NCBI GenBank assembly: GCA_947462335.1
Contig: OX381720.1
Location: 64,253,946 to 64,317,945, forward strand
Length of the DNA: 64,000 bases
Source: Harmothoe impar
Taxonomy: Eukaryota; Annelida; Polychaeta; Phyllodocida; Polynoidae
Direction: 5' to 3'
Below the pieces are notes generated by a model. That model was not told the DNA's origin. It made no database searches and was given only the letters and a program-made list of their open reading frames with translations. Position numbers and translations under genes: made by a program. Positions 1-64,000 of the stretch are shown piece by piece (position 1 is the stretch's first letter; each line of letters opens with the position of its first letter).

Positions 1-438
1 TAACATCAATCATGGGGCCAATCTTCCACAGGGTTATTGAAGACATGAGGCCGATTGTCCTCCGGGCCAATAGTGATAGGGCCTATAGTCCACTGGGTTC
101 CTCATCCGTGTGCTGGTCTACTCAAGGTACCAACAGACCAACTAGTCAACTCATGGGTGCTCTACCCCAAAGGGTGATATTTGGTTTCAGCTAAGGCACG
201 CACTGGTTGTCCTAGAGGTGCGTCACTCTCCAGTCGTGCTGTAATCCATGTCCTGAGGCAGGTGTGTTGGTGACGGTACCTGTGTTTGGAGAGTTGGGTT
301 CTAGTGGTATCAGGTTTCAGGAAGTATACCCACCTACCTAGCCGGTATGTGCTGTGCAGGAACTCTGCTGAAAGCTGCATCATTGTTCCTAAATATGGTT
401 AAACTATGGGTGAGAAGGGGAGCAGGATAGAGGAGAAA
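1..438. other. No recognisable feature
   Basis: Mixed-composition sequence with only short open frames. I recognise no gene, repeat or RNA here. It ends at the 73-bp hairpin starting at 439. Confidence 0.6.
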
Positions 439-511
439 CAAGAATTGCGGTTGTTGCCGCGTAAAAAAATGCCTCAGGCATTTTTATACGCGGCAACAAC
501 CGCAATTCTTG
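439..511. repeat. 73-bp hairpin, copy 1
   Basis: A near-perfect inverted repeat with arms of about 34 bases. The outer arm starts CAAGAATTGCGG and its complement closes the repeat. The centre is ATGCCTCAGGCAT, itself a palindrome. An identical copy lies at 2138-2210. Both copies are followed by the same leader (CATAATGTCTACATGGTTGG) and then by a satellite array, so the hairpin looks like a structural end of a repeated composite unit, perhaps a mobile element of the Helentron/pearl type in which a hairpin is combined with internal tandem repeats. That last assignment is inference only. Confidence 0.85.
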
Positions 512-2010
512 CATTCGAAGAAACATAATGTCTACATGGTTGGTATGTTTAAAGGGAACCCATTCAAGACACCAAAAAAGCAGGGCTGGGAAGGGGTTAT
601 CAGGGGGAAGGATGATATTACTTCAAATATATGGCAATTCCTATGAATTCCTTGGGTCCATGTTAGGGGGTAAGGAAATGTGTGTTGCTAGGCAGATAAA
701 CAATTACAATAGGAGTTGCTAGGCAACAGCTGCATTAGCAACAAACTAATAGAACCATTGAATTCCTTGGGTCCATATCAGGGGGGTAGGTTTGATTATA
801 ATTAACCTAACGACCATAGAAATGTGTGTTGCTAGGCAATCAGAATAGCCGTTGCTAGGCAACCAGCTGTATTAGCAACAAACCGAAAGAACCATTGAAT
901 TCCTTGGGTCCATATTAGGGGGTAGGTATGATTATAATCAACCTTACAACCATAAAAATGTGTGTTGCTAGGCAGATAAACAATTAGAATAGCCGTTGCT
1001 AGGCAACCAGCTGTATTAGCAACAAATGGATAGAACCATTGAATTCCTTGGGTCCATATTAGGGGGGGTAGGTATGTTTATAATCAACCTTAGGACCATG
1101 GAAATGTGTTGCTAGGCAGATAAACAATTAGAATAGCTGTTGCTAGGCAACCAGCTGTATCAGCAATAAACAGATATAACCATTGAATTCCTTGGGTCCA
1201 TATTAGGGGGGGTAGGTATGATTATAATCAACCTCAGGACCATGGAAATCTGTGTTGCTAGGCAGATAAACAATTAGAATAGCCGTTGCTAGGCAACCAG
1301 TAGTAAAAGCAACAAACCAATAGAATCATTGAATTTCTTGGGTCCATATAAGGGGGGTAGGTATGTTTATAATCCACCTTAGGACCATGGAAATGTGTGT
1401 TGCTAGGCAGATAAACAATTAGAATAGCTGTTGCTAGGCAACCAGCTGTATAAGCAACAAACCGAAAGAACCATTGAATTCCTTGGGTCGATATTAGGGG
1501 GGGGAGGTATGAATATAATCAACCTTAGGACCATGGAAATGTGTGTTGCTAGACAGATAAACAATTAGAATAGCCGTTGCTAGGCAACCAGCTGTATTGG
1601 CAACAAACCGATAGAACCATTGAATTCCTTGCATCCATATTAGGGGGGGTAGGTATGATTATAATCAACCTTAGGACAATGGAAATGTGTGTTGCTAGGC
1701 AGATAAACAATTAGAATAGGCATTGCTAGGCAACCAGCTGTATTAGCAACAAACCGAAAGAACCATTGAATTCCTTGCGTCCATGTTAGGGGGGGGGGTA
1801 GTTATGATTATAATCAACTTCAGGACCATGGAAATGTGTGTTGCTAGGCAGATAAACAATTAGAATAGCCGTCGCTAGGCAACCAGCTGTATATGCAACA
1901 AACCGAAAGAACCATTGAATTCCTTGCGTCCATGTTAGGGGGGGGGGGGGTAGGTATGATTATGATCAACTTCAGGACCATGGAAATGTGTGGTTGTGTT
2001 GTGAGGTAGT
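512..2010. repeat. ~140-bp satellite array 1 with RFX-like palindromes
   Basis: After a leader, about nine to ten units of roughly 136-147 bp follow. Each has GAATTCCTTGGGTCC, a G-run of variable length (5-12), TATGATTATAATCAACC, GTTGCTAGGCAG and then the 13-bp palindrome GTTGCTAGGCAAC (for example at 715, 851, 995, 1139, 1285, 1430 and 1576; variants near 1723 and 1870). The palindrome matches the EF-C/RFX1 inverted-repeat consensus known from polyomavirus and hepatitis B enhancers (established knowledge). Whether it binds RFX here is not known. The units differ by point changes and G-run length, which indicates tandem amplification with drift. There is no coding potential beyond chance frames. 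Confidence 0.9.
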
Positions 2011-2137
2011 TCAATGTGAGCACAATATCTGATGCTTGAGGGAAAAGATGTCAGGAAATACCTTATTCTTCATCCAAAGACAAGGACTCCCCCAGTCCCC
2101 CCGGGGGATGCTTCCTGATAGTGATACTACACTGTAA

Positions 2138-2210
2138 CAAGAATTGCGGTTGTTGCCGCGTAAAAAAATGCCTCAGGCATTTTTATACGCGGCAACAACC
2201 GCAATTCTTG
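2138..2210. repeat. 73-bp hairpin, copy 2
   Basis: Identical in sequence to the hairpin at 439-511, including the slight asymmetry of the A-run and T-run beside the central palindrome. About 125 bp of unrelated sequence (2011-2137) separates it from the end of array 1. Exact identity while the neighbouring satellite units have diverged suggests recent duplication or gene conversion of the hairpin. Confidence 0.85.
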
Positions 2211-3030
2211 CATTTGAAGGAACATAATGTCTACATGGTTGGTTTATTTGTAGGGGACCCATTCAAGACACCATATAAATAGGGCGGGAGGATGATATAA
2301 CTGACAGATGTGACACAACAGGGGAAAACGTGGCATTACAGGTATTAAGTGTAATATGTGGCCACCAGTGCAGCAGCATTAATAGAACCATTGAATTCCT
2401 TTGGTCCATGTTAGGGGGGGTAGGTACAATTATAATCAACATCAGGAGCATGGAAATGGGTGTTGCTAGGCAGATAAACCATTAGAATAGCTGTTGCTAG
2501 GCAACCAGTTGTCTTAGCAACAAAATAATAGAACCATTGAATTCCTTTGATCCATGTTAGGGGGGGTAGGTACAATTATAATCAACATCAGGAGCATGGA
2601 AATGGGTGTTGCTAGGCAGATAAACCATTAGAATAGCTGTTGCTAGGCAACCAGCTGTCTTAGCAATAAACCAATAGAACCATTAAATTCCTTGGGTCCA
2701 TGTTAGGGGGGGTAGGTATGATTATAATCAACCTCAGGAGCATGGGAATGGGTGTTGCTAGGCAGATAAACAATTAGAATAGCTGTTGCTAGGCAACCAG
2801 TTGTCTTAGCAACAAACTAATAGAACCATTGAATTCCTTGGGTCTTTGTTAGGGGGGGTAGGTATGATTATAATCAACCTCAGGAGCATGGAAATTGGTG
2901 TTGCTAGGCAGATAAACAATGAGAATAGCTGTTGCTAGGCAACCAGCTGTCTTAGCAACAAACCAATAGAACCATTGAATTCCTTGGGTCCATGTTAGGG
3001 GGTACAGGTATGCTTATGATCAACCTCATG
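2211..3030. repeat. Satellite array 2 with RFX-like palindromes
   Basis: A second leader (CATAATGTCTACATGGTTGG, then a CCCATTCAAGACACC segment) precedes about four and a half more units of the same ~146-bp satellite. GTTGCTAGGCAAC lies near 2493, 2638, 2785 and 2930. Units in this block share variants (GGAGCATGG, GTCTTAGCAA) that array 1 lacks, so the two arrays homogenised separately after the composite unit was duplicated. Confidence 0.88.
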
Positions 3031-3235
3031 ATAGAAGGTTGATTAATATTAATTTTATTGTTATATGCATAAATTTGTGTTGTGACACCTTAAAACAAAA
3101 TGGCGGCACCCCTTAAAACAAAATGGCGGCACCCGTACTGACTTCCTGTCAAATGAAAACAATATAATGCCTCAACCTGGTTGTTCGCAAGCTCACCACC
3201 AGGGCCCCTCCGGGGCCTTTCGGCCTTAAAAAACT
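3031..3235. repeat. Tail of composite repeat with a short tandem duplication
   Basis: Contains two tandem copies of a ~25-bp unit CCTTAAAACAAAATGGCGGC (about 3088-3134) and then a short GC-rich hairpin-capable stretch (GGGCCCCTCCGGGGCC, 3203-3218). A terminal GC hairpin would fit the 3' end of a rolling-circle element, but no diagnostic ends were found. Confidence 0.5.
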
Positions 3236-3482
3236 GTGTTTAACTTTAAACACCAAAAAAGCTAAACATGTTTAATCCGTACACACTGAAGAAATCTAAA
3301 CAGATATTTTGCATTTTAAACACATCATTTCTAGATGCCTAAACACTGAAGACATGCATGTGTTTAAACATTTAGAAAGTAAACACTTATGCAGATGGGT
3401 GTTTACTATTTAAACATATGTTTTCTTTGTGTTAAGGCTTTGAACATACGTCTACCACCTGTTCAGCATTTAAACAATGAGG
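3229..3482. repeat. GTTTAAA-rich element, block 1
   Basis: A dense cluster of TTTAAACA/TGTTTAAA words in both orientations, beginning AAAACTGTGTTTAACTTTAAACACC. A similar block is at 4271-4470 on the other side of the 7-bp microsatellite. The two may be the ends of one AT-rich foldback element interrupted or expanded by the microsatellite. Confidence 0.55.
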
Positions 3483-3776
3483 TATTTAGATACCAAATCG
3501 TGCATGAACCCTTTTTTCTCTAGTATAGTAATAATACTGCCATCAGTATTCCAATTAGCTTAGCAGTTTTTTATAACCTATTGGAATGAAAATGTAATTC
3601 TAATACTTATGATTCAAACATAAGTTTGGCTTTTTCCAAAGAACATGTATTTCTCAATAGTTTAGCAAATCTGCAGAAATGATATAAGTACTCCAATTAC
3701 AAACATAATTATAACCAGAAAAGTGATAATTAATGGAGTGTAATCCCCTGCCTACAAGAAAATGTGGCTGATGTAA
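3483..3776. other. No recognisable feature
   Basis: AT-rich sequence between the GTTTAAA-rich block and the 7-bp microsatellite. Nothing recognised. Confidence 0.55.
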
Positions 3777-4145
3777 GGTGTAAGGTGTAAGGTGTAAGGT
3801 GTAGGGTGTAAGGTGTAAGGTGTAAGGTGTAAGGTGTAAGGTGTAAGGTGTAAGGTGTAAGGTGTAAGGTGTAAGGTGTAAGGTGTAGGGTGTAAGGTGT
3901 AGGGTGTAAGGTGTAAGGTGTAAGGTGTAGGGTGTAAGGTGTAAGGTGTAAGGTGTAAGGTGTAAGGTGTAAGGTGTAAGGTGTAAGGTGTAAGGTGTAG
4001 GGTGTAAGGTGTAAGGTGTAGGGTGTAAGGTGTAAGGTGTAAGGTGTAAGGTGTAGGGTGTAAGGTGTAGGGTGTAAGGTGTAAGGTGTAGGGTGTAAGG
4101 TGTAGGGTGTAGGGTATAAGGTGTAAGGTGTAGGGTGTAAGGTGG
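3777..4145. repeat. 7-bp microsatellite (AGGTGTA)n
   Basis: About 52 copies of a 7-bp unit, with AGGGTGT variants scattered through it. The long open frames across it on the minus strand (YTLHLTP periodic peptide) exist because 7 is not a multiple of 3 and the unit lacks stops in all three frames. They are not genes. The unit is not a canonical telomere repeat. Confidence 0.95.
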
Positions 4146-4270
4146 CTCACCTGTATCAGGTGTATGGTGTACGGTGTCCTGTATAGCAAATATGGGACAG
4201 CTCACCCAGGTGCGAGGACAAAAGTTAACAGCGCAATCTTAATCTTACATCTTAAAGGGGCATTTGCCAC

Positions 4271-4470
4271 GCCCCTATACTACACTGTAAAAACAGTGTT
4301 TAGATGATAAATGCACATGTTCAGCGGCTAAACACTTTTCTAAACACTATCTTGTCCCACATTTTGAGACACCTTTTTCCATCTAAACACATTTCATTTC
4401 TAAACATGTTTAGATAGAACGTGTTTAGTGTGCCAAAAGGACCTAGTATAGTACAGGTATGTTTAGTGTA
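4271..4470. repeat. GTTTAAA/TCTAAACA-rich element, block 2
   Basis: Begins CTACACTGTAAAAACAGTGTTTAG and contains many TCTAAACA/TGTTTAGA words in both orientations. It resembles the block at 3229-3482 and probably belongs to the same foldback family. Confidence 0.5.
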
Positions 4471-4779
4471 TGGCTGGTGGAAGGTGAAAAAGACTAAAAA
4501 TCACCAACATAGTCCATTTTTCTGGGGTCTGACTCATATATGTATATTATAAGATTTTCTTCTCACAAACTCACAAACAACTCTCACTTTGACCTAAAAA
4601 GCCACTCAACCTCAAGCAATGAAACATGAGAGAGCTTTTAACAAAGTTTACATTTTAGTAGTTCTGATATATATATATAGTTTATTGATTCGCAAAGGTT
4701 GCGAAAATGCATTATTCCTCCCAAAATATGATGTTTGTGTCAGGCGCAATATACATAAAGAATATTAGTTACCTGAAAT
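4471..4779. other. No recognisable feature
   Basis: AT-rich sequence with a short (TA)n run near 4668. Nothing recognised. Confidence 0.5.
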
Positions 4780-5782
4780 GTAAAGGAGTCGCCACGACTC
4801 TGACAGCCAGAGTCACAGTTTGTCTCCCACACGACACCTATAGAGGAGAGTCGAACAAGTTTGACTCTCTGTTCCTGAAGAGTCAACAGCAGTTGACCCA
4901 TCAAAAGAGGGGGAGTCAAAATCTAATACCTGAGTGCATGCAGGTCAGGTGGATTGTGTATTTATGGCAGGGAAGAGTGGGGGCAACAGGTGTATATAAT
5001 TAGTGGGCAGGCCAGGTGAGGCCTGTGAGAGAAGTGAGTTGGTGAGGTTATTGCCCAAGATAGGTCAATAACAAGACATGTTGTAATGTCCACCACTTCC
5101 CCCTGTGTGAAAGGGCTAAGTTATATCTGCCTCACACAACATTCTACAGACCATTGGCCATATACATATTAGATGCCAATATCAGATCTATATGAAGTAG
5201 TAAGCAGTGCCACACATTATATCTCACACAGTTAGTGTCCAGGCTTATGTTTATTTCCCATACCCACAAATATGGTGATTAAGCTCTATACTGTTGATGT
5301 TCTTGGAATGTATTGTATATTTTGTCATCACATTTGATTCAGGTAAATTAACTGGAAAGCTTATCCATGGACATCCCTTGACCACACTATTTAGACATAG
5401 TGGACCTATCTGTAAGGAATCAAAACTGTGTGGCATGTATCAATTATCTAAAGTATAGATAGTGGCTCTGCCTTGTGGTTGCTACTGGTACCAAATTAAT
5501 GTTGGTTGCCCCACCAGGTGGTTTCATATGCAACTACTATCAGAGTCAACACATTTTTTATTTGACTCTTCATGAAGGGTCAAACTACAAATGACTCTGC
5601 TGTGGGCAGAGTCAACTGCACTTGACTCTTCACTGATAGAGTCAAGAGGGAGAGTCAATTTGTACAAGGAGCGAGGGGTATGACTGGAGTAGCTGTGACC
5701 CCTCCACCAGGGTCATCATGACTCTGCTGCCAGAGTCGACTAGAGTTGACTATGGTAAACGAGTCATGGCGACGCCTTTACT
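4780..5782. mobile_element. ~1-kb foldback/TIR element rich in GAGTC
   Basis: The left end GTAAAGGAGTCGCCACGACTC is matched, inverted, by the right end GAGTCATGGCGACGCCTTTAC. Both sub-terminal regions (about 4785-4920 and 5540-5775) are crowded with GAGTCAA and TTGACTC words in both orientations, which would let the DNA fold back on itself. No transposase frame is inside, so it is probably non-autonomous. Class unknown. Confidence 0.75.
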
Positions 5783-5868
5783 TCTCTCTGTGTATGTAGG
5801 TGCACCTTGACACTGCCGACATGGAGACTGCTGCCAACTACCCCATCAGCACACAAGGTCCAGCTATA

Positions 5869-5995
5869 GCTGTACACTCACAGTTATAGATGTAAGTGCT
5901 GCTTCTATGGGGGAGTTACTGACTGTTGTATAGCCGTACACTTACAGTTACAGATGTAAGTGCTGCTTCTATGGGGGAGTACTGACTGTTGTAAA
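5869..5995. repeat. ~65-bp direct duplication
   Basis: Two adjacent copies of a segment running from TAGCTGTACACTCACAGTTA/TAGCCGTACACTTACAGTTA to GCTTCTATGGGGGAGT, differing at a few positions. Confidence 0.8.
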
Positions 5996-6033
5996 CTCTG
6001 TATGTACAGACCTCTACATGATGTAGGGACCAG

Positions 6034-6180
6034 GTGTGAACCCTGCAGGGGGTGCTGTAACCGGCTGTCATCGTGCATCGTGCCCTGGATGTCTGAGGGA
6101 CTTGTCAATGCAATCCAGTAAGGTAGGGAGTGGAGAGGTCTGTCATTCGAATCCCGGCCGATCCAATGACTCAATTTCCA
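6034..6180. repeat. SINE copy 1, internally deleted
   Basis: Shares with 6421-6625 the segment GTGCTGTAACCGGCTGTCAT through TGTCAATGCAATCCAGTA, then jumps to a B-box-like TCATTCGAATCCCGGCC followed by GATCCAATGACT. Compared with copy 2 the A-box half of the tRNA-like part is missing. The shared flanking segment suggests both belong to one SINE family. Confidence 0.6.
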
Positions 6181-6420
6181 CCGGGATTCAGTATTCGGTA
6201 ACTGTGTTTGCTGGATTGCATGACAGAGGAATACATTTCAACTGGCCCTGCAAAATGTTGAGCACCGCTCTACCCTCACAAGGTGGGGAGGTGGTCGCAG
6301 GATGGGTAGTCTGGCCGCCCTGCAACATGTCTGGCACTGCTTTGGGTGGTGTTCAAAATGGGGATATTGTGTTGAAGCTGGTTGGGAGGAGTGTAGGGCC
6401 ATGATGTCACTGTGTGTGTC
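6181..6420. other. Spacer between the two SINE copies
   Basis: Short chance open frames only. Nothing recognised. Confidence 0.5.
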
Positions 6421-6625
6421 ACGAACCCCGCAGGGGGTGCCATAACCGGCTGTCATCATGCATCATGCCCTATATGTCCAAGGGACTTGTCAATGCAATC
6501 CAGTAATGTAGGGAGCAGAAAGTAGTCAGACACGGGTTGGTAGTGTAATGGTGAGCACACTTGTCACTGCTGTGAGAGGTCTGGGGTTCGAACAGCGCCC
6601 AATCCAATTGCTAAGTTTTCCGTGA
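6421..6625 (+). repeat. tRNA-derived SINE copy 2
   Basis: Positions 6534-6607 resemble a tRNA gene: A-box-like TGGTAGTGTAATGG near 6538 and B-box GGGTTCGAAC near 6584, the spacing expected of an internal pol III promoter. It is not a clean tRNA because the acceptor stem does not pair well, so a SINE head or tRNA pseudogene is more likely. The upstream body (6421-6530) is shared with copy 1 at 6034. Confidence 0.6.
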
Positions 6626-6880
6626 CCTCTACAATGACATAATCAAAGGCAGCATTCGCTCAGTCCTACACGCACACAAAACAACCGTTTTGTCCATAAA
6701 AGGCAGCTTAACCGATCATGTAACTATGAAATTAAAGTTCAGGACTAAACTTAACTGAAAATCAATTAATCAGTTACAGTATGTAACACGTTTCTTGTTA
6801 GCTGGGGAGTGCAGTGAGCACATCACCATTTATGGTACAAACTCCTGAGTTATGCAGTTTCTGCTATTTCAGGCACCTTT
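6626..6880. other. No recognisable feature
   Basis: Nothing recognised between the SINE and the degenerate minisatellite. Confidence 0.5.
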
Positions 6881-7570
6881 CAGTGTTCCCGCTATTGGCG
6901 CCCCATAGTTTCCCATCAGCTCTTTGAGATCAATAAGAGGAGCCTTGAGCAGTTCCCCGCCTGCCCTGAGCAGCTCCCCCCTGCCCTGAGCAGCTCCCCG
7001 CCTGCTGAGCGGCTCCTGCAGCAGGCTGAGCAGCTCACCGAGCGGCCCGTGCCTGGATACCTTACCTGCCTCAGGGAGGGGTACCCTTACAGCAGCAGAC
7101 AAACTCTATAACAGTGCATCATAGCAGTGTATAAGTTGTACTGCCCTGAGCGGCTCCTGCAGATGCGTGAGCAGCTCCCGGAGCAGCTCATGCATGGAAA
7201 CCTGGTTACCTGCCGTTACGGAGCCGTAACGGGGTGAAGGTACAACACAGACAACACATACATGATGAGATACTCTTATTATGCACACAAGACTCCAGGT
7301 CTCTAAGTAGTGTATAAGCTGTACTGCTCTGAGCAGCTCGTCACATCTGTGTGAGCAGCTCTCTCTGAGCAGCCCGTGCCTGGACACCTGCCTCAGGGTG
7401 TAAAGCCGCATACAGCTGTACACCTCTAGCAGGGGACACACTCTAACTCTACACACAGGAGACTCTATGCCTCAGTGCACTCAGTGCGTCTTAGTATTGT
7501 ATAATCTGTGCTGCCGTGAGCAACTTGCTATGTCAGTGTGAGCAGTCCTGTGGGCAGATTGGTGCCTGGA
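6881..7570. repeat. Degenerate minisatellite with GAGCAGCTC words
   Basis: Repeated CCTGAGCAGCTCC(CC) words, clearest at 6965-7035, then more widely spaced within three ~200-bp diverged blocks (each with TGTATAA, GCTGTACTGC, GAGCAGCTC and GTGCCTGGA(T/C)A). It resembles the CTGAGCTGCTGCCCTCA array at 27.6-28.9 kb and may share its origin. Confidence 0.65.
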
Positions 7571-8402
7571 CACTTGGTTATATATAGGCCTCTACCGGGA
7601 GTGGACTTGTTCCTGGCATCACTCTGTTTACACTGACACCAGCAATCCTTTGAGATCTATGTTGTGTGAGTGTGTGGTAACTGCCTAAATCTCACCAGGC
7701 TCTGTGTCAGTGCATCTCAGCAGTTCTAATGGTACACCTCTCCATCTGGGGGCATCAGCTACAGGAGACCAGCACAGGTAGCAGTGTAGACAGGTTACGT
7801 GGTGGCTACTGAGCACCATGAGTCCGTTACCTGCTGAGCAGCTGAGGAGGGGAGGTTCCCCTACATGACACGTCGTGGGATACACGTCCAGGAGGAGCAG
7901 CTCACGTTGCATGCAGTAGCAGATGTGGCTTTAAATTGACACATGACTGGCCTCTAGGATAAGTGCTGCAGGTGAGTTGGTACCTTTTTGTCTTGGAACC
8001 CCAGTCTCATCTGTCTTGGAATTGAAAACATTTGTTATCTTGTCTTTTCAAACATTTGATTTTCATTTCACAACCAGTGTGACCAGGCTTTTATTTTCAC
8101 CTTCAACGGCACCCGGTCAGAGACGGCACCCGATGAGGGACAAAAATGTTGGCCCCAGTTCATGAGACACAGCCATAAACCATACTACCCCTCCATTTTA
8201 TGATTACGCAGAATGCTTTGTCAATAGATATTCCAGCCGTGAAGGCCAATTTATTATTTATACAATTCTAATCAGTGCTACAGTTAGAGCTCACTGTTGG
8301 GTGTTGGTTTAGTTGTTACTCGGCACTTGTGGCCCTGGTCTCTGGTACCGTGTGGCTGGCCAGGTTAGATGTGTGCACTGAGGACTTTATCGGGTGAGCC
8401 TG
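7571..8402. other. No recognisable feature
   Basis: No gene or clear repeat seen. A (CTG/CAG)-like GAGCAGCTGAGGAG word near 7835 echoes the neighbouring minisatellite. Confidence 0.5.
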
Positions 8403-9155
8403 AAGTGTACACTGTAAAAAATATTCTGTTGAATATACAAAGAATCAATGTAAAATTTTACAGTGGATCATCGTAAACGTGATTATGGTGAGGCAGTGTA
8501 AAGTCAATAAATTCTACTTTGAATATCTGTAATCCAGTACAGTGAAACACAATATATTTTAGGGTGAAGCTATGTGTAATTGATGCTCTGTTTTATCACA
8601 CCAGGTGGCAATTTGGTTTATATGAAGATTTTCATGGACGCTATGAGCACCATTTTTGTGGCAATAGAAACATATGTATGCACAGCTGTAAGGTTTGCTC
8701 TGTAGCCATCCCAGAGTGACTTCTACTGATGGACTGGCATGGGAAAGTGTCATGAAGCATTCTATAAGGCCCTTATGGACTAATTCCTAATGATTAGTCC
8801 TGAAGTCTTGACACTAAGGTGATATTGCTGATTTGACATGGTACCAAATTGGAATACAACCATATTGAACATGGAGTTAGGTATATGGGGATAAATGAAC
8901 TGAAAAATACTGAGATAAATTAATTGAATTACACAAAATACCATTATAATTATTGTTTAGGCAATATATTAAAATGACAGTGATGTTCCGTATTCTCAAT
9001 GACTGTGATTCAATGGCACCACTGGGTGCTTGACTTTCACAGTTAAAACGGTGAACTTGAAACAAGAGTGACCGTTATTTTTACTGTGAAAGTCGGCACC
9101 CAGTGGTGCCAGTGAATCTCTGTTATTTTAACGATTTTTTGTACAGTGTACCTTA
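8403..9155. mobile_element. ~0.75-kb TIR element with internal hairpin
   Basis: The left end AAGTGTACACTGTAAAAAAT is matched inverted by ATTTTTTGTACAGTGTACCTT at the right end. Near the right end (about 9005-9115) a second inverted repeat pairs TTCAATGGCACCACTGGGTG with CACCCAGTGGTGCCAGTGAA. No transposase frame. A non-autonomous DNA element of unknown superfamily. Confidence 0.7.
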
Positions 9156-9160
9156 AATTC

Positions 9161-11878
9161 TACCGTATAAGCCTAACTCATGTATAAGCCGCATCTCAAC
9201 CTTGGGCCGATGGTCTAAGCCATACTGCCGGTCTGATTATTGTGACTTGAGTACTGTACGATAGCAGCAAAAACTCACATTTAAGTAGGGGGGGTGATAA
9301 ATCTAATTTTCTTCGGGGACAGGCTTAAACTATGCATTTGGGTCCAAAAACACGGGAAATCACAAAAATGTTTTTTTCGGACCCCCGTGACCCCCCCGTA
9401 CATAGGGTCTGAAAATCGGCCAAATAGTTAGAAAACAGCCAAAATTCAGGCTTTCAGATTCCTTCTAAAATCAAATCATGACTTCATGAAAATGGTCAGA
9501 AACCTTCATATGGGACCCAAAGAGACCATTTAAAGTCATATTGTTGTGATTATAGAGGTGTTTCCCCCTCTGGGGAGGTGGTTTGTCCTCGGTAAAATAC
9601 CGATAAATCAGCTATTTTGAAGGCATTTGCTCCCTTACAATCACATCCCTATACTGCCATAAAAGATCCTCAGGACACCTAATCAGGCAGATTGAACCCT
9701 TCTGGAGGGTCCCCTCTTTCTGTCAACTCCCCTCTATGACCCCCCCCCCCCCCCCCTCCCAGCATGCACCAATAGCCATCAGATAACTCCCCCCCCCCTT
9801 CGCCTCTATAATTACCCTATATTGAAATAATGTATTAACATAAGACCTGTCTGATAGTTTGAACCTTTCTTGAGGGCTCCCTGTTCCTGTTAACCACCCC
9901 TTATGACCCACATCCACCCCATCCCCACCCTCACCCCAAACTAATAGCCATGAAATAACCCCCCCCCCCTCGGCTCCATATTACACAGTATAACCATCAG
10001 CCTAACCCTCCCTCCATGTGGCACAGTGCACAGCATTGCATCTCATGGTATGTATCATGCCTGGGAGTGGGACAGTGGTGTGGTTAAAAGAGGGCCCCCC
10101 CGCCAAAAAAAAAAGAGTGAGCTGGGTCCTTGAGATCACCCTGGTAGGTGTATCTACATCAGCTGGTAGAGGGATACTGTACTTCAAGTCAAATTTGGGT
10201 TCAATATTTGGTTAATATCAAGATATGTATTCATCTGTCCTCAAAGTTTGATATTAGGTTCTGCCAACTTACCCTTTACCCCATATAGGGAATGGCATAG
10301 GTCTACCAAGAACCATGCCTATGTTATATTTTCATATATCTGAATATTATAGCAGCACCCTGAGATGTTGCATGTATGCCCGTCTTTGACAAAATCTGAT
10401 CTTTAGCATTGCCCATAATATAATTGCAAGGTTTATTATTGGCTTCAATAATATTTAGGGTTCAGAGTATATATTTAACACCTCAGAGAATTGAATTAAG
10501 TAATTATCTCTTGTCTTATGTCTAGGATACTAAGCATGCAAGGTGTAGATTAAGAGATATGGACACCAGTCCTTATTTGCAGTAATTTGCAGGCTCCCCC
10601 ACCCCCTCACTCCTCTACCATCCATCATTCTATGCATTTAACCACTTGGTGAAGGAGGAGAGTCAGGGTTTTTATTTATTGTTGTATCAGGTTATTAGAG
10701 TTGTTGATATTAGATCTCTACTATAACTATTATAGAATTACTATGTATAATAAGTGTAGCAACATAAAGCAGTCATCTTGACCATGAATACACATGGGGT
10801 GAGGTACTAGGCATAGAAGGGAGGAGGCAGGACTGTGATCATTGGTAGGGTAACTCAAAATGAATATAGAGACCTTTGAAAAGGGTACTATCTATCTGAT
10901 CTAAATTCATTTTAATATGTTGACAATTCAAATACATTGAAGCAAAGGCCCTCCAAGATTTGGGTTATATTCATGCAATCACAAGAATATAACCTGTAAT
11001 AGTCTCTACGGGTCCCTTATCAGTTTTCTGTTGAGGTGGTAAAGCCAGTCATGCATGTATGATAAATAGATTATAAGAGGTCTGATGGTTGGAGTTCTTA
11101 GATGGACTGAGGTAGCCCTCCTCTTATGTCTGTATAGGGTAAGGGAGGAGGTCTGGGCCCCCTCCATATCCCCTACCCCTCTTTTAAACACACCACTGTC
11201 TAACTCCCAAGACAGGCTAAGGTATCTGTTAATGTTCAAAGATCCTGATATTCTGAGTACAGTGTAATATAGAGGCGAGGGTGGAGGGGGGAAGGGAGTT
11301 ATCTGATGGCTAATGGTGCATGCTATGGGGGGGGGGGGTGTTAGGGGTCATAGGGGGTAGTTAACAGAAACAGGGGGCCCTCCAGAATGGTTCATGATAA
11401 TGTTTTATGGCAGTATAGGGACCTGATTGTATAGGAGCAAATGCGTTCAAAAAAGCTGATTTATCGGTATTTTACCATGGACGCACCCCCTCTCCAGAGG
11501 GGGAAACACCCCTATAATCACAACAATATGACTTTAAATGGTTTCTTTGGGTCCCAAATGAAGGTTTCTGACCATTTTCATGAAGGCATGGTGAGGTATG
11601 AGTAGGAATCTGAAAGCCTGAATTTGGGCTGTTTTCTCACTATTTGGCCGATCTTCGGACCCCATGTACGGGGGGGTCACGGGGGTCCGAAAATATTTTT
11701 GTGATTTCGCGAGTTTTGGGTCCCAAATGCATAGTTTGAGCCTGTCCCTGAAACCGTACGACAAAATTAGCGATTTAACACCCCCCCTAATTTAAGCCGG
11801 GCCCCGACTGAGGGCCAGTCCTATAAACCGCACCAGTGATTGTGGCTTGTATGCAAAAATTTACGGTATGACATATAT
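9161..11878. mobile_element. 2.7-kb foldback element with ~650-bp imperfect TIRs
   Basis: The left arm (9161-9825) and right arm (about 11265-11878) are inverted copies over most of their length. They share the GGTCCGAAAA/TTTTCGGACC region, TGACCATTTTCATGAAG, the polyC/polyG tract and CCTCTATAAT. The ends read TACCGTA...TACGGTA. A partial third copy of the arm's inner part lies in tandem at about 9826-9995. The core (about 10000-11260) holds no convincing protein. Probably a non-autonomous DNA transposon. The TACCGTATAAGCC start resembles the MITE at 58275. Confidence 0.78.
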
Positions 11879-11964
11879 GGGTTCCATGCAGCTAAGCCAA
11901 AAGTTATGATTCAGGTTTACCATTTCTCCACTACAGTTATGAGAACTTTATACAGAGAGAAGAA

Positions 11965-12200
11965 ACAGCATGAAACGGGAGTCATGGTTGCCTCCAGAGT
12001 CCAGGTCGCCTAAGGGAGCCAAGGTGACCTAAGGGAGTCACCTGGGGGAGTCATATGACCGAGAGAGCTATATGACTCCCCGAGGTGACTCCCTTCGGTC
12101 ATCCAGAGAGTCACCTAGGCTCCCTAAGGCAGCCTGGGCTCCCCTAAAGGACCTAAAGAGGGGAAGTCCCTCTGGAGGCAACCTGGACTCCCTTTTGACA
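11965..12200. repeat. ~230-bp foldback hairpin rich in GGGAGTC
   Basis: Inverted halves: CGGGAGTCATGGTTGCCTCC on the left pairs with GGAGGCAACCTGGACTCCC on the right, and CCTAAGGGAGCC, GGTGACC and GGGGAGTCATAT recur inverted inside, with the fold centred near 12068. No coding content. Confidence 0.8.
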
Positions 12201-12540
12201 CTGTTTCTCTGTGTTCTAACTAACTCAGCTTATATATGGACCACTGTGCAGGCCTGCCCCTTACAGAGATTAAGGGGTAATACTTCACCGGTATCATGGT
12301 ACACAATCACATAGCTACAGTAGCCAATCTGCCAGAGTTGTCTCTGCAAACCTTAGTCACCCGGGCACTCTCCAGCAGATGTTTGGTCCTGACTGCATCA
12401 GAACAGCGGCCATTATCCACTGCTGGATAAGGATGGCGTCAGAGAAGGTTCATAGAGCCATCTATCTTCTTTCTCTTGCAATTTATTGATTGGTTGCTGA
12501 ATACTAGGGGGTGGGGGGTGAAAATTTTCTAGCCCGCTCC
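12201..12540. other. No recognisable feature
   Basis: Nothing recognised. Confidence 0.5.
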
Positions 12541-12826
12541 ATGCAAAATCACACCAACTTCCCACCTCATGTTGTTAAAATGTGAGATATCTGAGCCAAA
12601 GTGCACCAGCTTGCACCATTTCAAGTCTAGAACTTTTAGAATTCTCCAAAATCTTAAAGATAAGGGATAAATATAGCTCCAGACCTAGATATTTTGTGCC
12701 AAAATTTCCATAATGTATCCCTTCAAAATGAATGTCACCAGCACCAGAGCAGAAAGAAATTAACAAATTGACTCCTACCTTTCTGACCCAAGTACTGAAC
12801 AATGTATACAGCTTTACAGGTATGCA
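12541..12826. repeat. Diverged monomers preceding the 866-bp duplication
   Basis: Contains the words GTGCACCAGCTTGCACCATTTCAAGTCTAGA and ATTCTCCAAAA, a diverged form of the ~120-bp motif that builds the neighbouring duplicated unit. Confidence 0.55.
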
Positions 12827-13692
12827 AACTCCTCAGATTTCTCAGATTTCTTTTTCTCCAAATTAGTCATTCTTGTGATTTGTCCAGATCCAATGAAAAC
12901 TATGTTTACCTTTATGTGGAGGGGGGGACTTGTAATATCATCAGGCATGCAGATCAGCAGATCAAAATTCATAAAATTTTACCATTTGCCTTCTTGATTT
13001 TCAAAATATTCTTGGGGGGTATGCCCCCAAACCCCTTTAATACTACTGTGACGTGATTTGCAAATGACCACATAACTCTTTCAATGATGGATTAAGATTG
13101 GCGGTAGACATGCTAGATGTGCCAAAATGCATCAGTTTGCATCATTTGAAGTCAAGAATTTCAAAATTTTCCAAGACTTTTCAATCCAAAAAAGCCAATC
13201 ATTAAGCAAGGGCTGCCTAATACAGAACTTAGCTTTGATACAATTCTGGCCAAAATGCACCATTTGAAGTCTACATTTTCAAATGTTCCCAAAAAAGTTT
13301 CCCCCTAAAAACAGACTTCATTCATTATTGGCCAAAAGGAAACAGAATGCACCAAAATGCAGAAGAATGCACTATTTCAAGGCCAGATTTCCAATTTTCC
13401 TAAAAAAATAAACTAGTTCCCTGCCCCAATCATAGAGAATAATTCAGAGCTGAGCTTTAATATATTGTGTGTCAAAATTCATCAGAATGCAGCATTGCTA
13501 ATCATAGACTTTCAAATTTTTTCCTCTTCAGAGTTTGCATATGTCTAGCTTTTAGTACATTATATGTAGAAATCAGAATACATCATTACAACTGTAAACT
13601 TTAGAATTTTCTCTGCACTCCTATAAGGATGCAGTGTATGTCTTCTAGATTTTCAAAAAAAGCAAAAAATTCCCATGAGGGTATGGCCCCTG
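12827..13692. repeat. 866-bp tandem duplication, unit 1
   Basis: Unit 1 is repeated almost exactly from 13693 (offset 866 bp). Inside it a degenerate motif of roughly 120 bp recurs (CAAAATGCACCATTTGAAG... then a T/A-rich TTTCCAA segment), so the unit is a higher-order repeat. It also includes GGGGGGTATGCCCCCAAACC. Short open frames here are by-products. Confidence 0.88.
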
Positions 13693-14558
13693 AACTCCTC
13701 AGATTTCTCAGATTTCTTTTTCTCCAAATTGGTCATTCTTGTGATTTGTCCAGATCCAATGAAAACTATGTTTACCTTTATGTGGAGGGGGGGACTTGTA
13801 ATATCATCAGGCATGCAGATCAGCAGATCAAAATTCATAAAATTTTACCATTTGCCTTCTTGATTTTCAAAATATTCTTGGGGGGTATGCCCCCAAACCC
13901 CTTTAATACTACTGTGACGTGATTTGCAAATGACCACATAACTCTTTCAATGATGGTTTAAGATTGGGGGTAGACATGCTAGATGTGCCAAAATGCATCA
14001 GTTTGCATCATTTGAAGTCAAGAATTTCAAAATTTTCCAACACTTTTCAATCCAAAAAACCAATCATTAAGCAAGGGCTGCCTAATACAGAACTTAGCTT
14101 TGATACAATTCTGGCCAAAATGCACCATTTGAAGTCTACATTTTCAAATGTTCCCAAAAGTTTCCCCCTAAAAACAGACTTCATTCATTATTGGCCAAAA
14201 GGAAACAGAATGCACCAAAATGCAGAAGAATGCACTATTTCAAGGCCAGATTTCCAATTTTCCTAAAAAAATAAACTAGTTCCCTGCCCCAATCATAGAG
14301 AATAATTCAGAGCTGAGCTTTAATATATTGTGTGTCAAAATTCATCAGAATGCAGCATTGCTAATCATAGACTTTCAAATTTTTTCCTCTTCAGAGTTTG
14401 CATATGTCTAGCTTTTAGTACATTATATGTAGAAATCAGAATACATCATTACAACTGTAAACTTTAGAGTTTTCTCTGCACTCCTATAAGAATGCAATGT
14501 ATGTCTTCTAGATTTTCAAAAAAAGCAAAAAATTCCCATGAGGGTATGGCCCCTGAAC
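13693..14558. repeat. 866-bp tandem duplication, unit 2
   Basis: Nearly identical to unit 1. I noticed only a few substitutions and short indels (for example AAAAAACCAATC against AAAAAAGCCAATC, and CCCAAAAGTTT against CCCAAAAAAGTTT). The high identity points to a recent duplication or an assembly-level duplication. Confidence 0.88.
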
Positions 14559-14954
14559 CCTTAGATTTGTCACTGCACTGCACTTGCACAACTTTGGACA
14601 AAATAGTTCTCAAACTTTGTCTGCCCATTAAGCATTTTTATGCACTGTAATCAGGGGGCTGAGGTAAACAGCCATACAACTGTTGTTAGGCCCTTGACTT
14701 TTGGATGTCGGCATTGCCTTTAAATTATATATCTTCCTATTTTGCTATACGTGTCATTATTGACATCATCTTTAGCCCGACTGGTCAATGCGAACAACAC
14801 ATCCAATAATGTTAAATGTTGAAAAAGCCTGACTAAAGTCCTATTTTATACCTATTTTAGCATCAACAAAACTGCAGAAATACCTATTTTATCCTATTTT
14901 TTGTGTGGAAATATACCTATTTTATACCTATTTTATTTTGGAAAGGTGGTATGA
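14559..14954. other. AT-rich spacer with ACCTATTTTA words
   Basis: Several copies of CCTATTTTATACCTATTTTA-like words at 14840-14945. No gene recognised. Confidence 0.5.
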
Positions 14955-15112
14955 CCACTGCTACAGATCTGAGTGTACACTACAGGTCTGAGTGTACACT
15001 ACAGGTCTGAGTGTACGCTACAGGTCTGAGTGTACGCTACAGGTCTCAGTGTACACTACAGGTCTGAGTGTACACTACAGGTCTGAGTGTACGCTACAGG
15101 TCTGAGTCAATG
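14955..15112. repeat. 19-bp minisatellite
   Basis: About eight copies of a 19-bp unit GGTCTGAGTGTACACTACA with ACACT/ACGCT variants. Confidence 0.9.
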
Positions 15113-15127
15113 TGTCCAGGCCTTACC

Positions 15128-15420
15128 CTGATACTACTAACCCCCTGCAGTCTATCTGTACCAGAGGGCTAATACTACTAACCCCCTGCAGTCTATCTGT
15201 ACCAGAGGGCTAATACTACTAACCCCCTGCAGTCTATCTGTACCAGAGGGCTAATACTACTAACCCCCTGCAGTCTATCTGTACCAGAGGGCTAATACTA
15301 CTAACCCCCTGCAGTCTATCTGTACCAGAGGGCTAATACTACTAACCCCCTGCAGTCTATCTGTACCAGAGGGCTAATACTACTAACCCCCTGCAGTCTA
15401 TCTGTACCAGAGGGCTAATA
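15128..15420. repeat. 41-bp minisatellite, left part
   Basis: Seven near-identical units of 41 bp (CTAATACTACTAACCCCCTG, then CAGTCTATCTGTACCAGAGGG). The array stops exactly where the LINE 3' end begins and resumes at 22041, so the retrotransposon split it. Confidence 0.95.
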
Positions 15421-16070
15421 CTGTTTGTTTGTTTGTATTTCATTTATTTATCCTGGCAGGAATGATTGACCTGGTAGGTCGTATTACTCATACACCAGCA
15501 AGTGCTCCGATATGCGGAGATTAATAAGGCAAATAAGCCTTTTATATATATGTTTATAGCAAGAAAACTCCCATACTGGGGAGTGTTCCTGCTATGTATA
15601 ACTTACCTATGAGGTCGTTATAACTGATATGGTGTTAGAATTTATTACAAAGGCTAATGATCTAATAGACCATGAATAGGTTAGTATACATGAGATATAC
15701 AGTTTATCTTCTTCTGTTAGAAGAAAATAGGAGAGCAAAGGGATAGAACCCATGCTATGTAATAGCAAATGGGTAGAGGAGTAGAGAAAAAGGGGGATTG
15801 CAGTGTTGTTATATTGCAATCCATGTGTCTCTTGGCAAATTTTGCCAGAGATAATTTTGAAAATAATCAATCCCAATATATGCTGATGTGTTTCATCTAA
15901 AACACATCCCCATATAGTTGGGCCTATGTGTGTAAAGGCCTTTTAGGCAAGTTGGTGTTCTTCTTATAGTATTTGGGTGGGGTGTACCAGGGATAATCAT
16001 TGCAATTTAAATAGTGTGAATGGGGGGGGGGGGGCAGGGGTGGCCGGCAGGGGGGAGGGGGGGGGGGGAC

Positions 16071-18989
16071 TCAACGCTCAACCCTGGGGATATCTGGAAA
16101 GGCCTTGATTTTGTCTTTGTAAATGTTGTCATTCCATTGTTTGAACTGCTGCTCATCTTGTATGGCCCTAGTTTCTATTTCAAATGAGTTCCATCTGGTG
16201 GCTAGCCTATATTCCAGACTCTTTCTGTAGGCAGGGTTTAAAGGCCTATTAACCTTCATGAGTATTTCGTCATGGGCCCTAGTCCTTATGGGCCTTCTGT
16301 CTATACGGGTGATATTTAATGATTCAATGAATGATTTATGAGATAGGTGTTGCTCCCTTCTGTCTTCCATATAATTAAGATCTGCCACTTTTAGCAACTT
16401 TTCTGTATTAATAGTACCTCGGTGACAGAGAGCAGTCCTTAACCCTTTGTTTATGGCATTTTGCAATTTTAGTATATGAGTTTTGTTAGCAACCATGTAG
16501 CAGATGTCCCCATAATCTGGGACAGGGAGAATCATTGTTTTTAGGACGTCTACTGCTGCTTTCTCCGTCATATTCTTCCTAGCATGCCTGAACAGGTATG
16601 TCTTATAATCCAGATTTCTCTCTAGAATATCAATATGTTTCTTAAAATTGAGTTTATTATCTAGCGTCATTCCAAGGTATTTGTATGTAGGGGCAAATTC
16701 TACCATGTCATTATCTATCTTTAGTGTGGGTTTGGTCCAGACATTATCTAGGGATTTTGTTGAAAAGTTCATGGCTTTAGTTTTTTTAGTATTTAATGAA
16801 AGTTTATTGTCAAGACACCATTTGGAGATTTTTGTGAGGTCAGAATTTATTTTTCTTTCTATTGAGTTATCTAGAGGTGAATGGCTAATGTAGATTACAG
16901 TGTCATCGGCATAATGTTGACATTTTAGGTGTTCTAAAGCAAAATTCATATCATTGATATATAATAAAAATAGTAGAGGTCCTAGTACAGATCCTTGGGG
17001 GACGCCACATGTTAGTAATTCATCTTTTGATATGATGCCATTGGCCTTTGTGCTTTGTTTTCTGTTTGTTAGATAGTCAGAGACCAGTGCTACAGCACGT
17101 TGGTCAAAACCTATTTTTTCTGCCTTATTTATGAGAATTTTGTGGTCTAAAGTATCAAAGGCCTTTTTGAAGTCCAAAAATATAGCTGTTGTGCAATGTT
17201 CTTTATTTAATCCTTGATAAATGTTATTTGTTAGCTTTATGAGACTATTTAATGTGCTTCTATTTGGCCTAAATCCATCTTGATTTTCGTTAAGTAATGT
17301 TTCTTCATTTAAATAAGTGATAATTTGTTTGTGCATAATTTTCTCTGTTATTTTGGAAGGTAAGGGCAGTATAGAGATTGGCCGTAGATTGCTTACGTTT
17401 GATGCGTCTCCACCTTTTGGTAAAGGGGATACTAAGGCTTTTTTCCAGGGTACAGGGAAGGTGCAGGATTTAATAACCAAGTTCACAATGTGTGTCATTA
17501 GGTAGGGAACTGCTATCATTGCATCTTTAAGTGCTTTAGTGCTAATGTGTTCTACACCGGATGATTTATCTACTTTGAGTTTTTTAACTAGGATGACTAT
17601 TTGGTTTTCTGTGCAAGGCCTGAATGAGAAAACACTATTAGCTTCTTCTCCCTGGAAGTTCCAAGGGGTTGTCATATCTTTGGCTAGATTTGAGCCAATA
17701 TTTGCAAAGAATGAATTTATGAAGTCAGATGTATCTTCATCTTGTACTGGAGATTTATCTGCTTGGTTTATCAGATTAAATTTTATATTGCTTGGCCGTG
17801 GGTTTACTAGTTCGCTTATAGCTTTCCAATATTCCTTGGGCTCCTTTTTGTTGTTGTCAAATTTCTGCTGAAAATAACCCTTTTTAGCGTCTCGGTGGGC
17901 CTCTCTTGCTAAGCCTTTTAGGAAGTCAGCGATGCGACCATCGTCAATATTCAGTGTTCTCCTGTACTTATTTATGGCATAATTTTTATCCTTGATGAGA
18001 GTAATAATGTGTCTGTCTAACCAGGGTTTCATTTTTTGCTTGAAATTAAAGTTTTTTATAGGGCAAGTAATATCCAAGAGGAAACGTAGTTGATTTATGT
18101 AAATGTCCCATGCTTTTTCAGGGCACTGGCAATTTAATAAATCTTCCCAATTAGAGTTTTTTATTCCCATAGTGAAGCTTGGGGTGTCATAATTCATATA
18201 GGATCTACCTGTGAAAGACAGTTTTTCCATAGGAACAAATACATGTTCGCATGTCATATAAACTAATTCATGGTCACTTAGACCTGGGGTGAGTATGCCA
18301 CTTGCCTTTACATGAGGTGAATTGGTGAAGATAAGGTCAATAGTGGTAGGTTCTCCATTAGGGTTATAATGGGTGTGACCTTTTATGAGCTGGTCGAAAC
18401 CTAGGGTAGCCATAGTTTGTTTTAGCTTTTTGCCATCTCCGTCATTAGTGAACTTATAATTACTATTGAAGTCACCCAGCATTATTACCTCATTATTTCT
18501 GTAGAATCTGAAGAAATGTGTTAGTTTATTAGTTATGATGTCAATGGCTACATTTACTTTGCCTGATGGAGGCCTGTAAACATTAAATATTGTTAGTTTT
18601 TTGTTATTACCTTTTTTAATCGTAAAAACCTGCATTTCTAGGTCCTCTACACTAACACTATATGCTTCAGAGATATGCTGACCTATACATATATCATCCC
18701 TTACGTATGCCATTAGGCCTCCACATTTTTTATTGATTTGACGATCAAGGCGTATGAAGTTATATCCTTCAATGTAAAGGTGACTGTCAGGGACATTATC
18801 TTTCAGCCATGTCTCTGATATTGTAAGACAATCAATTGACTTGGCACTCATAAGGATTCTAAATTGATCAAATGTTTCCTCCGAGAAAATACTCCTTATG
18901 TTTAGATGGCAGACATGTTGGCCTCCAGATCCCGTGAGGTTAAGAGAAGAGACCCCGTTCCCTCCCACCACCAGCCCCACCAGCCACAC
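16071..18989 (-). CDS. LINE ORF2: endonuclease-reverse transcriptase
   Basis: An open 972-codon frame. The N-terminal apurinic/apyrimidinic endonuclease fold shows HLNIRSI near residue 28, the catalytic-type SETWL, VYRPPSG, LGDFNSN near 170 and LSDHEL near 238. The reverse transcriptase spans about 500-760: LRPISILP, DGFRPNRST, FLDFKKAFDTLDH near 610, GVPQGSVLGPLLF and the YADD active site near 693. A C-terminal region follows. It nicks target DNA and copies its RNA at the nick. The frame begins at a GTG after an in-frame stop at 18999-19001, so the true start is uncertain: the first ATG in frame is inside the endonuclease, and an N-terminal part may be lost or shifted. No stop or frameshift is seen inside the conserved domains. 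Confidence 0.95.
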   Translation of the reverse strand: MWLVGLVVGGNGVSSLNLTGSGGQHVCHLNIRSIFSEETFDQFRILMSAKSIDCLTISETWLKDNVPDSHLYIEGYNFIRLDRQINKKCGGLMAYVRDDICIGQHISEAYSVSVEDLEMQVFTIKKGNNKKLTIFNVYRPPSGKVNVAIDIITNKLTHFFRFYRNNEVIMLGDFNSNYKFTNDGDGKKLKQTMATLGFDQLIKGHTHYNPNGEPTTIDLIFTNSPHVKASGILTPGLSDHELVYMTCEHVFVPMEKLSFTGRSYMNYDTPSFTMGIKNSNWEDLLNCQCPEKAWDIYINQLRFLLDITCPIKNFNFKQKMKPWLDRHIITLIKDKNYAINKYRRTLNIDDGRIADFLKGLAREAHRDAKKGYFQQKFDNNKKEPKEYWKAISELVNPRPSNIKFNLINQADKSPVQDEDTSDFINSFFANIGSNLAKDMTTPWNFQGEEANSVFSFRPCTENQIVILVKKLKVDKSSGVEHISTKALKDAMIAVPYLMTHIVNLVIKSCTFPVPWKKALVSPLPKGGDASNVSNLRPISILPLPSKITEKIMHKQIITYLNEETLLNENQDGFRPNRSTLNSLIKLTNNIYQGLNKEHCTTAIFLDFKKAFDTLDHKILINKAEKIGFDQRAVALVSDYLTNRKQSTKANGIISKDELLTCGVPQGSVLGPLLFLLYINDMNFALEHLKCQHYADDTVIYISHSPLDNSIERKINSDLTKISKWCLDNKLSLNTKKTKAMNFSTKSLDNVWTKPTLKIDNDMVEFAPTYKYLGMTLDNKLNFKKHIDILERNLDYKTYLFRHARKNMTEKAAVDVLKTMILPVPDYGDICYMVANKTHILKLQNAINKGLRTALCHRGTINTEKLLKVADLNYMEDRREQHLSHKSFIESLNITRIDRRPIRTRAHDEILMKVNRPLNPAYRKSLEYRLATRWNSFEIETRAIQDEQQFKQWNDNIYKDKIKAFPDIPRVER

Positions 18990-20382
18990 CCCCCAGCGTC
19001 ACAACATTACCATTCCCCGGGACACCCGCCCCTATACCAAGGCGATATGTCAGGACTTTGCTTCCAGAGCTGCCTGAGTTACTATTGAATGATGGTAAGA
19101 AGTTCATTACCATACGTATGAACAGGGGGGGGGAGGAGTAGAAGGGGGGGGGGCACTCTATGTAATAAAGTATAGGTTGGAATATTCCTACCTTAAATCC
19201 TATGCGTATATATACTGCAGAGGTAAGGAGGAAAGAATCTATTCAAGAGAGAAGAGGAACATGTTATTAATAACATTGAGGTCATGTTTTTAATCTGAAT
19301 ATCTCTTGTAATAGCAAGTGTACAGTGTTGTATGCTCACATGGTAGTGTATAAGAGAGTTCATAACTTACCGGTAGTCATTAAGTGACTTTATGTAATGT
19401 AAAGAATGTACCGGTATAAGTCCTTGTATGCTTAAGGTAGGTTTTTTTAGTAAACCTTTCAGTGACACTATTATATTGGTGTCGTCCAGATGAGAAAGTC
19501 TCTATGCTTGCTTACATATGTGAATATGCAAGTATGGATCGACAGTGATATGATTTCAAGGGGCTGACCTATGTACAATTGTTTATAGAGCCAGCATGTT
19601 AGAGTCTTATTCTATGTTAGTGCAGGGGTTTATATGTGTCATCTATTGTATATTATATTGTATTTTTAAAAGGGGATGGTAATATTCGGTGATATAGTCA
19701 TATGACTCCGGGCAACTAGCCCTTGGTATGTCTGCACCGATGCCCTTACATAAGTCTGGAGTGGAGGGGGGGGGGGGGGTTGTTAGCGTTTAAGGAACTC
19801 GTTAGTTTTCTGTATTTGTGTGATATGAAATTGGCAATGTTATTCAATATTTGTATGTTACTAATCTTTGCTTAGTGCTAATTACACGTTAGAGCAAATA
19901 GTACCATATAATATTATGAAATAGGCTAGTTTTTATATTTCCAGTTGTACATAACAGTAGAAGGCAAAACTAAAATGAGATACGCCAGTACCCTAGTTCA
20001 GTGCTAATTACACTTTGATCATATACTGGCGCATTTCACTTTACTCATACATAATATACATTGTGTTGGCTAGATTACGTTTTAGTGCTAATTGCACAGT
20101 ATAACATTTTTTCCTCTACGAGTCTTTGAGTGTGTCAGCCGGTCTGGCATTTTCTGGAGCAGCTGATTAGTTATATAATCGTCCCATTCGGCTGCTACCT
20201 GATAGAGGTTACCGCTGTATATTTAGTATATAGGTCAGTGTGAAATCTATGTTATTATGATTTGTTGTGGAATTTTGAATTGTTTGTTTATATTTGGGTT
20301 TGGGTAGTATTGGGATAGTTATTTGGGGGGTGGTATTAGGTGCAGGGTTAGTATTATTTCTTAGCTAAGCGGAACCATATGC
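18990..20382 (-). other. LINE inter-ORF region
   Basis: About 1.4 kb between ORF1 and ORF2, AT-rich, with three G-runs (near 19126, 19145 and 19767) and repeated AGTGCTAATTACAC words (about 19874, 20010 and 20084). No long frame. This is unusually long for a LINE, so a decayed N-terminal part of ORF2 or an extra ORF could be hidden here. Confidence 0.6.
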
Positions 20383-20862
20383 CTAGGATTGGTTTGCCAT
20401 TTTCCTCCTGTTGGCCAAGATGGAGTTGGCAATGGAGTAGCCCCATATCTTCTTGGTGTTGGGGTCAGGGTGCAGGCCGTCCCACAGTTTTCTGTAGCGA
20501 TCGTATCTATTACTCCCCTTCAGGTGATGTATAGAGCTTTGCCACCAGGGGCCTATCACTCCAGTTTCTTCATTGATATTGACGATTACCAAATTTAAGT
20601 GACGCACCCCTTCGTTTATCACTGCCTGTTGTAAGGGATATGGGTTTAATAGGAGAGGTTGACCATTTGTTGGTTTACCATGCACCTGATTGTACCTTAT
20701 TACCCTTACTCCTACCAATTGTGCAAATGCTACAGGGGGGGCGTCTTGCGCGAAGGTGAGGTCGTCTCCAACTGACAAACCATCCCACTGCTGCATGTTT
20801 TTCAATTTCTTAACGTTTTTGTAGAGGGTGCCCTTGTGTTGCTGTTTCTGAAATGTTAACAT
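20383..20862 (-). pseudogene. LINE ORF1, C-terminal half (out of frame with the N-terminal half)
   Basis: 159 codons beginning LTFQKQQHKGTLYKNVKKLK, which matches the end of the RNA-recognition-like domain and the start of the C-terminal domain of L1-type ORF1 proteins. It ends ANSILANRRKMANQS. It continues the frame broken at the G-run near 20896-20908, so it is the second half of ORF1 rather than a separate gene. Confidence 0.75.
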
Positions 20863-20881
20863 GATGGGACGAGGGTTTTCA

Positions 20882-21571
20882 TCACTGGGGCCTCCGGGGG
20901 GGGGGGGGGCGCCCCATTCGATGTATATCAGTGCAGTCTTGACTTGTCAGACCCGTACCCAAATCAGTTAGAAGGGCTGTAACTGCAGCAGCGGGGGAGT
21001 TAAACCTGGATTCTTTTATGCCCCTGAGAATGATGTTGCACCTTTTTTGAAAAATTAGGTCATACTCCTTCTCTTTTTTCAACTGCCCTATCACTATCCT
21101 GTTGGTGTTGTTTTCACAAACTAGATCTTCGCATATGGTTTCAAGCTTGTCTACCCTGCATTTCAGTAGCTCTAGGTCAGCGACCTTGACCTTGATCACC
21201 TCGATTTCATCGTAGTTCTCCTCGATTCTATTACTGTGGGCATTGACATTTTCCAGCAGTTTTGTTACATGTTCCCCTGATTCTCTGTGTGCTCCTAATA
21301 CCTTGTTGGTATTGGTGATCAGGAGGTTGAGGGTGTCAGTCATGGCAGTGAACTTCGTGTAAAATACACTTTCTAGCTCTTTTATTGACTTGGCACCCGG
21401 GGAGGGCACAACAGATCCATCTACCTCTGGTGGTCGGGGAAATGGAGGGGTAATTTTCGGTGGAGAGGCTGAGGGGATCAAGGCAGCTATCCTACTGAAA
21501 AGGGACGTGCCTCCTCCAGCTTTGGCCGGAGTGGCCTGTAGATAGGCCCCAAGGTCATCGTCGTCAGCCAT
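20882..21571 (-). CDS. LINE ORF1, N-terminal half: coiled-coil RNA-binding protein
   Basis: 229 codons starting MADDDDLGAYLQ. A proline-rich segment is followed by a predicted coiled coil (about residues 60-165, heptad-like KVKVADLELLKCRVDKLETI) and the start of an RRM-like domain (KRCNIILRGIKE). This order is typical of L1-type ORF1p, the nucleic-acid chaperone that coats LINE RNA as a trimer (family knowledge). The frame runs into a 12-13-nt G-run near 20896-20908 on the plus strand and ends in proline-rich junk, so one frameshift there separates it from 20383-20862. It may be a true mutation or a homopolymer sequencing error. Confidence 0.85.
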   Translation of the reverse strand: MADDDDLGAYLQATPAKAGGGTSLFSRIAALIPSASPPKITPPFPRPPEVDGSVVPSPGAKSIKELESVFYTKFTAMTDTLNLLITNTNKVLGAHRESGEHVTKLLENVNAHSNRIEENYDEIEVIKVKVADLELLKCRVDKLETICEDLVCENNTNRIVIGQLKKEKEYDLIFQKRCNIILRGIKESRFNSPAAAVTALLTDLGTGLTSQDCTDIHRMGRPPPPRRPQ

Positions 21572-22040
21572 TGTTGCTCAACTTATTCAGATTATAAATA
21601 CTATATGTGTATAAATAATGAGAAATAATGTTATGCGTCACAGGCCTCTTGAATGTATATAGGCAGTGAGGGAGCAGTGAGGGAGCAGTGAGTAGTGTCT
21701 TAAGTATGGCTGTATATGGGCCGAGGTACGCAGAGGTGACAGGTACAATAATAACACAGGTAGGCTTAGTGGTAGTAGGTGGGTCAGTGTTGTAGGTATG
21801 GGCAGTGACCCTTATTTCCACTCACGATTCTCGGTGTGCCGGCACGCAGGTATAATTTGTATTAAAATCCTCTTAATCGTCCTTTAGTTAGTTGATTAAA
21901 AGCAGAATTTGATATCCATGTGTCTCAGTCGGTGTTTTCCTCCAGTATTGTTGAGGTAGCACAGGTGGAATATCCTTACAATCTAGAATTAGTGAGAGCG
22001 CCCCAGGCTTCACGTCCTCCCTACGTGGTGGCCATTACAC
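21572..22040 (-). other. LINE 5' untranslated region
   Basis: About 470 bp upstream of ORF1 up to the point where the 41-bp minisatellite resumes. It includes a small duplicated GTGAGGGAGCA word near 21667. The presence of a 5' UTR suggests the copy is not 5'-truncated. Confidence 0.6.
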
Positions 22041-22853
22041 AATAACTACTAACCCCCTGCAGTCTATCTGTACCAGAGGGCTAATACTACTAACCCCCTG
22101 CAGTCTATCTGTACCAGAGGGCTAATACTACTAACCCCCTGCAGTCTATCTGTACCAGAAGGCTAATACTACTAACCCCCTGCAGTCCATCTCTACCAGA
22201 AGGCTAATACTACTAACCCCTGCAGTCCATCTCTACCAGAAGGCTAATACTACTAACCCCCTGCAGTCCATCTGTACCAGAAGGCTAATACTACTAACCC
22301 CTGCAGTCCATCTCTACCAGAAGGCTAATACTACTAACCCCTGCAGTCCATCTCTACCAGAAGGCTAATACTACTAACCCCTGCAGTCCATCTCTACCAG
22401 AAGGCTAATACTACTAACCCCCTGCAGTCCATCTGTATCAGAAGGCTAATACTACTAACCCCCTGCAGTCCATCTCTACCAGAAGGCTAATACTACTAAC
22501 CCCTGCAGTCCATCTCTACCAGAAGGCTAATACTACTAACCCCCTGCAGTCCATCTCTACCAGAAGGCTAATACTACTAACCCCCTGCAGTCCATCTGTA
22601 CCAGAAGGCTAATACTACTAACCCCTGCAGTCCATCTCTACCAGAAGGCTAATACTACTAACCCCCTGCAGTCCATCTCTACCAGAAGGCTAATACTACT
22701 AACCCCTGCAGTCCATCTCTACCAGAAGGCTAATACTACTAACCCCCTGCAGTCCATCTCTACCAGAAGGCTAATACTACTAACCCCCTGCAGTCCATCT
22801 CTACCAGAAGGCTAATACTACTAACCCCCTGCAGTCCATCTGTACCAGAAGGC
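22041..22853. repeat. 40/41-bp minisatellite, right part
   Basis: About 20 units continuing the array of 15128-15420. The first units are the CAGTCTATCTGTACCAGAGGG type found on the left. They then change to CAGTCCATCTCTACCAGAAGG, with 40- and 41-bp lengths from a C4/C5 difference. Continuity of unit type across the LINE shows that the LINE inserted into a pre-existing array. Confidence 0.95.
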
Positions 22854-23204
22854 TCTCATTCGGCCTGTGCCATAGGCTGCATGTACCTGTACTGGATGAC
22901 AGGGGGCGGGGGGCTCTGGGTGGATAAAACACCTTTGAAGTAGATCTCAGTGTGCTGCATGAAAAGGACTTGAAAGGTAAGCAATGTTCAGGTAAACTAT
23001 CAGCTGTATGACTAGCTAGACACAAAACTCATACAGCTTGTGTATAAGGCCATAATGTGCCCACGGTATGTATACTGTACATACACTACTTATCAAAGCC
23101 TACACTGATAACTGTATATTACCTTACACCACAGCTGGCTGTGAGAACAGAAGAAATGGCCTGACTGTATTTTACGTACATGGCTGTATGTTGATGCAGT
23201 CCAT
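22854..23204. other. Spacer with a dispersed repeat
   Basis: The stretch TTTGAAGTAGATCTCAGTGTGC ... GGTAAGCAATGTTCAGGTA (22932-22996) resembles 40513-40580, so it is part of a dispersed repeat. No gene. Confidence 0.55.
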
Positions 23205-24525
23205 TGAGCACACTCTCCTACTGTGGGTGTAAGTCAGATATGGTACATGACATGACAGGACACACTGTCCTACTGTGGGTGTAAGTCAGATATGGTACAT
23301 GACATGACACACTGTCCTACTGTGGGTGTAAGTCAGATATGGTACATGACATGACATGACATGACACACTGTCCTACTGTGGGTGTAAGTCAGATATGGT
23401 ACATGACATGACACTGTCCTACTGTGGGTGTAAGTCAGATATGGTACATGACATGACATGACACACTGTCCTACTGTGGGTGTAAGTCAGATATGGTACA
23501 TGACATGACATGACACACTGTCCTACTGTGGGTGTAAGTCAGATATGGTACATGACATGACATGACACACTGTCCTACTGTGTGTGTAAGTCAGACATGG
23601 TACATGACATGACACACTGTCCTACTGTTGGTGTAAGTCAGATATGGCACATGACATGACATGACACACTGTCCTACTGTGGGTGTAAGTCAGATATGGT
23701 ACATGACATGACATGACACACTGTCCTACTGTGGGTGTAAGTCAGATATGGTACATGACATGACATGACACACTGTCCTACTGTGGGTGTAAGTCAGATA
23801 TGGTACATGACATGACATGACACACTGTCCTACTGTGGGTGTAAGTCAGATATGGTACATGACATGACATGACACACTGTCCTACTGTGTGTGTAAGTCA
23901 GACATGGTACATGACATGACACACTGTCCTACTGTTGGTGTAAGTCAGATATGGTACATGACATGACATGACACACTGTCCTACTGTGGGTGTAAGTCAG
24001 ATATGGTACATGACATGACATGACACACTGTCCTACTGTTGGTGTAAGTCAGATATGGTACATGACATGACACACTGTCCTACTGTGGGTGTAAGTCAGA
24101 TATGGTACATGACATGACACACTGTCCTACTGTGGGTGTAAGTCAGATATGGTACATGACATGACATGACACACTCTCCTACTGTGGGTGTAAGTCAGAT
24201 ATGGTACATGACATGACACACTGTCCTACTGTGTGTGTAAGTCAGACATGGTACATGACATGACACACTGTCCTACTGTGTGTGTAAGTCAGATATGGTA
24301 CATGACATGACATGACATGACACACTGTCCTACTGTTGGTGTAAGTCAGATATGGCACATGACATGACACACTGTCCTACTGTGGGTGTAAGTCAGATAT
24401 GGTACATGACATGACATGACATGACACACTGTCCTACTGTGGGTGTAAGTCAGATATGGTACATGACATGACAGGACACATTGTCCTACTGTGGGTGTAA
24501 GTCAGATATGGCACATGGCATGACT
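23205..24525. repeat. ~52-bp minisatellite with embedded (ACATG)n
   Basis: About 25 units built from CACTGTCCTACTGTGGGTGT, AAGTCAGATATGGT and a run of ACATG pentamers. Unit length changes in 5-bp steps because the number of pentamers varies from two to four. This is a microsatellite nested in a minisatellite. Confidence 0.95.
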
Positions 24526-24766
24526 AGCTGCATGAGTGTTACCCTGCCCTTGGCTTATATAACTCATACAGCAAGTCATCTGTATCATATCTACCACTTA
24601 GTTTGCCACCATGTGCCGCAAAAGTCACATAAAAATCTGATCCTAGAAAAAAAGTGAACTATAATTTTGACATAAAGTCCAGCCTTTTTATATCCAGATC
24701 ATATTAGATATCTAAGTTGTTTTGTTGAGCACACCTCTGTAGAATGTCTATGGACTGGGTAGCCTG
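24526..24766. other. No recognisable feature
   Basis: Nothing recognised. Confidence 0.5.
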
Positions 24767-24914
24767 CCCAGTAAACAAAAAACGTTATACCACATTTTAT
24801 AACGTAATATAACGTTATATAACATTTCTCTAAGGCTCCTTACCATGGCATAACGTTATATCAAGTTTTAAAACGTTATTTTGACGTAAAATAACGTTTT
24901 TTTTGTTAGCTGGG
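24767..24914. mobile_element. ~148-bp MITE rich in AACGTTAT
   Basis: The left end CCCAGTAAACAAAAAACGTT is mirrored by AACGTTTTTTTTGTTAGCTGGG. The interior is several ATAACGTTAT palindromes. No coding capacity. Confidence 0.8.
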
Positions 24915-24984
24915 TGAGAGTGTTGATGTTGATGGCCTTGTTTGGCTGCTGTGTACCTGGATGTCCGGTCACCTTACATGTTCC

Positions 24985-26505
24985 CACCACACCTGTACAG
25001 GTGTACTACCACACCTGCTGTACAGGTGTACTACCACACCTGCTGTACAGGTGTACTACCACACCTGCTGTACAGGTGTACTACAACACCTGCTGTACAG
25101 GTGTACTACCACACCTGCTGTACAGGTGTACTACCACACCTGCTGTACAGGTGTACCACAACACCTGCTGTACAGGTGTACTCCAACACCTGCTGTACAG
25201 ATGTACTACCACACCTGCTGTACAGGTGTACTACCACACCTGCTGTACAGGTGTACTACCACACCTGCTGTACAGGTGTACTACCACACCTGCTGTACAG
25301 GTGTACTACCACACCTGCTGTACAGGTGTACTACCACACCTGCTGTACAGGTGTACCACAACACCTGCTGTACAGGTGTACTCCAACACCTGCTGTACAG
25401 ATGTACTACCACACCTGCTGTACAGGTGTAGTACAACACCTGCTGTACAGGTGTACTACAACACCTGCTGTACAGGTGTACTACCACACCTGTACAGGTG
25501 TACTACCACACCTGCTGTACAGGTGTACTACCACACCTGTACAGGTGTACTACCACACCTGTACAGGTGTACTACCACACCTGCTGTACAGGTGTACTAC
25601 CACACCTGCTGTACAGGTGTACTACCACACCTGCTGTACAGGTGTACTACCACACCTGCTGTACAGGTGTACTACCACACCTGCTGTACAGGTGTACCAC
25701 AACACCTGCTGTACAGGTGAACTACAACACCTGCTGTACAGGTGTACTACCACACCTGCTGTACAGGTGTACTACCACACCTGCTGTACAGGTGTACCAC
25801 AACACCTGCTGTACAGGTGTACTACAACACCTGCTGTACAGGTGTACTACCACACCTGCTGTACAGGTGTACCACACCTGCTGTACAGGTGTACTACCAC
25901 ACCTGCTGTACAGGTGTACTACCACACCTGCTGTACAGGTGTACTACAACACCTGTACAGGTGTACTACAACACCTGTACAGGTGTACTACCACACCTGC
26001 TGTACAGGTGTACCACACCTGCTGTACAGGTGTACTACCACACCTGCTGTACAGGTGTACTACCACACCTGCTGTACAGGTGTACCACAACACCTGCTGT
26101 ACAGGTGTACTACCACACCTGCTGTACAGGTGCACTACCACACCTGTACAGGTGTACTACAACACCTGCTGTACAGGTGTACTACAACACCTGCTGTACA
26201 GGTGTACTACCACACCTGCTGTACAGGTGAACTACAACACCTGCTGTACAGGTGTACTACCACACCTGTACAGGTGTACTACAACACCTGCTGTACAGGT
26301 GTACTACCACACCTGCTGTACAGGTGCACTACCACACCTGTACAGGTGTACTACAACACCTGCTGTACAGGTGTACTACAACACCTGCTGTACAGGTGTA
26401 CTACCACACCTGCTGTACAGGTGAACTACAACACCTGCTGTACAGGTGTACTACCACACCTGTACAGGTGTACTACCACACCTGCTGTACAGGTGAACTA
26501 CAACA
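24985..26505. repeat. 25-bp minisatellite of paired E-boxes
   Basis: About 60 units, mostly ACCTGCTGTACAGGTGTACT + ACCAC, with a shorter form lacking GCTGT in which CACCTGTACAGGTG is a perfect palindrome. Every unit contains CACCTG and CAGGTG. The 25-bp period is not a multiple of three and no frame contains a stop, which explains the giant open frames on both strands. They are not genes. Confidence 0.97.
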
Positions 26506-27600
26506 GGCCAGTATGGGGCGCTGTTTGCTGGGCTCTAATTGGATGCTCACCTTACAGGGAGGTAAAGAGAGAACTCCAAGATGGACACTACATCATTACT
26601 GCTGAAACAAACATCTTGAAGTCATCATGTTCCTGCAGTATTGCATTTTCACAAACCCAAAGCACCTCACCAATAATGTGTATCTCTCAAATAGTATGCT
26701 TTATGACAGAAACCCCCTTTTTCCACAGTGCCAAAGGGAAAAAACTAATTTGGATCAAACTCATATACTTTAGAGGCAGTGACATCCAAGTGTGTTTCAC
26801 CCTAAAAGGGCTGCTCTGTGTTCCTGTGATGAGGAATGCTGCCCTGGTGAATAGAACCAGTGATGCATTCATGTGTCCAGTGTACCAACATGTTAGGGTA
26901 ACATTAGACAAGAATACAGCTCTACAGTACAGCCATGCACCATGCAGCAGTAAAGCACCCTTAGAGGTATATATCCCAGGTATTGGGGGCCCTGGAAGAC
27001 CGTGACCACACATTCACTACATCGTGATTCCCTGCTGAGTAACAATCTTGTGGGATTGATGTACTCTTCAAGGGTTGGCAGGAATGAATGCAGCCCTGGC
27101 AGGACCCACCAGTGCTGCATTGATGCGTCATGACGACAAAGGGGACAGCACTTTAAAGTAGTATTCTGCCCCAATGCTGTTACAGCCAAGGTAGCCTGTC
27201 AGACCTACCGACATGCACCGTGACATAGCAGACATAGGAGACACAGCAGACATAGGATACACAACAACCACACGTAGCTACCACTTCCATTAATACCCCC
27301 GCAGCTTTAGCTGACTTGTTGACGGTAACAGTCTGGGCTGATAACTTGTGTAGGGACGTTTTATATGTGAGAGACAGGGAAACATGTAAAATACCAACTA
27401 CCATATTATGAGAAGCATATACAGGGCAGGAGAAATGAATCAAAGAAGGTAAGATGGTCAATTTGTTCACACGTCACTAACAGTTGTATCACTGAGCTGT
27501 GCAGCCCAATTACCATGACCTCTAACTGACCTGACGTTCACCATATGGGCGCCCTATAGTTTCCTATACTAGTGTTTACATATGAATTAACATACATATC
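26506..27600. other. No gene recognised; dispersed CAGGGCTGCAT-type repeat
   Basis: Contains GATGAGGAATGCTGCCCTGG and AATGAATGCAGCCCTGGCAGG (about 26830-27100), related to a dispersed family seen again near 40160, 50930 and 54690. A short direct repeat of GGAGACACAGCAGACATAGG words is at 27229-27260. No gene. Confidence 0.5.
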
Positions 27601-27601
27601 A

Positions 27602-28925
27602 CCCTGAGCTGCTGCCCTCACCCTGAGCTGCTGCCCTCACCCTGAGCTGCTGCCCTCAGCCTGAGCTGCTCCCCTCACCCTGAGCTGCTGCCCTCACCCT
27701 GAGCTGCTCCCCTCACCCTGAGCTGCTGCCCTCACCCTGAGCTGCTGCCCTCACCCTGAGCTGCTGCCCTCACCCTGAGCTGCTGCCCTCAGCCTGAGCT
27801 GCTGCCCTCACCCTCAGCTGCTGCCCTCACCCTGAGCTGCTCCCCTCACTCTGAGCTGCTCCCCTCTCCCTGAGCTGCTGCCCTCACCCTGAGCTGCTGC
27901 CCTCACCCTGAGCTGCTGCCCTCACCCTGAGCTGCTGCCCTCACCCTGAGCTGCTGCCCTCACCCTGAGCTGCTGCCCTCACCCTGAGCTGCTGCCCTCA
28001 CCCTGAGCTGCTGCCCTCACCCTGAGCTGCTGCCCTCAGCCTGAGCTGCTGCCCTCACCCTCAGCTGCTCCCCTCACCCTGAGCTGCTCCCCTCACTCTG
28101 AGCTGCTCCCCTCTCCCTGAGCTGCTGCCCTCACCCTGAGCTGCTGCCCTCACCCTGAGCTGCTGCCCTCACCCTGAGCTGCTGCCCTCACCCTGAGCTG
28201 CTGCCCTCACCCTGAGCTGCTGCCCTCACCCTGAGCTGCTGCCCTCACCCTGAGCTGCTCCCCTCACTCTTAGCTGCTCCCCTCACCCTGAGCTGCTCCC
28301 CTCACCCTGAACTGCTCCCCTCACCCTTAGCTGCTCCCCTCTCCCTGAGCTGCTGCCCTCTACCTTAGCTTCTCCCTCACCCTGAGCTGCTGCCCTCACC
28401 CTGAGCTGCTGCCCTCACCCTGAGCTGCTGCCCTCACCCTGAGCTGCTGCCCTCACCCTGAGCTGCTGCCCTCACCCTGAGCTGCTGCCCTCACCCTGAG
28501 CTGCTGCCCTCAGCCTGAGCTGCTCCCTCACCCTGAGCTGCTGCCCTCACTCTGAGCTGCTGCCCTCACCCTGAGCTGCTGCCCTCACCCTGAGCTGCTG
28601 CCCTCACCCTGAGCTGCTGCCCTCACCCTGAGCTGCTGCCCTCACCCTGAGCTGCTGCCCTCACGCTGAGCTGCTCCCCTCACCCTGAGCTGTTCACCTC
28701 AGCCTAAGCTGCTCCCTCACCCTGAGCTGCTCCCCTTACCCTCAGCTGCTCCCTCACCCTCAGCTGCTCCCCTCAGCCTGAGCTGCTCCGCCCACACTGA
28801 GCTGCTCCCCTTACACTGAGCTGCTCCCTTCACCCTCCCTGAGCTGCTCCCCTCACCCTGAGCTGCTCCCCCACCCTGACGTGCTCTCCTCACCCTGAGC
28901 TGCTCCCTCACACTGAGCTGCTTCC
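27602..28925. repeat. 19-bp minisatellite CTGAGCTGCTGCCCTCACC
   Basis: About 70 units of 19 bp, with TGCCC/TCCCC variants that alternate in patches, and degeneration at the right end from about 28650 on. The same CTGAGC(T/A)GCTC vocabulary occurs at 6.9-7.5 kb. Confidence 0.96.
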
Positions 28926-30016
28926 TCACCTGAATGTCCACCTTAAGGGGATGAGTGTGAGGTAAGCTGCTGTAACCTCCATGTGACAGGTGAGTAGTGG
29001 CAGCTGTGGGCACTCATGACTCCTATACATTAACCTAGACAGATCTCCAGGTGTGGCAGGGGGTAGTGTAAGCCCTGGCTACTCATTAGTCTGAGTGCTA
29101 CTTGGACACATTATCCAGGTCAATGTGAGCTGCTCACTGTGTGAACCTGAGGGGGTGAGCAGTGGTACAGAAAGGTCCCCCTCCCCCACACACATTAGGA
29201 CCTACTACAGGTGCCCTGCAATACCACAGAGTGTCAGCAACAACATTGCACCCCCATAGTGTTGATCATGCTTGCCCCGTTACAGCACTCACCCCGTGAG
29301 TAGCTCCCTGTACCTTGTGTTTACTCTGCACTTGTCTCAGATGCTGCAGGTAGTTGTTGCTGATGACGCTTCTCTCGGTTATAAGCAGAACTATTTTTGG
29401 TGTTTTTATTTGCGCTAAGCTGAATTTCAATCTGCAAACTACTATTTGGCTCATATGTGAGGTTTAAATGTTCAGAATATGGTAATTTCACTTTTCCGTA
29501 ATTCACTCAAACTCACACCCTGCTTATAGTCAATGTTATACGATAGATGTGTACTGGGGACTAGTGCAGCCTGAAATGTGTACTGACGTGTGATACATGG
29601 GCTCTACTTCCCTGAAGAAATCTTTTATACTGATTAGGAAGCTGGTAAAGAATGATGAGGAATGGTGGTAACAATGTTAGGATCCATTTAGTACTTTATT
29701 TTATATGAATTTTCCAAAAAAGGTTTCAGCCATATAGCACCTTTCATTCTCAATAGCCAATGGGCCAATTTCAGAATGATAATATATCCATTTTGATGTC
29801 AATATGCAATTGAAAACAGATATTTCCCAATGAACTATATATGGACATTATATGAATATCTTCAGAATATGTTTAGACACATGTGTATTGGAATACTGTA
29901 CCCACTCACATTGCAGAGTTAGCAGCCCTTACCATTGAAAATAGCCATTCTGCCATTTTGACTCTAGAGCCATCGTATGGAATACATAATTGAGGACTTC
30001 TGTATTGCATATAATG
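28926..30016. other. No recognisable feature
   Basis: Flank of the virus-like element. Nothing recognised apart from short chance frames. Confidence 0.5.
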
Positions 30017-30022
30017 TATAGA
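30017..30022. repeat. Left target-site duplication TATAGA
   Basis: TATAGA immediately precedes AGTAATATAG, the left end of the element. The same six bases follow the right end at 39628-39633. Polinton/Maverick integrases make 6-bp duplications (established knowledge). Confidence 0.85.
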
Positions 30023-30581
30023 AGTAATATAGTATGTATCGGAACGGGACTATAGTTAACTACTGTTTATTACTCAATCGACCTGCAGCCAATCAGAGGC
30101 CTCCATTTGGTCACGTGACCGGAAGTGACCTACTTAGGGGATTAGTGGTGACGTCACGTGACCTAGTTAGCCAATCAGAGGCCGCCATTTGGTCACGTGA
30201 CCGGAAGTGACGTCATATGACCTACTTATGGACCGGAAGTGACGTCATATGACCTACTTATGGACCGGAAGTGACGTCATATGACCTAATTTAGGATCAC
30301 GTGACCGGAAGTGACCTGATGAGTCACGTGACCGGAAGTGACGTCACATGACCTAATGGCCAACCGGAAGTGAGTGACCTCATTGAGGATCAAGTGACCG
30401 GAAGTGACCTGATTGACCACGTGATCGGAAGAAGAAGAAGAAGAAGAAGAAGTTTTTTGTTTAGGAAGTGAGGGTCTTTAGGATCACGTGACTGGAAGCG
30501 ACGTCGTCACATGAGTGACGCTTTAAGAGACTGCGCGACTTACTAGTAAAAGAAGACGTATGAAAATAAAAACACAACAAT
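30023..30581. repeat. Left terminal inverted repeat of the Polinton-like element
   Basis: 559 bp, inverted relative to 38371-39627. It contains eight CCGGAAGTG words, five TGACGTCA words and several TCACGTGA words, plus a short (GAA)n run at 30428-30452. The inner edge AAGAAGACGTATGAAAATAA...CACAACAAT matches the sequence directly after the death-domain gene's stop codon. Confidence 0.88.
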
Positions 30582-30587
30582 AATTTA

Positions 30588-30660
30588 TTTTATTTTTTTT
30601 ATTTATTTTTTTTATTCTTGATAAACACTCTATTTTTGAAAAGATGCACTCAATCAAGCA
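30588..30660 (-). promoter_or_regulatory. A/T-rich region with poly(A) signals downstream of PolB
   Basis: On the minus strand, just after the PolB stop codon at 30683, several AATAAA hexamers occur in the AT-rich stretch 30588-30625. They would serve as polyadenylation signals for the minus-strand genes. Inferred from sequence only. Confidence 0.5.
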
Positions 30661-30682
30661 ATAACACGCTTATTATTTTTTT

Positions 30683-32035
30683 TCATATCTCTAAAGGACT
30701 CGTTGTCACACCGTCAGAATGCACGCGACGCTTATAATACAAGTAGCGCACGCTGTCTTTCTCTATGGTGTAGGTGACCATCTTGTTTCGCACCACTTTG
30801 AAATTTCTATTTACAGCAATGAGAGTTTTTCGTTGGCGAAGAACATCCAAGAAGTCGTCTGGTTCCTTAGGGTTTTGTTTCTTCTGTACGCCTTTTGCAC
30901 TCCATTTTTTGGATTTTCTTTTACCGGTGTCGCTGACTCGATCGTAGCAAATGTAAGTCTTAGGGTTGAGACTTAGGATCCCGTCACCTTCCCACTCCGC
31001 TTTCATAAGCCCCGAAGTTCTCAGATCGTGAAGGTACCGTCTCTCACAACATCCGCAGGGCAGCGGACACCATTCTCGCACTCTTTCCGTTTTTGTCTTC
31101 ACGAAGAGCTCTAAGTGATTGTCGCACACCGCTGTCGGAAGCCACTTTCGTTTCTCTCTGAAGTACGTCTCTCTCAGGCGAGGTTTGACTAGGTCATCCA
31201 ACGTGTCACCGCTGAGAGCCATGTAAAGACTGTCGGTGTCCATTTGACAAAGGGCATAATCGCGCCGATCGACGAATCTATCCAAGAAGTCGTATGTGAA
31301 CTCTAACATTTTCAACTTCGCGTACTGGTATACCATGAACCCTATTTGAATAGGGAGGTTGTTCTTGACTGTTTTCGGTTGTAGTTCGACTTCAAACAGA
31401 TCGGAACTCAACTCGGACGCCTTTTTGAAGCGCCACGAATTGGCCAATAGTTCGAACTTCCGACTGTCAGTGTATCTCACTGCCGTGTGTTTTTCTTTGT
31501 TGCAGATTTTTTTACCGTACGTAGCGTTTCCCATTAACTTGTAACAGTCTGACAGAATTTTCTCGTTCTCATTCACGTCGCCACGTCTTCGCGCCGCCGT
31601 TACTTCGTCTGCGAAACCGGCAAAGGAGCGTTTAGGTAGGTATTCTACGACCAGCTGCACTTTGGTGACTATTAAACCGTGCTCTAAATACCACTTGAGA
31701 AGCGGCGTTCCCAAGAGAATATTTTTTCCGTGGTAACTCCCTATCAGACATCTCTGAGGCGTGTTCAACAGCTTTTCTTCCTGCGCAAAGTCTGACATGT
31801 GAGGTCCTATGTCCGATTTTGAAACGGTCACGTTCTTGAAAACGGGGGTCATTTCTTCGAAGTAGTCTCGTAGGTGAGGCGGCGTAGTGATGTCCACTTG
31901 AACTAAACCGAACATTTTCTCCTCTTTCACAGCGGAAAGGATGTCGCTCTCGCTCATCGCGTTTCGAGACACTTTCAAAGCGGCAACCTTCCAGCGTTGT
32001 TGGGAGGCCTTAACCCGCTCATCTCGACGCTTCAT
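30683..32035 (-). pseudogene. PolB fragment 3: C-terminal palm and thumb of protein-primed DNA polymerase
   Basis: 450 open codons holding polymerase motif B (LMGNATYGKK, near 31520-31540 on the window) and motif C (MDTDSLYMA, near 31219-31242), then a C-terminal SAKGV segment typical of protein-primed PolBs. The first codon shown (ATG at 32035) is probably internal, because the conserved protein continues upstream in another frame (32435-32019, VVWE ending) and a single-base shift near 32045-32055 separates them. The fragment itself is undamaged. Protein-primed PolB copies linear genomes from a terminal protein at the TIR ends (family knowledge). Confidence 0.9.
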
Positions 32036-32435
32036 CTCTCTCCATTCGCAACTCCCACACGACGACCAGCTTGTGACCTAGCGCTTTCAAGTAAGCGCTT
32101 ACTCTAGTCGTTCTGTCGCGTCTCTCCTCCCTCAGTGAAGCGCACTGATATCGGTGCGACGGTATGCACTCACGAGCGTGGAACCAACACCCGTGAAACT
32201 GGAAAACCGTATTAGAGGCCGCGTGAAACCCGTCCACGCGAATTCTCCGACAGCCTACAACCATCTCGCCGCCGTTCAAAGCGTGGCACAGTTTCACGTC
32301 GCGGTCGTGCTCTACGAAGCGTAACCACTCCAAAGCGCTGTGAGAGTTTCTTTGCCTAATTTCGGGCTTGAACTCGGTCTCAGGTCGTCTCACCGCGTAA
32401 TAGCCTGTGCAGTGCGCTTCGCTCATGCAGCGCAT
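32019..32435 (-). pseudogene. PolB fragment 2: palm motif A and TPR1-like region
   Basis: The annotated Met is internal. The same frame is open further upstream to about 32615 and there carries polymerase motif A (GLDANSLYMR, around 32430-32460). Downstream come FHGCWFHARE, a segment often seen between motifs A and B of Polinton polymerases, and KLVVVWE. Both ends run into frameshifts relative to fragments 1 and 3. Confidence 0.85.
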
Positions 32436-32535
32436 GTACAGAGAGTTAGCGTCTAGTCCTAGGATGTGTTGGCACGGTCTCGCTTCTTCGCTGTACTTGT
32501 GCTCCCTTATCCGCGTGGTGCCCTTCTCGTGAAAT

Positions 32536-34782
32536 CTATGGAAGATGATGGAAGGACCGCCGACTAGATTTTCTTTGATCAGAGCGTGGAGGCCGGCGTC
32601 GAACTGGGGGAACGTTGTGAACGCGTAAAGTCAAACCGGCGAGAGAAACTCTGTCTTTCAACATGTCAATGCCGCGATCTTGGAAAAATTTAGCGTGATT
32701 TTTTAGAGCTTCTATGAAAGGTTTGACGTCTTTGTTGTTGTAGTGGATCAAGTAATCTTCCATAGTTTGCATCTTCTCGTCGGACCAAACTTTCTGACAT
32801 GCGGCGTAGTCGGATTCGGACATTTTGACGCCCGTCAGTTTGCTGTCAAAAGCCGATCTCGGTGGCAGCGTTCTGTTTGCCAGTTTCCTGGTAGACGTCA
32901 TCCATTCGTAAGGAAAGTGACCTTTCTCTTCGTTCCTGGTGAAAGCTCGCAAATAGGTCGCGTAGTTGTAACCGGGTGCCAAATAGTTGACTACGTCCAA
33001 GAAAACCGTGTGCTGTGTGTAAACCGCCAAGTATTGATTGCTTCTCTTTATGACGCTGAATTCTTGGTTTCTTCGGTCTCCGGAGGCAAAGAACGAGTGA
33101 AGGCGTATTTTGATGAGGTTCAAGTCGTAACGCCCCGAGTTGAAGCCCACGACTGGAGCTTGACGGATGTATCTCAGAAGACGCTTCTTCAGTTGAACTA
33201 ACGGGTGTCTGGTCTGAGCCGCAGCGAAGCCGCCTGGAGAAGGGGTGAATGTCGCCTCCTCCAGCAGGAGAGCTTCACCTATCGCCGCATCTAACTTCGC
33301 TAACGTCGGTCGGTAAAGTTCTAGCACAGCTTCCCCGATGACTTTGGCCTTCTCGTTTATGTGATTTAAAACTCGGTCCAACAAGGGGTCGGAATCTGCG
33401 TCGGATTCTCTGACAAAGCAGACGGGCCCCTCCCACCCCGGAAAGTCGGATGCGACGCTAGCCGACAAAGGGACGTGATCCCACAGCAGGGACACGTGTT
33501 CCGTTGACGGTTCTTTGCACGGTCTGAAGAAAGCCTCGAAATCGAAGGCGATCTTGTAAGGGTAGATTCCGGAATGTCCGTCGGGGGGAAAAATGGAGAA
33601 GTCTGCTAGCGCTTCGAAAATCGTTCTCGAATTTTGGTAGATGCCAACTACGTAGCGCAACTTGACTTGTCGGCAAGAGGAAAGCTGGTTCCTGTGTCTC
33701 TTCAGCAAGAACTCGGTGGTGAACGCCGCCTTACACTTGCAACATTCGTATATGCCCGCGTACGCGTTGAAGTCCGTGACGAGAGAGACGTGCAAACCGC
33801 CTTTCGCCGTCAGGTGTAGGTTGACTTTACCTCGGGCGGCCAGAGTTCTGGAAGGCGGTCTGATCAGAGTAACGCGTCTTCTCAACTTCCGCCCCGGCAC
33901 TTGACGCGACGCGGTGTAGACCGCTATTTGTACGTCAAACAAGTTCTCTAACGCGGGTAAGTCGCGGATGTTCAGACCCGGAAAGGATTCAGGTGTGGCA
34001 GCGGGACAGAACTGACGTAACAAATCTGAAGCGCGCTTGCTGGTGTTGTATAAGTGAAAGGAAATGCAGCGGAAGATGCAGAGGTTGTCCTTGTTGGGAA
34101 AATCTAACACGCCGCTTCTCTTTCCAACTCGACCGGCCTGAGTGATCCTACCGCCTATGGGGAATTCCCCCGGTCCCATGTAAACGCAAATGTTCAAATT
34201 GGTAGGAAAAAGAACGTGCCACTTGGTGTCAGCGTCGCAAAGTTTCCGTACTTCCTCGCAAGCGACGGTGTTTTCCATCTTTGAGAGGAGCTCTTCCAAA
34301 GTTTCTGAATTAGTTATAGTAGGGAGCGGTTGTATGAGAGTTGCGTTGTTCTGGGAGGCGTGAAAGTTGCGCAGTTTGCTCTTGTCTTCTCTGTGTTGTA
34401 AGAGTAAGCCTACCGAGAAACCCACTTTGTATCTGAATCTTTGTGTCAAGTGAATGCGACGCATAGTATCTACAGCGTCACTCAACTCGCCGGTTGGTAG
34501 CCTGAAGTTTGTTACACTCACGCGAGTCCCGTGCATCCTGACGCCCGTTTGTATCGCAGGCCAATTCGCCGTGAACGTTTCCTCCCCGTTCGGTACAGCA
34601 CGTATGCGCGGAGGGATGGTCACCCCGTCCAGAGATTCGCGTCGACAGGCGATCTTTCGGCAATCGCCTTCGCCGCATAGAGGGCAAAACTTAGGTATTA
34701 CTCTACAATTTTCTACGTGTCTCTCGTGGTTGTACGGTCTTTTAAAAATTTTGAAACACTTTTCGCATACGTACTGCGTCAT
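32536..34782 (-). pseudogene. PolB fragment 1: zinc finger, N-terminal domain and 3'-5' exonuclease
   Basis: 748 codons starting MTQYVCEKCFKIFKRP, a C2H2-type finger. CPLCGEGDCRKIAC follows, and a second finger-like CCKCKAAFTTEFLLKRHRNQ lies near residue 350. LDFPNKDNLCIFRC near 220 is a motif I associate with animal Polinton PolBs. The exonuclease motifs are Exo I FDFEAFF near 412, Exo II FNSGRYDLN near 547 and Exo III YNNKDV near 680. After VSLAGLTL (about 32625) the frame turns into basic junk and stops. The expected continuation is in another frame, so a one-base shift lies near 32605-32630, next to a C5 run. The ATG at 34782 follows a region without a visible TATA box. Confidence 0.9.
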
Positions 34783-34962
34783 GTTTTTTCACTCAGTTAC
34801 CAACTACTTAGCCGTCTAACTATCTATCAATCTATCTGTCTATCTATCTATCAATCTATCTGTCTATCTATCTATCTGTCTGCTGTCTGTGTATCCGTCT
34901 GTCTGTCTCATACAGCGTACGTCAAACGATGTGTGTGTGCGCGCGTGAGCGTTGAGCGTCTC
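34783..34962. other. PolB upstream spacer with (TCTA)n microsatellite
   Basis: 180 bp between the PolB start and the PC4-like gene's stop. It holds an imperfect TCTA/TCTG tetranucleotide repeat (about 34813-34910). Any PolB promoter would be here, but no TATA box is evident, so PolB might be co-transcribed with the upstream minus-strand gene. Confidence 0.6.
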
Positions 34963-36374
34963 TCATTCCGAATCTATACCGAGATATTTGAGAATAATCT
35001 CTGTTTTGTCATCCAACTCTTTGAGCGCTCTGGCGGACAGCGTCACCCCCTGCTGTGTGGGTTTTTTGTCAGGACCTTCGTACTTGCGCACGTGGACGAG
35101 GTTCTTACCGCTGTAGTAGCTCACAGCTGCGTACACTTGGCCCTCCTCATCCAGCACTGCGAACCAGGGGGTGTGATTAGGTCTTCCTTGCGCGGCCGCT
35201 GTGTCGCGTATGCGCACCACTGCGCGGATATCGGCGATGCGTGCTATTAGCTCGCGCAGCGCGTCGGCAGTGAAGTGCACTCGCTTGCTTCTGGTCAGAG
35301 ACGCCTCTTTCACCTGGCCGTCTTTTGTGTAGCGCGGCCTCCTAGACAGTCTAGCCATGTCCTCCCAGATCTCCAGCGTCAAAGCCCCGTCTAAGCAGAA
35401 CTCTAACCTGAGAAGACGGGAGAAGGGTTTCTCTGCTTCTTCTCGTCCATCTCGTTCTTTTTCTTGTATTTTTCTCTTCTTAGTAGGCCTTGTTGTTCTG
35501 GAACTCACCTTAGAACGTTTCAGACCCGCAAGAAGAGTAACACCATCAGCGTGAGCTGAATCAGCAGCAGAACCGATAACAGGAGCAGCGTCAGCGCTGG
35601 TGGTATCCGAGACCTCGTTGTTGGAACAGAGCAGCCACACGCCGTCGGTGCTGAGTGTAGCGGTAGAAGATGAAGCGCCGCCGCCCTCGTAAGGTGGCGG
35701 TGAGGGCAGTCGCCACGGACCGGACGCGCTACCAGTGGAAGTGAGGTCGAAAGCTGGGGAAGAGGGGAGCCGAAAAAATGTACCGTCCGCCCCTTTCCCT
35801 TCGAGTTCTTCGTACGCCTCGTCGTCAGCGTCGTTCTCTGTCTCACCCTGTTGCTGCTGCTCCTCCTCCTCCTCTTCTTCTTGGTTTAGGGGCTGAGTGT
35901 CCGAATAGCTGTAACTCTCAGCGCGAGCGGTGTCGAGGGCGTCGGTCGATGTAGTGGTGGAGGAGAGGGGCTGTGCAACGTGCGGCAGGTCATCAAAATC
36001 ATCAACAGTAGTGGGGAGGTAAAAACCCGGTTGCCAGTACTGCGCTGTGCCAGGAGCGTTGTCGTCAGTAGTAGTAGCCGTAGCAGCAGGTGCAGCAGAA
36101 GCAGCAGCAGCAGCAGCAGCAGCAGACGCAACAGTAGCAGGCGCAGCAGCCTCAGCAGGTGCAGCCGTAGCAGGCGCAGCAGTAGCAGGTGCAGCAGCAG
36201 CAGCAGCAGCAGCCGCAGCCCGAGGATCACCAGCAGCAGCAGCAGCAGCAGGCGGGGCGGCAGTAGCAGCGGCAGCGCGCTTAGCAGCAACCTGTACCGT
36301 CGCGAGTGTAACAACGTCGCTAGCACGACGACTACTACCAGTAGTACTACTACCACTACTACTACTACTACTAG

Positions 36375-36405
<31 letters not shown>

Positions 36406-36579
36406 GCTGCGAGCGCTCGCTACAGCGGGAGGGTGATAAGACCAAGCGGCTGCGGCGGTAGTCTCATTTTCAGTAGCAAGAGGAGGCACTGACGCTAAAC
36501 GAGCGCTGTTCCGCGTAGTCTTCTTGTTCTTGAACTTGCTTAGATCCTTGGACGGCGCTAGGTGTTGTCTTTTGCTCAT
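34963..36579 (-). CDS. Low-complexity protein with NLS and two tandem PC4-like DNA-binding repeats
   Basis: 538 codons from the ATG at 36579, which has a strong Kozak context (CCACCATGA). A longer reading to 36603 would need a TTG start. Residues 57-80 are poly-Ser and about 85-175 Ala-rich, encoded by trinucleotide repeats. An acidic Gln/Glu stretch follows, then a basic PTKKRKI likely nuclear signal at 365-372. The C-terminus has two repeats resembling the ssDNA-binding PC4/p15 coactivator fold: 389-455 (LTLEIWED ... LTRSKRVHFTADALREL) and 470-534 (VYAAVSYYSGKNLVHVRKY ... PTQQGVTLSARALKEL). The second fits the PC4 pattern (GK-L-DIREY ... P..KGISL) well, the first less well. A likely role is single-stranded DNA binding in replication or late transcription of the element. 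The frame is intact. Confidence 0.8.
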
Positions 36580-36638
36580 GGTGGTGACTGTAGAGAGCAG
36601 CAAAAGAATGAGTGAGTGAATGGAGGTTTCCAGGCCCC

Positions 36639-36646
36639 TTATATAC
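36639..36646 (-). promoter_or_regulatory. TATA box of the PC4-like gene
   Basis: On the minus strand TATATAAG lies about 60 bp upstream of the ATG at 36579, leaving room for a short 5' UTR. Confidence 0.6.
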
Positions 36647-36661
36647 GACTTCTCGCTTCTG

Positions 36662-37023
36662 GAGCTAAGCTACTTACTGCCCCTGTTCAGCTGCGGCCGG
36701 CTGGCCGGCGGCCATTCACAAAGAGAAACAAAAGACATAAGGCATGACGTTTTCAGCTGGATCCCTTTCCCCCCTTTTGAGAGATCGACTGTCATGAGCT
36801 AAGCTACTTACCACCCTGTTCAGCAATTCAACGCGCATTAGCTGTATAAAGGATTAAGCGGTTGCTGCCGCCGACTGACCGGCGGCCATTCACAAAGAGA
36901 AACAAAAGACATAAGGTATGACGTTTTCAGCTGGATCCCTTTCCCCTCTTTTTTGAGGGATCCACTGTCATGAGCTAAGCTACTTACCACCCTAACGCGC
37001 GTTAGCTGTATAAAGGATTAACG
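36662..37023. repeat. Direct repeats in the divergent promoter region
   Basis: GAGCTAAGCTACTTAC starts at 36662, 36796 and 36972. Between them CGGCCATTCACAAAGAGAAA, GACGTTTTCAGCTGGATCCC and ACTGTCATGAGC recur, giving two near-complete ~135-175-bp units and a partial third. CTGTATAAAGGATTAA (TATAAA at 36845 and 37009) is present in the last two. A duplicated control region between divergent genes. Confidence 0.85.
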
Positions 37024-37511
37024 GTGATGAGCTTAGAGTGTGTATACAAAAAAACTACAGGAGGCGTGTGGCGTGAAGCAGGACCCCCTAAGACGAACGT
37101 GTCTGTCTGTGAGTAGAGGCGTGTGCATGTGGTGAGCGACTTAAGTGTAAGACAAAAAAAAATCACCGCCTCCTGCCGTGGTGAGTAGACCAGGCCGGCC
37201 GGCGGCGGCCGGCTAGTTCAATAGGGAGGGGTGACAGCTGACTAAGGCTGTGCATGAAAAAATCCGATTTTCACCTGACCTCTGACGTTTGTTACAATGA
37301 ATGTCAGAGGGAGGGAGACGTCCTCAGGTAGGGGGTAGGAGGTAAGGCTATGGATGAGGAAAAAACACCGTTTTCAGCTGGTCTCCACGGATAGCGATGA
37401 CATACCCCTCGTCATCTAAGCTCTTAAGGAGCGGAGCGGCTGAAAAAGCGTCATGCGGACAGGTCGCTAGACAGCTGGAGTGCTGTTGGAAATAGGATTA
37501 AACTCCCTCTG
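37024..37511. other. Element intergenic region upstream of the death-domain gene
   Basis: About 490 bp without a convincing frame. It includes a GC-rich GGCCGGCCGGCGGCGGCCGG segment (37194-37213) and two AAAAA..CCG/AC.GTTTTCA words near 37258 and 37365. Probably control DNA. Confidence 0.5.
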
Positions 37512-37518
37512 TATAAAA
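37512..37518 (+). promoter_or_regulatory. TATA box of the death-domain gene
   Basis: TATAAAA at 37512-37518, about 112 bp before the ATG at 37630. Transcription would start near 37540, and the leader contains a CCACCACC/CCGCCG run. Confidence 0.6.
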
Positions 37519-37629
37519 GCTCTGATTTCTGTTGGAAAAAAACCATATAGCCTCTGACCACAGTAACGTCTACTACCACCACCATCGCCACCACCGCCGC
37601 CGCCGCCGCCGCCGACAAGACGAGACGAG

Positions 37630-38370
37630 ATGGCTCAAGCTATTCCACTTTCAAGCTCGCCTTCACCGCCTTGTCCACCTGAAAAAAAGTTAATGCGGCT
37701 TGACGACGTGAGACACGCGAGGCAGACCGATGGGGAGAACAGAGAGGTAGGACAGCGGCGCTTAGCATATAGCGACACCTTGCTTCGTCAACTAGGTAAA
37801 GAGTTGAGCGGATCTTGGAGAGAGTTGGGTAGTAGCTTAAAAGTTACCGCCGCCCGTATGGATGCTCTAGTAGAGCGCAGTGTCAAGACACCGGAGGAGC
37901 TGTGTACGGCGATGTTCCGAGTCTGGTGGGGTGAAACCCCGCATCGTCATAGATGGGGAGAGCTCGGTTGCGTCTTCACCCGCATTAGACGCGTGGAACT
38001 GTTGGCTCAGTGGATGTCCCTTCTCCACAGACAGGGGTTGGATTTCGAAAACCCCGACTTGCGCGCGATGCATAAGCACTTGGGCACCCTCGGCAGACGT
38101 CTAGGTAGCAGGTGGAAAGAGGTGGGGGACCATTTAAAATTGTCGCCTGAGAGGTTAGATAAGATCGCTGAAGAATGCGAATACGGAGGAAGTCCCGCTG
38201 AGTGGGCCTTCCGAGTGTTGAAAATGTGGCAAGATGAAGCTGACGGTGCCGGCGGTACGCCTTTTGAACTCCTTCGAGTGTTGACTGAGGACATGGGAAA
38301 GTTTGACCTCGGCATCGCGATATTACTTGACTTTATCAAGCAAGAAACAACGAGAACGACGGACATGTGA
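37630..38370 (+). CDS. Tandem death-domain protein
   Basis: 246 codons. The ATG is in good context (GAGATGG). After a proline/serine-rich start there are two death-fold repeats. DD1 is at about 48-130 (LGKELSGSWRELGSSLKVTA ... LCTAMFRVWW) and DD2 at about 143-232 (LGSRWKEVGDHLKLSPERLD ... WAFRVLKMW ... ELLRVLTEDMGKFDLG). The W-x-E-L/V-G, L-x-(6)-I/L and W motifs match canonical death domains, DD2 better than DD1. No caspase, TIR, kinase or membrane domain is present, so it is adaptor-like or decoy-like. Death domains mediate homotypic assembly in apoptosis and Toll/NF-kB signalling (family knowledge). A mobile element carrying one may block or redirect host cell death (inference). Transcribed opposite to PolB from its own promoter; the frame is intact, and the stop abuts the TIR. 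Confidence 0.88.
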   Translation: MAQAIPLSSSPSPPCPPEKKLMRLDDVRHARQTDGENREVGQRRLAYSDTLLRQLGKELSGSWRELGSSLKVTAARMDALVERSVKTPEELCTAMFRVWWGETPHRHRWGELGCVFTRIRRVELLAQWMSLLHRQGLDFENPDLRAMHKHLGTLGRRLGSRWKEVGDHLKLSPERLDKIAEECEYGGSPAEWAFRVLKMWQDEADGAGGTPFELLRVLTEDMGKFDLGIAILLDFIKQETTRTTDM

Positions 38371-39036
38371 ATTGTTGTGTTTTATTTTCATACGTCTTCT
38401 TTATTAGTAAGTAAAACAAAATATTATAACATTTAAGACGCGTGTCCTCTTAAAGTGTCACTTCCTCCAGTCGCAGCTGATCGCCTAATCGAGGCACGTG
38501 ATAAACAAAAAAAAATGAAGAGACACGCTTCTTCCTCTCGAGAGGAAGAAGCGTGTCTCTCGATTGAAATCTTTTCTTTTCTTTTTTTCTTAAAAGAGAC
38601 AAACACCCCTTAGAGTGCCCCCCCCCACCCGCCCAATGCATCCTAAAAGCGCCCCCCTCCCCATGCATCTTAAAGGGGCCCCCCCTCCCCCTCCCCCCCT
38701 CCCCTCCCCTCCCCTCCCCTCCCCTCCCCTCCCCTCCCCTCCCCTCCCCTCCCCTCCCCCCTTATACACTCTAAAGAATGCTTCTACCTAGTTCAATAAG
38801 TCACTTCCAGTCGCTCGTAAAACAATAAAAAATGAAAAAAAAACGTATATCGTAGTGTTTTTTATTAGTTTACCGAAAAAAATAAGAGACTCGCCTCCTC
38901 CTCCTTCTCCTCCTCCTCTCCTTCTCCTCCTTCTCCTTATCCTCCTCCTCCTCCTCCTCCAAAAAAAAAAAAAATCACATTTTAAAGCGCGTGACCCCTT
39001 AAAGACGCTCATCTCTTCATTAAGTCGCGTGACGTC

Positions 39037-39067
<31 letters not shown>

Positions 39068-39627
39068 CTTCTTCTTCTTCTTCTTCTTCTTCTTCTTCTT
39101 CTTCTTCTTCTTCTTCTTCTTCTTCTTCTTCTTCTCCTTCTTCTTCTTCTTCTTCTTCTTCTTCTTCTTCTTCTTCTTCTTCTTCTTCTTCTTCTTCTTC
39201 TTCTTCTTCTTCTTCTTCTTCCGGTCACGTGATCAATCAGGTCACTTCCGGTCACGTGATCCTCAATGAGGTCACTCACTTCCGGTTGGCCATTAGGTCA
39301 TGTGACGTCACTTCCGGTCACGTGACTCATCAGGTCACTTCCGGTCACGTGATCCTAAATTAGGTCATATGACGTCACTTCCGGTCCCCTAAGTAGGTCA
39401 TATGACGTCACTTCCGGTCCATAAGTAGGTCATATGACGTCACTTCCGGTCACGTGACCAAATGGCGGCCTCTGATTGGCTAACTACGTCACGTGACGTC
39501 ACCACTAATCCCCTAAGTAGGTCACTTCCGGTCACGTGACCAAATGGAGGCCTCTGATTGGCTGCAGGTCGATTGAGTAATAAACAGTAGTTAACCATAG
39601 TCCCGTTCCGATACATACTATACTACT
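38371..39627. repeat. Right terminal inverted repeat, expanded
   Basis: 1,257 bp, inverted relative to 30023-30581 at both its inner edge (38371-38420) and its outer part (39217-39627). The extra ~700 bp is a 42-bp palindrome, C-rich and CCCCT runs (38611-38760), CCT runs (38896-38960), a (CTT)n run (39040-39220) and repeated TTAAAG(A/C)GCG(T)G segments. About nine CTTCCGG words with CACGTGA and TGACGTCA mirror the left repeat. Long Arg or Leu frames across the CTT run are artefacts. Confidence 0.88.
38519..38560. repeat. Perfect 42-bp palindrome
   Basis: The arm AGAGACACGCTTCTTCCTCT is followed by the centre CG and its exact complement, with CTCGAG at the midpoint. No counterpart is seen in the left TIR. 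It could form a cruciform or a strong RNA hairpin about 150 nt after the death-domain stop codon. Confidence 0.9.
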
Positions 39628-39633
39628 TATAGA
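39628..39633. repeat. Right target-site duplication TATAGA
   Basis: Directly follows the right end of the element (...TACTACT) and repeats 30017-30022. Confidence 0.85.
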
Positions 39634-40512
39634 TATGTTACATAGAGCATGAATAATTTTTCTCAGACCATTTCCGATATGTATTCATTGAGTCATATGT
39701 GTTTAAAAATGGCAAGATCACTAATATGTACCTTTGTCACAAATGCTATACGTCAAATGATGCTATGGATTGATTATTAGTGGTCCAATCCTCTTGTAAC
39801 TTGAAACATATATTACACAAAGCATGTCAATACCATAAGATTAACCTTATTTTTTATAAAGCTTACCAGTATATGTTTATGATGGGTGGTTTCCTATTTC
39901 TGTATCTTTATTTGTCTGTCCTCCAGAGCCATGTAAAGATAGGCATTTCTTCTGCTGAGTATTGGCGGTTTCACAGTTGTGCAGAGCTCATGCGAGGTAC
40001 CTAGTTCTACACACATTATGTCGCGTCACTGCTAACCTTTAGGGAGGAACGAGTTGTGCCTCCAGGCCTCATATCTTTAATGGCGGCAAAGTGCATTAAT
40101 GCAGTATCCCTTTTTGGCGTCATAATACATGTACATGAATGACACCCTCTTGGGTAACTCTCCAGGGCTGCTTCCATCATGCTGACCCTTTGAAAATGTA
40201 TCAATCCCACAAGTTCAGTATGATGCAATTTGAATACAGCTCTGGTGAGTTACTTACCAGGGCTTCATTCATGTATTATGCCGACCAAGGACATTGTACA
40301 CAAAATCACTATCTGGCACTAAAGGGGGCCACGCACACTTAACCACAAAGTAGACTAGAACAGTACTAGAAATATGAATGGTATACGCTTGGTGGTTATT
40401 CCTTTTTAAAGAGTTAATGGGACCAAAATGTAATGATAACAAATGTAGCCGTCGTAGCGAACTACGTTGACTAAGCCTCCCCTTACCTGGTAGGAACTCT
40501 GGGTGGAGAAAA
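39634..40512. other. No gene recognised; dispersed repeat copy
   Basis: At 40148-40275 the words TAACTCTCCAGGGCTGCTTC, ATCATGCTGACCCTTTG and GAGTTACTTACCAGGGCTTC belong to the dispersed CCAGGGCTGCAT family (see 54640-54835). Nothing else recognised. Confidence 0.5.
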
Positions 40513-40554
40513 AGGTCTTTGAAGTAGATGTCAGTGCAGTACCTGAACACAGCA

Positions 40555-40712
40555 TTACAGGTAGGAGATGTTCAGGTAGATGAGGGGCCTTGTAGTAGAC
40601 ACAGCACCAGTCTACATCTACAGCATCTCTAGTTAAAGGTAGGAGATGTTCAGGTAGATGAGGGGCCTTGTAGTAGACACAGCACCAGTCTACATCTACA
40701 GCATCTCTAATT
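40555..40712. repeat. ~78-bp tandem duplication
   Basis: GGTAGGAGATGTTCAGGTAG through CATCTACAGCATCTCTA occurs twice in direct succession, virtually identical. Its start is related to 22975-22996. Confidence 0.9.
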
Positions 40713-40764
40713 GATCTGCTGTATTCAGACTGAGATGTACTGCTGATTTTGTAATTGCACCAAA

Positions 40765-40978
40765 GCCCAAAAAACGAAGGTGTGTTTCAGGTAACATGGC
40801 AAGAAAATGTAGGGTCGGTAGGTCGATTTTTATTTTATTTTTTAAAACGATTTGTTTTAACATAAAAATACCAAATTGACCAAAAAAGGGTAAAAATATA
40901 AAACGTAGGGTCGGCCCTTTATAGAGTTGGTTGGGTGACCTGAAACAAACCTTTTTTATGGCCCAAAATCATGTTTTT
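40765..40978. mobile_element. ~210-bp MITE, GGTGTGTTTCAGG family
   Basis: The left end GCCCAAAAAACGAAGGTGTG + TTTCAGGTAAC is mirrored by GGTGACCTGAAACAAACC + TTTTTTATGGCCC at the right. The word GTAGGGTCGG occurs near both ends. Other copies or fragments lie near 42110, 47533 and 50418. Confidence 0.78.
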
Positions 40979-41700
40979 TCACTACCATCACTGATTTTTA
41001 TTTACTTAGCCAGTAAGGTAACCTTAGTCATGGTGGTTGGTGAATAACTGCAAATGATTGTTTTATCACATTATTCACTGAAGTGAGATGTTATGTTGTA
41101 AGTCTACAACTGACAATAGCAGACATCTTAGTTACCACACATCACCCTACACCTTTGTACTTTGTTATGGATTTTTGGGGTTGTATTACTCTGTGCTTTA
41201 CCATGCCACTTTATGTAAGCCCTTGTATCAGATCTGGCCTCCTTTGAGGGGATCCTGATCTCTGCTGCACAACATGTTGCCATGTATAGTTACAGGTAGC
41301 AGGGATAACTAGACCTCCTGGTGTATCAGAGCTGGGGCACACTTCAATAGGTCAGGTATACAGCTCCTTTGTGGTACATGTGGTATGGTCTGCTTTCTGA
41401 CATGGATTTATTGGATCTAATTACGGACAAAAACTAGCATTGCCCTTGTGCTGCCAGCACCCCTACCTATACAACAAAGTTTGACAGTCTTATTATATGG
41501 TATAAGGCTATGTCATCCACATGTTTAACACTTCCAATGTATGTGAAAATAGGGAGGAAAAGTTCAAAATTGCACATATGTAGAATAGTTAATGATGAGA
41601 TGAGATGAGAAGCTGTACAGGGTGATAATGATAATCATTGTACAATGTTCATGAAGCAGTATAAGGTAATAACTAATGCACCTACATGCACCTACATTGT
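40979..41700. other. No recognisable feature
   Basis: Nothing recognised. Confidence 0.5.
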
Positions 41701-41759
41701 GATGAGATTAGTCAGAGAGGGAAAATAATAAAAGAAGGACTAGGCTGCAAATCGGTTAT

Positions 41760-41960
41760 AACCGAGCCTAGATTCTGGTTGTATGTTTTAACATACTATA
41801 CTGGATGTCACCTTAATAAAAATCTTTAAAGAAAAAAGTGTGGATAGTCCTTGTTGATTGCCAACTTGAATTTCCACAAGGTGTCTATGTAGGTATACTG
41901 GGTTTGTAAAGGTATGATGTGTCTGTGGTGTAGACACCCTGAGGGATGCTTACTGTCTGC
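41760..41960 (-). pseudogene. LINE 3'-end fragment (reverse transcriptase C-terminus)
   Basis: On the minus strand a short frame ends TLWKFKLAINKDYPHFFL with a stop at 41826. It resembles the last residues of the fragment at 55353-55781 (SFKIAIKKDYAKCFM). An AT-rich 3' UTR-like stretch follows. A 5'-truncated LINE copy. Confidence 0.6.
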
Positions 41961-42084
41961 TGCCAATGCCGCACCTACCCCCCCCCCCCCACCTCCAGCA
42001 GCACCAGCACCCAATTACCTGTACTAGTGTAACCAGACACTACTCAACACACTGCTCCACCAAGCCCCATCTCCCCACCGAGAA

Positions 42085-42180
42085 AGAAACCCACAATAAA
42101 AAAAACCAACAACAATGGTGTGTTTCAAGCAACCTGACCCGATATTCAACTTAAGGCCAACCCTATCATTTTTCGACCGA
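42085..42180. mobile_element. Fragment of the GGTGTGTTTCAGG MITE family
   Basis: ATGGTGTGTTTCAAGCAACCTGACC followed by GGCCAACCCTATCATTTTT matches one end of the family at 40765 and 50418. The opposite end is not found. Confidence 0.5.
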
Positions 42181-42377
42181 ATTTGTGGAACTTTATTTCA
42201 TTTTTCTGAATATTAATAGTTTTCTATTTTATTTTTGGTCTGGTTTTATATATATATATAACAAGGTTTACCAAGGTCTTTGTTACCTCCAAATATCGCT
42301 TCCTGCTGATCCTGTATATTGGCTGGTCGCTTCCCTAACGTTTACAAACAAGGAGCCATCAGCTAATGATTACCTAT

Positions 42378-42489
42378 AATGGTGTTACCAGACACTACAG
42401 TGGTCAGATACTATATCTGATACCCCTACTGCTTACTGTGATGGTGTTACCAGACACTACAGTAGGCAGATACTATATCTGATACCCTT
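42378..42489. repeat. ~62-bp tandem duplication
   Basis: ATGGTGTTACCAGACACTAC followed by CAGATACTATATCTGATACCC occurs twice. CAGATACTATATCTGATA includes a near-palindrome. Confidence 0.9.
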
Positions 42490-43114
42490 AGTTTCCTGAT
42501 AATGTTGTTACCACAAATGCATGTTCTGGTTGGTGTAAGGCCTGTGTTGGTCTAACACAGACAGGATGTCCGCGGGCTGCGTGAATCAGTCTGACGTGTG
42601 ATCGGGGACGGTAAAGCATACAATACGCTGTTGTTGGTTGATGTTTTATGGTGTTTTGGTTGCCTTCATTGAGCCGTGCCGGTTGCCTCTGTCGGATTGA
42701 TTTCAGCACGGGCATCTGTCACCTGTAAGCACAGGCAATGTCTGACCACACAAGATGCAAAACTGTGTTGCAATCAACTGCATATTTCTAAGAGTCAAAA
42801 AGAAATAGACAAATGCCCAGGGCAAGAGTTCTTTTTGGATAGTGCCCCCCAGGTGAGACTGGGGTATTATTTGATGGATAACAACTCTCTCATTGATTTA
42901 ACCAAGGAATGCTGTATTTTACACCCCTATGAAATAACCCTCTTCCGTATTTCACGGCCTGTGACATCATCAAACATGGCGGTTTGTTTACATATGAAAT
43001 GGCATAGAATATGGGTATTTTAGGTTCCCTTATCATAATTTTGGTATTTTGAATCGAAAATCGAAAATCATAAGAAATAAACAGAAAGGTACACTCATTT
43101 TAGCCTAGTGACTT
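42490..43114. other. No recognisable feature
   Basis: A 115-codon chance frame is present but shows no domain. GTATTTCACGGCCTGTGACATC near 42948 echoes the hairpin element just downstream. Confidence 0.5.
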
Positions 43115-43205
43115 TGTTATTTCACGTTTTGAATGTCGGGCCGCATTTTACTCGGCCTATGGCCTTGTGAAATACGGCCTGACATTCAACTGTGAGATAA
43201 CCAAG
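43115..43205. mobile_element. ~90-bp hairpin MITE
   Basis: GTTATTTCACGTTTTGAATGTC + GGGCCG pairs with CGGCCTGACATTCAACTGTG + AGATAAC across a short CGGCCTATGGCC centre. Confidence 0.75.
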
Positions 43206-43778
43206 GCAACAGACTGAAAATTGTGAACCTTTGTCTATGTAACCGACGAGGCCGGAGGCTGAATAGGATGCAGCCCCAGTCTCACCAAGGAAAGGAACGT
43301 GACAAAATTACCCTCTTGTCTTAGGCATTTGCCTTTATTTAATTTTTTTCCATTCAAAATATGTTAAATTGCCTTTAATTGGCCAAAGAAATTCAAACAA
43401 AATTAATGATGATGTCATAGGCCATGTGACACAGGAACACTGTATTCCATGGGGGCATGGAATACAGGATTTGTAGTAAACAAAAAGTCTTCATTGTAAA
43501 CAGAAAATGAGCTAAATTAATGATTGACTATATTTCACACTAAACCATTGCTTTATTCATGGAGGGTGGGTTGGGGATGCATACAGGAAGGATTAGGATG
43601 CGAGAGATTTACCTATGGCGAGGGAAGTTGGCAATCAGTTTAACCTGGCATTAAACAGGCCATCTCAGAAAGAGCGAAACCTGCACGGGAATGGGTTCTC
43701 TTATAGTTGGGTGAATGCAGCTTGATTTCCTAAGACCATCAAACATGAGAAACTCATTTTGGTCTATATCAGTTACTG
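43206..43778. other. Spacer with one short hairpin
   Basis: TGTATTCCATGGGGGCATGGAATACA (from about 43440) is a short hairpin. Otherwise nothing recognised. Confidence 0.5.
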
Positions 43779-45005
43779 CTTAGCAGCAACTTGGCACGCA
43801 GGGTCCTGCTATAGCAGCGTCTACTTAGCAGCAACTTGGCAGGCAGGGTCCTGCTATACCAGCGTCTACTTAGCAGCAACTTGGCAGGCAGGGTCCTGCT
43901 ATGTTAGTGTCTACTTAGCAGCAACTTGGCACGCAGGGTCCTGCTATAGCAGCGTCTACTTGGCAGCAACTTGGCAGGCAGGGTCCTGCTATATCTATGT
44001 CTGCATAGCAGCAACTTGGCAGCCAGGGTCCTGCTATAGCAGTGTCTGCTTAGCAGCAACTTGGCAGGCAGGGTCCTGCTATACCAGCGTCTACTTAGCA
44101 GCAACTTGGCAGGCAGGGTCCTGCTATGTTAGTGTCTACTTAGCAGCAACTTGGCAGGCAGGGTCCTGCTATACCAGCGTCTACTTGGCAGGCAGGGTCC
44201 TGCTATACCAGTGTCTACTTAGCAGCAACTTGGCAGGCAGGGTCCTGCTATACCAGCGTCTACTTGGCAGGCAGGGTCCTGCTATAGCAGTGTCTACTTA
44301 GCAGCAACTTGGCAGGCAGGGTCCTGCTATACCAGTGTCTACTTAGCAGCAACTTGGCAGGCAGGGTCCTGCTATAGCAGTGTCTACTTAGCAGCAACTT
44401 GGCAGGCAGGGTCCTGCTATACCAGCGTCTACTTAGCAGCAACTTGGCAGGCAGGGTCCTGCTATATCAGCGTCTACTTAGCAGCAACTTGGCAGGCAGG
44501 GTCCTGCTATACCAGTGTCTACTTAGCAGCAACTTGGCAGGCAGGGTCCTGCTATATCAGCGTCTACTTAGCAGCAACTTGGCAGGCAGGGTCCTGCTAT
44601 ACCAGTGTCTACTTAGCAGCAACTTGGCAGGCAGGGTCCTGCTATATCAGCGTCTACTTAGCAGCAACTTGGCAGGCAGGGTCCTGCTATACCAGCGTCT
44701 ACTTAGCAGCAACTTGGCAGGCAGGGTCCTGCTATACCAGCGTCTACTTAGCAGCAACTTGGCAGGCAGGGTCCTGCTATACCAGCGTCTACTTAGCAGC
44801 AACTTGGCAGGCAGGGTCCTGCTATATCAGCGTCTACTTAGCAGCAACTTGGCAGGCAGGGTCCTGCTATACCAGCGTCTACTTAGCAGCAACTTGGCAG
44901 GCAGGGTCCTGCTATACCAGCGTCTACTTAGCAGCAACTTGGCAGGCAGGGTCCTGCTATATCTGTGTCTACCTAGCAGCAACTTGGCAGGCAGGGTCCT
45001 GCTAT
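43779..45005. repeat. 45-bp minisatellite
   Basis: About 28 units of CTACTTAGCAGCAACTTGGC, AGGCAGGGTCCTGCTATA and CCAGCGT, with two units shortened by deletion of TAGCAGCAACT (near 44184 and 44263). Because 45 is a multiple of three, frames such as SNLAGRVLLYQRLLS stay open, but there is no start context or flanking exon to suggest a protein. Confidence 0.96.
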
Positions 45006-45560
45006 CAGACGGCTGACACTGGTCTAGTGCACACGGCTACTACCACTACACCTACTGCTGTGGGCGGGTGGATCTATAATTCATTCAGCCCCTGGAGAAC
45101 TCACCTGGCAGCAGCTGCAGCAGCCGGAGTAACAGTCAGCAACTGGAGGAGCTGCAGGAAGGATGCCACACTTATATAAGACTTTACTTTAAACTGGATG
45201 AGACACCACAACTACTGCCACTACACCTACCACTGTAGGAGGATCTATAATTCATTCAGCCCCTGGAGAACTCACCTGGCAGCACCTGGCAGCACCTGGA
45301 GGAGGCAGTCAACAACAGGAGGAGGTGCCGGGTGGGTGCGGCACACACATCTACGTACACACACCTTACTGTAAACTGGCTGAATAAGACACCACCACCA
45401 CCACTACCACTAACCCCACCGCTGTGGGCGGGCAGATCTATAACTTATTGAGACCCTGGAGAACTCACCTGCAGCAGCTGCAGTAACAGTCAGTCACCAA
45501 CAGGAGGAGGAGCCGGGAGGCTGCAGGATACAGAGCTCTGTACACGGAGCTCTGTACACA
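45006..45560. repeat. Three diverged ~190-bp blocks (ATTCATTCAGCCCCTGGAGA)
   Basis: Each block has CCACTACACCTAC-like start, GGATCTATAATTCATTCAGC, CCCTGGAGAACTCACCTG(G)CAGC and GGAGGAGCTGCAGGA/GGAGGAGGTGCCGGG. Two more copies follow the 9-bp minisatellite at 48.7 kb. The order minisatellite then blocks is the same at both loci. Confidence 0.85.
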
Positions 45561-45659
45561 CCCCTTAGTGTGGACTTATACAGCTGTCTTCACACACCTC
45601 CCATTCACAGTCAAACAGGTTCACAGCTGGGCTAACAGCAGGATGTAACCAGGATGTTG

Positions 45660-45900
45660 TGTTTAGAGACTGGAGTGAAGTCCCCCTATAAAGGAGCTGC
45701 CTACTGTGTGAGGCATTGTAGACTGGAGGTGGTGCCAGGTTCCCCTATACAGGAACTGTGTGAGGCATTGTAGACTGGAGGTGGTGCAAGGTTCCCTCAT
45801 ACAGGAACTGTGTGAGGCATTGTAGACTGGAGGTGGTGCAAGGTTCCCCTATAAAGGAACTGTGTGAGGCATTGTAGACTGGAGGTGGTGCGAGGTACCG
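45660..45900. repeat. ~57-bp tandem repeat
   Basis: About four copies of GTGTGAGGCATTGTAGACTG + GAGGTGGTGC(A/C)AGGTTCCC + TATA(C/A)AGGAACT. Confidence 0.9.
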
Positions 45901-47274
45901 GGTCACTGTTAGAGTAGAAGGAGTAAAACCACACCGCATGGACTGTAGGACGGAGTAGGAGTAAACCACACCGCAATGTAAACCTTCTCACATTTTACAG
46001 TGTTTGAATATCCACAGAAAATGAGGAATCCAGAAAAGGTAGGAGCTGTAAGATTGAACAAATAACTCTTTGACTGATGCAGATTCTTCATGGCATGGTA
46101 TCATGACATTCATGAACATCATTTTAATGGTATTATGCTACAATGGAGAGCCTACGTGTTATATCGTGATTAGCTACTAAGTACTTAGTTGTATTGCCCT
46201 TTACTGTTACTTGAGGATGATTACAGTGGGGTAAGGTATACAAACAGCAGCGGTACCCGGCTAAATGTTTGTATTGGTGTTTGTGATGTATTGATTACCA
46301 ATACACCGGGTGTCTTCTTATAACCCAGTAACTCTTAGCTTGGGTCCATCTCGGATATTAGTATGCTATAGTGTATATATCCCTCCTAGTTGGATAGTTG
46401 TTGTTTTTTGCCCCCCCCCCCCCCCGTAGAGAATCGGAGCACGTACATCCCCCCCTGTTGTTAAAGAATAAGCACTGGGTACCACAATATAGTACTTTGT
46501 ACAGTTGTACACATGCACACATTGATATTCACACCTTACGGCATTTGGCTCTCTCTATAGACAAGGCAGTAGTGATTGGCTCACATTAGAGGATGGTGCT
46601 AAGCAACCTGGGGATTCTGTGCCGTTTATGGACCTTAAGCTTGTCACCTAAGCTTGTCTCCACTGCCACAAATTTGCTGCGAATAATAGATCAGTCAAGG
46701 GCCATCTAGTGAGCGTCAGTCTATGCTGGAGCTTCATCTAGAGCCTCTCCTCACCCAGCATTGCTTGAGAGACTGGCCATGCTGGATTCTCATGCTAGAG
46801 TCTGGCAATGATGGGAGAGTCTCTTCCAGCCTGCACTAGAATGGCCATTGACCTATCTGTTATAGTCCAGCAGTGCCTTACCCTTGTATGAGGGTGCTAT
46901 TGGTGACATTGGCTGACTCTGATATTTGCCTGGGTGTAGACCCAATACGTAGCTGTCTGTGTTATCAATGGTAACCATGGTAATGTAATGTAATGACACC
47001 ATATACATACACCCTGCAGCCTGCTCCTCAGTCTGGGCTCAGATGTCTCAGAGTTACAGCAATCTTCACCTGTGTCCTTAAGCCTTAAACGGCCGCATGA
47101 TGCCTTAATGCAACATTCCCTAAGTCATCATGATGCCGACTCTATAGCATAGCTATATCACCGACATTTAATGTGATAGCGACGGAATCTTCAAGTTTGA
47201 TTGGCGAGAGCTTTGTTTACATTGCAAACATAACGTGACCAGTGTGCTGGATTCTGATTTGTCTAGAGCACCAA
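45901..47274. other. No gene recognised
   Basis: Holds a C15 run near 46411. No repeat or gene recognised otherwise. Confidence 0.5.
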
Positions 47275-47335
47275 AAAGCGTACCACCCGTAGGGGTGGTA
47301 TGGAAAAGAGTACCACCCAGGGGGTGGTATATTTT
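47275..47335. repeat. Two small hairpins, TACCACCC...GGGTGGTA
   Basis: TACCACCCGTAGGGGTGGTA and TACCACCCAGGGGGTGGTA lie about 10 bp apart, so the unit is both palindromic and duplicated. Confidence 0.8.
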
Positions 47336-47532
47336 TCCTTCTTTGTTCTTATACAGGATCATGTAATAATATTAGTTTTGGAGTGGATATACTATCCTGA
47401 TATAGCTGGTATATACAAACACCATGGTTGTGTAAGGGTTAGATCCTGCATCACAGATTTTTCCGCGACCGTTAAACTGGTCTGATTAATTGATTGACGT
47501 CAGCGATTGGCTTTTTCAAGGAACCCTAAAAC

Positions 47533-47590
47533 ATGGGACCATGTTGCCTGAAACACACCTTTTTTTAAACCTTTTTTTTGGCCTACGCAG
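47533..47590. mobile_element. End fragment of the GGTGTGTTTCAGG MITE family, inverted
   Basis: TGTTGCCTGAAACACACC followed by TTTTTTTAAACCTTTTTTTTGGCC is the reverse complement of the family end seen at 40775. Confidence 0.6.
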
Positions 47591-48452
47591 TGTCCAACAT
47601 GAGATGTAGTGAGTTAGTGTTTTACACAGATAGCTGACTATTGATGCCCATATCGACCCCATGTTGCTGTAGTTGTGTAGTTGTGTTCCTGCAGCTAATG
47701 TCTGACTACTGTCTGTGTGTGTCCCCAACCCAACACTAACAGGATGTTTGGGGGCAGCTCAATGACACAGCAGGCCATGCGGAGCATACGTATACAATAA
47801 GCTGCCGGTTCAAGCGTAATTCTGCTTTGGTTACATCCATCTTAATAATATACGATTGAGATTTGCCTGATGTATGAAATATGAAAAGCTTCTAGTTTCC
47901 TTTTGTTCCCGATAACACAATACGTGTACTTCTGTCCCTGTCTCAGGGACTGTGGAAGGCATCCATATTGAGTGCTGAGATATCAGAGGGAGCTCAATCA
48001 GCCCCATAGCAACCAAGGCACACAAAACACTATTATATTTACCCAAACAAGGGTGCTTTAAGTTGGTGCACAGCGATGGAATCTGTGAAATACGCTTTGC
48101 ACGATTCTCCATTGCTGGACCTAAATAAACAACTTGCTGACTAAAGTTGTAAACAGAAACAGGCCTTAAATTAATGATTCACTCAATCCAATTTACCACA
48201 GAGAGCTACTAGCCTAGTTACATGGGAATTATTTATGGGGGTGTAGGTGGGGAGGAGATACACGGCAAGACGAACAAAGCTATTTAGTAATTCAGTACAC
48301 ATGTAACCAGACTTAATTCTGAGTTGATAAAGGTTCAGCAGTCACATGAAATTATGAAAATGATGTCACCAATTTGAAACAAAAATAAATAGTGCAGTAT
48401 ACACACAAACACTAGTGCTGCAAGGATGTCTGTCACAACATGCAGGAGGATG
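47591..48452. other. No recognisable feature
   Basis: Nothing recognised. Confidence 0.5.
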
Positions 48453-48584
48453 GGCAGACTTGGCAGACTTGGCAGACTTGGCAGACTTGGCAGACTTGGC
48501 AGACTTGGCAGACTTGGCAGACTTGGCAGACTTGGCAGACTTGGCAGACTTGGCAGACTTGGCAGACTTGGCAGACTTGGCAGA
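48453..48584. repeat. 9-bp minisatellite (GGCAGACTT)n
   Basis: About 14.5 perfect units of 9 bp. Open frames on both strands (ADL and SAK repeats) follow from the period. It shares ACTTGGCAG with the 45-bp unit at 43.8 kb. Confidence 0.97.
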
Positions 48585-48699
48585 ACCACAGCAATGCCAT
48601 ATCTGAAGTGTGTAGAATTGCAGCTTGTAGGCAGCTGTGTGCACTGTGGCCCTGATGTCACTGTGGAAGGAGTCTGTCCTTGGATGCTATCAGCTGACG

Positions 48700-49035
48700 G
48701 CGGTCTAGTCTAGTGCAGTACACACCACTACCACCACTACCACTACACCTACCTCACCCGGGTAGATCTATAATTCATTCAGCCCCTGGAGAACTGACCT
48801 GCAGCAGCTGGCAGCACCTGGAGGAGGCAGTCAACAACAGGAGGAGGTGCCGGGTGGGTGCGGCACACACATCTACGTACACACACCTTAATGTGCACCA
48901 CTACTACTACCACTACAACCACCCTGTAGGATCTATAATTCATTCAGCCCCTGGAGAACTGACCTGGCAGCAGCTGCAGCACCTGGAGGAGGCAGTCTAC
49001 AACAGGAGGAGCTGCAGAAAGGGGAAGGTACCAGA
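48700..49035. repeat. Two ~190-bp blocks homologous to 45006-45560
   Basis: GATCTATAATTCATTCAGCC, CCTGGAGAACTGACCTG and CAACAGGAGGAGGTGCCGGG recur here. The stretch GGCACACACATCTACGTACA is almost identical to 45340-45360. Confidence 0.88.
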
Positions 49036-49870
49036 GTAGGGCTGTGTTGATGTTACAGCGAAGTGTAGAGGAGCATGACAGGAATGTGACTGGTAAGAAG
49101 AAGTATAGTAGGAGCATGATTACCACATGGATGTATCATCTGAAATGGATGGACTTCACAAACTACCCTGTCACAGTGTAGGAAATACGGAACATGGCCA
49201 CATGGGAAGTAACGGGGGACCCTCCTGGAAGTTAACTTACACAGTGACTGCTGGCAATCTGAGGTCATTGTGAAATACAAATGGAATTGTTAGCAGTAAG
49301 CTAGTGGCCTGTCTATTGAGGTCCAGCAACGGTTGTAGTTTATATTTAAGTAAGTGTCAAATTCTTTAAAATGATATACATTGGAATGAATTTATGGAAT
49401 ATGATGTCTGTTATATTGGTATCCCACACGTTGTAGGCTTAGTTTGGGTTGTGGAGTATATTAGCTGATTAGGAAGTCATTGTTAGCCTTTTAATGTATT
49501 ATAAAGGATGGTAAACACCATGTTACTGCAGAACCAACACTACTAATTGACTAAATAGCTGCGCTAATGTGAGGTATACATTGATTACCAATACACTGTC
49601 TGCCTTCTCCTAACCAGTCACCCAGCTCATGGCCTAATCTATCATACCGTGAGTGTTACTTATATGTACTATTAGCGGTATGTGTCCATATATATAGGGA
49701 AAACACTGACTTCGATTAGCCATCCCACTGCAGTAGCCGTCCCCCTGCTAGCCCTAAACCTGTCCGTGTCATCAATAGCTGACTACCTGTACAGACACCA
49801 GACACCAGATACACACACCCTACACTGATATTCCTAGGCTCCCTATACGCCCAACCTCTCAGTCACTAGT
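49036..49870. other. No recognisable feature
   Basis: Nothing recognised. Confidence 0.5.
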
Positions 49871-50160
49871 TAGTCATTTTTTGGCTCCCTATACGACCAA
49901 CTTAGGTCAGTTATTATTGTCAGGTTGGTCACTACTGACCAACCCACCTTAGTCTTTTTAGTTCCAGGGGGAGCCACTGAGTGGTCATCACAGGTGGCCC
50001 CAACTAGTGGTATACAAATACAACACACCAATGATGGACCTAGGTTAGCCACTACTGACTGACCCCTTGGTCATTTTTGAATATAACTTTGCCATTGTGA
50101 CTAACACTCATATGACCAACCTGGGTTAGTCAGTACTGACTAACCCTTTCAACCTATGGA
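49871..50160. repeat. GGTTAGTCAGTACTGACTAACC-type inverted repeats
   Basis: Several copies of a G(G)TTAGTCA.TACTGACTAACC palindrome, the best being the perfect GTTAGTCAGTACTGACTAAC near 50125. Diverged versions are near 49933 and 50045. A small foldback family. Confidence 0.65.
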
Positions 50161-50417
50161 TTTTCTGTGTACAGCCTCCTACACTCCTGTTACATTAGAC
50201 ATTCCCAGTACCCTGCCATCTTGATGGCAGTTCTGTTGGGGGCCTACTAAGACCATAACGAGTATTGATTCCACTTTCTGATACACCTGACACCTACTGT
50301 CTACCTGTTATTATATCAGACATCCCCTTTAGTCCTCCATGACTATACCTAATACCTCCCTAGTTATCCTAGATACCCTTTTATCATGTCTATCACATAC
50401 AGAATGGCTCCCTACTC

Positions 50418-50737
50418 AGGCCAGAAAAAGGTGTTTCAGGCAACTTTGGCATAGGGAGGTAGGATTTATTTTTCAAATGTTGAAAGTATCAAGAATGAGT
50501 CATGAATCTCCACACATACTCATGCTGATCAGAACGATTTATTTCAGTCACTATGAGTACATAGATATATCAAGAATTTGTTGGATATTCGCTGTTATGA
50601 AGTCATGTCAGAAATTGAGCTTGTGCTTCTTAAACAAGAATCTGCTAAAAATTGACATAAATGTTGATATCAAAAATATAAACAAAAATTGAAAAAATTG
50701 AGAAGAAATACTAGGGTCAACCCTAGCTAGGGTCGTG
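50418..50737. mobile_element. ~320-bp MITE of the GGTGTGTTTCAGG family
   Basis: CCAGAAAAAGGTGTTTCAGG + CAACTTTGGCATAGGG starts a unit resembling 40765. It ends near ACTAGGGTCAACCCTAGCTA + GGGTCGTG. The right terminal repeat is less clear. Confidence 0.5.
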
Positions 50738-51057
50738 TTTTGTTTAGCCTTATTTACCCCTATATTGTACATGTAATCCTCACTGACTATCCCTAATGCT
50801 TGCCTACATATCCTAATTGGGATCCGCTTGATTAAGCATAATATCACATTAATATGGAATATGTTATCCATAGTTTTATCGAGCTGTATCGATACTTGAA
50901 TGCAGCAGTGTGAGTTACTCCCTAGGGCTGCATCAATGCATCATGACAACCCAGGATATGATGCATTAAGGCACTGTGCCATCCTTACATGGTTAACGTA
51001 CTAACAGGTGTCTGCTGTGTTGACACAAGACTGACAGGTTGTCTGAGGGCAGTTCAA

Positions 51058-51066
51058 TGACACACA

Positions 51067-51098
<32 letters not shown>

Positions 51099-51250
51099 TA
51101 CACACACACACACACACAGCGCAATGACACACAAACACACCCACACCCACACACACACACCCACCACACACACACATACACACCCACCCACACACACACC
51201 CACACCCACACACCCACACCCACCCACACACACACATACACACCCACACA
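51058..51250. repeat. (CA)n microsatellite with CCCACA variants
   Basis: Mostly ACACAC with interspersed CCCACA and CATACA. The His/Thr and Cys/Val frames are artefacts. Confidence 0.97.
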
Positions 51251-51639
51251 TACCTGTCTACACTATACAACTGCGGACCAGGGTGTTTTACAGTCTAACT
51301 GGGGACATGCTTAAAATGGCATCTAGACATGCATAAATTCATTAAGGTACATCAGTATCGACTATAAAAGTCCCTTGTAAGTTGTAATTCTGTCCTAATA
51401 TGTTTTTACAGGAAAAAGCTGAAAAAATATTTATCCATACAAACTGAGGACACACAGGTGTATAGTTTGGGTTGTCTGATTCTATACAACTGGGGACTTC
51501 AAGTTTATTATCAGCTGGTTATCTAATATAAGCCCAGAAGGAGAATTTTATGTTTTTAAATTGATTCTTCCTTAGTTCCATATTGAAATATATAGTCACT
51601 GCATGATTTCATATTACACACAATCTTTGAATGTGATAC
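51251..51639. other. No recognisable feature
   Basis: Nothing recognised apart from CAACTGGGGAC/CAACTGCGGAC words that anticipate the following minisatellite (CTAACTGAGGACAC). Confidence 0.5.
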
Positions 51640-52208
51640 AGACACTATCTAACTGAGGACACAACCCTCCCTATACTGATACTATCTAACTGAGGACACA
51701 CCCATACTATACTGGTACTATCTAACTGAGGAAACACCAATACCATACTGGTGCTATCTAACTGAGGACACACCCATACTATACTGGTACTATCTAACTG
51801 AGGACACACCCCTCCATATACTGGTACTATCTAACTGAGAACACACCCATACTATACTGGTGCTATCTAACTGAGGACACACCCATACTATACTGGTGCT
51901 ATCTAACTGAGGACACACCCTTACTATACTGGTACTATCTAACTGAGGACACACCCATACTATACTGGTACTATCTAACTGAGGACACACCCATGCTATA
52001 CTTGTACTATCTAACTGAGGACACACCCCTTCCTATACTGGTACTATCTAACTGAGGACACACCCCTCCCTATACTGGTACTATCTAACTGAGGACACAC
52101 CCATACTATACTGGTGCTATCTAACTGAGGACACACCCATACTATACATATACTATCTAACTGAGGACACACCCCTCCATATACCGATACTTTCTAATTG
52201 AGGACACT
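51640..52208. repeat. 36-bp minisatellite
   Basis: About 15 units of CTATACTGGTACTATCTAAC + TGAGGACACACCCATA, with CCTCCCTATA variants. Confidence 0.96.
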
Positions 52209-52339
52209 ACCACAGTCTACCAGGTAGAGGATTCTTTTTTTAGAATAAGGTTTGGCTTTATTTTCAAAAAAAGAAACCCTTTGAAATTACAATCATGACT
52301 TACATGTGACTTCCTGTAGTTTGTGATTATAATCATCAT

Positions 52340-52800
52340 CATTTTTATTGTGAGTAGAGGGGGACAAACTCCCCTCATGATAAATCTAGGCCTAATCTTC
52401 GTCCTATTACTACAATTGGGGGAGGAGCTGTCAAAGAATAAGCCATTTTTTTCTCCCAATTATGGGGCAATCAAAGTCCAATCACACTCCATTCATATAT
52501 TTTGTCTGAGGTGAGATGAAAAATTGTCTTGGGTTAGGGGGAGACAAAGATAAGGCTTGTCCGTTGACAGTCCCCCCCCCCTCGTTGTAGTAATAAGACA
52601 AAGATTAGGCTTATTTTTCATTAGATTTATCATGGGGGGAGACTGTCCCCCTCTACTCATACAAAATGTAGTAAACATGACAGCCCATGATAAATCTGTT
52701 TGAGAATAAACCTCATCTTTGTCCCTGAGGGGGGGGGGTATGTGCTATATGCCCCCTTACCCAAGATAATTGTTTATCTCACCTCAGACAAAAGTATGAG
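52340..52800. mobile_element. Nested inverted-repeat element
   Basis: GAGTAGAGGGGGACAAACTC, TGATAAATCTAGGCCTAATC and TTACTACAATTGGGGGAGGA (52352-52430) recur inverted at 52570-52660. TTTTGTCTGAGGTGAGAT at 52499 is inverted as ATCTCACCTCAGACAAAA near 52777. A third TGATAAATCT copy is at 52688. It looks like a foldback element with a second copy inside. Confidence 0.7.
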
Positions 52801-53921
52801 TGCAGTGTGATTGGTCTTTGATAGCGACTTAAGATTTAATTCAATACTCTATGGATTGATACACAGTTCTAGGGAGTGTTTAATAGGTTAGATTCACCAC
52901 TTTCGGATGTTCAATGGCAGTTCAAACGTAACCACTTTTCTCTGGGCTACAGCTCAGTCGATATTTCACCTAGAGCTAATATGTCGACATATATAGAGAG
53001 AGAGGGGTGTTAGATCATTATACTAAACCAATAAGTAATGTGTTTAATGTATTTTTAAATGCAATATTCATCATCAAAGTTGGTTAATGCCTCAATTTCA
53101 CCTGATGTCGGACACTTTGGATTTCTTGTGTTATTTCCAAGTATTACTCACTAATTTGTCTTACTACCACAGTAATATAACACAATCTATCCAGGCTTTG
53201 CATATTGCTAAAGATATTTAACATATCTACATCTAGGAATTGTTTTGCTTCCTTCATATTTATGGTCAGGGGAAAATGCACTGGACCTTGATGTCCGGCT
53301 CATGGTGAAATTCTATCATAATCTAAAATGGTCTGAAAAAAATAATTATGGAAATCATTATGTTATTTCTTTGCCATACTATACTTCAAAATACATATAC
53401 TTTTCAATCTTTTCTAAGATTTGATTATATTGCCTGGGTGTAAATAAAACAGCAATATTTAGCATGACAGCACCCTGTCCGACATAAGGTACCATGCAAT
53501 TCTGCACATAAGGCATCAGCTCATCACCACCAAACAAGCCTATAGTTCAGGGCATGCTCAGATGCATATAATACTAGTTTGCTCATATTCTGTTTTTTTT
53601 AATTGGTAAGAAGAACACTTCAGAATTCCCATTATACTCACATATAGTGTATAGAACATACTATTTATTATGATTTTTGATGTTATAGGTGTCCGATTTA
53701 AGGTGTGTGTCCGTCTTTGGGTGAATCTACCCTACATGTTGTAGGTAGCGACCTACTTGTTCTAGGCATTGTTCTGAATAATCCTGCGTCACCTACCTTC
53801 TTTTCCCTCAAAAAGTGTCATGCCCCTATTTTTAGATAATATATCTCCCCATAAAAGAAACCCCTTTTCCCTAGGGAAACTTCCCTGCAAAGAATGATAT
53901 TAGTTTGAGGCTATATCTATT
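52801..53921. other. No recognisable feature
   Basis: AT-rich. Nothing recognised. Confidence 0.5.
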
Positions 53922-54075
53922 TTAAGTAATAGATAGACCATCGTTATGAGAAGGTATGTAGAATTAACCACAACTTGCTGGTGGGGGCCAGACGAGGGCG
54001 AAGCCCAAGTCGCCCTACCAGCAAGCTGTGGTTAATCTACATACCTTTTCATAACCATTGTATATCTATTTTAAA
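53922..54075. mobile_element. ~150-bp perfect-type hairpin MITE
   Basis: AATAGATAGACCATCGTTATGAGAAGGTATGTAGA-type left arm (53930 on) pairs with TCTACATACCTTTTCATAAC + CATTGTATATCTATT on the right. The arms also include AACCACA(A/G)CTTGCTGGT. The loop contains GAGGGCGAAGCCC. Confidence 0.88.
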
Positions 54076-54639
54076 CCAGGGTATGCAGTATAATCAAGGT
54101 GCGAACTCTATTGTTCTCCCTCACCACCGTGGTTTAAGGTCCTATATATATATGTCCTGATATATATACTCCTGTTTTAGGTCGCTAAGTGCTGGCAGGT
54201 ATAGGTCGCTAAATGGTAGAATGTTTAGGTCGCTAATTAAGTTCAAACAAAAAATATGGGGGAAAAAATGCGGAAAAGTACAAATGTAGGTAAGAGTTAC
54301 ATAGCGACATAATCCATTTAGGTGTATAACAGTTAGGTTATATTTTGTGATGTTCAAACTAGAATTATGGAAGCAAATGCAAAAATAGTTTCACCAATAT
54401 CAATATTATGAGCATACACTTATAGACATATTATATATGGAGATACCAGATGAAACCCCTATATATTCTGAAGCGAATTGTCATAAAAAGACTGGTTATA
54501 TGTTAGAATACTCTTATCTTTAGTCAATCTAAATTGACCATTGTGATCACACATTCACGAATTATAATAGCAACACAATTTAATCTACCCTTAATACAAT
54601 ATAAAATCCCAGTTAATTATTGACCAAGTCTAAAGGTAC
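54076..54639. repeat. AT-rich stretch with TAGGTCGCTAA words
   Basis: TTTAGGTCGCTAA recurs at 54177, 54203 and 54226, and TACATAGCGAC appears inverted near 54298. Possibly a small decayed element. No gene. Confidence 0.45.
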
Positions 54640-54835
54640 CACTGGTCAATTAGGCCTAACCCTTTAAGGACAGCATAATGTTTTGATACAGCCCTGGTGA
54701 GTAACTCGCCAGGGCTGCATTCAAACATCATGCTGACCCTATGTGGTTGAGACACTCCTGAAGGGTTGGCATGATGCACCAATACATCACTGATTACTCG
54801 CCAGGGCTGCATTGGTGCATCGGGACGACGAATGT
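54640..54835. repeat. Dispersed CCAGGGCTGCAT repeat, two tandem copies
   Basis: CAGCCCTGGTGAGTAACTCG + CCAGGGCTG is a hairpin, and ACTCGCCAGGGCTGCATT appears twice (54708 and 54798). Related segments occur near 26840-27100, 40155-40275 and 50920. Confidence 0.65.
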
Positions 54836-55352
54836 CATATTTTAGCAATATCCGCCCTTGAAGGGTTAATATGTAACTTTTTTGGTCTAAATGCAGTTTT
54901 GGGGAGGGGGGCGCAAAATATATGTTGTACCTTCCCTCCGGTCACCCCAGCAGTAACTACACGGCTGGTGGGTGCAGATGATTACTATAAAAAAATATAG
55001 TATGAGTGATCTCCATGGCATTTAGTAGATACCCGGCACACTATATACTGTAAATGTACATACCGTATTGTCGCATATAGCTGCCGGGTTTTGAATATGT
55101 GCCTGTTTTGAATAGAAGCCGGGGGTAATAGCGGTTTGCCGGGCCTTGAATAGGTGCAGGGGGTTACCATGAATGACTACAAAGGGGGCATTATATACTC
55201 TGTGGTAGGGGCCCGAGTAGGGGGGGGGGTTGCTTTAGAATTTACCATCTTTCATTTATTAGGCGCCCGGGGTAGGGGATGGTGTAATGAGAGATGAGAG
55301 ATGTTATAATATAAACAATTTCAATAATGAGATCTCATGTTAAGAATATAAA

Positions 55353-55781
55353 CTACATAAAACATTTTGCATAGTCCTTTTTGATTGCTATTTTGAAGGA
55401 GTTAATATTTTCAATGAGGCTACACAAGGGCTTAAGATTGTTCCAAGCTATGATGGCCTTGTAGTAAGCACTTTGTAGAACAATTGGCTTCAGAGTCAGG
55501 GGAGTAATGAGTCTTTTTTCTGTGTGCCTTCTCGTAGGAATGCTTCTTTTGTCAATTAAATTATCCCTTTTTGACAATTGATAAGCATAAAACAATAGAT
55601 GGATTCCTCGCCTGTCGGATAACATTTTACATTTTTTGAGTTCATGCAGTCCAATCGTAGTATGAAGAGGGTCCTTCTCAACCTTGACCTTGTATATGAT
55701 TCTTAAACACTTATTCTGCATGTACTGGAGCTCAAGGATATTGTTGTCGTGTGAGTGGCAGGAATACTCACTCACACACAA
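55353..55781 (-). pseudogene. LINE fragment: C-terminal region of reverse transcriptase polyprotein
   Basis: 142 codons with LQYMQNKCLRIIYKV, RRGIHLLFYAYQL and YYKAIIAWNNLKPLCSLIEN + INSFKIAIKKDYAKCFM, the pattern found after the RT domain of CR1/L2-type LINEs. No RT active site is present, so it is a 5'-truncated copy. The element carrying it differs from the LINE at 15421-22040, whose C-terminus is different. Confidence 0.75.
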
Positions 55782-56820
55782 CTTAGATTAATGGTTAAAT
55801 ATACATGTGTATTACTGTGCTATATACTAGAAGTCATTGATATGGGAATGCACAGGGAAGAAACTATACAAGAGAACATAATGTAAACCTGTGAGTAATG
55901 GTACTGGATGTACTAGATGAACTCCCACTCTAGGATTCACATGAAACAGGATGTATCAGGGGTACTGACTCACACCAGGATGTGCCTTGATCACTGATTC
56001 ATGGTGGGATCTCCCCTGAGGACTGACTCATACCAGGGTATGACTCGGTGACTGACTCATATGGGGATTTCCCTTGTTGACTGACTCACAACAGGATGTG
56101 GAGCCAGAGTTACTCATTCCAGGATACGGAAGGAAGAGTTATTGCCTGAAGGACTATAAAATGGCAGTCAGCCTCCTACTCAGAGGAGGGATGTAGTCAC
56201 TTTGTTCTGCGAGACTGAAGGCAACACTGGTCACCATGACAGGAGAGGAACTTGGATTATTGTCCTATAGACTGACAAGGACCTACATGGAGATAGTGAT
56301 TGTGAGACTACTGCTGTGTGACTTAACTGCATTGGATACTCTGTATGACTATGGAGACTAGTGTGGACTTGTGTTTGGACTTGGCATGTATTGAGATGAG
56401 AGTATAATAACTGTGCATTCCCCATGAACACTACAGACTATTTGGCATTTATATTATATTGAGAAACATCATTCAGTACTTGTGGTTTGTGGCAATAAAT
56501 ATATAATCAACATTAACACCTCTCAAGAGTGCTCTTTGCCCAATACAAGATGAGCATGTATTGGCATATACAACTAGTTCCCTAAGATCAACAATAAGGG
56601 CTATACAAACAGTTCCCATAACTCAAAAGCATCCAGCTCAATTTACATGTGGCAGTCTCTATCTCAGAATAGTGCCTAATTCTGGCCAACTGACTTATCT
56701 TATACCTAGTATTATTAACAGTGGTTCGTCTGTGCTGAACAAATTTCATATGTAAAGTTGGTTTTGCTATCAAATGTGTTATGAGCTCTTTTTTTCCTAG
56801 GGTACGGGGGGGGTGCATGG
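55782..56820. other. Interior of the TIR element or older sequence
   Basis: ACTGACTCA(T/C)AC(C/A)AGGATGTG words recur between 55965 and 56100 (GGGGTACTGACTCAC, GAGGACTGACTCATACC, GTTGACTGACTCAC), a short degenerate tandem repeat. No gene recognised. Confidence 0.5.
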
Positions 56821-56935
56821 CCCTAAAACAATAAGTGCCGGGCATTGAATAGCTGCCTGATTTGAATAGTAGCCTGGGGTAATGGGGTACCCAAATAAAT
56901 AGCTGCCTGGGCACCTCTATGAGACGATACGGTAT

Positions 56936-57115
56936 TTTCGCATGTATACATTTTCGCGATTTTGCTAAAAAGTGGATTTTCACGAGTATTTAAATTCGAG
57001 ATTTGTTATATATGGTAGTACATGTAGTATGACTATATTGGATAAATATTCCCTCTATGCGATAATCGCGAAAATATGTACAGCGCGAAAATATCTACCT
57101 TTACAGTATACTAAT
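56936..57115. mobile_element. TTTTCGCG MITE, copy 1 (diverged)
   Basis: ATTTTCGCATGTATACATTTTCGCGATTTT on the left and AATCGCGAAAATATGTACAG + CGCGAAAATATCTACCTTTA on the right, followed by GAGAGTGCCCCCACC. The same arrangement, including the flank GTGCCCCCACC(C/A)TTAATTGG, occurs at 60650-60890, so both copies sit in a larger shared repeat. Confidence 0.75.
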
Positions 57116-58270
57116 ATAGAGAGTGCCCCCACCATTAATTGGTGCCAGCTGTTGTCATTGTGCCGTCCGTGGCCGTATGGTGAATACCCTTAAACTGCCC
57201 CGGGTACATCAATGACTGGAGAGGTGTACCCAAAGTGCTGTGTTGCCCGTGCCGTTTTTTACCTATGTATAGTCACAATAGTTCTTTTTTTCCTAGAAAT
57301 TATCAGAGAAAATTTCAATCATAATTCCATAACCATTTTTCCACCACACTGACCCAGGCGGCAGATCCATCTCTAATGCGATCCACATTTAATACCTACT
57401 GGTAGTATGGCTTGGTATTTTCTCCAAGATAATGGAAAAGTGATGCATGGAGAAAATGTCCGTGTTTTCACACAAAAGGGCATTTTTTGTGTGTGTAAAG
57501 AGTCTGTGGAAATGGAGAGTTTCTGAGAAGAGGGAACGCAGGTTGTGTACATCTACCATAGTGAATTATACCTAGAATGCATTTTGCAAGGGCCCGGGCC
57601 TAAATACAGCGTTTGCTAAGGTATTCTCATATTTCCTTCATGTGGCATTTTGCTAACATATCTCTCAGATCTATTATTTTAATTATGATATTCATATCAT
57701 GTCCTAAAGTGAGCAACTCAGCTCGAATGCTATAGGTATATGTCGGGTACAGGCCTCCCGTCATCAATGCACCAGGAGTGGGTTGATGGGGGTGGTCAGC
57801 CCCAGGAATGCCCCCCTGTGGTGAGGGCGGGAGGCCGCGATGATAGACTATAAACACCCGTCCCACCCCAGGTCTTACTATACATAGGTCGGGCCGGGTA
57901 AGGCATCAAGATCTACCCACCCGGCCACCCTCTCCAACTCAACAAACACACACCGACCCCTCTCCCATCTCACCCACGGCATGTGCGGCATCAGAGGGGG
58001 ACTAGAGGAGGCCTAGTTCCCCTCCTGTCCCACACCTCCCTCCCCTGAAGAAAATATCCTAAAACTTTGCTAAAATCGATATCTTAGGTTCTACTGATGG
58101 GAATTTATAGATTCAGACAGCATTATATCGACAAGGATTACCCCCTTCATTGTATATGACTTCCGACTACCTGTTCAAAAGATGATATTTCTAGTCCCAT
58201 CCCATTCATCTTGCATGTTAAATTATAATCGAAATAATGCCAGAAACGTGTTCTCTGTCCCTGGTTTACC
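57116..58270. other. Repeat-derived sequence, no gene
   Basis: 57119-57215 is homologous to 60873-60975 (GTGCCCCCACC, GCCGTCCGTGGCCG, CTGCCCCGGGTACATC). 57735-57900 (CCAGGAGTGGGTTGATGGGG, GTGGTCAG, GGTGAGGGCGGGAGGC) is homologous to 63640-63785. Dispersed repeat segments. Nothing coding. Confidence 0.55.
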
Positions 58271-58274
58271 CTAA

Positions 58275-58502
58275 TTACCGTAAATTCTCGCGTAGAAGCC
58301 GCGGCTTATACGCGAGTCAGACTCAGCTTTCTTTTGATACCAAACATGCCTATATAGGGTGCGGCTTATACGAGGGTTTTTATTAGTATACTACAGTACA
58401 AAAATCGCAATATTCAGACCCCCTCTGCGGCTTATATAATTTGTCAAAGTTAGGGGTGCGGCTTATACGCGAGTTAGGCTTATACGCGAGAATTTACGGT
58501 AA
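58275..58502. mobile_element. ~228-bp MITE, TTACCGTAAATTCTCGCG
   Basis: TTACCGTAAATTCTCGCG at the left is exactly mirrored by CGCGAGAATTTACGGTAA at the right. GCGGCTTATACGCGAG-type words recur inside (near 58304, 58362, 58430 and 58460). Confidence 0.88.
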
Positions 58503-59184
58503 TCATTTTCTAAACGTGTGTATGTATTCTATAATTCTAGATATGTATCAAAGATACACAAGAAAATATGCTGTTTATTCTTCTGTGTCCAATGCGGACA
58601 TCATCATGCTATGCACCTGAAATGCAGAGCGAATAAGGAAAAGGAATTCAAAAATGAAAAACTATTTCATCCTCCGTGTATCCTCCGTGTTCAAATATGG
58701 AATAGTGTTCTTGAATGTGAGATCCCGAGTTTGAATCGAGAGTTCACCTGTCTTAATTACAAAAATGTACAAAAAAACAATCTACATTCTGGGGTTTCAG
58801 CTCAAGATATGGAGCACATAAATTCCGTACATTTTGTGTCAAAAATTATCCAATTAGTGCCAAATTAAGAGGGGGTATATATAGGGTTTCAAGCAAGAAA
58901 ATTGGCCGGGATGAGGACGGGAGGGTCCCGTCAATCCTGTCCCCAGACCTGTTGGTCTAATCCCCGGGTGTGGACAAGGGGTGGGTGGTAGTTGCAAGTT
59001 GGACAGTCCATTTCAAACAGAGGGAGGTGGTGGTAGTAAGATTCTAACGCCATCCCGGTAGTTGTAGCCACAAAGCGGCTAACCAGACTGGAAGGACCTT
59101 CTCAGTGCTTTCGCTCCAGGTCCGGGAAACAGACGGAGAAGGGGGTCCAGCAGCTTTGTATGACGGGACAGCCCAGAAACAGGC
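58503..59184. other. No recognisable feature
   Basis: Holds a 116-codon chance frame without recognisable domain. Nothing else recognised. Confidence 0.5.
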
Positions 59185-59300
59185 CTGAGGGACCTTTAGC
59201 AACCATGTAAAAGCTCATTAAACGCTGAAAGCATTAGAGAGTTTAAGATTATGCAACGTGTACGGGTACTGCTACGTCAAGGGCTACACGTACAAGTTGT
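59185..59300. mobile_element. Partial GGGACCTTTAGCAACC element
   Basis: GGGACCTTTAGCAACCATGT + AAAAGCTCATTAAACGC matches the arm of the hairpin element at 63787-63903. The right arm here is decayed. Confidence 0.6.
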
Positions 59301-59548
59301 AGTACACAAGTAATTTAGTTAAGAATACACACTCCTATATGACTTCATTATTCATATGAGCCTACCAATAGCTGATCATGACGACCCTTGACAGGGTTTG
59401 GATAATTCTTCTTTTCACTTTTGCCATGAGGAAAGATGTACCGGATGAGAATTAGATGTGTTAAACCTGCAAGGTATCCTATCAGAGGCTATCATATTTT
59501 GTTGGCCTACACAGACTAACCGGGTAGACCTACATAGACTTTACACAG

Positions 59549-59619
59549 CACCGTTAGCTTAGTCTGCAGAGCCTGGTATCATCAACCCAAAGCTTGAGAT
59601 TTCAAATCCCTGTTAAGCT
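59549..59619 (+). repeat. tRNA-like sequence / SINE head
   Basis: A-box-like TTAGCTTAGTCTGCAGAGC (about 59554) and B-box-like GAGATTTCAAATCCC (about 59595) at near-tRNA spacing. The acceptor stem is poor, so this is a decayed tRNA-derived SINE or tRNA pseudogene, not a working tRNA gene. Confidence 0.5.
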
Positions 59620-60640
59620 TATGCATTATACAAATATTTCAACAATGTTTCATAGAAATGTAGAACAGTTATATATTATTTCGAAATGGAGTATATATGT
59701 TTTAATTGACTATTGCCAATACATATATATATATGGGGAGGGAGATAAAAAGAAGGTGATTAGATATCATGAAGTGTTAAGCAAAATACTTATTTAAAGG
59801 TTTCCATCCATAGGAAAAAGATTATAGTGACAATATACAACTGATATATATATATATATATATATATATGGCAAAGTGATTAGGCCAAGAGTTGTGAACA
59901 GTTGCGACATGTCATCCCAACATGTACATGTATATATGCTTCCCCAAAGGACACAGGATTATAACCCCCCCCCCGACCATCTGCCGCCCCACTCCCAGTC
60001 CAAGCCTAATCTAAACAAACACATGCCACTGTCCACGCCAGTAATCCACCACCCCCCCCCCCCCGACCCCATTAACCCCAAGTTGAGCTACATGTGCACA
60101 GAGGGTACCTAGATATATGGTTGCTGACCTATATTCCCAAGAACCTACATACTGCACCCCCCCCCCCCCACCCACGGCGTGTGTGGCCGCAGATGGCAGC
60201 GGTACTGGAGGGGCCCTGATTCCCCTAACAGAAAATATCCCAAACTTTTACTAAAATCAATATCTTCGGTTCCACTGATGGGAATTCATTGATTTAGACA
60301 GCATTACATCGGCAATGATTACCCCTTTATTATATATGACTTGTGAATACCTGGTAAGAAGACGACAATTTGGGTGCCATTATACCTGGTTATAAGACGA
60401 CAATTTGGGGACATTTGGGTGCCATCAATCCATGTTTTTCACATCATCTTAACAAGACCTGCTGCACGCTATGCCCGGCACTCTTGGGGTGCTGAGGGGG
60501 TGTAGAGTCGCCTGCAAAACAGCCCAGGTCGCCAGGTCGCTTTTGACCCATCTGGAGCCACACTCTCTATCAAGGGTTTCTCACGTGTCCATGTCTGAGG
60601 CCCAAAAATGGACCCTTTTCCGACGGCCAGCAATATAGTA
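59620..60640. other. Low-complexity spacer
   Basis: Contains a (TA)n run at about 59842-59868 and several long C-runs (59966, 60050, 60156). AAAATC(G/A)ATATCTT(A/C)GGTTC(T/C)AC + TGATGGGAATT at 60254-60285 is shared with 58072-58105, so a dispersed repeat spans here. No gene. Confidence 0.5.
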
Positions 60641-60649
60641 CCCGGCGTG

Positions 60650-60872
60650 CATACTGTAAACGTACCGGGGTATATATTTTCGCGCATGTATATTTTCGCG
60701 AATTGACTACAAAATGCACTTTCACGTGTACTTAAATTCACGGATTTTGGAGTATAGTAGTTGTATGACCATACTGGATAAATATTCGCTCTGTATATAT
60801 TTTCGCGATTTTAAAAATCGCGAAAATCGCGAAAATAAGTACAGCGCGAAATAACATACGTTTACAGTATAT
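60650..60872. mobile_element. TTTTCGCG MITE, copy 2
   Basis: TACTGTAAACGTACCGGGGT on the left is mirrored by ACATACGTTTACAGTA on the right. Inside are TATTTTCGCGCATG, TTTTCGCGAATTG, TATTTTCGCGATTTTAAAAA + TCGCGAAAATCGCGAAAATA and ACAGCGCGAAA. Better preserved than copy 1 at 56936. Confidence 0.85.
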
Positions 60873-61027
60873 AGAAAGTGCCCCCACCCTTAATTGGTTG
60901 CAGCTGTGGTCATCGCCGTCCGTGGCCGCATGGGGCACACCCGCAAACTGCCCCGGGTACATCGTTGACAGGAGGCCTGTGCCCGCCATATATTTACAGC
61001 ACTGAGTTGCTCACACATGAGCGGGTA

Positions 61028-61735
61028 ACTGTCGCATATAGGTGCCGGGTTTTGAATAGGAGCCTGTTTTGAATAGGTGCCGGGGGTAATAGGGGTTTGA
61101 AATCAATAGGTGCCGGGCCTTGAATAGGTGCCTGGGGTCTCCAATTTATGATTACAAAGGGCCTGTTTTAATGTGTTACTTATTGCATTGTATACTCAGT
61201 GGTAGGGGCCCGGGTAGGGGACGGTATTTGCTTTGGAATTTATGTGCCTCTACATCGAAAAAATCGACACGTGCGACACGGCGACACGGCCCTTTTAAAA
61301 ATCGACACGGGCGACACGGCCCTTTTAAAAATCGACAGACACAGTCATCTTTTTTAAGACTTAGTACATTCTAATATATATAAAATTCGACCCAGCGACA
61401 CGGCCCTCCTGCTAAAAATCGACATGGCGACAGGGTCAGAAGCGTGGGACCCCATGTAGAGGCACATTTATCATCCTTGATCAATTAGTGTGCCTCCTAT
61501 ATACCAGATGAAAGCCTGTGTTTTGATTAATGATTACGAATGCAAGTTAGTTTTGCCATCAAATGCCTTATGAGCCCTCTTTTTCCTTGGTAAGGGGGGG
61601 GGGCATGCCATTAAAACAATAACTGCCGGGCCTTGAATAGCTGCCTGATTTGATTAGGAGCCGGGGGTACAGTGGTACCCAAATAAATAGCTGCCCGGGC
61701 ACCTATATGCGACGATACGGCCCGGGCGATACGGT
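61028..61735. mobile_element. ~0.7-kb TIR element related to 55062-56935
   Basis: It starts GTCGCATATAGGTGCCGGGT and ends CACCTATATGCGACGATACG. The internal words GCCGGGCCTTGAATAG and GGTACCCAAATAAATAGCTG match the larger copy. It encloses the small element at 61238-61468. Confidence 0.75.
61238..61468. mobile_element. Nested ~230-bp element with GACACGGCCC repeats
   Basis: TGTGCCTCTACATCG at the left is mirrored by CATGTAGAGGCACA at the right. Inside, GACACGGCCCTTTTAAAAAT + CGACA recurs. Confidence 0.75.
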
Positions 61736-62655
61736 ATGGCCAGCCCTATCAGATTGGGACATCATTATGTCTAAATTATAAAGGGTTATAGTCATAGTAT
61801 ATAGGTGCGGGTTATACAAGTGTTTTAAGGACTTGTTATATGGTATGGGTAGAAGCGTGGTATTAGATAGGATTCTTTCAAATCAGTTGACAGGGGTGGA
61901 TTCAAGGGGGGGGGGGGCGGACCCAGCATACGCCCCCCTATTTTTCTGTATATTTTAATGTACTTTTTTTCAATAATCCCAATACATTGTCTACATCACC
62001 TACATCACGCCCCCCCCCCCCCTTTCCAAAATCCTGGATCCTCCCCTGGTTGGATACCCGTTTCTACTATACAGAAGGATATCTACCCCGGGGGGGTACT
62101 CAGATCGGAAATGGGTACCCACCTCCAAACGGCCCTAGAAAGCGGGGGCGGTGGGCCTCAAAAATAGGGGGCGGTAAAACCGGAATAGGGGGCGGTAAGG
62201 GAGTTATCGGGCCAAACATCCCCCCCCCCCAGTCAAAATTTCTTAGCCCTCCAAACTCTTCACCCTGTTCTTAAAAAAATAACCACTCTCTAACTCAGAA
62301 ATAGAGGGCGGTAACTCTGTTGTATTTAGGAGGGATTTTGAAAAGTATAGGGTGTGGATCAGTATAGCCCCTGAGGTATAGCCTATACTTTATGATGTGT
62401 CACCCTTTCATTTTGTAATTAGCATCCAGGCTGTAAGGCTTACACAGCCATAAGAACAAAGGGAAATGCTCATTCAAGGGAGGTGAAATATGAGGGATGG
62501 TATAAGAGTAGTCACACTGATTGAGGGGGGGGGATTCTATGTTTGTTTTACTATTAAACTGTCCTATATCCATACCCCAGGGATGTCCTGCCATGAGGAA
62601 AGTGGGGAAGGGGGGGGTGAAGGGATGGTCAGCCTCCCCTCCCCTGAATTCCTAG
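61736..62655. other. Low-complexity spacer with long G/C tracts
   Basis: Contains G/C runs near 61903, 62010, 62222 and 62525, and three copies of A(T)AGGGGGCGGTAA (62166-62310). No gene recognised. Confidence 0.5.
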
Positions 62656-62659
62656 GTAC

Positions 62660-62852
62660 AATATCCGCCCGTTTTAGCGCACCTGCGCTTATATATTTCA
62701 TCCTCCACTTTGCCCTGCGCTTATACAGGACATGCGCTTATTTGAGATCCAATTTTAGTGCTTACTAACATTTTGGTACACTCGTCCACCCTGCGCTAAA
62801 ACGGGACATGCGCTAATTTGAGTACCTGCGCTAAAACGGGCGGATACGGTAT
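62660..62852. mobile_element. ~190-bp MITE, ATCCGCCCGTTTTAGCGCA
   Basis: ATCCGCCCGTTTTAGCGCA at the left is mirrored by TGCGCTAAAACGGGCGGAT at the right. TGCGCTTAT and TGCGCTAA words repeat inside. Confidence 0.9.
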
Positions 62853-63786
62853 CTGTAGTTTGACCGTCCATTTCCAGGGCGGTTAGCATTGAAATACCAT
62901 GGGCGGTGGCTTATGTGAGAAAGCTACAGATGGTGACATCCTGCATTTGGTGGGTGCGGTAGTTTGGAGGTGGGTAGTTACCAACATAGAGTGACTACCC
63001 CCCCCCCCCCCCCGGGATATCTACAGTGAGTGGGCTCATCGTGATACCAGGCATATACATGCCAGTATTAAACTAGGATATACCGACCATACTATCATGA
63101 TGCACTCATATTTTAATTGCTACATGTACGTTCCTATTGATAATTCACCTCCACTGCTTTATAGTAGTCATTATAGCATGGTTAAGGCTGAGACCTTTTG
63201 TATATTTAGTGTTTCATGCAATAATTGTTCAGATTTGGGCAACCCCTCCTACTGTGCATTTGCTATTTATATTTAACCTTCCCCAATATTTCTTATGTAT
63301 GGGCCACCCCCTAAGTTACATGGGCACAAAAAAGGTTTTAGCGGTATTTTCCCATATTATTTTTGGACCCCTCAGCACATGAATTATAGAGCAGTATCAT
63401 GGCAATCCGCCTCATATTGAGGATACATGATTGTGGAGGCCTGGTAACTGTGTACCAAAATATGGCATTATCTTATGTATTTTAATATTTCCTTCAAAGT
63501 TTGTATTCCCAACATACCTCTCACACTAGCTGTTGTTGATTAGATTTCAATTATGTAGTTTAAATATGTTATTTAGACATAATTATGTCCCAATTTGAGC
63601 ATATCAGTGAGCAGCTAATGCTGTAGGTATAGGGCGAGTACACACCTCCAGGCTACAATGTACCTGGAGTGGGGTGCAGGGGGTGGTCAGACCAAGGAAA
63701 GCACCCTGTGCCGCTGTGATCACAGCTGAGCGCGGACCTGTGCGTGCATGTGCGGGTCCCTACCTGTGGTGAGGGCGGTAGGCGCT
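62853..63786. other. No gene recognised
   Basis: Contains a C15 run near 63000. The end (63640-63785) belongs to the dispersed repeat also seen at 57735. Confidence 0.5.
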
Positions 63787-63903
63787 ACTAGGGACCTTTA
63801 GCTAACCCGACGTAGCTCATTAAACGCAGACGTAGTAGTGCTAAAGGGATAGGCTACGTCTACGTTTATTGAGCTTTTACGTGGTTGCTAAAGGTCCCTA
63901 ATG
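63787..63903. mobile_element. ~117-bp hairpin MITE, TAGGGACCTTTAGC
   Basis: TAGGGACCTTTAGCTAACCC + GACGTAGCTCATTAAACG pairs with CGTTTATTGAGCTTTTACGT + GGTTGCTAAAGGTCCCTA. Related arm at 59185. Confidence 0.88.
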
Positions 63904-64000
63904 ACGGACAATAAACACACGTCACACCCGTGGTATTACTATATATAAATATAGGAAAGGGTAGGAAATGCCGGGTTAGGCTTAGAAACGTCCGTCCTCA

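What the first reader, a model, noticed from the sequence alone, without database searches (positions are those of the whole stretch)
30023..39627. Minimal 9.6-kb Polinton/adintovirus-like element with no integrase or capsid genes
Long inverted repeats, AG...CT ends and a protein-primed PolB place it with Polintons/adintoviruses, yet only two other genes are present: a PC4-like ssDNA-binding protein and a tandem death-domain protein. Every other stretch inside is promoter, simple repeat or TIR. A PolB + ssDNA-binding + death-domain gene set looks like a distinct replicon that copies itself but neither packages nor integrates on its own. I know of no described element with this exact content.
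Basis: partly seen in the sequence, partly recalled or inferred. Interest (0 to 1): 0.9.

Follow-up and report, generated by a model that had tools for sequence, protein, structure and literature searches.

The report
Polinton-like element with split genome
The 9.6-kb element is one of about 2,500 integrated copies that carry a viral-type DNA polymerase, while the integrase and probable capsid genes sit on a second, separate element with the same ends, which suggests a Polinton-type virus or transposon with a divided genome.

Summary
Window 30023-39627 is an AG...CT element with ~430-bp inverted repeats and a perfect 6-bp target duplication. It encodes PolB, a PC4-like and a death-domain protein; ten other ORFs of 80 aa or more match no Pfam family above cut-off. 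PolB is frame-broken twice in this copy; its frame is uninterrupted, as far as fetched, in 8 of 12 other copies.

It is no deletion one-off. The terminal 30-mer occurs 7465+7464 times in the 1.51-Gb host genome, 0 for the reversed control: about 4.7% of the genome if all ends pair.

Elements with these ends fall into five classes whose inverted repeats agree only over ~82-98 bp. S1 (this one) has PolB. S2 (10.4 kb) has rve integrase, adenovirus-type protease, packaging ATPase and a probable capsid in the published Maverick order, but no PolB. S3 and S4 look mostly non-coding. S5 carries a PolB fragment. Of 41 end-paired elements, 10 hold PolB only, 11 the capsid gene only, 0 both.

Best reading: a Polinton/Maverick-type virus or transposon with replication and integration/capsid functions on separate elements, plus satellites. 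Virions, transcription and host identity are untested; a rare complete element is not excluded.

The parts
30017..30022 (.). left copy of the 6-bp target-site duplication (TATAGA)
30023..30452 (+). left terminal inverted repeat
30023..30120 (+). terminal core shared with S2 and S3 elements (95-97 of 98 identical between one example each of S1, S2, S3; 79-81 of 82 between examples of S1-S4)
30121..30430 (+). array of CCGGAAGT, TGACGTCA, CACGTG and one GCCAATCAG site, particular to this class (the first CACGTG, CCGGAAGT and GCCAATCAG lie in or at the edge of the core)
   Evidence: Left TIR: 8 CCGGAAGT, 5 TGACGTCA, 6 CACGTG, 2 GCCAATCAG. Counted on both strands: 8, 10, 12, 2 against means of 0.012, 0.04, 0.382 and 0 in 1000 dinucleotide shuffles. 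Transcription-factor names are recalled
30683..32035 (-). PolB C-terminal piece (palm; motifs KLMGNATYGK and MDTDSLY)
   Evidence: motif roles recalled
32019..32618 (-). PolB middle piece, another frame (motif DANSLY)
   Evidence: no Pfam hit
32536..34782 (-). PolB N-terminal piece (zinc-finger-like, OTU-like region, exonuclease motifs; the last ~30 residues run past the frame break)
   Evidence: domain names other than the weak zf-C2H2 matches are recalled
34963..36603 (-). PC4-like protein, long Ser/Ala-rich N-terminus, PC4-like C-terminus
   Evidence: C-terminal dN/dS 0.27 in 13 copies
36690..37021 (.). region between the PC4-like and death-domain genes with tandem cassettes ending AACGCGYRTTAGCTGTATAAAGGATTAA; a similar 20-mer lies in S2 (2 mismatches) and S4 (4 mismatches)
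   Evidence: promoter role is inferred
37630..38370 (+). tandem death-domain protein
   Evidence: dN/dS 0.43 in 10 copies
38679..39221 (.). simple-repeat tracts, running into the inner edge of the right repeat
39197..39627 (-). right terminal inverted repeat
39628..39633 (.). right copy of the 6-bp target-site duplication

Best explanation
The window element is one part (S1, replication part) of a Polinton/Maverick-type genetic element whose genome is divided between at least two separately integrated DNAs. S1 supplies PolB (by family, protein-primed) and a PC4-like putative ssDNA-binding protein, plus a death-domain protein that may act on host death or immune signalling. S2 supplies integrase, protease, packaging ATPase and the probable capsid proteins. 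Both (and the S3 and S4 elements, mostly without recognisable genes) carry nearly the same ~80-98-bp terminus, which I infer is the origin for protein-primed replication, the integrase end and possibly the packaging signal. Further in, each class has its own array of transcription-factor-type sites. Shown: shared termini, 6-bp duplications (S1, S2, S3), gene partition in the sample, thousands of copies, dN/dS below 1 in most coding regions. Inferred: trans-complementation, protein priming, packaging, the role of each protein.
For: Shared core with a sharp edge: 95-97 of 98 identical between examples of S1, S2, S3 and 79-81 of 82 between examples of S1-S4, but only 3-13 of 32 identical just inside (one example per class). 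Gene partition: 41 pairs = 10 PolB only, 11 MCP only, 0 both, 20 neither; along C1 up to 104.8 Mb, 99 listed PolB and 77 listed MCP hits give 5 neighbours under 20 kb, none with overlapping predicted spans. S2 genes: rve 3e-13; Peptidase_C5 and Adeno_IVa2 just above cut-off; Chromo below it; in the order int-minor capsid-PW-MCP-protease reported for vertebrate Mavericks (PMC8097293 section 7); no frame of 100 aa or more in four S2 copies matched PolB, the PC4-like or the death-domain protein. Same integration signature: perfect 6-bp duplications in 17 of 18 elements checked (window; 9 of 9; 7 of 8), all different. Copy numbers of the same order: PolB 36-mer 2503, MCP 36-mer 1611, ends 14929; classes 10:11:10:8 for S1:S2:S3:S4 in the sample (chi-square p 0.92). 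dN/dS below 1 in both parts: 0.26 PolN, 0.41 PolC, 0.43 DD, 0.31 MCP, 0.10 ATPase. Recent activity: the best 40 of 1647 MCP candidates, the only ones scored, are ~100% identical and full length.
Against: No virion, transcript or excised DNA was examined. 0 of 41 leaves room for a complete element at up to about 7% of copies (rule of three), and the overlay used only the listed hits (PolB 0-1 mismatch, MCP 0 mismatches). PolB and MCP counts are unequal (2503 against 1611). S3 and S4 show that elements with few or no genes are mobilised, so S1 could be a passenger of some other helper. S5 holds a broken PolB fragment at 89% DNA identity, so recombination between classes happens. Integrase dN/dS is 0.79 and the values for S2 rest on 4 copies; the PC4-like middle part has 1.39; no significance test was made. 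MCP is named from gene order, not from a profile match. The no-overlap of PolB and MCP among 41 pairs alone has chance probability 0.027.
Confidence: 0.68

Rival explanations
1. S1 (and S2 to S5) are non-autonomous derivatives of a complete monopartite Polinton that is rare, unassembled or exogenous and supplies everything in trans.
For: S3 and S4 have no or few recognisable genes and still multiply; S5 is a recombinant with a PolB fragment; 41 pairs cannot exclude a rare full element. PMC11071296 (passages) reports other genomes with adenovirus-class virion proteins that lack PolB and integrase.
Against: No element with both PolB and MCP among 41 pairs, or by predicted span among 99 PolB and 77 MCP hits. 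S1 and S2 keep complementary, not overlapping, genes with dN/dS below 1 for all but the PC4 middle part, and have different inner inverted repeats, which simple internal deletion of one parent would not give.
Confidence: 0.2
2. A two-component transposon pair that amplifies only inside the germ line; the capsid genes are retained but no particles move between cells.
For: Thousands of integrated copies, many near-identical; the terminal 25-mer has no exact match in 2.9 million viral contigs.
Against: Capsid-side genes have low dN/dS (MCP 0.31, ATPase 0.10, four copies), which suggests particles matter. Viral contig libraries probably cover such hosts poorly.
Confidence: 0.25
3. The window element is a single internally deleted Polinton.
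For: This copy has broken PolB frames.
Against: 9 of 9 spanned copies share the gene set or a further deletion of it, with their own 6-bp duplications; the PolB 36-mer has 2503 copies.
Confidence: 0.01

Closest known systems
Vertebrate Mavericks/Polintons (PMC8097293; passages and section 7 seen)
   Same: 6-bp duplications; (AGT)2//(ACT)2 end motif (as in the S2, S3, S4 examples and the 9 S1 copies; the window's left end differs by one base); TIR about 400 bp; rve integrase, protease, ATPase, probable capsid genes in the same order
   Different: Theirs are single elements of 12.7-24.6 kb (mean 16.9) with PolB and integrase together and mostly low copy number (135 in one fish, and hundreds of defective copies in two species, in the passages seen). 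Here two gene modules lie on separate elements and ends number 14929.
Adintoviruses (PMC11071296 and PMC8363768, passages seen)
   Same: PolB with N-terminal OTU-like region (here by eye), rve integrase with C-terminal chromodomain (here below cut-off), maturation protease and packaging ATPase
   Different: The three Drosophila-associated ones in the passages are single contigs of 13.3-14.6 kb; none split there.
Bidnaviruses and Vesanto virus (PMC8363768, PMC11071296, passages seen)
   Same: Protein-primed PolB, two or up to twelve segments
   Different: Parvovirus-like capsid and NS1; no rve integrase or adenovirus-type packaging ATPase mentioned in the passages seen.
Virophage/transpoviron-type satellites (listings only)
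   Same: Small elements depending on another element's genes
   Different: Here dependence appears mutual between S1 and S2.

Membership tests
Polinton/Maverick | 6-bp target-site duplication and AG...CT inverted ends | tested here: met
   17 of 18 elements perfect, 1 with one mismatch
Polinton/Maverick | family B DNA polymerase | tested here: met
   On S1 only: phrog_1907 DNA polymerase E 5e-5 plus recalled motifs; against it, no Pfam polymerase hit
Polinton/Maverick | protein priming | not testable with these tools
   inferred from family and ends
Polinton/Maverick | rve integrase in the same element as PolB | tested here: not met
   Integrase on S2; the S1 copies aligned to the window copy have no room for it
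Polinton/Maverick | DJR major capsid, protease and packaging ATPase | tested here: inconclusive
   On S2: protease and ATPase just above Pfam cut-off; MCP by gene order only
Adintovirus | PolB with OTU-like domain and integrase with chromodomain | tested here: inconclusive
   Chromo E 8e-4, below cut-off; OTU-like region read by eye, no profile hit
Segmented virus | segments with common termini and complementary genes | tested here: met
Segmented virus | all segments packaged and needed for infection | not testable with these tools
   needs particle DNA

The most novel reading that the evidence does not exclude
A multipartite, integrating dsDNA virus of the Polinton lineage: replication module and integration/capsid module on separate DNAs with a common ~80-98-bp terminus, accompanied by satellite segments of like size with few or no genes (most pairs 8.7-10.5 kb, suggesting a packaging limit), with class-specific enhancer-like arrays in the inverted repeats, filling about 5% of its host's genome.
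Probability: 0.5. Interest if true: 0.93.

Novelty: new variant of a known kind. Interest (0 to 1): 0.86.

Why it matters
Polintons and Mavericks are described as one-piece elements in the passages seen. A divided genome in this lineage would be a route from one-piece to multipartite DNA viruses (as in bidnaviruses) caught inside a host genome with thousands of copies that can be dated, and would explain capsid-less PolB elements elsewhere as halves of a pair. The tests are direct: count both halves in related genomes and in particles. The listings (PMC open library; some capped, such as 25 of 1336, 20 of 46 and 12 of 29) showed no title or abstract start describing a segmented Polinton; only passages or sections of five papers were opened.

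Tried and rejected
Deletion-derivative reading: rejected by 9 of 9 spanned copies. Chance repeat: rejected (reversed 30-mer 0 and 0). PolB phylogeny: not possible; protein database off; no relatives by tblastn for PolB pieces (viral contigs; phages) or for MCP, ATPase and integrase (viral contigs; close relatives only); a motif-B pattern gave five contigs with no match to the window proteins better than E 0.017. Structure models of the PC4-like C-terminus (mean pLDDT 50) and the death-domain protein (43) were too poor to use, so no fold search was run. Host identity: the COX1 search did not complete; that the host is an animal is inferred from the death domain, LINE-like frames and recalled transcription-factor sites. 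Genome counts for S3, S4 and S5: the S4 pattern did not complete; S3 and S5 were not asked. Rfam and tRNA scans of the window: nothing. The PF05768 match in PolB and PF01757 match are below cut-off and taken as chance.
Full report
The element. Window 30023-39627 has inverted repeats of about 430 bases (30023-30452 and 39197-39627) and is flanked by a perfect 6-bp duplication TATAGA. Three proteins are recognisable. PolB lies on the minus strand in three pieces and frames. A PC4-like protein has PF02229 at E 1.1e-4, below the curated cut-off; a tandem death-domain protein has PF00531 at E 5.5e-8. Ten other ORFs of 80 aa or more gave no Pfam family above cut-off (two single-residue repeat ORFs not sent). 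PolB rests on phrog_1907 at E 5e-5 and on recalled motifs; Pfam gave no polymerase match. The left repeat holds 8 CCGGAAGT, 5 TGACGTCA, 6 CACGTG and 2 GCCAATCAG, far above 1000 dinucleotide shuffles; the factors that bind such sites are named from recall only.

It is a large family with many young copies. In the host genome (1.51 Gb, unnamed) the left repeat gave 40 full or nearly full matches at 99% or more, the window's own included (275 candidates, 40 scored). The terminal 30-mer with up to two mismatches occurs 7465 times forward and 7464 reverse; the reversed control 0 and 0. At about 9.6 kb each, and if all ends pair, that is roughly 4.7% of the genome. Ten further S1 copies were read in separate pieces. 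Nine had both ends in reach, all nine with perfect and different 6-bp duplications and lengths of 7000 to 9505; the tenth (L014/L041) had its right end out of reach and an unaligned stretch that I did not analyse. Two of the nine lost the death-domain gene by deletion and a third lost its 3' end. None of the nine is longer than the window copy. PolB is one uninterrupted frame, as far as the fetched piece reaches, in 8 of 12 copies (10, 2); its C-terminal part is open in 11 of 19 left-end loci, 10 of which belong to copies already among the 12. Copies with uninterrupted stretches exist and none is singled out; the rest are broken by stops or frame changes.

The missing genes are on a partner. 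The first 100 ends listed (C1, 0-5.02 Mb) form 41 pairs under 30 kb and 18 unpaired ends. Lengths are 8.7-9.9 kb (28), 10.34-10.54 kb (11), 13.2 and 15.9 kb. The 10.4-kb class (S2; four copies read in pieces, ORFs listed for one) carries an rve integrase (3e-13) with a chromodomain-like C-terminus (8e-4, below cut-off), an adenovirus-type protease and an adenovirus IVa2-like ATPase (both just above cut-off), plus 372-, 141-, 435-, 396-, 110- and 238-aa frames without Pfam family. The order integrase, 372 aa, 141 aa, 435 aa, protease equals int, minor capsid, PW, MCP, protease in vertebrate Mavericks (PMC8097293 section 7). On that ground alone I call the 435-aa protein MCP; profile and PDB searches gave nothing. 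No S2 frame of 100 aa or more matched PolB, the PC4-like or the death-domain protein (blastp 1e-6).

Five classes, one terminus. All 41 pairs were classed by repeat or gene: S1 10, S2 11, S3 10, S4 8, S5 2. Notes on that count: one search printed S1 11, S2 8, S3 10, S4 9 for the 38 it saw. L075 counts as S1 by its interior though its repeat is lost, against its weak best repeat match to S4; three S2 were not probed and rest on the MCP hit alone; L089 and L096, nearest to S1 with weak scores, are set apart as S5. In one example per class the outermost 82 bases agree at 79-81 of 82 in all pairs of S1-S4, and 98 bases at 95-97 of 98 among S1-S3. Beyond that, identity falls to 3-13 of 32, and each class has its own motif array: ETS/CRE-like in S1, GTTGCCATGGTAAC-like in S2, ATTTGCAT and CACGCCC in S3, GGCGGGAA with some ETS-like sites in S4, CCATATAAGG with ETS/CRE-like sites in S5 (by eye); factor names recalled. 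In one search, 4 S2, 2 S3 and 2 S1 elements carry 6-bp duplications, 7 of 8 perfect and one S1 with a mismatch; S4 and S5 were not checked. S4 (one copy read) has no open frame beyond shuffles; S3 (two copies, both with inserted repeats) has a 436-466-aa Ala-rich frame and little else of its own; spliced genes are not excluded. S5, read over 2001 bases of one copy, has a broken PolB fragment at 89% DNA identity and a 283-aa frame of unknown kind.

PolB and MCP do not share an element in the sample. Overlaying the listed PolB 36-mer hits (up to 1 mismatch) and MCP 36-mer hits (0 mismatches; more diverged hits are counted but not listed): 10 pairs PolB only, 11 MCP only, 0 both, 20 neither (chance of no overlap 0.027). 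On C1 up to 104.8 Mb, 99 PolB and 77 MCP hits give five neighbours under 20 kb, all with non-overlapping predicted spans. Genome totals with up to 3 mismatches: PolB 1232+1271, MCP 801+810, controls 0.

Selection and age. Pooled pairwise dN/dS: PolN 0.26 (13 copies), PolC 0.41 (21), PC4 C-terminus 0.27 (13), PC4 middle 1.39 (12), death domain 0.43 (10); S2 with four copies each: MCP 0.31, ATPase 0.10, protease 0.50, 141-aa 0.37, 372-aa 0.60, integrase 0.79, 396-aa 0.43, 110-aa 0.13, 238-aa 0.65 (the window or L046/L047 copy included in each count). Mean dS is 0.01-0.04 in both parts. Pooled values mix change along replicating lineages with neutral change after insertion, and no significance test was made. 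The best 40 of 1647 MCP candidates, the only ones scored, are about 100% identical over 1308 bases.

Mechanism, most likely. PolB and the PC4-like protein of S1 copy any DNA with the shared terminus by protein priming; the S2 integrase inserts it with 6-bp duplications; S2 capsid, protease and ATPase package DNAs of about 9-10.5 kb; the death-domain protein interferes with host death signalling. The first two steps follow from gene content and termini; packaging rests on the similar sizes and on low dN/dS in capsid-side genes; the last is a guess from the domain. S3 and S4 would be satellites riding on the same signals.

Limits. Literature: the PMC listings and passages cited show Mavericks and adintoviruses as single molecules and segmentation in bidna-like viruses; PMC11071296 also mentions genomes with adenovirus-class virion proteins but no recognisable PolB or integrase. 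Passages of PMC11071308 and PMC12567637 were seen too; subscription papers and the original adintovirus paper were not readable.

Noticed in passing
window 16071-18989 (-) and 20383-21571 (-): Non-LTR retrotransposon-like 972-aa frame (endonuclease/reverse-transcriptase look, by eye) and two upstream frames, apparently a separate repeat.
   Followed up: no
window 22045-28930 and 43779-45005: Long minisatellite arrays with units of 41, 52, 25, 19 and 45 bp; the window is rich in tandem repeats.
   Followed up: no
L058 and L059: The 15.9-kb S3 copy contains tandem units of about 1.13 kb, each with the same 113-aa frame, a stretch not matched in the other S3 copy.
   Followed up: no
L055 3-2888 (+): The 13.2-kb S3 copy holds a 961-aa non-LTR retrotransposon-like frame, presumably a nested insertion.
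   Followed up: partly
L097 34-885 (-): S5 carries an open 283-aa frame with no Pfam family above cut-off beside a broken PolB fragment.
   Followed up: partly
window 36690-37021; L047 3646-3849; L085 779: A promoter-like cassette ending in CTGTATAAAGGATTA is shared by S1 and S2 and, weaker, S4, so the parts may be co-expressed.
   Followed up: partly
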